Below, piece by piece: positions 1 through 38,962 of a stretch of 38,962 nucleotides of DNA. The notes below the pieces were generated by a model. The model was not told where the DNA came from, ran no database searches, and saw nothing but the letters and a program-made list of their open reading frames with translations. Both the position numbers and the translations under genes were made by a program. The first letter of the stretch is position 1. Each line of letters opens with the position of its first letter. Source of the stretch: Bacteroidota bacterium (GTDB lineage Bacteria; Bacteroidota; Bacteroidia; Bacteroidales; JABHKC01); contig JABHKC010000006.1 of assembly GCA_018692315.1 (NCBI GenBank), positions 1 through 38,962 of the forward strand. Direction: 5' to 3'.

Positions 1-27
1 ATTTTTATAAAATAATTTATTTTTGAT

Positions 28-94
28 GATATTTCTATTTTCTTTCATGCAGTAAATGCTTTTGTATTAGACAAATGAAAAAAATAGAAATATC
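28..94. repeat. Long imperfect inverted repeat (hairpin)
   Basis: A 21-nt arm at 28-48 is the reverse complement of 75-94 except for one unpaired base, enclosing a 26-nt loop. The arms are AT-rich. The loop is too large and the 3' side lacks a clean T-run, so a simple terminator is doubtful. It may be a decayed repeat or the 3' UTR structure of a gene lying left of the window. No coding sequence is visible in 1-190. Confidence 0.5.
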
Positions 95-190
95 GCAAAA
101 AGAGATGTTTTTAATTTTGAACTGTTTTCTTAGAGGCACTAAATATAATAATGGAATTACTGTTTTGAACTACCATTGTTTCATAAATAC

Positions 191-220
191 AAAAACCCTC
201 TCAAAATTGGGAGGGTTTTT
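191..220 (-). terminator. Rho-independent terminator, possibly bidirectional
   Basis: A perfect 10-bp stem, AAAAACCCTC at 191-200 with GAGGGTTTTT at 211-220, encloses a 10-nt loop. It has T-runs on both strands, so it can act in both directions. It lies about 60 bp beyond the stop of the minus-strand HNH gene and may also end a gene entering from the left. Confidence 0.8.
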
Positions 221-281
221 AAAATTATATTTTCCAGAATGAATATCAAATCAAATGCCAACAGAGATTATGTTCATTTTT

Positions 282-842
282 TTATATCTTGTAGTTGTCA
301 GGCACTTGAATATTTGCCCAATTTTCTTTTCTTTTTATTCGTGTAACTTGCATTTCGCTAATAGCAAATAGTTTAGCAAGAACATTTTGTTTAATACCTT
401 TCTCTAACATATACTTTAATAGTATGACATCGTCTGAAACTAATTTAGCAGCAGTTGAAGATTTTCCGGTTTTTTCTACATTGCTTTTCAATTTATCTTG
501 TATTCGTTTGTAGCTTTCTTTGGTTGTTACCCATTGAAGGTTTTTATAGTGATTGTTAAGTTTATTCCAATCTAAATGAATTACTTTGGCTTGAGTAGTA
601 TCTTCTTTTTTCACAAAAGCATCGGCAACTAATTTATGCACATAAAATTGCTTCTTTTTTTTGCCAACCATAAAACTATAGGCATTAAAACCCTTTATAT
701 TGCTAACTTTTACAATTTTTCCTTCTTTAGGCGAATGGCAGAAACTTTTTATTCGACCGTAGTTGCTCACCTGATATTTATCTTTAGTGAAATCTAAATA
801 TTTCCACTCTTCGTTCTCATATGTCATTTTCTCTTTTTCCAT
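282..842 (-). CDS. NUMOD4 / HNH endonuclease-like protein with C-terminal HTH
   Basis: Predicted 186-residue DNA-binding nuclease of the NUMOD4-HNH type. Residues 11-34 (EEWKYLDF...YQVSNYGRIKSF) match the NUMOD4 motif that precedes HNH domains in homing-type enzymes. H69 in VHKLVADAF and the stretch VIHLDWNKLNNHYKNLQWV (87-105) correspond to the HNH_3 core, where the usual asparagine-histidine pair reads I-H but the central histidine (H89) and NN...NLxWV are kept. Residues 136-178 look like a helix-turn-helix of the transposase/NUMOD1 kind. The upstream in-frame extension to 896 is rejected because a TAnnTTTG promoter box lies at 862-869, inside it. No intron or host gene is visible around it, so it is free-standing. 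It could be an active nuclease, or a DNA-binding remnant if the I-for-N change matters. Confidence 0.8.
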   Translation of the reverse strand: MEKEKMTYENEEWKYLDFTKDKYQVSNYGRIKSFCHSPKEGKIVKVSNIKGFNAYSFMVGKKKKQFYVHKLVADAFVKKEDTTQAKVIHLDWNKLNNHYKNLQWVTTKESYKRIQDKLKSNVEKTGKSSTAAKLVSDDVILLKYMLEKGIKQNVLAKLFAISEMQVTRIKRKENWANIQVPDNYKI

Positions 843-861
843 AACATTCTCTATTAAAATG

Positions 862-869
862 CAAAAGTA
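862..869 (-). promoter_or_regulatory. Bacteroidota -7 promoter box for the HNH gene
   Basis: TACTTTTG on the minus strand fits TAnnTTTG exactly and ends 19 nt before the ATG at 842. It supports that start over the upstream in-frame one. No clear -33 TTTG was found. Confidence 0.5.
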
Positions 870-1051
870 AACAATTTTTTTCAATTGAATAGACACATAT
901 GTTAATAGTTTATTTACATTTTGGCAAACCGATTCAAACTCCTTATGATTTGTATAAACTTTATAGCAAAAATATTTGCATTTTTCATAATACTATACTT
1001 CTCTAAAAAAAGTAATTTCATTGGTTTAGATCAAAATCTTATCAGAAAAGT

Positions 1052-2644
1052 TTAGAATTTCTCATCATATTTCGTCCATAGAAAATCGCCTAAAGACCAT
1101 GCTTTATCTACAACTTTTATTCCCCATTTGTTTGTATAATCGGTGAGGAACTTTTTTCGTTTTTTTGAATTTGTGATATCCTGAGCTTGTTTTTCAATCT
1201 TTTCTTGATTTTCAAATAACTCTTTTTGCCAAGGTCCCCAAACTGCATCAACATCTTGTCTCATGTCACCCCAACGTTGAGCAGCAGTGGTTCCTAAATA
1301 ATTGAAAGCCCACCAAGCAGATTTTCTAGACATACCCGTAACTCGTCCTGGAGTTTTATAAGATTCCGGCAAGTCTGTTACGCTACAATAAACCGGAATA
1401 TATATCGAACTAGCAATATTATCCTGTGCCAGCCATACACATCCTCCAATATAGTCGGGCAGCCAATCTCTCGATTGAGTTATAGTTCCATACATAGTGT
1501 ACCATCTGGCAATTGTACGTTCGCCACGCCAATCCCAGCCGCCATTTATTTTAAATACTTTATTCATATCATATGGCATAAACGGATTTGCAAGCGGCGA
1601 CAATACAGTTTTTCCGCTATCGTTGGTTACGGTAATGTTTTTCACAAAATTAAAAGGTGTATTTTCATAATAATCCTGAAATAGTTCAACCATTTTTTCA
1701 AGCGAAACTTGTTTGTCCGGTTTCACAGAAAATGGATAATTCTCGGCATTAGGATCTAATTTTAAAGAAGGTGCAACTAAATCGAAAACCCGCCATTCTC
1801 TTCGGCGTGCAGCAAAAGATGTCCTGCCTTCCGGTGCATATGCGTAACAAAATTGGAATTCTCCATCTCTTTTTTCATTCCACCAATTGTTTTCTATTGC
1901 AATCTCAAATATATTTTTCGAAGCCATAAAAAAATCGGAATTCGAAATATCAATTTGTTTAATTGTGCTTGCATTTGCGTTCACGCTAATATGATTATCT
2001 GGCACTCTTTGTGCAACCCAAACCGCCCCTACTTTATTTTTTCCCGGACCCACAATTTCGAAATGCCAGACTTCCTTTTTGTCGGCAATAGTCAAACATT
2101 CGCCGGCATCGCGCCAACCATATTTTGCAGTAAGTTCACCGGCAAGTTTTATAGCTTCACGTGCAGTGCTCGTTCTTTCGAGCATTATTTGAACAAGTCG
2201 CTGACAATCAATAAGTCCTGCATCAGATTGAAGTTCTTCTCTTCCTCCAAAAGTAGATTCACCTATAGCAAGTTGTTTTTCGTTCATGCACGGATATGCT
2301 GTATTTATATAGCCAAAAGTATTTTCTTTTTGGGGAATTTCTCCAATTTTTTCATGACCATAAATTGGCATTGCAAAAGTATCCACTTTCACTCTTTTGT
2401 ACATTGGCATTTTTGAATTTTTGTCATGCTTTTTTGCAGGAGCAATATCCATCCATGAACGTGTTCTATGGCTATCGTCTGTGTGCGAGGTCATTACAGA
2501 ACCATCCGCAGATGCATTTTTCCCAACGGTGATTGATGTACATCCGTCAGGAAAATTGTTTTCCCAATCGGTTTTGATAATTTGTGAATTTGCATTTACG
2601 TAAATAAATAAAAATGCAAGGAAAAAATAATTTGAAAATCTCAT
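1052..2644 (-). CDS. Secreted C69 family dipeptidase
   Basis: A 530-residue peptidase of family C69 (PepD-like N-terminal-nucleophile hydrolases), expected to cleave dipeptides or short peptides in the periplasm or outside the cell. Residues 1-20 form a signal peptide (hydrophobic core FFLAFLFIYV, then ANSQ). C35 in PDGCTSITVGKNASADGS is the predicted nucleophile; in this family it becomes the N-terminus after propeptide removal. The following SxxTSHTDD is the conserved metal/substrate region, and the length is usual for Bacteroidota members. It starts 10 bp after the stop of the serine hydrolase gene and reads the same way, so the two are probably co-transcribed. The pairing suggests peptide or cell-wall fragment processing, but that is inference. 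Family assignment is confident; the substrate is unknown. Confidence 0.9.
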   Translation of the reverse strand: MRFSNYFFLAFLFIYVNANSQIIKTDWENNFPDGCTSITVGKNASADGSVMTSHTDDSHRTRSWMDIAPAKKHDKNSKMPMYKRVKVDTFAMPIYGHEKIGEIPQKENTFGYINTAYPCMNEKQLAIGESTFGGREELQSDAGLIDCQRLVQIMLERTSTAREAIKLAGELTAKYGWRDAGECLTIADKKEVWHFEIVGPGKNKVGAVWVAQRVPDNHISVNANASTIKQIDISNSDFFMASKNIFEIAIENNWWNEKRDGEFQFCYAYAPEGRTSFAARRREWRVFDLVAPSLKLDPNAENYPFSVKPDKQVSLEKMVELFQDYYENTPFNFVKNITVTNDSGKTVLSPLANPFMPYDMNKVFKINGGWDWRGERTIARWYTMYGTITQSRDWLPDYIGGCVWLAQDNIASSIYIPVYCSVTDLPESYKTPGRVTGMSRKSAWWAFNYLGTTAAQRWGDMRQDVDAVWGPWQKELFENQEKIEKQAQDITNSKKRKKFLTDYTNKWGIKVVDKAWSLGDFLWTKYDEKF

Positions 2645-2654
2645 AGTAAAATAT

Positions 2655-4058
2655 TTAGTTTTTGTTTAAAATGTCAGTTATAATATTGGCTGATTGAGTT
2701 TTATTCATTTTCAGTAATAAATTTCTAAAGCTCAAAAGTTCGTTTGATTTGCCGTAACTAATTAGCTTTTGATCGCTTAACGATCTGATTGAACTATATA
2801 TATCATCAGGATTTATATTTCTATATAAATACTCGGAAAAATGCGAAATAGGTTTATGTATTATTTTATTTATTTTCGAATCGATAGTATTTTTTGACGG
2901 TAAGTTTGTATTAGTCAGAAGGATAAAAGTCAATGAATCCTCAACATGTTTTTCATATGTATTCCTGAAACCGCTCCATTGGCCATGATGATAAACTACC
3001 TTTTTCCTGTTATATTCTTTCAATCGAAAACCGAAACCGTAGGAAATTTTACGCCCATTCTTCAAACTGCCTTTTGAGTATGCCTCATCAAGCGTTTCTC
3101 TGGATACGAGGGTGGCATTATTCAAAGCTTGATCCCATTTATATAGGTCTTCTACTGTAGAATTAATTCCTTTGTCGCCAACTGTTCCATCATTTACATT
3201 ATCGTAAATTTTTGTTCTACGCCAGGAGTTTTTGTAACCGTTTACTTTTTTTTGTGGATATTTTTTTTCAAATGCACTGCTATAAACAAAAGTATTTTGC
3301 ATTTCTAATGGATCGAAAATTTCTTTTTTCAGATAATCTGAAAAGTATTTCATTGTAATTTCTTCGACAATTGCGGCAAGAAGAGCATAATTTGTGTTGC
3401 TATATTCAAAACGAGTTCCCGATCTAAAGTTTTGTGGAAGTTTGTGTTTTTCCAGTAATTTCACCATATCGTCGTTGTATGGATAGCCTTTGTTTTTTAA
3501 GTCCCAATAATGTTCTAACAACCACATATAATTTTGCAAGCCCGAAGTATGATTTAGTAAATGCCTTATTGTCATGGTTTTATATGGCAAATTAGGAAAA
3601 TATAATGTTACCTTATCATCGAAAGTTAATCTACCATTTTCTTTCAAAATCATAATAGCCATGGCTGTAAATTGCTTACTTACAGAGGCTAATTGAAAAA
3701 TTGAATTTGAATTTAATTCTTCCTTAGTTTTAAGATTCGAGTATCCGAAAGATTTGTTATAAATTAGCCTGTCCTTTCGGGAAACCAAAATATTGCCATT
3801 AAATCTATAATTGGGTTTTGCAATTCTCATGAATGAATCAAGCGAATTAACTTGCTGACGGTAAATAAATTGAAAAATTTTGTCTTTCTCGGCATCAGAG
3901 TAGTATTCGTATTCATTGCTACTATTTTTTGCTTTAGATCTATAACGTTTAGTAAAATCAATTTTCTGTAATGGTTTTTTTTCAAATAATGAATTGATAA
4001 TCAAGCTTCCCGAAATGAGAATCAGTATTAAGGCAATATATTTAGAAACCTTCTTCAT
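2655..4058 (-). CDS. Serine hydrolase of the beta-lactamase (class C/esterase) superfamily
   Basis: A 467-residue protein with an N-terminal hydrophobic segment (residues 6-23), either an uncleaved anchor or a signal peptide. The three superfamily motifs are present: SVSK (S125, K128), YSN (219-221) and HHG (357-359, the HxG position of KTG). LLNHTSGL near 167-174 is the typical Beta-lactamase (PF00144) signature. Such proteins are usually esterases, D-aminopeptidases or penicillin-recognising peptidases. Resistance activity should not be assumed. The C-terminal 100 residues (after about 370) are an uncharacterised tail. The start is the ATG at 4058: a promoter box lies at 4067-4074, inside the longer in-frame extension. 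It is first gene of a probable two-gene operon with the C69 peptidase. Confidence 0.88.
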   Translation of the reverse strand: MKKVSKYIALILILISGSLIINSLFEKKPLQKIDFTKRYRSKAKNSSNEYEYYSDAEKDKIFQFIYRQQVNSLDSFMRIAKPNYRFNGNILVSRKDRLIYNKSFGYSNLKTKEELNSNSIFQLASVSKQFTAMAIMILKENGRLTFDDKVTLYFPNLPYKTMTIRHLLNHTSGLQNYMWLLEHYWDLKNKGYPYNDDMVKLLEKHKLPQNFRSGTRFEYSNTNYALLAAIVEEITMKYFSDYLKKEIFDPLEMQNTFVYSSAFEKKYPQKKVNGYKNSWRRTKIYDNVNDGTVGDKGINSTVEDLYKWDQALNNATLVSRETLDEAYSKGSLKNGRKISYGFGFRLKEYNRKKVVYHHGQWSGFRNTYEKHVEDSLTFILLTNTNLPSKNTIDSKINKIIHKPISHFSEYLYRNINPDDIYSSIRSLSDQKLISYGKSNELLSFRNLLLKMNKTQSANIITDILNKN

Positions 4059-4066
4059 AATCGCCG

Positions 4067-4074
4067 CAAAGTTA
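4067..4074 (-). promoter_or_regulatory. Bacteroidota -7 promoter box for the serine hydrolase operon
   Basis: TAACTTTG on the minus strand matches TAnnTTTG and ends 8 nt before the chosen ATG, implying a very short or absent 5' UTR. An imperfect TTTC lies about 18 nt further upstream at the -33 position. Confidence 0.5.
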
Positions 4075-4181
4075 TTATAAAATTGTATTTCTGAAATTCC
4101 TAATAAAACCAAAATCGTGAACTCCCTTTTGCTAATATTTTTTTACTTTTACAGAATAAATCCAAACTAAAGATTTCGATT

Positions 4182-6392
4182 ATGCCAATTTTTTTATCAA
4201 TAGCAAGCTCAATAATTGCTTACCTTATAACAAAAGGTGCAGGCAAAATTTCAAAATTATTAGAAGATAATCGCTCGGAATTTGTAAAACGATTATCAAA
4301 TCTTATTGATGAAACTATTGATGAATATTCTATTGCTCATCCTTTTGAAAAAGAAAACCCAGGGCAATGTACTTTTTACAAATCTGATATTAATATAAAA
4401 GAATTAATGAAATTCAGGTTTTATGAAAATTACAATTTTGAAAAAGTAATTGCCGAATTTGATAAAAACAAAAACATAGTTTATGAAAAAGATGAAGTAG
4501 AAGAATTTTTCAAGCTTTTTGAAGAAAAGTTAGAAAAGGATGATTTATTAAAACAACTGGAAAGAAATGAAAATTATATAGATAAGATTTATGAGAATTC
4601 TGAAGATCTTAAGGAAATAAAGGAAATTGTTTCTAACCTGAGACCGGAAGATTTAAAAGAAAATCCTCAAAACTACAATCTGCCCGCACCACCCGAATTT
4701 TTTGTAGGAAGAGAAAAAAAACTAAAAGAAATTCATGAAAAACTTTCTGAAAATGAGCCACTACTATTAGTGAACGGCCTTGGTGGAATTGGCAAAACAT
4801 ATATTGCTCAAAAATATATTTATAGCCCTGAATATTCCAAAAATTACCAACGAATTTTTTGGATTCCGATAGACACATATTTGCAGGACAATTTTATCAG
4901 CCATATGCAAATTGCTCTGAATCTGAAATTTACTGAGGCAAAAAACAATCAGGACAAATTGCAAATAATAAAAAATGCCTTACAAAAATTCCAAAACGAC
5001 AACAATTTACTGATAATTGATAATGCAAACAAAAGCGAGCAAATTATCCGTAATAAAGCTTTTTTGCGATCGCTGCAATGGAAGGTATTGATTACTTCAA
5101 GGGTAAATCCTGAAAGCACAAATTATATAGAAATTGACAAATTGCCCTTGAAAGATGCGAGGAAGTTGTTTGAAAAACATTATGGAGCGGGAACTTTGAC
5201 AAACATAGAGAAACTTAATGAACTTTTGGAACATATAAACCGCCACAGCCTGCTCACCGAACTGCTTGCAAAAATTGGAAAACTCCGAAATTTCTCAGCA
5301 AAACAATTATTAGATTTGCTGGAAAAGGAAGATTTCAAACACCCCGAATTACAAAGAGAAATTGAAATTGGCTCACATTCCGCTAACAATGAACTAAAAC
5401 AAACCCGTCTTAAAATTTATATAAAAACTCTTTTCGAGCCTGAGAAAATTGATGATAAGGAAAAACAAAAACTGCTACGGTATTTTTCGGTTTTGCCGGC
5501 ACAGGAAATTTCTATGGATTTGCTTAAAAAATTTGTAAAACCCGAAAAAGAAATTGAATTTGAAGAAGGTATTTCTGAACTATACCAAAACGGCTGGTTT
5601 ACGAAAAACCAGAACAAATATAAAATGCACCAGCTTGTGCAAGCTGTGGTGTTCGACAATCTGAAACCGGATTTGGAAAATTGTTTTGAGCTTATTGATA
5701 ATTTTGCCGGATTATTGTCCATTGATGCTTACGGTAATCGCTTAGAACTTACAAAATATATTCCATTTGCTGAAAGTATTGTTAATATTTTTTATAATGA
5801 AGAAACTTTCCAAAAGGATGCAATAAAAAATCTTGCAACCTTAATAAACAATCTTGCTTTAGTTGTAGAAAATCTTGGCGATTATAATAAATCTCTTGAA
5901 TTTCATAAAAAAGCAATAAAAATCTGGGAGGAAGTTCTTCCTGCAAATCATCCTGATTTGGCTACTTCTTATAATAATGTGGCATTAACATATGGCTATC
6001 TTTGCGATTATAATAAATCTCTTGAATTTGGTCTGAAAGACATAAAAATCTGTAAGGAAGTTCTTCCTGCAAATCATCCTTCTTTGGCTACTTCTTATAA
6101 TAATGTGGCAGAGACTTATCGCTATCTTGGCGATTATAATAAATCTCTTGAATTTCATAAAAAAGCAATGAAAATCAATGAGGAAGTTCTTCCTGCAAAT
6201 CATCCTTCTTTGGCTGTTTCTTATTGGAATATTGCAGCAACTTATTATGATTTAAAAAAAAATGAGCTAGCAAAAGAATATATCGACAAATCTGTAGATA
6301 TTTTTGAAAATGCTTTGCCTGCAAATCATCCTTATATAAAAAATGCAAAAAGCTGGCAGGAAGTTATTTATAAAGCCATGGGTTTGCTATAA
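4182..6392 (+). CDS. STAND NTPase: NB-ARC-like domain with C-terminal TPR repeats
   Basis: A 736-residue signal-transduction ATPase (STAND class). The N-terminus (1-165) is mostly helical: a hydrophobic segment at about 3-18, then charged coiled-coil-like helices; I do not recognise an enzymatic effector. After FFVGREKKL (173-181) come the P-loop GLGGIGKT (199-206), Walker B LLIID (276-280), sensor-like VLITSR (302-307) and an MHD-like MHQ (482-484) ending a winged-helix region. Residues 550-725 hold TPRs of the 42-residue kinesin-light-chain type, with LPANHP marking each unit. Known STAND proteins bind a ligand with the C-terminal repeats, oligomerise and activate the N-terminal domain; many bacterial ones sense phage. 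It is a single transcription unit between unrelated housekeeping-like genes. A one-mismatch promoter box (TACTTTTA, 4144-4151) precedes it. Domain calls are firm; a defence role is inference. Confidence 0.88.
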   Translation: MPIFLSIASSIIAYLITKGAGKISKLLEDNRSEFVKRLSNLIDETIDEYSIAHPFEKENPGQCTFYKSDINIKELMKFRFYENYNFEKVIAEFDKNKNIVYEKDEVEEFFKLFEEKLEKDDLLKQLERNENYIDKIYENSEDLKEIKEIVSNLRPEDLKENPQNYNLPAPPEFFVGREKKLKEIHEKLSENEPLLLVNGLGGIGKTYIAQKYIYSPEYSKNYQRIFWIPIDTYLQDNFISHMQIALNLKFTEAKNNQDKLQIIKNALQKFQNDNNLLIIDNANKSEQIIRNKAFLRSLQWKVLITSRVNPESTNYIEIDKLPLKDARKLFEKHYGAGTLTNIEKLNELLEHINRHSLLTELLAKIGKLRNFSAKQLLDLLEKEDFKHPELQREIEIGSHSANNELKQTRLKIYIKTLFEPEKIDDKEKQKLLRYFSVLPAQEISMDLLKKFVKPEKEIEFEEGISELYQNGWFTKNQNKYKMHQLVQAVVFDNLKPDLENCFELIDNFAGLLSIDAYGNRLELTKYIPFAESIVNIFYNEETFQKDAIKNLATLINNLALVVENLGDYNKSLEFHKKAIKIWEEVLPANHPDLATSYNNVALTYGYLCDYNKSLEFGLKDIKICKEVLPANHPSLATSYNNVAETYRYLGDYNKSLEFHKKAMKINEEVLPANHPSLAVSYWNIAATYYDLKKNELAKEYIDKSVDIFENALPANHPYIKNAKSWQEVIYKAMGLL
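5874..6251 (+). repeat. Three tandem 126-bp repeats encoding TPR units
   Basis: Copies begin at 5874, 6000 and 6126, exactly 126 bp apart, and are nearly identical in DNA as well as protein, including third codon positions. A fourth unit from 6252 has diverged but keeps the LPANHP codons. Such DNA identity suggests recent duplication or gene conversion within the sensor region. Confidence 0.9.
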
Positions 6393-6410
6393 TTTTATAG
6401 TTATGGAAAA

Positions 6411-6441
6411 TACCCTGCGGGTTTTGAAAACCCGCAGGGTA
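6411..6441 (+). terminator. 31-bp perfect palindrome, terminator or dispersed repeat
   Basis: TACCCTGCGGGTTTT at 6411-6425 is the exact reverse complement of 6427-6441, with one central G. It lies 18 bp after the stop of the STAND gene. The stem is GC-rich but no T-run follows, so it may be a dispersed palindromic repeat that also ends transcription. Confidence 0.55.
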
Positions 6442-6464
6442 TAAACACTTGAAAACCAAAAACC

Positions 6465-6487
6465 TGACAGCTTTTCAAAAGCTGTCA
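6465..6487. repeat. 23-bp palindrome (second of a pair)
   Basis: TGACAGCTTTT at 6465-6475 pairs exactly with 6477-6487 around a single C. It shares the TTTT-N-AAAA core with the palindrome 23 bp upstream but has a different outer stem. Palindromes of this design recur in Bacteroidota intergenic regions, from memory. Confidence 0.7.
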
Positions 6488-6530
6488 ACTTTAATAGAAT
6501 AGAACTTTTTACAAATCCTTAAAATCCTTC

Positions 6531-6538
6531 TATATTTG
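6531..6538 (+). promoter_or_regulatory. Bacteroidota -7 promoter box for lpxH
   Basis: TATATTTG fits TAnnTTTG. It lies 7 nt before the TTG at 6546 and 19 nt before the TTG at 6558, so it allows both candidate starts, and it excludes any start further upstream. Confidence 0.5.
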
Positions 6539-6545
6539 CCAAAAA

Positions 6546-7304
6546 TTGAATTTTATTTTGAGCGAAAACAAAAAAATATATTTTGCCTCCGATCTTCATC
6601 TCGGGATGCCAAGCTACGAAAAGGCTCTCTGGAGAGAGAAGCTATTTGTAAATTGGTTAGATAGTATAAAATCGGATGCGGAAGAAATTTATCTGCTTGG
6701 CGATATTTTCGATTTTTGGTACGAGTATAAACGAGTTGTGCCACGAGGTTTTACCCGATTTTTGGGGAAAATTTCGGAGATTTGCGATTCGGGAATTCCA
6801 GTTCACTTTTTCACTGGAAACCACGACATCTGGGTTTTCGATTATTTGCAAAAAGAAACAGGCGTAATTTTGCACAGAAAACCATTAGTTAAAACTATAA
6901 ATGCTAAAAAATTCTATCTTGCTCATGGCGACGGTTTAGGTCCATTCGACCGTAAGTTTAAAATCATGAAAAATGTTTTTACAAACAAATTTGCTCAATG
7001 GATGTTTTCGCGGCTTCACCCGAATTTTTCTGTGGCAATTGGCAACTATTGGTCGGTAAGTAAACGAGTAAATTATAAGTATCCGGAATATAAGGGCGAA
7101 GATAAAGAATGGTTGATTTTATATGCAAAATCGCTATTAGAAAAAGAGCATTTCGATTATTTTATTTTTGGACATCGACATTTGCCTATTGAATTGATGC
7201 TAAACGAAACTTCAAAATTTTTAAATCTTGGAGATTGGTTACACAATTTCACTTATGGAGTTTTTGATGGAGAAGATGTTTCCCTGAAAAAGTTTAAAGA
7301 CTGA
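6546..7304 (+). CDS. lpxH: UDP-2,3-diacylglucosamine pyrophosphatase (LpxH family)
   Basis: Calcineurin-like metallophosphoesterase of the LpxH type, which hydrolyses UDP-2,3-diacylglucosamine to lipid X in lipid A synthesis, at the inner face of the cytoplasmic membrane. Metal ligands are visible: DLH (D16, H18), GDIFDFW (D53), GNHD (N92, H93), HGDG (H127) and GHRH (H210, H212). GDIFDFWYEY and the 250-residue length are characteristic of LpxH rather than generic phosphoesterases. No ATG is available before the catalytic DLHLG, so a TTG start is needed: 6546 gives 252 residues. TTG 6558 would give 248 residues beginning SENKKIYFASD and fits the promoter spacing better. The gene stands alone between a STAND NTPase and a T9SS cargo gene. 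Function is well supported by motifs. Confidence 0.9.
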   Translation: MNFILSENKKIYFASDLHLGMPSYEKALWREKLFVNWLDSIKSDAEEIYLLGDIFDFWYEYKRVVPRGFTRFLGKISEICDSGIPVHFFTGNHDIWVFDYLQKETGVILHRKPLVKTINAKKFYLAHGDGLGPFDRKFKIMKNVFTNKFAQWMFSRLHPNFSVAIGNYWSVSKRVNYKYPEYKGEDKEWLILYAKSLLEKEHFDYFIFGHRHLPIELMLNETSKFLNLGDWLHNFTYGVFDGEDVSLKKFKD

Positions 7305-7362
7305 GACAAAAATTATCGGCATTCTACTTTAAGTTCCAAAACGAAAATATCAGATTTTCAGT

Positions 7363-8115
7363 TTAATAAACACCAAAACGTTTTACATCAGCCAGTTGGT
7401 TTCCTTGAATAAGTCTAATTATAAAATATCCTGATTTTAGCTTCGACTTAGAGAACTTAATTTGTTTTTTACCTTCTGGCAAAAATTGCGAAAACTGTGT
7501 GATTTTATTTCCGAGCAGGTTGTAAATTTCAATGGAAATATCACTAGCTCTATCATTATAAAAATCAATTGAAACTTCATTATAAGAAGAAATACCTAAT
7601 ATTTCAGCTTTTCTAACAAATGCTATTTCATCTTCGGTAGCAATAGATTGGCAACCGCTAATAATTGCAGGAATATCTGTCAAGCTACATGGTTTCATAG
7701 TATGATCGGAGCAGACTACAAAATGCTGAGGTGTGTAGGTAATATTATATAAAGTCAAAACAGAATCAACAGCATTTGTAGCAAAACATGGATAAGTTCC
7801 TCCATAGGTAATCAAAAAACTGTCAATTTCGGAATTTGTTCCCCAAAGCGATTCAATGCCCCAAACCCATACATCTGTGCCGGTAGCACCTGAATTTTGC
7901 CAAATAGTTTCTAAAGACGGAACACCAACCTGACATGAGCTACAATTTACCGAAAAGAAATCTAAAACTATAGTTTTACCTGCATCCAGCTCATCATAAA
8001 GGTTATAGCTATTACCTTCGGTATCGGTAAAACTAAAATTTGGAGCAATTATTTGTGAGAAATTTGTGTTGGTAAAAAATATAAAAATAGAAAGAACAAG
8101 TATAACTTTTTTCAT
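7363..8115 (-). CDS. Secreted thioredoxin-like (TlpA/redoxin) protein with T9SS sorting domain
   Basis: A 250-residue secreted protein. Residues 1-20 are a signal peptide. Residues 24-165 resemble a TlpA/AhpC-TSA redoxin fold: FSFTDTEGNSYNLYDEL, then TIVLDFFSVNCSSCQ with a CSSC active site (C58, C61) followed by a helix starting VPSLE, and a cis-proline-like stretch YTPQHFVV. The usual WCxxC tryptophan is replaced by asparagine. Residues 172-250 are a type A T9SS sorting domain (IEIYNLLGNKI, LKSGYFIIRL), so it should be exported through the outer membrane and attached to the surface or released. A surface thiol role is plausible. It is the last gene of four consecutive minus-strand T9SS cargo genes but has its own promoter box, so it is probably transcribed separately. 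Confidence 0.85.
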   Translation of the reverse strand: MKKVILVLSIFIFFTNTNFSQIIAPNFSFTDTEGNSYNLYDELDAGKTIVLDFFSVNCSSCQVGVPSLETIWQNSGATGTDVWVWGIESLWGTNSEIDSFLITYGGTYPCFATNAVDSVLTLYNITYTPQHFVVCSDHTMKPCSLTDIPAIISGCQSIATEDEIAFVRKAEILGISSYNEVSIDFYNDRASDISIEIYNLLGNKITQFSQFLPEGKKQIKFSKSKLKSGYFIIRLIQGNQLADVKRFGVY

Positions 8116-8120
8116 AATAT

Positions 8121-8128
8121 CAAATTTA
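8121..8128 (-). promoter_or_regulatory. Bacteroidota -7 promoter box for the redoxin gene
   Basis: TAAATTTG on the minus strand fits TAnnTTTG and ends 5 nt before the ATG at 8115, which implies a leaderless or almost leaderless transcript. Confidence 0.45.
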
Positions 8129-8249
8129 AAAATAAAGCAATTTCCTTACAAAAAAAATGCCAAAAAAACATTTTTTGAATTTATATTCTTGATTGGGAAA
8201 TTGCAAATCCCTCTAAATCAGAAATTACAATTCAAAAGCTGAAGTATCA

Positions 8250-10931
8250 TTAATATTTTACAAATAGTTTTGTCATACTTCTCGTAGAGCTAACAATTCT
8301 AATAGCATAAACAGAATTCTGAATTTTCGTTAACTTAATTGATTGATCGCTATCAGAAATAATACCGTATTGTACGATTTTTCCATCTAAACTTGATATT
8401 TCATAAGTGAATTTTTCTGCTATTGGCGATAAAATATATAATTTGTCTTCACCGGAATCAAAAACTATTGAAAAAGTCTGTTGGCTATCCTGAACAGCCA
8501 AAATATCGTGTTCGCATGGCAGAGAATATGCTTTTCCTGGGGAGCCTCCCGGGCAACCAACAAACCAATTCTGCGGCAAATTGTTGCCGATATTAATATT
8601 ATCGAGCTCTAAAGTAGCCCCAAGATTGTTTAGGTTTGGCCAATTGTTTGTTTGTTCGTAATCGACTATGTCTATCAAAAATCCATCGGAATCGTATAAG
8701 TTAATACAATCGTTCGAGCCTAATTTCCAATTGAATGAACCTACAAAATTGTTTACGGAAGGATAGAATGACGAAAACTCTTCAGCATTACAGCAAATTA
8801 CAAGATAGTTTTGTGAGGCCAAAACTGTACCGATCGGAATGGTAAACGAATTTAATTTATTTTCATCTTTTATTGTCCAACCCGACATATCTATCGAAGT
8901 GCTACTTTTATTATATAACTCGAACCAATCGCCGGAAGCATAGTCTGGATTTGTGTTTTCAAAGTTTATTTCACTAATTACAATTTTGCTTAAATAAAAT
9001 GAATTGCAATAAACTCCGCTGCCATACAAATTATTATCAATCCAGATTGTCCGCTCAGAAATATAATTTTTCAGATAGTTAATTTCTTCATCATGAGTAT
9101 TTCCAACAAAATAGTTTGGCCAAACATAATTGCCCAGAATATTCCATTTCTCAAAATTTCTATCAATTGCCTCACCCAAATAGCCTGTTAGAGAATCAAT
9201 TTTTTCATAGATATTTGCCTCAGAAAGAATAGAATTTCTTAATTCATCCCATCTGCATCGGAGCAAATCCTGAAAATCGTTGTCCTCTTGTAGTCGTTTT
9301 AAGTGAAAAGGGATAACATCTATAACATATGGATTTTCTAAAGCCCAACCACTTGTCATCCAGCCACTGCCATAATCAGCATTTCCAAAACCCAAATTAA
9401 AATCCCAAACCGGTCCTGCAAATATTTTACCTCCTTTGGAGTCTCGCACTTTAGTGTAAAAATTGCTCAATCTGTAGGCATCAACATTAAAAGTTAGTTC
9501 CTGAATAATAAAATAATCGACGAAAGAATGAATGTCGATATAATTTCTATAACCATATTGTATATCGGTGAAATTGCTTCCTGCTAATGAGTATTCGAAA
9601 GATGAAACATATTGCTGAATATATACTGATTGCTCCGCTGTAATATCGTCTCTGTCGGGATATTCATATTGATACTGCAAATTCAGACTATTTCCATTAA
9701 ATGATGAAATTGGAGAAGGCCAGTCGTAAGTACCAGTTTCATCGGCCCAATCAACTTTGTAAATATAACCACCGGTCAAGGAATCTCCAGAGTTATCGTC
9801 ATTGTCAACTTTATCAATAGACAACCTTTTTTTATCCCGTTTAATTTTCTCCATCAAAACGTATATTCCTCTATATTCGGAATCGATAAAAAGCTCGCAA
9901 TAAACGCATCTAACAGCATACCAGCCCATTTCACGTGCAAGTTCATAAACCAGAACATTTCTAAGCAGTGATTTGTCAGTATATGGGGCATAAAGTATCC
10001 AGTCATTTTCTTCAGGCATTCCTAATAATGGTATATTAAGATTTTCGCCATTTTCTAATTGTGTTTCAAAAGCATACGATTTTTTATCGAACATTTGGGT
10101 ACTGCTTCCTCTGATTTCGATATTTATTTTGCATTCAGTATTTGCTTGATCTAAAGTTGAATTAAATAGTCCATCACTATTTTCAAAAGTTTTCATATCT
10201 GCAACAATTCTATAATCGTCGATAATTTGTTGATTGTTAGTATTAATCGAGATGATAGGTAAATGTGAACTAAATGCAAAATGATTTGAATCAAACCATT
10301 CAGGAAGTAGGCTTGCATTAGAATTTGTATCTGAAGTAGCGACGAATAAAAATGGAATTGCCGACAAATCGCTTGAACTTGTTCCGTAATTGTGTATCTG
10401 TATAGCAAGTACATTGTTTCCTGCAAGCATTATAGTATCCAAAGAGCTTGGCGGAATTGCAAAATATTCAGGTATTCCACCTTGATACATTTGGGCTTCA
10501 TGTATATTATTATCAGCATATGTGTTGTAGGATGGAATTTGTCCGAAAACTCCTATGTTTCCTCTTGCTATCTCTTTTCCGTTGAGGTAGGCAACAAAAG
10601 CATCATCATAATCTATATAAAAAAGAGCTCCCTCAATGAAAGAAGTATCAGATAAATTGAATGTCTTTCGTAAGTAAATTGAATTTACAGGCTGAATTTC
10701 AGTTGAATCGTCGCCATCGCCATATCCAAAACCTCCAGCACCTTCAAGCCAAAAACTATCATTGAACTGAATATCAGACCAATCTGTAGGTGGCTCCTGA
10801 GTTCCTAAAAAATATTTCCAATTGTCTGAAGCTTCAACTACCTTTTCCCAATGGTCAATTTGGCTAAATGAATTTTTTGCAAATATTGATACAAAAAAAA
10901 TTATTAGAATCGTGCTAAATATATTTTTCAT
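8250..10931 (-). CDS. Secreted CotH kinase family protein with lamin-tail and T9SS domains
   Basis: An 893-residue surface protein. Signal peptide 1-24; a galactose-binding-like beta domain at about 27-200 (IDYDDAFVAYLNGKEI); CotH domain about 223-640; lamin-tail domain (LTD) about 649-765 (ISEINFE...GDWFELYN, SGWTIKD); type A T9SS domain about 815-893. CotH proteins are atypical kinases related to Fam20C that phosphorylate secreted or spore-coat proteins. The expected features are visible: RGSSTQMFDKKSY (274-286), YRGIYVLMEKIKRDK (353-367) and the acidic metal-binding PVWDFNLGFGN (507-517). Substrates could be the neighbouring T9SS proteins, which is inference. CotH genes commonly sit near VTC and DUF4956 genes, as here (20396-21870). 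Family is certain; kinase activity is likely but unproven. Confidence 0.93.
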   Translation of the reverse strand: MKNIFSTILIIFFVSIFAKNSFSQIDHWEKVVEASDNWKYFLGTQEPPTDWSDIQFNDSFWLEGAGGFGYGDGDDSTEIQPVNSIYLRKTFNLSDTSFIEGALFYIDYDDAFVAYLNGKEIARGNIGVFGQIPSYNTYADNNIHEAQMYQGGIPEYFAIPPSSLDTIMLAGNNVLAIQIHNYGTSSSDLSAIPFLFVATSDTNSNASLLPEWFDSNHFAFSSHLPIISINTNNQQIIDDYRIVADMKTFENSDGLFNSTLDQANTECKINIEIRGSSTQMFDKKSYAFETQLENGENLNIPLLGMPEENDWILYAPYTDKSLLRNVLVYELAREMGWYAVRCVYCELFIDSEYRGIYVLMEKIKRDKKRLSIDKVDNDDNSGDSLTGGYIYKVDWADETGTYDWPSPISSFNGNSLNLQYQYEYPDRDDITAEQSVYIQQYVSSFEYSLAGSNFTDIQYGYRNYIDIHSFVDYFIIQELTFNVDAYRLSNFYTKVRDSKGGKIFAGPVWDFNLGFGNADYGSGWMTSGWALENPYVIDVIPFHLKRLQEDNDFQDLLRCRWDELRNSILSEANIYEKIDSLTGYLGEAIDRNFEKWNILGNYVWPNYFVGNTHDEEINYLKNYISERTIWIDNNLYGSGVYCNSFYLSKIVISEINFENTNPDYASGDWFELYNKSSTSIDMSGWTIKDENKLNSFTIPIGTVLASQNYLVICCNAEEFSSFYPSVNNFVGSFNWKLGSNDCINLYDSDGFLIDIVDYEQTNNWPNLNNLGATLELDNINIGNNLPQNWFVGCPGGSPGKAYSLPCEHDILAVQDSQQTFSIVFDSGEDKLYILSPIAEKFTYEISSLDGKIVQYGIISDSDQSIKLTKIQNSVYAIRIVSSTRSMTKLFVKY

Positions 10932-11007
10932 AAAGGTAAAGGTATGAATAATTTACAATAATTAAATCAGGAAATAAAAATCAAATATTAAAAGATTTTT
11001 TCAAAAA

Positions 11008-11040
11008 AAAAGAGAGCAAGAAAAAATCTTGCTCTCTTTT
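11008..11040 (-). terminator. Rho-independent terminator of the 1918-residue protein gene
   Basis: A 13-bp perfect stem pairs 11008-11020 with 11028-11040 around a 7-nt loop. Read on the minus strand it begins 18 nt after the stop codon and ends in a T-run. It separates the giant gene from the CotH gene. Confidence 0.85.
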
Positions 11041-11058
11041 CTATAAATAATTCAAAAA

Positions 11059-14000
11059 CTATTTTACAACTTGAAATTTATCACTCATTACTTCATTTCC
11101 TATTTTTACTTTGAAAAAATAAGAACCTGAAGTATAGTTGTCAAGATCAAGCTCAAAATTATAATTTCTACTTTCGAGTGTTGCATTTACAATCTGATCT
11201 ACTTGTACACCCAAAACATTGTAAATGTTAATTTGAACAAGTTGAGTTTCTTCAACATTCAGGTTAATATTAAATTTTGTTGAAGCAGGATTTGGATAAG
11301 ATTCTACAAATAATTGTTCCTGAATTGAAGATTTAGCTACTACACTTATTCCGTTGTCTGAATAGGAACTATTTCCGGTTTTCCAGTCTTTAATGTCAAT
11401 AACAAATTCTCTATTTAATTGCTTCGACCAATATTTTAAAACAATGTCATCGCCTAATTCAATACCTTCATTGTCCAAATTTGTTTTACCCCAAACTGTC
11501 AGGGCTAAATTTTTGTTATTGTACACAGCACTTCCAATCAATTGATCTTCTTTATCGAAAGCTCCAATTTGATCGCCTGAATTAATATTAAAATCCCAAC
11601 AATCATTTGGAAATCCGATAGTCATATTGCTACCAGTAACAATATTTTGCTTGTAATAATCAGGGCTTATAAAATCAGACTTTGCAAAATTTGAAGTTGC
11701 GTTTGCAGGATAAGTAAATACTACTGCATTTATCAATTTTATCTGATATCCTTCGCCCGGATTTAAGTTACCTATTCCGTTTATTCCATAAGTTGGCCAA
11801 TAAACTAAACCATTTGTATTTTTAACAATAGTTATATCATTTTCTATTGAACTAAACATTTGAGTAGCATCTGCCGAAGAAGTCCTTAGATATGCAATTA
11901 TACTCCAACCTTGATCAATTGAAAGTGGAGTTGCCTCTGGTTGTACTGGCAGCCCAACAAAATCAACAGATTGAGGGGTATTAAATTTAGCATAATAACC
12001 TTCTCCTATTGTTAAAGAACCTATCACATTGATGTTGAAAAGTGGCCAATAAATACTTCCAACAGAATTTTTCACTAGAACAAGCTCAGAAACTACTGGT
12101 GCGAAAACACTATCAAGTAATGGCTCGAATACATCAACATAGGTTGAAAAAATAGTCCAACCGGTGCTAAAATTAACTGATTGTGTAACTTGTGATACAT
12201 ATGATGAGTTGTTTGTGGCAAGCTCATCAGTAAATACCTCAAGAACTCCATTGATTACTGAAGTTATTGTTCCACTTTGTAAATAAGAAACTAAAACAAT
12301 TGAACTTGATTCGATAATATCAGTTACTGTAAGATCTATAATTGAGTCATTCAATGCATCTAATGCAGTTGATACAACAGCATTTGCGGCTCCATCTACC
12401 ATCACTACAAAATTTTCTGCATTCAGTGGATTTTGTTCCATTGCATCATCAAATTTCAATTTTAGAGTCATTCCATCAGTTGCAACTTCTGCTTCATCCA
12501 ATACTGGCGAGGTAGCAGGAAGTGTAAATGCTGGACCTTCAATATCATCGACAAAATAATTTCCTTCCATAACAACACCGGAATTCACCATAATAACTAA
12601 TTTGTCTAAATCTGTACGGTTGGCAGCAGAACTGAAATCTAAAACAGCAATTTCCCAGTTATTAGTATCTGAAACTGTATAGTTAGCAGTTACTTCTGTT
12701 GTCCAAGGTTCCGTAAGTTCATTGTTTTGAAGTTTAAATGAAAATGTAACTATTGATTCACTATAAACCTTCATTTGGAATGTATTACTTTCAGATAAAT
12801 CCAATTTGTCTCCTAAAATAGCAAAACTGTGAGTCCATTCGCTTGAAGTAGCTGATTTGTAAAAATCTCCAACTTTTTGGCTAATATTTCCAACTGTATT
12901 TGGATTCATAGCTTCCACGTCAAAATCACCGCCGGCTTGTCCGTCCCAGAAACCCCATACTAAACCACTGGCATCATCAAAATTTTCGTATGAAACAAGA
13001 GGTGCTTCTCCTAATTCTATATCATCTATATAAAATGTATTGTCAGCAAAAGAAGCAAAATCTAAAAAGAGAACCATTTTATCATATAATCCGGAACTTG
13101 CTCCAGTGAAATCGAAAACTAATTCTTGCCAACCATTTACGAAAGTAATATTTTGAGAATTCTCAACAAATCCTCCTGTTCCGCTTTGAGTTTCCAACTT
13201 CAATAAAGCAGTACAAGCAATAGGAGAATAAACTTTTACGTGAATATATTCATAAGTAGAAAAATCGACAGTAGTTTGCAAATTGCTGTAAACATGAGAA
13301 TATTGTTCAAAACCCCGTACCCATTGGGCTACAGAATCACTCGTATTTAGTCCTGTCATACTTGGATTTGCAACTTTCATTGGAAAGTTTGGCCAACCTT
13401 CAAAAACTTCATTTTCGTTCATATCAAAATCGTTGAAAATTGTATATGTAGGATTAACTACAGTAGTATCAACAAATTCAATATCATCCCAATAATATTC
13501 ATTTCCAGTACCATAATTACCAAAGTTGAAGAAAACTGCAATTTTATCATAAACATTGGATAAGTTCAAAGCAGGAGTTCCGTTTGCCAGATCGAAAACT
13601 ATAGTTTCCCATGCATTCTCAACTGTTGTATATTCAAGAGTTTCGCTAGAGATACCTCCATTGGTTTTATCTTCAACTTTCATCAAAATAGGAATTCCAA
13701 TTGCAGGAGAATATACTCTCATGCTCATTTGGGTTTGTGTTGCTGTGAATGGAATTGGATTTGCCAATCCACTTGAATTTCCAACAACAGCAGCACCCGA
13801 CCATGTTTCAGCTCCTGTAGCTTTTATAGTTTTTGCAACCATGTTAGTTGGGTCAACAGGATCGACTACTAATTCAGCAATATCTCCACCCCAGGTTTCA
13901 AATGTATAATCAACTGCTGCATCATCAAAAGTTATTGGTAAATCTACTGGTTCTGCGGTGAAAGGAACAAATTCTACATCATCCCAATAAAATACGTCCC

Positions 14001-16815
14001 CTGCTCCATAACTACCAAAATCGAAAAAGATACTAGCTTTATCATATGTCCATGATAAATCTAAAGCAGTTGTTCCAACTGCATTATTTGTAAAATCAAA
14101 TAAAATTGTTTCCCATCCATTTGCTACAGTTGTAAGGCTCTGAGTTTCACACGAATGAGTTGGGTCTAAATGATCTTCAACTTTTAATAAAATTGGAGTA
14201 CCAATAGCAGGAGAATAGACTTTTACACTCATTTTATTATCAATAGCAGTAAATGGAATAGCAGTAGCAAAACCATTTCCTCCAATTGTTGTTCCTGCCC
14301 AGGTTTCAGCACCGGCATTTTTTGTAGTTATTGCAACAATATTTGCACCACCAACAGGATCTGTTCCCAAAACGGTTGAAGTACTACCAAAATCAACGAG
14401 TAAATAATCAACTGTTGAGGATTCGAAATCAACAGGAAGGTCAACTTGTGCAAGTGATGCAGCTGCTAATTGAACATCATCGAAATAGAAAGTATCGGTG
14501 CCCCATGTAGCAAAATCGAAAAATAAGATTAACTTATCATAAACTCCGGATGTAGCTCCAGTGAAATTAAATGATAGTGTTTCCCAAGTGTTAACTCCAG
14601 AAATGTTCATTGAAACCTCTAGAGGTAATGCACCCAATGAACTTTCCAGCTTACATAATACGGTACAAGAAATTGGCGAATAAACTTTTGCTTCAATAGC
14701 TTGATAAGTCGAAAAATCGATTGGTGTAGAAAGGTCGGAATAAGCATGGGCCCATTGGTCTCCGCCTCGTGCCCAACAACCTACGCTATCGCTGGTGTTA
14801 ATTCCTGAAGGATATGGATTAGCAACTTTTACTGTTGGAATTGGCCAACCGGTAAATTCTTCATTTTCGTTAGCATCAAAATCAGTAAAAATCGTATAGC
14901 TTGGATTAACGACCACAGTATTGTCAAATTCTACATCATCCCAATAATAAATTTCACCAGCACCGGCTGTCCCAAAATTGAAAAAGATCACAGCTTTATC
15001 ATAAGTGTTAGTAATTGAGAATGAACCACCAGTAGTAGCACTATAATCAAATGTTAAAGTTTCCCAGGCATTGGCAACAGTAGTAGTATCTTGCGTTTCG
15101 GCAAAAATTCCAGGATTTGTTTCATCTTCAATCTTTAACATTACAGGAGTTCCTACTGATGGTGAAAAAACCTTTATTGTCATTTTTGCTTGAGTAGCAG
15201 TAAAAGGTATAGCATTAGCAAAACCTTCTTCAGGTGGGCCTGCTGTGGCAAGTGTGGTTCCTGCCCAGGTTTCTGCTCCAACTCCCTTTGTAGTTTGTAC
15301 AACTTGATTTGTTCCTCCTGCTGGATCTGTCATAAAAATTGAAGCTGTTCCTCCAAAATCGATTGTCGAATAATTTACAGTTGTATCATCAAAGTTAACT
15401 GGTAAGTCCATCTGAGATAATGGAATGGTAATATTTTCACAGTTTGCAGCAAAAGGAACAGTAATATCTGCTTGGCTTAATTGCCAATTTCCTCCAAACG
15501 TAAGTTTGCTCCATAATATATTCAGAACAACATCAGCGGGAGGTACACTCCAGGTTAAAGTCCTTCTTATTTTTCCTGCTACAGAAGTGTCTGGATCAGA
15601 AATTGTTGCCCCACTGCCACCTGATACTAATAGAAAATTCACCGGGTCGGCTGTTGCCGATTCAATTTCAACATACATTGAAGTAGCATCAACATTGGTG
15701 ATTGTTAGGTTGATTCCTGAGTTTACTTCAGCAGGTATATTAAAATGAGTTGTATAAGTTTCGCAATATGCAGAAGTACTGCTTGGGGTACCTGTTGTAT
15801 CTGGTGGTAGAAATTCTACATTGTCCCAATAATAAGTTTTGGATCCGGCTGTAGCTCCATCTGTTCCAAAGTTGAAAAAGATAGAAGCCTTGTCATAGGT
15901 ATTCACCAGATTTAGAGCTGGCGTTGCTGTAACTTGATTACTAAAATCAAACTCCAAAGTATCCCATGCGTTGGCAATTGTCGTAAGGGCTTCAGTTTCA
16001 ACATAAATTCCTCCATTAGCTGCATCTTCAACCTTCAAACGAACAGGAATACCAGCATCAGGTGAATAAACCAAAATTGACATTATAGTTGCATCGGCTG
16101 TAAATGGAATAGCATTGGCAAATCCAGCTGCGGTACTAATTGTTGTACCTGCCCAGGTTTCTGCTGTTACACCTTTTGTTGTAATTGCTACAACATTTGA
16201 AGAATTCAACGGATCGGCACCTAAAACTGTGGCATTATTTCCAAAATCTGTAACTGTATAATCTACAGTAACATCTTCGAAAGTTACAGGTAAATCAATT
16301 TGGTTCAATACAGTTCCAGTAGGAGCAATTAATTCAAGATCATCAAAATAAAATGTGTCTGTTCCAAAACTGGCAATATCAAAAAAGATTATTATCTTAT
16401 CATAGACACCTGACTGAGCAAAAGAAAAATCAAAGGAAAGCAATTCCCAAGTGTTTGGAGTAGAAATGTTTAGAGAAATCTCAACAGGTGGAGTTCCTGC
16501 TTGATCTTCAAGCTTCAACAAAACTGAGCTTGCAATTGGCGAATACACTTTCAACTCAAAAATATTGTTAGTAGAAAGGTCTAAATCGCTAGCCAAATCG
16601 GCATAACAATGTGCCCACTGTTCGCCACCTCGAGCCCATAGACCAATGCTATCACTAACATTTATACCTGACTGAAATGAATTAAAAACTTGTTGAGGCG
16701 CATTTGGCCAACCAGTAAAAGTAAGGTTCTGGTTACCTTCAAAATCTGTAAATACTTGAGCAAAACTTACCGTAATGCTAAGCATTCCAATTAATAGAAT
16801 AAAAATTTTCTTCAT
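11059..16815 (-). CDS. Giant modular T9SS-secreted surface protein with alternating jelly-roll-like modules
   Basis: A 1918-residue protein: signal peptide (1-19), a long repeat region, then a type A T9SS domain (1838-1918, SYPNPASTKFNI...). Two module types of about 140-165 residues alternate. Type A (22-163, 643-785, 1126-1268) begins FTDFExNxxxxFxGWP and contains WARGGEQWAH and YDKxxxFFDFA. Type B (174-337, 470-631, 793-950, 957-1115) begins DLPVxFxD and contains AETWAGTT and YYWDDVEF. A fourth, divergent A-like module is at 1276-1427. The FYFDDxEL/YYWDDVEF endings resemble carbohydrate-binding jelly-roll modules. An unrelated insert (345-460) separates the first two B modules. An Ig-like domain (about 1434-1530) and two GWxIFSTY/GWSIIAYL repeats (1548-1702) precede the sorting domain. 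No catalytic domain is seen; adhesion or glycan binding is the best guess. Confidence 0.88.
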   Translation of the reverse strand: MKKIFILLIGMLSITVSFAQVFTDFEGNQNLTFTGWPNAPQQVFNSFQSGINVSDSIGLWARGGEQWAHCYADLASDLDLSTNNIFELKVYSPIASSVLLKLEDQAGTPPVEISLNISTPNTWELLSFDFSFAQSGVYDKIIIFFDIASFGTDTFYFDDLELIAPTGTVLNQIDLPVTFEDVTVDYTVTDFGNNATVLGADPLNSSNVVAITTKGVTAETWAGTTISTAAGFANAIPFTADATIMSILVYSPDAGIPVRLKVEDAANGGIYVETEALTTIANAWDTLEFDFSNQVTATPALNLVNTYDKASIFFNFGTDGATAGSKTYYWDNVEFLPPDTTGTPSSTSAYCETYTTHFNIPAEVNSGINLTITNVDATSMYVEIESATADPVNFLLVSGGSGATISDPDTSVAGKIRRTLTWSVPPADVVLNILWSKLTFGGNWQLSQADITVPFAANCENITIPLSQMDLPVNFDDTTVNYSTIDFGGTASIFMTDPAGGTNQVVQTTKGVGAETWAGTTLATAGPPEEGFANAIPFTATQAKMTIKVFSPSVGTPVMLKIEDETNPGIFAETQDTTTVANAWETLTFDYSATTGGSFSITNTYDKAVIFFNFGTAGAGEIYYWDDVEFDNTVVVNPSYTIFTDFDANENEEFTGWPIPTVKVANPYPSGINTSDSVGCWARGGDQWAHAYSDLSTPIDFSTYQAIEAKVYSPISCTVLCKLESSLGALPLEVSMNISGVNTWETLSFNFTGATSGVYDKLILFFDFATWGTDTFYFDDVQLAAASLAQVDLPVDFESSTVDYLLVDFGSTSTVLGTDPVGGANIVAITTKNAGAETWAGTTIGGNGFATAIPFTAIDNKMSVKVYSPAIGTPILLKVEDHLDPTHSCETQSLTTVANGWETILFDFTNNAVGTTALDLSWTYDKASIFFDFGSYGAGDVFYWDDVEFVPFTAEPVDLPITFDDAAVDYTFETWGGDIAELVVDPVDPTNMVAKTIKATGAETWSGAAVVGNSSGLANPIPFTATQTQMSMRVYSPAIGIPILMKVEDKTNGGISSETLEYTTVENAWETIVFDLANGTPALNLSNVYDKIAVFFNFGNYGTGNEYYWDDIEFVDTTVVNPTYTIFNDFDMNENEVFEGWPNFPMKVANPSMTGLNTSDSVAQWVRGFEQYSHVYSNLQTTVDFSTYEYIHVKVYSPIACTALLKLETQSGTGGFVENSQNITFVNGWQELVFDFTGASSGLYDKMVLFLDFASFADNTFYIDDIELGEAPLVSYENFDDASGLVWGFWDGQAGGDFDVEAMNPNTVGNISQKVGDFYKSATSSEWTHSFAILGDKLDLSESNTFQMKVYSESIVTFSFKLQNNELTEPWTTEVTANYTVSDTNNWEIAVLDFSSAANRTDLDKLVIMVNSGVVMEGNYFVDDIEGPAFTLPATSPVLDEAEVATDGMTLKLKFDDAMEQNPLNAENFVVMVDGAANAVVSTALDALNDSIIDLTVTDIIESSSIVLVSYLQSGTITSVINGVLEVFTDELATNNSSYVSQVTQSVNFSTGWTIFSTYVDVFEPLLDSVFAPVVSELVLVKNSVGSIYWPLFNINVIGSLTIGEGYYAKFNTPQSVDFVGLPVQPEATPLSIDQGWSIIAYLRTSSADATQMFSSIENDITIVKNTNGLVYWPTYGINGIGNLNPGEGYQIKLINAVVFTYPANATSNFAKSDFISPDYYKQNIVTGSNMTIGFPNDCWDFNINSGDQIGAFDKEDQLIGSAVYNNKNLALTVWGKTNLDNEGIELGDDIVLKYWSKQLNREFVIDIKDWKTGNSSYSDNGISVVAKSSIQEQLFVESYPNPASTKFNINLNVEETQLVQINIYNVLGVQVDQIVNATLESRNYNFELDLDNYTSGSYFFKVKIGNEVMSDKFQVVK
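12535..16752 (-). repeat. Coding repeat array of A and B modules
   Basis: Eight units of roughly 430-490 bp in the order A-B-(insert)-B-A-B-B-A-A'. Units are clearly homologous in protein but diverged in DNA, so the array is old compared with the TPR repeats at 5874. Confidence 0.85.
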
Positions 16816-17243
16816 TTTAATTAATTTTAGTTTGACAAAAAATATTTTAACTTTCAGATCACAAAAATAATGAAGACTGAGTGAATAATCATTATTTTAT
16901 ACTACATCAAAAACTAAATTAAATTACATCAAAAATTCATCAATAGTAATCTATAATAGTCAAATACAGCACTTTAAGCATTTCAAACACTTCGTCAAAA
17001 AACGAACAAATCCGAAATTTGCATTTTTGTGTGTGAGTAACTGCAAATACAAAAAATTGATTTATTAAGCTCAGAGCTGAAATATTATTATGCAAAACTT
17101 TCTTATCAAGCTTGCATTTTCAGGAAGTAAAATTCGAAATTGGCAAGCAAAGAAATATGTGCTAATTAGTGGTTACACAATTATATGCTATATTGAGTGA
17201 AATAGCTTTGAATATGAACCAATTTGAAAATTATATGGTTGAT
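16816..17243. other. Intergenic region, 428 bp, no gene seen
   Basis: AT-rich spacer upstream of the giant gene. It holds the promoter box at 16862-16869. I found no open frame with coding character, no strong hairpin and no RNA gene in the rest; a decayed sequence cannot be excluded. Confidence 0.6.
16862..16869 (-). promoter_or_regulatory. Bacteroidota -7 promoter box for the 1918-residue protein gene
   Basis: TATTTTTG on the minus strand fits TAnnTTTG and lies 46 nt upstream of the ATG, giving a 5' UTR of about 40 nt, longer than for the other genes here. Confidence 0.45.
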
Positions 17244-17993
17244 CTATTTAATTATAAATTTTCCAATTGCCCGATTTTCACTACCCAATTCTTCAATTAT
17301 GTATAGACCAGCTTGAAATTTTGAAATATCAATGTAAGTTGATTCTTCCATTGTTTCATTGGAATATTTACATTCTCCAAATATATTGTAAATCCGGATG
17401 TGTTTTTTAGATTGCAAACCAGAGATTTTAATAAAATCTGTTGCAGGATTTGGAAAAACATTTATAGTTTGAGAAGTATTGTTAAATATAGAACCAGGAT
17501 TATTTGTAGCTGCGGGAGTTGGATCAGGAAAAAATGTCCAAATATCTTCTCCGTCATTTTGTCGTCCATATGAAATATTGCTTAATTGAACATCGTATGT
17601 GATAGAATCAATAATATTTGTATCTGTATCGAATAAGACAACCTGTTCACCGTTTCCACTAAGCTTAAAATTCAAATGAAAAACTCCTTGATTTGTATCA
17701 TTGTCTGCCCAAAACAGGAAAAATTCGCCTGGGCTAATTATTGTGGAGTCATTCCCTGTAGGAATTTGATATGCAAATGATTTTGCTGTAGTATCGGCAA
17801 GAAAAAACCCAGCAAGATTAATGGTTTCAGTTCCACTATTGTAAATCTCTATCCAATCGTTAAATTCCCCATAACTATCAGCGTTCACACTATCGTTAAT
17901 ACTTAGGAACTCATTAATTTTAATTTTATTAATCTGCGCATAGCTAATATTGAATAATAAAATGGCTACAATAATTGTAATACTTTTTCTCAT
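17244..17993 (-). CDS. Secreted lamin-tail domain protein with T9SS sorting domain
   Basis: A 249-residue secreted protein: signal peptide (1-19), one lamin-tail domain (about 20-140: IKINEFLSIND, FNDWIEIYNSGTETINLAGFFLAD, FFLFWAD) and a type A T9SS domain (178-249, INVFPNPATDF). Extracellular LTDs are immunoglobulin-like folds, often paired with CotH kinases or nucleases in surface proteins. The CotH protein 6 kb away carries the same domain, which supports a functional link. No catalytic region. It is divergently transcribed from the histidine kinase operon, 104 bp away; only an imperfect -7 box (TAATTTCG) is seen upstream. It could serve as scaffold or as CotH substrate; this is speculative. 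Confidence 0.85.
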   Translation of the reverse strand: MRKSITIIVAILLFNISYAQINKIKINEFLSINDSVNADSYGEFNDWIEIYNSGTETINLAGFFLADTTAKSFAYQIPTGNDSTIISPGEFFLFWADNDTNQGVFHLNFKLSGNGEQVVLFDTDTNIIDSITYDVQLSNISYGRQNDGEDIWTFFPDPTPAATNNPGSIFNNTSQTINVFPNPATDFIKISGLQSKKHIRIYNIFGECKYSNETMEESTYIDISKFQAGLYIIEELGSENRAIGKFIIK

Positions 17994-18097
17994 AATCTAT
18001 CATTTATAAATATTATGCGAAATTATCATTTTTTTTAATAAGTATTGAAAGTATTGAATATTTATTCTATTTTTACGACTGAATAACTTATATTTTT

Positions 18098-19303
18098 ATG
18101 GACAAATTGCACTCAGAATTATTTGAGAAAATTGAGAGGTTGGAACAAAAAATTTCTTTATTGGAGAAAAAAAATTCAGAAAGTAATTATAAGCTTCAAT
18201 CTTCATTTCTTGAAAATATGTCGCACGAAATTCGTACTCCGATGAATACTGTGATAGGATTTTCGAGCCTTTTGGCAGCACCCGAGATATCTGATAATAA
18301 AAGAAAAGAATACTCAAGTATGATATATCAAAGTAGTGTAAGGCTACTTAAATTTTTAGACGATTTGATTGATTTGGAAAAAATTGAATCGAATAATATA
18401 TCAATAATTGAAGGAGCATGTCAGGTAAATCTAATTATCAACGAACTTTTTCATACTTTTAATGAAGTAAGAAAAAAAATGGGGCTCAAATATGTTAGCC
18501 TCAGAATAAACAATGAATGCATAAATGATGATATAATAATTCAGTCTGACAAATATAGGATCAGACAAGTTTTAGGTTTTTTGATTGAGAATGCACTGAG
18601 ATATACAGATATTGGAAATATTGAAATTGGTTTCAGATATAAAAAAGAAGAATTAGAATTCTATGTACAAGATTCAGGAATAGGAATTTCAAAAACACAT
18701 ATCAACGAAATTTTCAAAAAATACTATCAGGTAAACAAATCGGATAAAAAAAGATATCGTGGTATTGGAATCGGCTTGTACATTTCTTATGAACTTGCAA
18801 AATTATTGGGAGGAAGTATTAGTGTTAGCTCCACTTTAGGAAAAGGTTCAACATTTTATTTAAAGTTACCTCTATTAAAATTAGAAGAAATACCCAAAGA
18901 GATTCCAAGATTTGAGATTGATATTGAAGATTTGAATTGGGAAAACAAAACTATACTGATTGCCGAAGACGAAAAAATGAATTATCGTTTATTAAAAGAA
19001 ATTTTGACCCCCACGAAAGCAAAAATCATATCGGTTCAGAACGGAGAACATGCAGTAGAAATATGCAAATCGAACAGAAAAATTGATATCGTACTCATGG
19101 ATATTCAGATGCCAATATTGAACGGATACGATGCCACAAGACAGATAAAGCACTTCAATAAAAAAATTCCGATTATTGCTCAGACTGCATATGCTCATGC
19201 CGGCGAAAAAGCAAAAAGTATTTCGGCAGGCTGCGACGATTATATCTCAAAACCTATTGACCCAAAGACCCTACTATATAAAATAAATAAGTATTTTAAC
19301 TAA
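18098..19303 (+). CDS. Sensor-less hybrid histidine kinase
   Basis: A 401-residue cytoplasmic hybrid kinase. Residues 1-33 are a short coiled coil instead of a sensor domain. HisKA follows, with phosphoacceptor H43 in NMSHEIRTPMN. The HATPase domain has the N-box IENALRYT (N165), DSGIGIS (192-198) and RGIGIGLYI. A receiver domain (284-401) has the acidic pocket AED (289-291), phosphoacceptor D335 in LMDIQMP, T363 and K385. It should autophosphorylate and pass phosphate to its own receiver. No DNA-binding output is attached, so it must signal through protein contact or a separate phosphotransfer partner. It is first in an operon with the HlyD-like, VTC and DUF4956 genes (24-bp gap to the next), which suggests it senses or regulates that machinery. 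Confidence 0.93.
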   Translation: MDKLHSELFEKIERLEQKISLLEKKNSESNYKLQSSFLENMSHEIRTPMNTVIGFSSLLAAPEISDNKRKEYSSMIYQSSVRLLKFLDDLIDLEKIESNNISIIEGACQVNLIINELFHTFNEVRKKMGLKYVSLRINNECINDDIIIQSDKYRIRQVLGFLIENALRYTDIGNIEIGFRYKKEELEFYVQDSGIGISKTHINEIFKKYYQVNKSDKKRYRGIGIGLYISYELAKLLGGSISVSSTLGKGSTFYLKLPLLKLEEIPKEIPRFEIDIEDLNWENKTILIAEDEKMNYRLLKEILTPTKAKIISVQNGEHAVEICKSNRKIDIVLMDIQMPILNGYDATRQIKHFNKKIPIIAQTAYAHAGEKAKSISAGCDDYISKPIDPKTLLYKINKYFN

Positions 19304-19327
19304 AGTGAAGAAAAAGCATTTTTCCTT

Positions 19328-20395
19328 ATGAATCCAAAAATTGTCAGACGAATTATACTAGCATCACTAATCATAATTCTATTAGTTATATTATTTTCTC
19401 CATTCAAGATACCATATTCTTTTGATGTTACAGGAAGAATTTATCATGCCAAAGAATGGAAACTAATTAAAGAAACAAACGGAAGTTTCTATAGCATTAT
19501 GGTTGATAACTATAGTGGTATGAAAAGCCATTTTACAAATTATGAATTTGAACGAGGCGATATAGCTAACATCAGAATAAATGGAAAATTAGAAAAAAGT
19601 GTTTACATTCATAAAAATGATTCTATTGCTCATATCACAACTCTATTAATTGACGAACAGATTTTAAATTTAGAAAATCAATTATTAATTGAAGAAGCAC
19701 TTTTAAAAACAAATACAAGCGGATTAAGAATTGAAGATATTGAAATTGCTGAAGAAGAACTCAAGTTTACTAAACAACAACTCGAACAACAAGAATTGAG
19801 GTTTGCAAGATTTGAAAAATTGTATGAAGATTCTGTTTACACAGATAAAATTTACGAAGAAGAATTGAATTTACTTAAATTGGCAAAAATTCAAGTTTCG
19901 ATTGCCGAAAAAAAACTACTTGCCTCTGAATCCGGAAATAAGCCAGAAGAAATTCAGCTTATTAAAACGAGAATAAAGTCTTTGGAAAAAGAAATTGCAA
20001 ATCTTAAACAAAGGAAGTTGAATTATACGATACTTTCGCCTATGAGCGGGAAAATTAGTTTGAATAATCTCCCAGAAGAAATTTTAACAATTTGTGAACC
20101 AAACAAATATATTTTGATAGCCCCTGTTCAGGTTAATAATAGACAATACCTTACAGATTCGAGCCAAATTAAATTTTTAGCTCCAAACTCAGAAGGTCAG
20201 ATTTCTTTATCAATTTCTCAAGTGAACGACTATGTTGGATTAATCAACAATCAACAAACCATTCTTACAAAAACCATAATAAAATCTGACCAAGACAGTT
20301 ATAGCTCCGGAATGGTAGTAAAATGCCAAATTGTTTGTGCACCGGTAACAATTTTCGAATATTTCAAAAGAGCCACAAAAATTACAATTAGATAG
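19328..20395 (+). CDS. HlyD-like membrane fusion (periplasmic adaptor) protein
   Basis: A 355-residue protein with an N-terminal transmembrane segment (about 8-26), a first beta region (30-100), a long helical coiled-coil hairpin (about 108-238, with QQLEQQELRFARFEKLYEDSVYTDKIYEEE typical of adaptor hairpins) and a return beta domain beginning YTILSPMSGKISL. This is the plan of HlyD/EmrA adaptors, which connect an inner-membrane transporter to the outer membrane. The barrel-sandwich motif is atypical: the usual glycine-rich first half is hard to recognise. No ABC, MFS or RND transporter or TolC-like gene is nearby. Its stop codon abuts the ATG of the VTC gene with no gap, so its partner may be the VTC/DUF4956 pair. 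Family call good; role inferred. Confidence 0.8.
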   Translation: MNPKIVRRIILASLIIILLVILFSPFKIPYSFDVTGRIYHAKEWKLIKETNGSFYSIMVDNYSGMKSHFTNYEFERGDIANIRINGKLEKSVYIHKNDSIAHITTLLIDEQILNLENQLLIEEALLKTNTSGLRIEDIEIAEEELKFTKQQLEQQELRFARFEKLYEDSVYTDKIYEEELNLLKLAKIQVSIAEKKLLASESGNKPEEIQLIKTRIKSLEKEIANLKQRKLNYTILSPMSGKISLNNLPEEILTICEPNKYILIAPVQVNNRQYLTDSSQIKFLAPNSEGQISLSISQVNDYVGLINNQQTILTKTIIKSDQDSYSSGMVVKCQIVCAPVTIFEYFKRATKITIR

Positions 20396-21181
20396 ATGAG
20401 AAGTGAGTATAAATATATAGTTCACAAAAGCAAGATGGAAAAATTGCGTGAAATGATTCTACCATTTGTCGATATCGACAAATTTGCAAAAGGCAGACCG
20501 GGAAATCATTACACTGTGAAAAGTATATATTTTGATTCACCATACTTTCAATTTTATACCGAAAAAGTTCATCACGAAAAGCATCGCAAAAAAGTTCGTT
20601 TAAGAGGATACAATTCAGAAAATGCATCAAATACAGTATTTTTGGAAATTAAAAGGAAATATGAAGCTCCTATTTTCAAAAACAGATGCCCTTTGAAATA
20701 TGAAGATTCAAAACAAATATTTAAAGGCAAATCAATTGAAAGTTTTGTTGAAAATAACTTAAAATTCCCAAACGCAGTTGACGATGCAAAACGATTTTTT
20801 TATCAAATATATTCAAGAAAACTTTTGCCAGTAGTAAATGTTATATATGAAAGAGAGCCATTTCTGGGGAAACTTGACAGAAATATAAGAATTACTTTCG
20901 ATAAAAATCTTCGGAGCTCGCCATATCCAACAATTGACGATTTGTATAACGAAAAAAGAATTCGTTACGCCTTGAAAGATTATTTTATTTTAGAAGTGAA
21001 ATTTAACGACTATTATCCGTCGTGGATGAAACCCATTGTTGGGGTGTTACATTTAAGTAAAGTCCCAGCATCGAAATATACAATTTGCATAGATTCGCAC
21101 AATATGCTTAACAAAGTTTTAAAACCAGCTGCTTTTACTTATGTGCGACTTTTTAATAATAAAAAAACAGAACTAGTATAG
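20396..21181 (+). CDS. VTC domain protein, probable polyphosphate polymerase
   Basis: A 261-residue VTC-domain protein of the triphosphate tunnel metalloenzyme fold, related to the catalytic domain of yeast Vtc4, which makes polyphosphate from ATP. Tunnel strands with alternating charged residues are visible: YKYIV (5-9), KVRLRGY (66-72), FLEIKRK (82-88), VIYERE (149-154), IRITFDK (164-170) and ILEVKF (198-203). SIYFDSP (43-49) is the characteristic family motif. There is no membrane segment, so a membrane partner is needed; the DUF4956 gene two bases downstream is the obvious candidate. Start ATG immediately follows the stop of the HlyD-like gene, so translational coupling is likely. Family is certain; polymerase activity is inferred from homology. 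Confidence 0.9.
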   Translation: MRSEYKYIVHKSKMEKLREMILPFVDIDKFAKGRPGNHYTVKSIYFDSPYFQFYTEKVHHEKHRKKVRLRGYNSENASNTVFLEIKRKYEAPIFKNRCPLKYEDSKQIFKGKSIESFVENNLKFPNAVDDAKRFFYQIYSRKLLPVVNVIYEREPFLGKLDRNIRITFDKNLRSSPYPTIDDLYNEKRIRYALKDYFILEVKFNDYYPSWMKPIVGVLHLSKVPASKYTICIDSHNMLNKVLKPAAFTYVRLFNNKKTELV

Positions 21182-21183
21182 AT

Positions 21184-21870
21184 ATGTTTATAGATTTTCA
21201 AAGTTTAGACCTATTTCCAACATCAGCCTCTGATGTTATTTTCAATCTGATAATTTCTTTAATTTGTGGTTTACTTATTTCAGTTACTTACAGAATAACC
21301 TATCGCGGGCCTAATTACTCAACAACCTTTGTAAATTCATTGGTACTGCTTACGATGATTACTTCGATAGTTTTACTCGTGATTGGAAACAATTTGGCAA
21401 GAGCATTTGGGCTTGTTGGTGCAATGTCAATTATTAGATTCCGTACTGCTGTTCGCGACACTATGGATATAATTTTCATATTTTTCGCGCTTTCAATTGG
21501 AATGGCTTCAGGTGTTGGGCTCACAATGATTGCTATTGTTGGAACTCTAATAATAAGCATTGTAATTTTAGGCTTAGTCAGCTTTAATTGGGGAAATACT
21601 CGCCGTAGAGACTACCTTTTACAAATTTCATATAATGCTAATATGGATAGCGAAATTGTTATGTCCACAATACTTAGCAAGTTTTGTAAAAAAGTAAAAC
21701 TCGTAAACCTGAAAAATATCGGATACGGTGAAGAACTTGAAGCATTTTACCATGTGATGCTCAAAGACAATTCGAAAGGAGACAATTTATTGAAAGAATT
21801 GAACGATTTAGATGATATATATAATATAAATCTATATTTCGATGAAGATGATGCTAATGCTCCAACATAG
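21184..21870 (+). CDS. DUF4956 integral membrane protein
   Basis: A 228-residue protein with about four transmembrane helices in its first 137 residues (about 18-38, 48-68, 72-85, 95-137) and a soluble C-terminal domain (about 145-228) rich in charged residues. The conserved loop GAMSIIRFRTAVRDTMDI (about 79-96) is the signature of DUF4956. Genes of this family are frequently found directly next to VTC-domain genes, as here (2-bp gap). A working idea is that it anchors the polymerase or conducts the growing polymer, comparable to the transmembrane part of the yeast VTC complex; this is inference. Last gene of the tight operon 18098-21870. Confidence 0.88.
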   Translation: MFIDFQSLDLFPTSASDVIFNLIISLICGLLISVTYRITYRGPNYSTTFVNSLVLLTMITSIVLLVIGNNLARAFGLVGAMSIIRFRTAVRDTMDIIFIFFALSIGMASGVGLTMIAIVGTLIISIVILGLVSFNWGNTRRRDYLLQISYNANMDSEIVMSTILSKFCKKVKLVNLKNIGYGEELEAFYHVMLKDNSKGDNLLKELNDLDDIYNINLYFDEDDANAPT

Positions 21871-21985
21871 TGAATGAATTATTTGAATTTTGTTTTGAGT
21901 TTTAAATAATCGCTAAATAGTATGACCGAAGAATTTTAGCTTCGAACTTATAAAATGTTGTCCCTTTATCATAACATGCATAACA

Positions 21986-22708
21986 ATGAAATTATCAATT
22001 TTATATATTTTTATTTTTCTTGCTTTTCTATCATGTAATAAAAATGATGAATTGCAAACACTTTCACCAATAAATTCAATTTCAATTGAAGTTCCTGAAC
22101 CTTCAGGCATGTGCTTCAACAATTTTCTGGATTGTTTCTATATTGTAGGAGATTCAACCAAATCTGTTTACAGGCTTAACCTCTTAGGGCAATTGATTGC
22201 TGAGTATCAAGATGTTGGTAATGATTTAGAAGGTATAAGCTTTAATCCTGACAATTCCTCTTTTCTCATTGCTGAAGAAAAAAATAGGGCAATTATCGAA
22301 ATCGACATATTAGGAAATGTCCTTTCTACAAACAATGTAAGTGGAATGAATCTCGATAATAAAGGTTTAGAAGGGATTACTTATAATACCAACAATCAAC
22401 ACATATATTTACTTAACGAAGAAGATCCAGGTCAATTAATTGAACTTGATACAAATTTTGTAACTCTAAACACTTATGATTTAGATTTTGCAGCCGATTA
22501 TTCAGGAATTTGTTATAACAATATCGAAGATAATTTTTGGGTTGTATCGGAAGAATCAAAATTAATAGTGAAATGCGATTTGTTTGGAAATTCAATTCAA
22601 AAGTATAAGATTAATGAGGAAAAAACCGAAGGGATTGTTTTCGTAAACAATACAATTTATCTCGTTAGCGACTCCGAATCGAAAATCTATATTTACTCTT
22701 TAGAATAA
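21986..22708 (+). CDS. SdiA-regulated-like beta-propeller lipoprotein
   Basis: A 240-residue lipoprotein: hydrophobic N-terminus ending in the lipobox FLSC with the acylated cysteine at C17, so it is anchored in a membrane, probably the outer. The rest is repeats of about 40-45 residues with patterns such as EPSGMCFN...FYIVGD, LEGISFNPDNSSFLIAEE, LEGITYNTNNQHIYLLNEE and YSGICYNNIEDNFWVVSEE. These match the SdiA-regulated family (YjiK-like, PF06977), a beta-propeller. It starts 115 bp after the DUF4956 gene in the same direction; co-transcription is possible but no promoter box was recognised. Proteins of this family are seen near CotH and phytase-like genes, from memory. No catalytic residues can be named. 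Confidence 0.82.
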   Translation: MKLSILYIFIFLAFLSCNKNDELQTLSPINSISIEVPEPSGMCFNNFLDCFYIVGDSTKSVYRLNLLGQLIAEYQDVGNDLEGISFNPDNSSFLIAEEKNRAIIEIDILGNVLSTNNVSGMNLDNKGLEGITYNTNNQHIYLLNEEDPGQLIELDTNFVTLNTYDLDFAADYSGICYNNIEDNFWVVSEESKLIVKCDLFGNSIQKYKINEEKTEGIVFVNNTIYLVSDSESKIYIYSLE

Positions 22709-22724
22709 ATTTCAAATGTAGAAA

Positions 22725-23336
22725 CTATTCGATTTTTCCTTTGTAAGCCCCTGAAAAATAAACACTAAATCGTATTCCGGCAACTTGATAATATTGATTT
22801 GCACTGACAAAAAAATTAGCACTCAATCCAAGATCGTAATAAAATTTATAAGTAAGACAATAGTTTACATAAAGTCCCGGCTCAACAAAATATCTGTAGA
22901 ACGGCACAAGTTCAATAGTTACAGAATCAATAGTTGTAGTTTCATTATGATGAAAACTGCCGCCCCAGGAATAAGAGGTCCCAAGAAATAAAGATTGCTG
23001 AGTTTTCTGTTTCTCCCACCTCCAGCCATATCCCAGATACAAATCGTTCAGTCTCTGACTAGATATATACAGAAAGGATTCTTCCCGAGATGTATGATAG
23101 CCAATATTAAAGTGGTGATTTTTTATACGCTGATGATAAGACACATTTATATCTCTTTCAATCTTTACTCTATCGAAATTATAAGACAAACCGGCTCCAA
23201 TCGATAACCAATTGCTTCCGGGTTTATAAATTTTATTTTCAATAATAATTTCTTCGTATTTTTCCTGTCCACTTGTTTTAGATGAGGACAAAAAGGAAAT
23301 TATTATAAATATAAAAATTAATTTAGATTTCATCAT
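22725..23336 (-). CDS. Secreted protein, probable small outer-membrane beta-barrel
   Basis: A 203-residue protein with a signal peptide (1-24, hydrophobic core LIFIFIIISFL). The mature part consists of amphipathic strands with frequent aromatic ends: WLSIGAGLSYNF, HHFNIGYHTS, LYLGYGWRWE, SLFLGTSYSWGGS, GLYVNYCLTYKFYYDLGLSANFFV and a final strand IRFSVYFSGAYKG. This is the look of an 8- to 10-strand outer-membrane barrel. I do not recognise the family. It begins 3 nt after the stop of the nuclease-like gene and has no promoter box of its own, so it may be the third gene of the ATPase-nuclease unit, although a cell-surface protein there is unexpected. It ends convergently with the lipoprotein gene, 16 bp apart. 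Confidence 0.75.
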   Translation of the reverse strand: MMKSKLIFIFIIISFLSSSKTSGQEKYEEIIIENKIYKPGSNWLSIGAGLSYNFDRVKIERDINVSYHQRIKNHHFNIGYHTSREESFLYISSQRLNDLYLGYGWRWEKQKTQQSLFLGTSYSWGGSFHHNETTTIDSVTIELVPFYRYFVEPGLYVNYCLTYKFYYDLGLSANFFVSANQYYQVAGIRFSVYFSGAYKGKIE

Positions 23337-23339
23337 TTC

Positions 23340-23846
23340 TTAGTAACAAGGTTTAATAGCAGGAACAGGCATCTTGGCTTCGATAAAAAATTTCTTATTG
23401 CGATACTTAAACTGTTTGTTTTGAAGAATCCGCAATTTCAAACCGGCATCTCGTTTATAAATTTCAATTTTACTAACAAAATAGAGTTTTATTCTTTTGT
23501 AATCAATTTCTAAAACATCCTTAAATCTTTTACAAATAAAATCATCGATGCATGTTGAGAATTTCTCTAACATATTTTCAACAACAAAACCTTTTGATGA
23601 TTTAATCCCCTTTAATTCAACAATATAAATTGCAAAACCAAATCTGCATTTTTGAACTATCAAACAATCTGGTGAAGCTGGCACCTTTGAAAGCTTAAGA
23701 TTATTATAAAAATCATCAACTTTTATAACCAAAACATCTTTCTGAGAAATTCGATTATCAAAATCAATACAAATACCTTCATCCTCGCATTTGCTATGAA
23801 TAAATTTTGACAATTCAGAATGTTTCTTTATTGTTTCTAAAAGCAT
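23340..23846 (-). CDS. Small protein with PD-(D/E)XK nuclease-like signature
   Basis: A 168-residue protein of no family I can name. SPDCLIVQKC (58-67) followed by YIVELKGI (74-81) gives D60...E77-x-K79, the classic two-strand core of PD-(D/E)XK nucleases. Flanking segments fit an alpha-beta fold: a strand LVIKV before, helices at 88-110, and a strand RIKLYFVSKI after. The C-terminus is basic and ends in PAIKPCY. It starts 2 nt after the ATPase stop, so the pair must be co-translated. By analogy with Septu, PARIS and other AAA15-nuclease defence pairs, the ATPase would sense a foreign signal and release the nuclease. The nuclease call rests on one motif and is not certain; a non-catalytic partner is possible. 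Confidence 0.7.
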   Translation of the reverse strand: MLLETIKKHSELSKFIHSKCEDEGICIDFDNRISQKDVLVIKVDDFYNNLKLSKVPASPDCLIVQKCRFGFAIYIVELKGIKSSKGFVVENMLEKFSTCIDDFICKRFKDVLEIDYKRIKLYFVSKIEIYKRDAGLKLRILQNKQFKYRNKKFFIEAKMPVPAIKPCY

Positions 23847-23848
23847 AT

Positions 23849-25306
23849 TTATTCATTTTCCGGATTCGACAATTTAATTCTTTCTTCATATAAATTTTCA
23901 GCAACTTTAAGAAAATTAAAATCTTCAATTCCTTCTTTAGTAGCTTTCATATCTTCAGAATCAGTACTACCACCTTCTTTCATCACAAGATGACAGCTCG
24001 ATACTGATTTAAAATCTAAATCTTTTGATAGAATTAAATTTGTAAGTTTATTTGAAATGAAATCGCTATGAGTGGTTAACACTATTTTTATGTTATTCTT
24101 TATCAGTTTTGTGAAAAATTCTACTAATTTTACTTGTATTGCAGGATGCAAATGTGCTTCGGGTTCTTCAATAAATATCAATTTTTTTGAATTAGTGTAA
24201 TCTGCAGAAGAGGTTTTATAAATGAAACTACCATAATCGTTTTTCTCATCAGATTCATTAATTATATATTTCAAATACGCAACTATTGGCGATATCTCAG
24301 ATACCATAGAAGATGTTTCAGATAAATCTAATTTCAACTTTGTTTTTTTTTCAATAAATTCAATTTTTTTTGTGTCGGAATTAAAAATTACTTCCCCGTC
24401 AAGTATTTCGGTTTCAATTTCTTTTGCTATTGCAGAAAATTTATCGGACATTTTTGAAGATTTAATTGTTGATAATTTCAGAAAATAATCAGAAACGGGT
24501 TCAGAAAGTGCAGGGATATCAATTTGACTATTTACAAGATGTCTGATTTGAGAAAGTTTTGCAAATACAGAACTAAAAATATTCATAGCCTGATATAGTC
24601 CTGAACGAGATGCAGGTAAAAAATACATCTCATTAAAAACTCGTTTAAGACGACTAATCGATAAAAAAACTTGAATAACTAAAAATTCCAATATCTCAGC
24701 CTCTAATTTTTGAAATGTAAAATTAGTACTATTAATGTAGAATAATATTTGGTTTTCTCTTTCTCTAATTTTTCTATTAGTATTAATAAACCTAATTAAG
24801 ATTTTTTTTTCAAGCTGTAAATTGCTAATATACAATTCATTATTTTTAGATAGTTTTATTGTAAATTGAAAATTTGTTAAGTAAATTTTTAGCGAAAACT
24901 CTTTATTACTCAATTGGTTTCTCATACTTTCAAAGTTTGAGAAAGAATTTTTAAAACTTTGTTTTATGGTTGGGAGATAAGACTTAGCTATCGCTTCTTT
25001 CAAAACATTTTCACAAATTTTTGTTATTGAAAACTCTTTTGTTTTTTTATCAAGTATCTTGTTTTTTAAAGCAATTTCTAATTTTTCTAATTCTGGGTGC
25101 TTTTCTTTATCCTGAATTAATAAATTGCCTAATATTAAATTACTTACATCAAATGGTTCAATAGCTAAATGCTTAAGAAGAATATAAACCGTACTAATTG
25201 CATAAGATTTTCCAATATTATTTTCTCCATAGATAATATGAAAATCTTTATCAATATCGAAGTCAAATTTCTTTATGGGACCTAAATTTTCTATACTTAT
25301 CTTCAT
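23849..25306 (-). CDS. AAA15/OLD-like ABC-type ATPase
   Basis: A 485-residue ATPase of the AAA_15/AAA_21 class (SMC/Rad50-like head). Numbered from the ATG: Walker A GENNIGKS (27-34), a long insertion of helices with coiled-coil character (55-225), PASRSGL (232-238), which is typical of this class, a signature-like LSETSSMVSE (about 328-337), Walker B LIFIEEPEAHLHP (376-388) and a histidine switch TTHSDF (411-416). No TOPRIM or HNH domain is fused, unlike OLD nucleases, and the effector is instead the adjacent small gene. An upstream in-frame TTG at 25315 is less likely than this ATG. It is transcribed away from pbp2 from a promoter box at 25330-25337. ATPase identity is certain; the anti-phage role is inferred from its architecture and partner. 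Confidence 0.9.
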   Translation of the reverse strand: MKISIENLGPIKKFDFDIDKDFHIIYGENNIGKSYAISTVYILLKHLAIEPFDVSNLILGNLLIQDKEKHPELEKLEIALKNKILDKKTKEFSITKICENVLKEAIAKSYLPTIKQSFKNSFSNFESMRNQLSNKEFSLKIYLTNFQFTIKLSKNNELYISNLQLEKKILIRFINTNRKIRERENQILFYINSTNFTFQKLEAEILEFLVIQVFLSISRLKRVFNEMYFLPASRSGLYQAMNIFSSVFAKLSQIRHLVNSQIDIPALSEPVSDYFLKLSTIKSSKMSDKFSAIAKEIETEILDGEVIFNSDTKKIEFIEKKTKLKLDLSETSSMVSEISPIVAYLKYIINESDEKNDYGSFIYKTSSADYTNSKKLIFIEEPEAHLHPAIQVKLVEFFTKLIKNNIKIVLTTHSDFISNKLTNLILSKDLDFKSVSSCHLVMKEGGSTDSEDMKATKEGIEDFNFLKVAENLYEERIKLSNPENE

Positions 25307-25329
25307 TTTATACAATAATTAATTTATGC

Positions 25330-25337
25330 CAAAGATA
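25330..25337 (-). promoter_or_regulatory. Bacteroidota -7 promoter box for the ATPase-nuclease unit
   Basis: TATCTTTG on the minus strand fits TAnnTTTG and ends 23 nt before the ATG at 25306. It is the only good promoter seen for the genes at 22725-25306. Confidence 0.5.
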
Positions 25338-25530
25338 TTGTATTTTTAACTGTTTTAAAAATCAAAGCTAAAGTCAAATACTACAAACATATATTTAAAT
25401 TGTGATATTATTTTCTCCCAAAATCCATTTTGTTTTAAGCAATCAATTTATCACTTTTGCAGAAGTCGAAATATTGAAAGCTTAAATACTTAAATTGCTT
25501 AATTATAGAAATTTGTGAGTGTAGAATTTT

Positions 25531-27357
25531 ATGAAAAATCCATATTCTGATAGAAAATATATTATTGGAGGAATAATTATATTGATAGTTTTGATTTTTC
25601 TTGTCAGGCTATTTTTTATTCAGGTAGTTGATACAAGTTACAAACTTTCGGCAGAAAACAATTCGCAGCGAGAAGAAATTCAATATCCGGCGCGAGGTCT
25701 GATTTTTGATAGAAACAAACAATTATTAGTTGAAAATCAGGCTGCTTACGATTTAATGATTGTTCCACGCCAACTTTCTGAGATTGATACTACTGAGTTT
25801 TGTTATATTTTAAAAATTTCAAAAACTCAGTTCGATGAAAAACTGAAAGCTGCAAAACGTTATTCGAGATACAAACCTTCAATTTTCCTGAAGCAAATTT
25901 CTGCTGAGACTTATGCAATTTTGCAAGAAAAGATTTATAAATTTTCAGGCTTTTTTGTTCAGACACGAACTTTGCGAAAATATCCACAAGGAATTGCTGC
26001 TCATATTCTGGGCTATGTTAGCGAGGTTGACGAAAAAATTACCAAGTCTGATTCGTATTATAAATCAGGTGATTATATTGGGAAAAGCGGATTAGAGGAA
26101 TCTTACGAAAAGGAATTGAGAGGCAAAAAAGGTCGGAAACTTTTTTTAGTAGATGTTCATAATAGAGTGCAAGGAATTTTCCACAACGGCGATTACGACA
26201 CAAAAGCTGAAATAGGCTCAAATATTTACACAGGAATTGATGCTGAACTTCAGGCTTATGGCGAAAAATTAATGAAGAATAAGATAGGTAGCGTAGTTGC
26301 CATGGAACCATCAAGCGGAGAGATTTTGGCACTCGTTTCAGTTCCGGCTTACGACCCAAATTTGCTTGTAGGAAGAATTCGTTCCGAGAATTTCAAACAA
26401 CTTTCCCACGACTCGCTTAAACCTTTATTCAACAGGGCATTGTTGGCACAATATTCTCCTGGTTCAACTTTCAAACCTGTGAATGGCTTGGTAGGTCTGC
26501 AAGAAAATGTTGTTTTTGCTGAAACAAAATATTCTTGTCAAGGAGAGGGGAGCTATCCCATTGCATGTAGTCATTTCCATTATTCGCCTGTAAATCTCAG
26601 CGAATCGATAGAATTATCATGCAATCCTTATCACTGGAATGTTTTTAAAACAATAATAGAAAAACCAGAATTCACAACAGTGCAAGAGGGTTTTAATTGC
26701 TGGCGAAACCATATCACAAGTTTTGGTTTTGGCTCAAAATTGAATATTGATTTACCAAGCGAAAGTAGCGGAAATATTCCGGTCGAAAGCTATTTCAATA
26801 AATATTACGGCGAAAAAGGTTGGCGTGCAACAACTATTCGCTCGCTATCTATTGGGCAGGGCGAAATTCTATCCACACCACTGCAATTGACAAACGAAGT
26901 AGCAATAATTGCAAACAAAGGTTTTTATTATACTCCTCACATTGTCAGGAAAATTGAAAATGTTGATACTGCCTATTATCTTCCCTACAAAAAAAATATT
27001 ACTACTATTGATTCAAGTCATTTCGATATTATTATTGATGCTATGCACGATGTTTTTATTGGAGAACATGGCACTGCACGCTGGTATCCAATAAAAGATA
27101 TTGAGCTGTGCGGAAAAACCGGAACAGTCGAAAATCCGCACGGGGCAAACCATTCGGTATTTATAGCTTTTGCACCAAAAGAAAATCCTAAAATTGCAAT
27201 CTCTGTGGTTGTGGAAAATTCAGGTTTTGGCTCTACCTGGGCAGCGCCGATTGCCTGCCTTATGATTGAGAAATATTTAACAGATACTGTTTCATATAAA
27301 TGGAGAGAAAACAAAATATTAGATTTTAATTATAAAAATATTGAGAAGAAGGACTAA
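25531..27357 (+). CDS. mrdA: Penicillin-binding protein 2, elongasome transpeptidase
   Basis: A 608-residue class B penicillin-binding protein that cross-links peptidoglycan during cell elongation with RodA. One N-terminal transmembrane helix (about 10-30) precedes the dimerisation/pedestal domain (RGLIFDRNKQLLVEN, 55-69), and GKSGLEESYEKELRG is typical of PBP2. The transpeptidase motifs are intact: S312-T-F-K315, S363-C-N365 and K529-T-G531. Length is usual for Bacteroidota PBP2. The 3' end overlaps the rodA start by 17 bp, the standard mrdA-rodA arrangement. The mreBCD genes that normally precede it in this phylum are not adjacent; the upstream neighbour is the divergent ATPase-nuclease unit. 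No clear promoter box was seen in the 193 bp upstream of 25531. Confidence 0.95.
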   Translation: MKNPYSDRKYIIGGIIILIVLIFLVRLFFIQVVDTSYKLSAENNSQREEIQYPARGLIFDRNKQLLVENQAAYDLMIVPRQLSEIDTTEFCYILKISKTQFDEKLKAAKRYSRYKPSIFLKQISAETYAILQEKIYKFSGFFVQTRTLRKYPQGIAAHILGYVSEVDEKITKSDSYYKSGDYIGKSGLEESYEKELRGKKGRKLFLVDVHNRVQGIFHNGDYDTKAEIGSNIYTGIDAELQAYGEKLMKNKIGSVVAMEPSSGEILALVSVPAYDPNLLVGRIRSENFKQLSHDSLKPLFNRALLAQYSPGSTFKPVNGLVGLQENVVFAETKYSCQGEGSYPIACSHFHYSPVNLSESIELSCNPYHWNVFKTIIEKPEFTTVQEGFNCWRNHITSFGFGSKLNIDLPSESSGNIPVESYFNKYYGEKGWRATTIRSLSIGQGEILSTPLQLTNEVAIIANKGFYYTPHIVRKIENVDTAYYLPYKKNITTIDSSHFDIIIDAMHDVFIGEHGTARWYPIKDIELCGKTGTVENPHGANHSVFIAFAPKENPKIAISVVVENSGFGSTWAAPIACLMIEKYLTDTVSYKWRENKILDFNYKNIEKKD

Positions 27358-28765
27358 CATATTCAAATCGATTGACTGGCTTACGGTTTTTTTATATCTG
27401 ATACTGATTTTTATTGGTTGGATAAATATTTATGCTGCGGTTTATAACGAAGAACACCAGAGCATTTTCGATAGTACGCAAAGATATGGTAAGCAATTGA
27501 TTTGGATTTTTGCAGCATTATTTTTAATAATTGTTATTCTCATAATTGACAGCAAGTTTTACGAATTTTTTGCATACTTCTTTTACGGAATTTCGATTTT
27601 CACACTGGTTTTTGTACTAATTTTCGGTAGAGAAATCAATGGTGCAAAATCGTGGTTCGAAATTGGAAATATATTGATTCAACCTTCGGAATTTGCAAAG
27701 TTTGCTACTTGTCTGGCTATTGCCAAATATTTTAGTTCCTACAATTTGAAAATTCATAAAATTAAAACTCTTGTCAAAATTGGAATAATTACCTTTTTGC
27801 CTGCAATTTTAATTCTTATACAAAATGATACCGGTTCGGCTTTAGTATATGCTTCATTTATATTAGTATTCTACCGTCAGGGATTATCCGGAACTTTTTT
27901 GCTATTCACTTTAGTTATCGCAGTTCTATTTATTCTTTCATTGGTTTTTTCTTTAGAAACTTTATTCATTAGTTTGCTAATTGTTTCTGCGCTTTTCTAT
28001 TATTTAGTAAGACCTCGAAAAAAAGAAATTGGAATTGGTGTAGGAATATTTGCATTAGTTTTTTCTATTATCTTTTTTGCCGAAAAGCAGATTAAATACG
28101 AAATTCCGATATACCAATTGCTTCTTGTAGCAACTATTATTTCAAGCACTTTCTACTTTTTCTTAGCCTATAAAAAGAAACTGAATATTGCCTCCATTAT
28201 CACAATCAGCTTACTATCAGCAATGATTTATACTTCATCAGTCGATTATTTTTTCAACAATATTTTAGGAGAACATCAACAGTCGAGAATAAATGTTTTG
28301 CTTGGTTTAAAATCTGACCCACTCGGCACAGGCTACAATGTCAATCAATCGAAAATTGCAATTGGCTCGGGAGGATTTCTGGGAAAAGGTTTTCTTAAGG
28401 GAACGCAAACAAAATTCGATTTTGTGCCGGAACAAAGCACCGATTTCATTTTTTGTACTGTTGGCGAAGAATGGGGTTTTGCCGGAACTTCTGTAGTTAT
28501 ACTTTTATATTTGTTTTTATTGATTCGCTTATTGATAATTACAGAAAGGCAACGCTCTATTTTCAATAGAATTTATGGATATGGAGTTGTTTCAGTTTTG
28601 TTTTTTCACTTTGCCATAAATATAGGAATGACAATTGGACTTGCTCCAGTTATTGGTATTCCGTTGCCATTTTTTAGTTACGGTGGTTCTTCGCTTTGGG
28701 CGTTTACGATTTTACTTTTTATTTTTATTAGACTTGATGCTAGTAGGTATGAACATATGAGGTGA
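27341..28765 (+). CDS. rodA: RodA, SEDS peptidoglycan glycosyltransferase
   Basis: A 474-residue polytopic SEDS protein that polymerises glycan strands for PBP2. Signature segments: REINGAKSWFEIG and IQPSEFAKF near the N-terminal third, QNDTGSALVYASF (the QPDLGTA position), GLKSDPLGTGYNVNQSKIAIGSGGFLGKG, FVPEQSTDFIF...EEWGF and GIPLPFFSYGGSSL near the C-terminus. It is about 100 residues longer than E. coli RodA because of extra hydrophobic segments in the middle (roughly 185-310), as in other Bacteroidota. No ATG is available: the start is a TTG at 27341 inside the mrdA 3' end, giving MRRRTNIFKSIDW, which agrees with the usual family N-terminus. Expression is probably coupled to mrdA. Confidence 0.94.
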   Translation: MRRRTNIFKSIDWLTVFLYLILIFIGWINIYAAVYNEEHQSIFDSTQRYGKQLIWIFAALFLIIVILIIDSKFYEFFAYFFYGISIFTLVFVLIFGREINGAKSWFEIGNILIQPSEFAKFATCLAIAKYFSSYNLKIHKIKTLVKIGIITFLPAILILIQNDTGSALVYASFILVFYRQGLSGTFLLFTLVIAVLFILSLVFSLETLFISLLIVSALFYYLVRPRKKEIGIGVGIFALVFSIIFFAEKQIKYEIPIYQLLLVATIISSTFYFFLAYKKKLNIASIITISLLSAMIYTSSVDYFFNNILGEHQQSRINVLLGLKSDPLGTGYNVNQSKIAIGSGGFLGKGFLKGTQTKFDFVPEQSTDFIFCTVGEEWGFAGTSVVILLYLFLLIRLLIITERQRSIFNRIYGYGVVSVLFFHFAINIGMTIGLAPVIGIPLPFFSYGGSSLWAFTILLFIFIRLDASRYEHMR

Positions 28766-28943
28766 TATGAAAATCTTATTTTGTGGATATTTGATATGTA
28801 TCCTGATACCTCTACTATTTAGCCTTATTATTAAGTGAATAGATCAAGTACATATTTCAATAATAAAAAATTATCTATTCTCATTGAAAAACTTCTAATC
28901 TATATTTTTACAATGCATGGGTACAATAACATATAGTTTCTTA

Positions 28944-29759
28944 TTAATCAACATTCCAATAAGCCTCAGAATCACCATCTAATACATCATTTATAAAGCC
29001 ATCTGATAGCATACCTCCATACCCATCAGATGGGCCATCGAACTGTTCATATGATGTATCTTGATTATTTTCGCAATTATTGGATTCAGGGTATTTATCA
29101 TCTAAAACTTCATTTTCTTTTCGTCTATTCATTTCAATGAAACTATCAGATATTTTATATTCATTAATTCTAATTTTGGGAGTGTACATTAATATCTCAT
29201 CATTAACTATTTCTATCGTGAAATTTTCAAAATAGAAGGATTTAATGTCTTTCAGCATTTCAATCTCGTCAGAACAAATATAAAAACCATCAATATGCTT
29301 TATACACCATTTAATATATGATGGATTCGGATTAATATTTTTCATATGTAAAGAAGATGAGGCTTTGGGATAATTAGTACTAGTCCAATATTCTGTTGAA
29401 CCATTGTTTGTATAATTTAAATTCATTATTGAATTCAAAAATTCCATATAAATACTCAACAAATTATTCTTACAATTTTCAATAAAAATATACTTTTGAG
29501 TTACTCTAAATCTGGCATTTGGTTGTGTCTTCCATTTATCCACATAAAGTTTATTTTGTTTTGCAACTTTTCTCATATCATTATTAAAAAAATAAATACA
29601 ATGCTTATTCAGCGATGGAGAAAATAGATTAAGCAAGTCTTGTAAATAAGCTTCAATTATCTTCCCTGTTCTAATAGGATCGATTAGAACACCAGTAAAT
29701 ACATCAATTATTTTTTTTCCTTTATGCTTTCCATAGGTAAACTCATCTTCAAGTCTCAT
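28944..29759 (-). CDS. Hypothetical protein with split ExoX-C-like motif
   Basis: A 271-residue soluble protein. Residues 7-20 (FTYGKHKGKKIIDV) look like the start of the exodeoxyribonuclease X C-terminal-like domain, whose second half, normally about 15 residues later, appears only at 144-153 (NPSYIKWCIK). About 120 residues seem inserted between them. The C-terminal 50 residues are acidic and low-complexity and end YGGMLSDGFINDVLDGDSEAYWNVD in part; tails like SEAYWNVD occur on other Bacteroidota hypotheticals, from memory. No signal peptide or catalytic motif. It stands alone, with 178 bp before it on the rodA side and 117 bp to the next gene. Function unknown; nucleic-acid binding is a guess from the split motif. 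Confidence 0.7.
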   Translation of the reverse strand: MRLEDEFTYGKHKGKKIIDVFTGVLIDPIRTGKIIEAYLQDLLNLFSPSLNKHCIYFFNNDMRKVAKQNKLYVDKWKTQPNARFRVTQKYIFIENCKNNLLSIYMEFLNSIMNLNYTNNGSTEYWTSTNYPKASSSLHMKNINPNPSYIKWCIKHIDGFYICSDEIEMLKDIKSFYFENFTIEIVNDEILMYTPKIRINEYKISDSFIEMNRRKENEVLDDKYPESNNCENNQDTSYEQFDGPSDGYGGMLSDGFINDVLDGDSEAYWNVD

Positions 29760-29876
29760 AATTATAGCTTATTACTGTAAAACAATTATTTTCTAATAAT
29801 CCTCTGCAAAATCACAATTACTTCATACCCATTATATAAATAAAAAAATCTTCTCACAATAATCAGATGAGGCAAT

Positions 29877-30806
29877 TTACAAATCCTCCTTCTGAATACT
29901 AGCATTTTTAATACTTGCATTCAATTCAAAACCGGTGAGAAGAATAATTGCATTTATATAAAACCACAAAAGAATTACAAGCAAGGTCCCAATTGAGCCA
30001 TACAGTTTATTGTATTGTCCAAAATTGTTGATATAAAAGGAAAACAAAAAAGAAACAATTATTGTAAGAATCGTAGCAAGAGTTGAGCCGGCAGAAATAA
30101 ATCTCCATTTCCGCTTTTTTGCCGGAGCAAAATAATATAAAAATGATATTGCGAAAAAGAACAATGCAACAATTATAAGCCACTTCCCTATTGATAATAA
30201 ATAAAATGTGAAATTCAGCTCTAAAATATTTTGCTCTACAAGATAAGTCATAGCCGTTTGGCTAAAAACAATAAGAATAATTGCTGTAGTTATCAACAAT
30301 GAAAGTATCAAAACCAGCACAATGGAAATTAGTCTTTGAGCAATCCACGTTCGTGTTTCAATTTCGTGATGGCTTGCATTAAAGGCATCAATCATTGAAC
30401 TTATTCCATTTGTAGAAAAAATGAGTGCTGCAATTACTCCAAACGATAATAAGCCACCTCGTTGTTTTGTTACAATATCTGTAAGTGTTTCTTTAAAAGC
30501 CAGATAGGCATTCTGTGGCAAAATACTTTCAAGTAGCATCAACAATTCCTGTTGAAAATTATTGATTGGGATATACGGAATTAGCGTGAAAAAGAAAATT
30601 ATTGCAGGAAATATTGCAAGGAAAAAACTAAATGCAACAGCCGAAGCACGGGTTGTGAGCGAGCCATTGACAAGCCCTTTTACGAAAAAAACACCTACAT
30701 CGAAAATGGGCACTCTATCGAAACCGGGCAAAGTAATTCGCTGAATAAAACGAATTATTCTGTGAATACTGTTATTAAACAACTTATATGTCTTGTCATC
30801 AATCAT
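29877..30806 (-). CDS. YihY/BrkB family inner membrane protein
   Basis: A 309-residue polytopic membrane protein of the YihY (UPF0761, formerly misnamed RNase BN) family, with about six transmembrane helices. Family marks: TTRASAVAFSFFLAIFPAIIFFFTLIPYIP (about 52-81, GLxxRAxALAYxxLLALFP-like), FGVIAALIFSTNGISSMIDAFNASH, and YGSIGTLLVILLWFYINAIILLTGFELNA near the C-terminus. The molecular function of the family is unsettled. It is downstream of nadC on the same strand, with 104 bp between that contain a palindromic repeat, so co-transcription is uncertain. Confidence 0.92.
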   Translation of the reverse strand: MIDDKTYKLFNNSIHRIIRFIQRITLPGFDRVPIFDVGVFFVKGLVNGSLTTRASAVAFSFFLAIFPAIIFFFTLIPYIPINNFQQELLMLLESILPQNAYLAFKETLTDIVTKQRGGLLSFGVIAALIFSTNGISSMIDAFNASHHEIETRTWIAQRLISIVLVLILSLLITTAIILIVFSQTAMTYLVEQNILELNFTFYLLSIGKWLIIVALFFFAISFLYYFAPAKKRKWRFISAGSTLATILTIIVSFLFSFYINNFGQYNKLYGSIGTLLVILLWFYINAIILLTGFELNASIKNASIQKEDL

Positions 30807-30833
30807 AAATTGAGCTGAAAGTTTGTAAAGTTC

Positions 30834-30853
30834 ATTCCTGCGAAAGCAGGAAT
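30834..30853. repeat. Short palindromic repeat with GAAA loop
   Basis: ATTCCTGC (30834-30841) pairs perfectly with GCAGGAAT (30846-30853) around a GAAA loop. It lies between nadC and the YihY gene. This exact hairpin is widespread as a dispersed intergenic repeat in bacteria, from memory. No T-run follows, so it is more likely a repeat than a terminator. Confidence 0.7.
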
Positions 30854-30910
30854 CTCTTTAAAGTTCGTAAAGTTTTTAAAGTTTAAAGAATGATAATTCA
30901 TAATTCATAA

Positions 30911-31753
30911 TTAAAAAACCGCTTTCAAACTCATATCCAAACTCTTAATTTGATGAGTTAAAGCACCTACTGAAATATAATCAACTCCGCAAGCTGCATA
31001 GTCTCTAATTGTTTCATATGTAATTCCACCGGACGATTCTATTTCATATTTTCCAGCTATTAGTTCGACCGCCTCTTTGGTTTTTTCAATCGAAAAATTG
31101 TCTAACATAATTCTGTCTATTCCTCCAGCTTGCAGAATTGTTTTGATGTCGTCAATTGTTCTTACTTCGATTTCGATTTTTAGATTTTTATTCTTGCTTT
31201 TTATATATTCTTTGCTTTTCGAAATTGCAGGAACAATACCTCCGGCAAAATCTATATGATTATCTTTTATCATTATCATATCGTAAAGTCCCATTCTGTG
31301 ATTTTTGCCACCACCTATTCGCACAGCTTCCTTTTCTATAAATCGAAGTCCCGGCGTTGTTTTCCGAGTATCCAAAACTTTGGTTTTTAAACCTTTTAAA
31401 AGTTCAACATATTCGGAAGTTCTGGTGGCAATTCCGCTCATTCGTTGCATAAAATTCAGGACAATCCGTTCTGCTTGCAAAATCGAATGTTTTTTACCTT
31501 CCACTGTAAATGCAATATCTCCTTTAGTAATTTTATCCCCATCTTTTAGAATGACATCCAATTGCAGATTTTCATCTATTTTTTTGAATATTCTTGCAGC
31601 AATATCGATTCCTGCAATAATTCCATCTTCTTTAACAATCAAGCGTGCTTTTCCGATAGCACTTTCCGGAATGCACGATAGGCTTGTATGATCGCCATCG
31701 CCAATATCTTCATTTATTGCAAGTTCTATAAGTTGATCTTGATATTTTATCAT
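30911..31753 (-). CDS. nadC: Nicotinate-nucleotide pyrophosphorylase (carboxylating)
   Basis: A 280-residue quinolinate phosphoribosyltransferase, which converts quinolinate and PRPP to nicotinate mononucleotide in de novo NAD synthesis; cytoplasmic. NEDIGDGDHTS (14-24), LNFMQRMSGIAT (99-110), DTRKTTPGLR (128-137), GGGKNHRMGLYDMIMIKDNH (147-166) and the C-terminal ESSGGI and YISVGALTH segments are all characteristic, and length is normal. The start is ATG 31753; an in-frame TTG at 31774 would add seven residues and is less likely. nadA and nadB are not in the window. Upstream lies the 886-bp repeat-rich spacer. Confidence 0.95.
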   Translation of the reverse strand: MIKYQDQLIELAINEDIGDGDHTSLSCIPESAIGKARLIVKEDGIIAGIDIAARIFKKIDENLQLDVILKDGDKITKGDIAFTVEGKKHSILQAERIVLNFMQRMSGIATRTSEYVELLKGLKTKVLDTRKTTPGLRFIEKEAVRIGGGKNHRMGLYDMIMIKDNHIDFAGGIVPAISKSKEYIKSKNKNLKIEIEVRTIDDIKTILQAGGIDRIMLDNFSIEKTKEAVELIAGKYEIESSGGITYETIRDYAACGVDYISVGALTHQIKSLDMSLKAVF

Positions 31754-32038
31754 TTTCCTATTTCTGTTAATCAAATAAGCTTATTATTATTTTTTGCACT
31801 AAATTATAAAAATTTGTATTATTTAAACCAAGTTTTATTTAAACATCTTTATTTCTTAATTTGCATAATAACTAATTTACTTATTTTCTGAACATTACGA
31901 ACTTTGTATAAAATCTCTTTTTTTATTTAAAATATTATCTTTTGACAGTATAAAGCATCAAATGCAAATACTATTCCTTCTTAATCTATCTCTGGTATAA
32001 GTTTCTGAGCTACTGGAATTTTATTTGTTTTTGACTGT

Positions 32039-32098
32039 AACCGATTTGTCGGCAAATTTTGCCTCTGTCCTAAAGGATGATTTCCCGACAAATCGGTT
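32039..32098 (-). repeat. Palindromic element, copy 1 (conserved-loop family)
   Basis: Fourteen-bp perfect arms (AACCGATTTGTCGG at 32039-32052; complement at 32085-32098) enclose a structured loop. On the minus strand the loop contains CCTTTAGGACAGAGGCA (32076-32060). A smaller nested palindrome, GGCAAA-T-TTTGCC, overlaps the inner side of one arm. Confidence 0.85.
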
Positions 32099-32153
32099 TG
32101 CTGCATTATAGAAATTAGATATTTGTTGTAAAACACTTTCAAGTTTGTTTATT

Positions 32154-32276
32154 ACCCGATTTGTCAGTAAATTTTGACTCTGTCCTAAAGGATGATTTCC
32201 CGACAAATCGGTTTGCTACTGTTCTGAAAATAGCCGAATCATTTCTGAGAATTATTGTAGCATATCTTTAGTGGGG
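32154..32276 (-). repeat. Palindromic element, copy 2, with conserved 3' linker
   Basis: The hairpin at 32154-32213 is nearly identical to copy 1; its left arm has lost one pairing (A for G), and the loop core (32191-32175) differs from copy 1 by one base. The 63-nt linker at 32214-32276 recurs after copy 3 at the right end of the window with a single mismatch, so hairpin and linker move or are copied together. Confidence 0.85.
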
Positions 32277-32278
32277 TA

Positions 32279-32341
32279 GCTTCTTTGTCCATTATTTTCT
32301 TCCTTCAGGACCGAGGCAAAAAAAATAATGTACAAAGAAGC
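32279..32341 (+). repeat. Palindromic element with the same loop but a different stem
   Basis: Arms 32279-32298 and 32322-32341 pair at 19 of 20 positions. The stem sequence is unrelated to copies 1-3, yet the loop on the plus strand is CCTTCAGGACCGAGGCA (32302-32318), 15 of 17 identical to copy 1. It sits 3 bp past the copy 2 linker in the opposite orientation, forming a doublet. Confidence 0.8.
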
Positions 32342-32495
32342 GGTCATATCTGTTTACAAAAAAGTTTAATTATTGCTTTATGGCAAAAATTTATATGTGT
32401 CAATTTCAGTATTCACAGAACAAAGGTAGAAAATCATTTGTTGTTTTCAATTCCGGTAGATTTTGAAGGAAAGTAGCAAAAAGTCAAAAATATTC

Positions 32496-32560
32496 AAATT
32501 TGCCCTGATTTAGAACTGTAAATTTACAATACAACTATTTATTGACAACTTGTAACATTC
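32496..32560. repeat. Imperfect direct repeat, left copy
   Basis: About 65 bp, from AAATTTGCCCTGATTT to AACATTCA, matching 37598-37664 at roughly 80 percent by eye, in the same orientation. Weaker similarity may begin near 32473. It lies downstream of the large T9SS gene; the partner lies upstream of it. Confidence 0.65.
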
Positions 32561-32639
32561 ATTTAATTTAAAACATCAATATTACAGAAATATTCACACG
32601 GAGCAGGTATGGATATTGACAGATTTTAAAAATATACTG

Positions 32640-35600
32640 CTATTCTTTTATTATTTTTTGTTGAAATAAGATCATGTCTTTTCTAATAAGAATAAAATAT
32701 ACACCTGCAGGAAAAATAAAGTCAATTTTCATCAAATTATCACCGTAGTTATTTCGGCTGAGTATTTCAATACCAAGGGTATTAAATATTTGAATGTCAT
32801 ACGTATCGTTGCCGGTATCAAACTCAACAAATAGTTTCTTAGATACAGGGTTCGGAAATATATTTATATTCGGAATATACAAATCATCAATCTCTAACCA
32901 ATAAACACAGTCAGAAGTATCTACACAGTTTTCAAAAGTGATTTCTACAGCATAATTTCCTATAGCAGTAACATCATAAAACAAGTTGTCAGCTCCTGAT
33001 ATTTCAGCAAAATCATTGTCGCAATCAAGCCATTGGTACGAAGCACTATATTGATTTGCCCAAATGCGATTTCCATCAATTGTAACATTCATATTCATTT
33101 CAACTAAGGAAAACTCAATTGTAATAATACTATCACAGCCAATAAAATTTTCAATAGTATCGATGTATGTCCCCGGAATTGTGTAAACATTCCCCGAAGG
33201 AGAGATGTACTCTGAACATTCTGCGATTTCTAAAGAACTAAATGTTGATTCTAAAATAACAAGATTAATTTCAATTACCGAATCACAAGCTTGCGAATTT
33301 ATTAAAGTATCAAAGTAGATTCCGGATGCAGCATACACAGATCCGGAAGGGCCTGTATAAATATCGCAGGCAGTCTCCATAATAGAGTTGTATGTAGTTT
33401 CAAATATCGTTAAATCAATAGTAATAATGGAATCACATCCGTTTGATGAGGGAATTGTATCAATAAAGATTCCTGAATTTGAATATACCATTCCGGAAGG
33501 TGATGTATAAGTGCCACATCCTGATTCTAAAATACTACTGCTTACATTTTCATTTATAGTTAAGTTAATCTCAATAATTGAATCACACCCAGCCGCATTA
33601 GGAATTGTATCAAAATAAGTTCCTGATATTGATAAAACAGAGCCGGATGGTGATGTATAGGAATAGCAGTCCGAAATATCCAATGTATTGTAACTGTCTC
33701 CATAAATTGTCAAGTCAATTGAAATTACGGAATCACAACCAAATGAATTCTGTATTGTATCCTGATAAAACCCTGAATTTGAATAAATTGCTCCCGATGG
33801 GGAAGTAAAGCTATAACATTCTGCAACTAAAATCGAACTTGTTGTATTTTCAATAGAAAGGCTAATGGCGACAATCGAATCACAACCTGCACCACTTGGA
33901 ATAGTATCATAATACAAACCCGAAGTAGTATAAACATTACCTGCGGGGGAAGAATAGTTGCTACACTCAGACACCGAAATTGTAGAATAGGTATTTGTAT
34001 TAATGGTCAGATTGATTTGGATAACTGAATCACAACCTACTGAATTTATTATGGTGTCTGAATATTGTCCACTAACTGTATATAAATTTCCTGCCGGTGA
34101 TGTATATGTCTCGCACTCAGAAACAGAAATCTGGCTTGATGTGGCATACAGAATATTAAGGTTGATGGTAATAACTGAGTCACAAGCCAGTGAATTCTGT
34201 ATGGTATCGGTGTAAATTCCGGTAGTAGTAAGTATATTTCCCGAGGGTGAAGTATAGCTATAACACTGTGTGGCACTTATGCTGCTACTTGTCGAAGGAT
34301 AGATTGTTACATCAATAGTGATTATGGAATCACAGCCCAGTGAGTTTGTTATTATATCCTGAAATATCCCGGATGTTGTATAAACATTTCCTGATGGAGC
34401 TGTATAGCTATTACATTCAGATATTGAATATGAACTATATGAATTATTGACAGATAAGTTTATAGTAATTACAGAATCGCATGCCATTGCATTTGGGATA
34501 GTATCAAAATACTGGCCTGAGGAGGTAAAAACATTTCCTGAAGGTGAAGTATAGCTACTGCATGCATTTTCGGAAATTACACTTGAGCTACTTGTATTTA
34601 TTGTAATATCTAAAGTGATTATTGAGTCGCAGCCTGCCGAATTAGAGATGGTATCAAAATAATTACCACTTAAAGTATATATAGTTCCTGAAGGAGCTGT
34701 ATAGGATTCACATTCCGATATGGTGAGTTGGCTTGTAGAAGCATCCAAAATAGTAAGATCGACTGTGATTACAGAATCACAACCCAAGAAGTTTACAATA
34801 GTATCTGTAAATATACCTGATGAAGTAAAAATATTCCCCGATGGTGAAGTGTAACTGTAACATTGAGCTATGCCGATACTGCTACTTGAAGCCTGGTTTA
34901 TAGTTAAATCAATGAAAATAATTGAATCACAGCCCATCGAATTTGGAATAGTATCATTATACAAACCACTGGTAGTAAACGTATTGCCTGATGGTGAAGT
35001 AAAACTATAACACTCACTTACCATCAGCGAACTCGAAGAATTATTAATTGAAAGATTGATTGTAACAATTGAGTCGCAACCAGCCGCATTAGTCAAGGTA
35101 TCAAAGTATGTCCCCGAAACAGTATATACACTCCCTGATGCTGAGGTGAAGCTACTGCACTCATTCACAACCATGGAACTTGAACTTATGGTATTAATTG
35201 TAAGGTCAATTTGGATAACAGAATCACAACTCATTGCATTCGGAATAGTATCATAATAAGTCCCACTTGTAAAATAAACATTTCCTGAAGGCGAAATATA
35301 TTGCTCACAATCTAAAAGCGATAACATACTTGAAATAGAGTTATGAATAATTAGATCAATAACCACTAATGAATCACAGCCTGCAAGATATGGAATTGTA
35401 TCATAATAGATTCCTGTTTGGTAAAACAGATTTCCATTAGGTGAAATATAAGATTCGCATGAAACCGGATAAAGAGTATCATTAATAAATTCGGTCATTG
35501 TAAAATTGATGACAATAATGGAATCGCAGCCCAGAATACTTGAAAGGGTATCGTAATATATTCCTGACTGAGTATAAATATTACCTGTCGGGGATGTATA

Positions 35601-37457
35601 ATATCCACATTCGGTAACTTCCAGAGGTGTAGATGTACTTCCTGCAATTGTTAGAGAAATAACATAAAGTGAATCGCAATCAGCCCCTGTCATAATTGTA
35701 TCGTGATATACTCCTGACTGAGTGTATATTGTCCCGCCAGGTGCTATATAGTATTCACATTCCAGAGCTAAAATAGTATCAGTATAGTATTCAAAAATGT
35801 CAATGTTCATTGTAACTATAGAATCGCAACCAAGAACAGATGAAAGTGTATCGGTATAAACCCCCGACTGTGAAATTTGGTTGCCCAACGGCGTTGTATA
35901 GCTATTACATTCTGAAACCGACAATGAGCTATATACTTCATCTACAATGGTTAAATTTATTTCAATTATCGAATCGCAACCAGAAACAGAAGTAATTGTA
36001 TCGGAATATGATCCCGATTGATTGTAGATATTACCTCCTGATGAAAGATAAGAATCGCATTCTGTTACATTGATATTGATTGTTGAAGAGTAATTCAATG
36101 TAAGATCTATAGTCATGATAGAATCGCAACCCATATTATTAACAATGGTGTCGGTATATTGCCCCGCTTGATAATAGATATTCCCTGATGGAGCAATATA
36201 ATAATCACATACTGAAGCATTTATACTACTATAAGTTGCTGATTCAAAGCTAAGGTTTATTTCAATTATAGAATCGCAACTAACTGAATTGGAAATGGTA
36301 TCGAAATAAACACCTGATGTAGCATAAATATTTCCTGAAGGGGCAGTATAATTAGTTCCACATTCCGTAATATTTATTAAACTTTGTGTGGATGACAAAA
36401 CATTAAGATTAATAATAATGAGTGAATCACAACCCACAGTATTGTAGATAGTATCGTAGTATATCCCGGATTGTGCGTAAACATTTCCATTTGGTGATGT
36501 GAAATATGAATCACAAAGAACAGGAAACAGGCTATCGGTGGCAAATCCGTTCATCGTCAAATTAATCGTAATTATAGAATCACAACCAATCGAATTTTGA
36601 AGTGTTTCGGAATAAGTACCTGAAGCAGTGTAAGTTACTCCGGAGGGCGAAGTATAACTACCACAACTACTTACATTTATAGTATTATAAGTATCACCAC
36701 TTATTGGAGCACCTGTAACCCAATTGGATGATGTACCTGACAATCCCAAATTATATAAAGTACCTGTGTAGTTACCAACACTGCTATATGCTGTAGTAAT
36801 ACCGGTATTTGTTCCTCCCGCAACTCCTTCGTTTAATTTAAAATAGGCAACCAGACCTGAAGGAGGATTACAAAGTTCAAAATTTGCTACATTATTAATC
36901 TCAGCTGCTGTTTTAGCATAATTATACACACGTACCTCATCAATAGTTCCGTCAAAATATTTTACTCCGTCTATTCGTCTTCCAATAATCATCGGAGTTC
37001 CGTTAATTGTGTTCAGGTACTGTGTAAGATTTCCTTGAGTGTCAAGCACTCCATCTACGTACAATTGAATTTTATATGTTGCCGATGGATTATACACTAC
37101 TGCTACATAGTGCCAGTTTCCATCATTGACCGGTATTGTTCCACTTATGCCGGCACCTCCGACTTCAAGCCTGATTGCATTGCTCCACAATACGTTAAAG
37201 GTAAATCGTTGGCCATTAATAAATGTTCCCCAACAACAAATAACATTTTGAGTACCGCCGTAAGTAGGGTTACAATTGGCAGTTGTTTTAATATATGCCT
37301 CAATTGTTCTGGGAGAGGTTCCTGAAATCCCTTGAAAATTTGTTGAAACATAATCATCAATACCATCAAAGTCTAAACCATTCTGTGCAAATATTGGAGA
37401 AAAAAAGAAAAAAGACGGAACAAGTAATAAAACCAATAAAATTGTATAAATTCTCAT
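32640..37457 (-). CDS. Giant T9SS-secreted protein: LamG-like head and 24 tandem 50-residue repeats
   Basis: A 1605-residue surface protein. Signal peptide 1-24. A LamG/concanavalin-like domain at about 26-190 (LDFDGIDDYV, DGNWHYVAVVYN, FDGTIDEVRVYNYAKT) and a short second beta region up to 255. From C265 there are 24 consecutive units of 49-51 residues, consensus C-x-SYTSPSGNxYTxSGxYxDTIxNxxGCDSIITINLTI, each with cysteines at positions 1 and about 28. The tail has an Ig-like segment with further cysteines (about 1463-1525) and a type A T9SS domain (about 1528-1605, INIFPNPVSKKLFV...). Such repeats occur in long Bacteroidota surface proteins; each cysteine pair could form a disulfide that stiffens a rod. 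Adhesin or stalk with a glycan-binding tip is the likely role, by inference. A promoter box precedes it at 37489-37496. Confidence 0.9.
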   Translation of the reverse strand: MRIYTILLVLLLVPSFFFFSPIFAQNGLDFDGIDDYVSTNFQGISGTSPRTIEAYIKTTANCNPTYGGTQNVICCWGTFINGQRFTFNVLWSNAIRLEVGGAGISGTIPVNDGNWHYVAVVYNPSATYKIQLYVDGVLDTQGNLTQYLNTINGTPMIIGRRIDGVKYFDGTIDEVRVYNYAKTAAEINNVANFELCNPPSGLVAYFKLNEGVAGGTNTGITTAYSSVGNYTGTLYNLGLSGTSSNWVTGAPISGDTYNTINVSSCGSYTSPSGVTYTASGTYSETLQNSIGCDSIITINLTMNGFATDSLFPVLCDSYFTSPNGNVYAQSGIYYDTIYNTVGCDSLIIINLNVLSSTQSLINITECGTNYTAPSGNIYATSGVYFDTISNSVSCDSIIEINLSFESATYSSINASVCDYYIAPSGNIYYQAGQYTDTIVNNMGCDSIMTIDLTLNYSSTININVTECDSYLSSGGNIYNQSGSYSDTITSVSGCDSIIEINLTIVDEVYSSLSVSECNSYTTPLGNQISQSGVYTDTLSSVLGCDSIVTMNIDIFEYYTDTILALECEYYIAPGGTIYTQSGVYHDTIMTGADCDSLYVISLTIAGSTSTPLEVTECGYYTSPTGNIYTQSGIYYDTLSSILGCDSIIVINFTMTEFINDTLYPVSCESYISPNGNLFYQTGIYYDTIPYLAGCDSLVVIDLIIHNSISSMLSLLDCEQYISPSGNVYFTSGTYYDTIPNAMSCDSVIQIDLTINTISSSSMVVNECSSFTSASGSVYTVSGTYFDTLTNAAGCDSIVTINLSINNSSSSLMVSECYSFTSPSGNTFTTSGLYNDTIPNSMGCDSIIFIDLTINQASSSSIGIAQCYSYTSPSGNIFTSSGIFTDTIVNFLGCDSVITVDLTILDASTSQLTISECESYTAPSGTIYTLSGNYFDTISNSAGCDSIITLDITINTSSSSVISENACSSYTSPSGNVFTSSGQYFDTIPNAMACDSVITINLSVNNSYSSYSISECNSYTAPSGNVYTTSGIFQDIITNSLGCDSIITIDVTIYPSTSSSISATQCYSYTSPSGNILTTTGIYTDTIQNSLACDSVITINLNILYATSSQISVSECETYTSPAGNLYTVSGQYSDTIINSVGCDSVIQINLTINTNTYSTISVSECSNYSSPAGNVYTTSGLYYDTIPSGAGCDSIVAISLSIENTTSSILVAECYSFTSPSGAIYSNSGFYQDTIQNSFGCDSVISIDLTIYGDSYNTLDISDCYSYTSPSGSVLSISGTYFDTIPNAAGCDSIIEINLTINENVSSSILESGCGTYTSPSGMVYSNSGIFIDTIPSSNGCDSIITIDLTIFETTYNSIMETACDIYTGPSGSVYAASGIYFDTLINSQACDSVIEINLVILESTFSSLEIAECSEYISPSGNVYTIPGTYIDTIENFIGCDSIITIEFSLVEMNMNVTIDGNRIWANQYSASYQWLDCDNDFAEISGADNLFYDVTAIGNYAVEITFENCVDTSDCVYWLEIDDLYIPNINIFPNPVSKKLFVEFDTGNDTYDIQIFNTLGIEILSRNNYGDNLMKIDFIFPAGVYFILIRKDMILFQQKIIKE
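33069..36665 (-). repeat. 24 coding tandem repeats of about 150 bp
   Basis: The units encode the 50-residue Cys-repeat. Unit lengths stay within 49-51 codons while DNA sequence has diverged, indicating purifying selection on protein structure rather than recent slippage. Confidence 0.9.
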
Positions 37458-37488
37458 ATTTAAAAATTTAAATTCAAATCTCCTTTGA

Positions 37489-37496
37489 CAAATATA
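37489..37496 (-). promoter_or_regulatory. Bacteroidota -7 promoter box for the 1605-residue protein gene
   Basis: TATATTTG on the minus strand fits TAnnTTTG and lies 31 nt before the ATG at 37457. An AGGAG-like stretch follows it but is too far from the ATG (about 20 nt) to be a usual ribosome site. Confidence 0.5.
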
Positions 37497-37597
37497 AAAA
37501 AATTAAATCACTTATTTGGTTTAACCTTCAATTAGTCGGACTTTTTTTATATAGCAGCAAAATCTCAAAAATAATCCTAAAATCAAATAGTATTATA

Positions 37598-37664
37598 AAA
37601 TTGGCCCTGATTTTGAACTATAAATGAACAATACAACTATTTGTTGAGATCTTGCTAATATTCA
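37598..37664. repeat. Imperfect direct repeat, right copy
   Basis: Partner of 32496-32560. It lies 140-207 bp upstream of the large gene's start codon, so it could be part of a conserved upstream region shared with a lost paralogue. Confidence 0.65.
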
Positions 37665-37747
37665 GCTTATTTTGGCTTTCCGAAATGGTTGTTATAGAAT
37701 TACCTAAGACTGTGCAAGGAAAAATATTTTTGTTTTGAAGTAAAACC

Positions 37748-38518
37748 TTACTCTACATCCATTATCTTTCTAATTTGCTTCAATGCTTCTGGATACGACT
37801 TCTTAACTTTTACTTTTGGACCAATATATAACTTTTCATAAAACAAATCTATCAATTCAGCCTCAAATTTAGTTAAGAATCTGTCATTATAGAAATAGAT
37901 TCTGTCTTCAACTATCGCTTCAACTGATTGATTATTTGGATATGGTGAAGACATTTTGAAATAACGACAGCCTATTCTTTCACTATTATTACCTGAATCT
38001 GAACTATAATATGAGTAAAAATTTCTTAATATATAAAATCGTTTGAATTTAATTCTCCAACCTCTAATCTTAACTTTTTCAATCCTATAATATGCTCCAG
38101 GTTTATATAAGCTGTCACATATTAGTTTTTGATCAATTATAGAACTTTTAAAAACGTGGGAAATAAGACCCAAACTATCTGATACAGGATACTCGAAATT
38201 CATTAAACTCCTAGGAACAATAAATATCCTATTTTTATGTAGCTGTTTAAATAATGAATCAACAGGTTTAATATAACTAAAACCAAAAATTGGGTATCCT
38301 AACTGATATAAAGAATCGCAAAATGAGTTCTTGCCCTTAACAAATATATCGTAGCTTCTATTATCAATTTCTTTTTCACAAACATGTAAAATGTTTAAAA
38401 TATATCCCTTTGAGCTGAACCTTCTATTCTTCTTTATGGATAGATTTTGAGAATAAGTCAACATTGAAGACAGCAATAAAACAGAAAAAATTATACCAAT
38501 CGAATTATTAATTTTCAT
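37748..38518 (-). CDS. Secreted hypothetical protein
   Basis: A 256-residue protein of no recognised family. The N-terminus MKINNSIGIIFSVLLLSSMLTYSQ is in part a clear signal peptide, cleaved after about residue 23; the in-frame extension to 38569 adds 17 hydrophobic residues and would spoil it, so ATG 38518 is preferred. The mature protein is basic and rich in Tyr, Phe and Ser, with several cysteines, a DSL motif used repeatedly (FCDSLYQ, ICDSLYK), and no membrane segment. It lacks a T9SS sorting domain, so it is probably periplasmic. It is read in the same direction as the large T9SS gene, 290 bp upstream of it; no promoter box was recognised. Confidence 0.75.
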   Translation of the reverse strand: MKINNSIGIIFSVLLLSSMLTYSQNLSIKKNRRFSSKGYILNILHVCEKEIDNRSYDIFVKGKNSFCDSLYQLGYPIFGFSYIKPVDSLFKQLHKNRIFIVPRSLMNFEYPVSDSLGLISHVFKSSIIDQKLICDSLYKPGAYYRIEKVKIRGWRIKFKRFYILRNFYSYYSSDSGNNSERIGCRYFKMSSPYPNNQSVEAIVEDRIYFYNDRFLTKFEAELIDLFYEKLYIGPKVKVKKSYPEALKQIRKIMDVE

Positions 38519-38628
38519 TATCAAATTTTTGATCAACATATAAAGTAGATTTAGCACCAGTAGAATCATTACCTATATTATCAATTATGCTTTGAAAGTC
38601 TTTCTCATTAGGGCCATTTTCACCCCTG

Positions 38629-38827
38629 CTAGCGCGGATTTGCAATCCGTGCGTCAATAATAGATAGAATCCAAAGTATTACGCATAAGCTTCAATTGAA
38701 GTGTTATAAAATAATTTCTAATAAATTTTATATTTGTCAGACATTCAGCAAAAATAAAAATTATTCATTAGAATTAATGTTAATTTAGTATTAATAGGCG
38801 CACGGATTGCAAATCCGCACGAGCTAG
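38629..38827. repeat. MITE-like element with about 25-bp inverted ends
   Basis: 38629-38653 (CTAGCGCGGATTTGCAATCC and five more bases) is the reverse complement of 38799-38827 apart from a 4-nt insertion near the outer end. Each end is itself a small hairpin (CGGATT-TGC-AATCCG). The 145-bp interior is AT-rich and has no gene. No target duplication is evident. Sequences like these ends are common dispersed repeats in Bacteroidota, from memory. Confidence 0.65.
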
Positions 38828-38837
38828 GGTCTTGACC

Positions 38838-38962
38838 GCAAACCGATTTGTCGGCAAATTTTGCCTCTGTCCTAAAGGATGATTTCCCGACAAATCGGTT
38901 TGCTACTGTTCTGAAAATAGCCGAATCATTTCTGAGAATTATTGTAGAATATCTTTAGTGGG
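38838..38962 (-). repeat. Palindromic element, copy 3, with linker, cut by the window end
   Basis: Perfect 17-bp arms (38838-38854 and 38887-38903) surround a loop identical in its core (38878-38862) to copy 1. The linker 38901-38962 equals 32214-32275 except for one base (38948 A against 32261 C). By analogy the second hairpin of the doublet should follow just beyond the window. Confidence 0.85.

Follow-up and report, generated by a model that had tools for sequence, protein, structure and literature searches.

The window, the whole 38,962-nucleotide stretch analysed here, carries two groups of genes on opposite strands. Gene identities were assigned by Pfam and NCBIfam profile searches of the window proteins, which confirmed every family named in the earlier note (CotH, LTD, hybrid kinase, HlyD-like, VTC, DUF4956 and SdiA-regulated). 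The genes of interest are:

8250..10931, minus strand: CotH kinase and lamin tail domain (LTD) protein (PF08757 1.9e-58, PF00932 6e-19)
11059..16815, minus strand: T9SS-tail protein of 1918 aa, encoded between the CotH gene and the LTD gene (PF18962 5.3e-13)
17244..17993, minus strand: protein with LTD and T9SS sorting tail (PF00932 3.3e-18, PF18962 3.2e-12)
18098..19303, plus strand: hybrid histidine kinase with HisKA/HATPase/REC domains, first gene of the plus-strand run
19328..20395, plus strand: HlyD-type periplasmic adaptor with an N-terminal TM helix, alpha-hairpin and RLT tip (R161, L165, T172)
20396..21181, plus strand: VTC-domain polymerase (PF09359 1.1e-44)
21184..21870, plus strand: DUF4956, MgtC/SapB-like membrane protein with an ACT-like C-terminal domain (PF16316 1.8e-14)
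21986..22708, plus strand: SdiA-regulated/phytase-like protein (PF06977 1.6e-21; lipoprotein signal judged by eye)

The core of this locus is the HlyD-like adaptor together with VTC and DUF4956. The kinase, adaptor, VTC and DUF4956 genes had been described as a gap-free operon, and their spacings of 24, 0 and 2 bases agree with that description. The SdiA-regulated gene said to follow the operon does lie downstream of DUF4956, but 115 bases separate the two. Scanning for promoters and terminators yielded no informative signal. On the minus strand both LTD-bearing genes were present as described; however, the 1918-aa T9SS gene between them had been omitted, and the supposed CotH+LTD T9SS protein had its CotH and LTD domains but no T9SS-tail match at E<=0.001.

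Conservation of the triplet and its neighbours

Named loci were collected with five adaptor-linked DUF4956 proteins as seeds, and of 325 the 80 best were retained. Ten of the 80 were set aside first, 8 with less than 2.2 kb upstream and 2 (L027 and L050) in which DUF4956 had been missed in ORF picking. The HlyD-VTC-DUF4956 triplet was present in 68 of the 70 loci with upstream room, a proportion that describes this adaptor-linked subfamily, because the seeds were adaptor-linked and the best 80 of 325 were kept. A six-frame search recovered the triplet of L050; for L027 it showed VTC-DUF4956 and, approximately 8.7 kb upstream at the edge of the locus, a match to the adaptor. Across 395 genomes of the phylum, our own included, an HlyD-type adaptor adjoined VTC or DUF4956 at 43 of 65 VTC places, in three gene orders; the 65 places exclude one 54-residue fragment (G081:C160). 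There were 29 places with the first gene order, and DUF4956 was found in 27/27 of those inspected (G312:C9 and G078:C11 were outside that inspection); the four weakest of the 29 adaptors (G242, G247, G194 and G096) scored 76 to 114 bits. A DUF2490 protein was found at 15 more of the 65 VTC places, and in other architectures the adaptor is replaced or accompanied by an outer-membrane protein. At 5/65 places, including the second VTC copy of our own genome, the stretch read held no adaptor or barrel. Of the 23 genomes in which the adaptor matched strongly (a set that also counts our own genome), 22 had VTC, and in 59 genomes of the same order all 4 full-length adaptor homologues preceded VTC-DUF4956, with the gene order kept in 4/4. 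HlyD-VTC-DUF4956 is a conserved gene unit. The earlier note had staked its idea on two genes, the HlyD-like one and the hybrid kinase, being conserved beside VTC/DUF4956; for the HlyD-like gene this holds, in the subfamily and at 43 of the 65 places in the phylum.

The immediate neighbours of the triplet numbered 136 from 76 loci, with those longer than 1300 aa or missing left out. Removal of 20 CotH proteins (a 21st, L095:6061-7569, stayed in) gave 116 neighbours, which matched 106 Pfam families. The commonest was NTP_transferase, a sugar-nucleotide type of enzyme (13/116, within a single recurring gene order). In 14 loci the triplet was followed by a nucleotidyltransferase-type gene and a gene of approximately 950 aa; elsewhere it was not, and a conserved wider synteny was rejected on that account. 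The hybrid kinase, which had been proposed to control the system, did not prove to be conserved with the triplet: of the 33 named loci with enough room, one had a match to its own profile within 5 kb, and we rejected it as a conserved regulatory part. Kinases matching it were found near the triplet in L026, L030 and L135, and in L138 one comes straight after DUF4956. An SdiA-regulated gene was also near the triplet in five loci (L018, L020, L021, L132 and L136); the SdiA-regulated/phytase-like protein is a recurrent but non-core partner.

CotH was found in 55 of 57 genomes with VTC compared to 80 of 338 others (395 genomes; at most five candidates scored per genome; Fisher test ignoring phylogeny). 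It directly adjoined the triplet in 19/76 loci and accounted for 21 of the 136 immediate neighbours, all but one of these 21 being on the triplet's strand. A separate CotH count of 14/29 is biased upward, since several stretches were chosen for nearby CotH coordinates. VTC is thus rarely without CotH while CotH is often without VTC, which fits a VTC product that depends on CotH and argues against CotH strictly needing the VTC product. The CotH and LTD protein of the window, divergent from the triplet, is presumed to be its surface partner. Its kinase domain had no PDB sequence match at E<=0.01, and its C-terminus weakly resembled a solved lipase chain (E 0.006).

Predicted properties of the three proteins

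The VTC profile covers the whole domain (positions 2-233 of 235). Nine residues were checked by alignment to Vtc4, namely K200, R264, R266, K281, K294, R361, R373, E426 and K458, which we take to be those of the Vtc4 tunnel, and all nine were identical in 44/44 VTC sequences from triplets. Substitutions of R264, R266 and E426 impaired yeast VTC, according to PMC9911596. By these residues the active site of the window VTC, whose two tunnel arginines are R68 and R70, is intact. Its product would most likely be polyphosphate. A genome-wide domain search of our own genome recognised no PPK1 or PPK2 domain.

The adaptor had no match in the Pfam search and matched NCBIfam HlyD PRK03598 at 3.5e-7, under that family's curated cut-off. 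Its AlphaFold2 model (pLDDT 91) resembled MacA in Foldseek (2.7e-13, TM-score 0.44-0.57), and the TM anchor, alpha-hairpin and strand-rich domains of such adaptors were all found in the predicted model. HlyD docks to TolC by means of an RLT tip motif. The hairpin tip of the window protein follows the pattern R-x3-L-x6-S/T, and R-x3-[LM]-x6-[ST] fits 32 of 68 adaptor sequences, the window one included, so the motif is not strict; the tip columns held R in 57, L or M in 65, S or T in 34 and A in 23. Both the modelled fold and the tip motif are in keeping with a conduit leading to TolC.

DUF4956 is MgtC-like as judged by profile comparison (hhalign, 97.8%, E 1.2e-12, 199 columns). PF02308 matched 41 of 72 DUF4956 sequences at E<=0.01, and the window protein was not among them. 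Its model had a pLDDT of 78, and the PDB matches listed, all taken up by the C-terminal domain, offered no solved fold for the membrane part. DUF4956 was present without an adjacent VTC in G225, L051 and L055, and may have another role because these keep it; G225 had no VTC match anywhere in its genome.

The earlier note had called the adaptor an orphan without a transporter. The ten proteins encoded between 7363 and 23336 include no ABC, RND or MFS transporter, which agrees with that description; however, TolC-family (OEP) genes were beside DUF4956 or the adaptor in three genomes (G027, G225 and G121), in the order adaptor-DUF4956-OEP in G225. Our own genome had 18 OEP matches, none adjacent to the triplet in the window. 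OEP was rare in the cluster, at 1/85 loci with a single-seed profile, and a two-seed profile added just a distant one (L033); TolC was rejected as a constant member of the cluster. ABC_tran was matched by 3 of the 116 immediate neighbours (one ABC-F-like and two oligopeptide-type, with 25 of 106 families listed), and RND pumps of the ordinary kind, each with an adaptor of its own, were near 3 of 13 places with the second gene order (L163, L167 and L186). DUF4956 is the likely inner-membrane partner of the adaptor.

A possible polyphosphate exporter and its relation to known systems

Taken together, we infer with middling confidence that HlyD-VTC-DUF4956 is the core of a polyphosphate synthase-exporter that serves a surface CotH/LTD system. 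In such a system, VTC would polymerise phosphate in the cytosol, most likely making polyphosphate from ATP, and MgtC-like DUF4956 would be the inner-membrane part that takes up the chain and passes it on. The adaptor would then conduct the chain across the periplasm and hand it to an outer-membrane channel of the TolC family, whose gene lies at another site in the genome, and the CotH kinase and LTD proteins at the surface may bind, use or modify the polymer. The conserved gene unit, the invariant VTC residues, the adaptor fold and tip, the OEP genes of G027, G225 and G121, the co-occurrence with CotH and the absence of recognised PPK1, PPK2 and PelF domains speak for this reading. Against it stand the rarity of OEP in the cluster, the cases of DUF4956 without an adjacent VTC, the 5 VTC places with neither adaptor nor barrel, the RND pumps near 3 second-order places, the looseness of the tip motif and the lack of a solved fold for the DUF4956 membrane part among the matches listed; so does the finding in S. 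intermedius that loss of the polymerase homologue did not abolish aggregation or Pel. A more specific suggestion, which we consider doubtful, is that secreted CotH kinases use the exported polymer outside the cell, where ATP is scarce, as their phosphate donor or as a substrate.

These results are open to more than one explanation. The triplet could be a regulatory module without export, in which DUF4956 detects a metabolite and regulates either VTC or the uptake of phosphate, the adaptor serving only to anchor or couple the complex to the envelope. The MgtC homology and ACT-like domain of DUF4956 favor this scenario, as does the action of Salmonella MgtC on ATP synthase and PhoR described in PMC12345266. 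However, the adaptor retains a full hairpin and a TolC-docking tip, and other architectures have an outer-membrane protein in its place or beside it; we regard a purely regulatory module as rather unlikely. Alternatively, VTC and CotH could tune a polysaccharide made elsewhere, as proposed for Gram-positive Pel. In streptococci, clostridia and bifidobacteria, CotH, the polyP polymerase and DUF4956 adjoin pel genes (PMC7112168), and deletions of the MgtC-like and CotH genes of S. intermedius altered Pel, while aggregation and Pel were still present after deletion of the polymerase homologue (PMC12345266). NTP_transferase as the commonest flanking family would also suit an exopolysaccharide accessory. 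Against it, our own genome (99.6% complete) had no PelF-type domain (PF11997) at E<=0.001, and no glycosyltransferase or polysaccharide synthase was among the 25 of 106 flanking families listed, making this explanation improbable.

Efflux of a small molecule or ion, with DUF4956 as the transporter and VTC merely supplying or using a phosphorylated substrate, would account for adaptor-DUF4956-OEP in a genome with no VTC match (G225). This is hard to reconcile with checked VTC residues that are invariant in all 44 triplet sequences, or with the near-constant presence of VTC in genomes with a strong adaptor match, and we think it quite improbable. Finally, the three genes could be neighbours by chance or inherited synteny, given that the wider neighbourhood (the kinase and the 1918-aa protein) varies. 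The triplet stays together while its flanks differ, which argues against mere neighbourhood; its genes are together in three gene orders, and the triplet order was kept in all 4 close relatives. Such an origin seems extremely improbable.

If the synthase-exporter reading is correct, the locus would represent a dedicated bacterial route for making polyphosphate and exporting it across two membranes. It would provide a function for DUF4956, a domain that currently has none assigned, establish a tripartite exporter whose inner-membrane part is MgtC-like, and give a handle on the roles of secreted CotH kinases outside spore formation. Should CotH use the polymer as donor, extracellular phosphorylation would be powered by an exported polymer.

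The grouping of CotH, polymerase and DUF4956 is already known from Gram-positive Pel loci, and the window shares these three families with that cassette (PMC7112168 and PMC12345266). Unlike the cassette, the window has a periplasmic adaptor, with LTD and T9SS-tail proteins in the vicinity, and no PelF domain was recognised in the genome; no account of the adaptor-bearing HlyD-VTC-DUF4956 combination was found among the open-licence PMC literature matches listed. HlyD, MacA and EmrA, which act as adaptors in type I secretion or in tripartite pumps, resemble the window adaptor in fold, hairpin and RLT/RLS tip, but in contrast to those systems no ABC, RND or MFS gene was among the ten window proteins scanned, and the available membrane protein is DUF4956, which is MgtC-like. 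DUF4956 is like the MgtC/SapB family in its 199-column profile match and ACT-like C-terminus, yet it forms its own Pfam family and has adaptor and polymerase partners. In the yeast VTC complex (Vtc1/3/4), polyphosphate synthesis is coupled to membrane passage (PMC9911596), and this eukaryotic complex has tunnel residues in common with the window VTC. The window VTC domain differs in that it stands alone as a protein, in which neither an SPX nor a membrane part was recognised; its membrane partner is MgtC-like, and there are two membranes to cross.

Gene layout and conservation of the triplet

Domain scans of the window's proteins bore out the gene calls of the earlier note. The features on the minus strand and the triplet on the plus strand are:

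8250-10931, minus: protein with CotH and lamin tail (LTD) domains
11059-16815, minus: 1918-aa T9SS-tail protein between the CotH and LTD genes, unmentioned in the earlier note
17244-17993, minus: small LTD protein with a T9SS tail
19328-20395, plus: HlyD-like adaptor
20396-21181, plus: VTC
21184-21870, plus: DUF4956

A hybrid histidine kinase gene precedes the triplet on the plus strand, and the intergenic gaps of this four-gene run are 24, 0 and 2 bases. On the same strand, 115 bases beyond DUF4956, comes a gene for an SdiA-regulated protein. Elsewhere in the window, an AAA/OLD-like ATPase (23340-25315, minus; PADLOC PD-T4-4_A, 2e-27, and AriA, 8.5e-22) and its 168-aa neighbour, which had no Pfam or PADLOC match, are a possible defence pair. 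Also present were a 736-aa NTPase with TPR repeats (4182-6392, plus), STAND-like by eye and with a weak TPR hit as its sole PADLOC match, a homing-endonuclease-like NUMOD4 and HNH protein (282-896, minus), and a 1605-aa protein (32640-37457, minus) with Cys-containing repeats of about 85 aa, recognised by eye.

The HlyD-like protein was used as query against 60 genomes, its own and 59 of the same order. Beyond the window itself, four full-length homologues were found at E 1.6e-31 or below, all 4 with VTC and DUF4956 directly downstream, together with 7 further matches that were partial and weak. We then scanned named genomes with five adaptor-linked DUF4956 proteins as seeds, kept the best 80 of 325 loci, and counted the 70 in which DUF4956 had been called and the upstream sequence reached 2.2 kb or more. 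With these adaptor-linked seeds, the three genes lay on one strand in the order HlyD-VTC-DUF4956 in 68 of 70 loci; L051 and L055 had DUF4956 alone. Record titles among the 80 loci included Bacteroidales, Saprospiraceae, Chlorobiota, Ignavibacteriota, Calditrichia, Zixibacteriota, Neomarinimicrobiota and Latescibacterota. The flanks were variable: with 20 CotH neighbours set aside before the tally, 106 Pfam families were matched by 116 of 136 immediate neighbours, the commonest in 13. The triplet behaves as a unit, and the HlyD-like gene is conserved beside VTC/DUF4956, as the earlier note had expected. At one locus (L027, 5-9920), roughly 8.7 kb separated VTC-DUF4956 from an upstream adaptor match at the locus edge, which looks like an insertion between them.

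The same expectation had been extended to the hybrid kinase. Of 33 named loci, 1 had a match to a profile of the window kinase within 5 kb, and the kinase was rejected as a conserved part, despite a PAS/HAMP kinase directly after DUF4956 in L138 and other kinases near in L026, L030 and L135. The conservation anticipated there held for the adaptor and failed for the kinase. SdiA-regulated proteins occurred by the triplet in L018 (weak match, after a TolC-family outer-membrane protein (OEP) gene), L020, L021 (upstream, opposite strand), L132 and L136, but none of the 33 named loci with enough flanking sequence had one there; this protein is recurrent, not core.

VTC places and CotH across the phylum

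An independent sample from the phylum, 395 genomes with the window's own among them, had VTC in 57, CotH in 135 and a strong adaptor match (>140 bits) in 23. The window-type adaptor was directly upstream of VTC at 29 of 65 VTC places. Inspection of the other 36 found VTC-DUF4956 with another kind of HlyD-type adaptor after it at 13, CotH-DUF4956-adaptor-OEP-VTC-LTD at 1 (G121:C24), a DUF2490 protein adjoining the VTC/DUF4956 pair or one gene off at 15, DUF4956 and VTC separated by a long CotH-domain protein at 2, and none of these at 5. By these counts, an adaptor or DUF2490 protein accompanies 58 of 65 places. In the VTC-DUF4956-adaptor order and that of G121:C24, adaptors were identified by Pfam HlyD for three members and otherwise by two profiles, built from five members and from one; DUF2490 was assigned by Pfam for four members and by a profile built from those four for eleven. 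Weak side hits suggest that the DUF2490 protein may be an outer-membrane barrel. An ordinary RND pump with its own adaptor was near three VTC-DUF4956-adaptor places (L163, L167, L186). The long intervening CotH-domain proteins (L174, 8056-10683; L175, 8596-11298, minus) appeared membrane-anchored by eye. The window genome's second VTC-DUF4956 pair (L019, 10047-11461, minus) is divergent and had no recognised adaptor or barrel in 19.9 kb.

CotH was present in 55 of 57 VTC genomes and in 80 of the remaining 338 (Fisher 2.8e-27, without correction for phylogeny), as well as in 23 of 23 strong-adaptor genomes. The dependence runs in one direction only: many genomes carry CotH and no VTC. Among 33 named loci with enough flanking sequence, 10 had CotH within 5 kb of the triplet; in whole-genome loci with such room, which were picked with bias, it was near in 14 of 29. 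Among 136 immediate neighbours it accounted for 21, spread over 19 of 76 loci, and 20 of these 21 genes shared the strand of the triplet.

Protein features

Nine checked VTC positions, which we take to be the Vtc4 tunnel residues, were identical in 44 of 44 aligned triplet VTC sequences (of 81 found by profile). Excerpts of PMC9911596 describe substitution of R264, R266 and E426 of Vtc4 to impair catalysis. Domain searches of the window's genome (99.6% complete) found no PPK1, PPK2 or PelF, which leaves its two VTC genes as the only polyphosphate polymerase candidates found.

Of the five helices in the DUF4956 model (pLDDT 78, pTM 0.62), four are clearly hydrophobic and one (69-89) is weakly hydrophobic. 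The model also has an ACT-like domain, and the C-terminal domain of MgtC is among that domain's PDB matches (E 4e-3). The DUF4956 profile matched that of eight MgtC proteins (97.8%, E 1.2e-12, 199 columns), and N69, R85, R87 and D95 were invariant in 72 of 72 sequences. MgtC and ACT domains are already stated for the S. intermedius homologue in excerpts of PMC12345266.

The adaptor model (pLDDT 91) was closest to MacA among solved structures. Its hairpin tip in the window reads R-x3-L-x6-T, the RLT motif, which binds TolC in E. coli HlyD according to excerpts of PMC3391258. Among 68 adaptors, the first tip column was R in 57 and the second L or M in 65; the third was S or T (34), A (23) or P (11). 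An OEP gene closes CotH-HlyD-VTC-DUF4956-OEP in genome G027, followed by a weak SdiA match. Elsewhere in the window's genome there are 18 OEP matches, so a candidate TolC-family partner is available. Genome G225 carries an HlyD-DUF4956-OEP cluster (L129, 5935-9206, minus) and no VTC match anywhere, from which DUF4956 may export something else; this case suggests a transport half made up of DUF4956 and the adaptor, with VTC as a separable synthetic half.

Proposed mechanism and known cassettes

In the proposed mechanism, VTC would make a polymer, DUF4956 would form its inner-membrane passage, the adaptor would act as bridge, a TolC protein would provide the way out, and CotH/LTD proteins would be the users at the surface. 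What the analysis establishes of this is the parts list, co-conservation and sequence features only.

The literature searched yielded no published account of the HlyD-VTC-DUF4956 combination, and the excerpts of PMC8250860 and PMC10657179 had no bearing on it. Related sets are described in excerpts of other papers: pel genes adjoined by CotH, a polyP polymerase and DUF4956 (PMC7112168), and a C. perfringens island with VTC and CotH (PMC2879425). In S. intermedius, as excerpted from PMC12345266, deleting the MgtC-like or CotH gene altered Pel level and aggregation, a polymerase mutant retained aggregation and Pel production, and the authors report no case of the three genes so arranged away from the Pel locus. 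The triplet is a real, conserved and apparently undescribed envelope version of this partly known cassette. The present loci lie outside Pel and carry an added adaptor.
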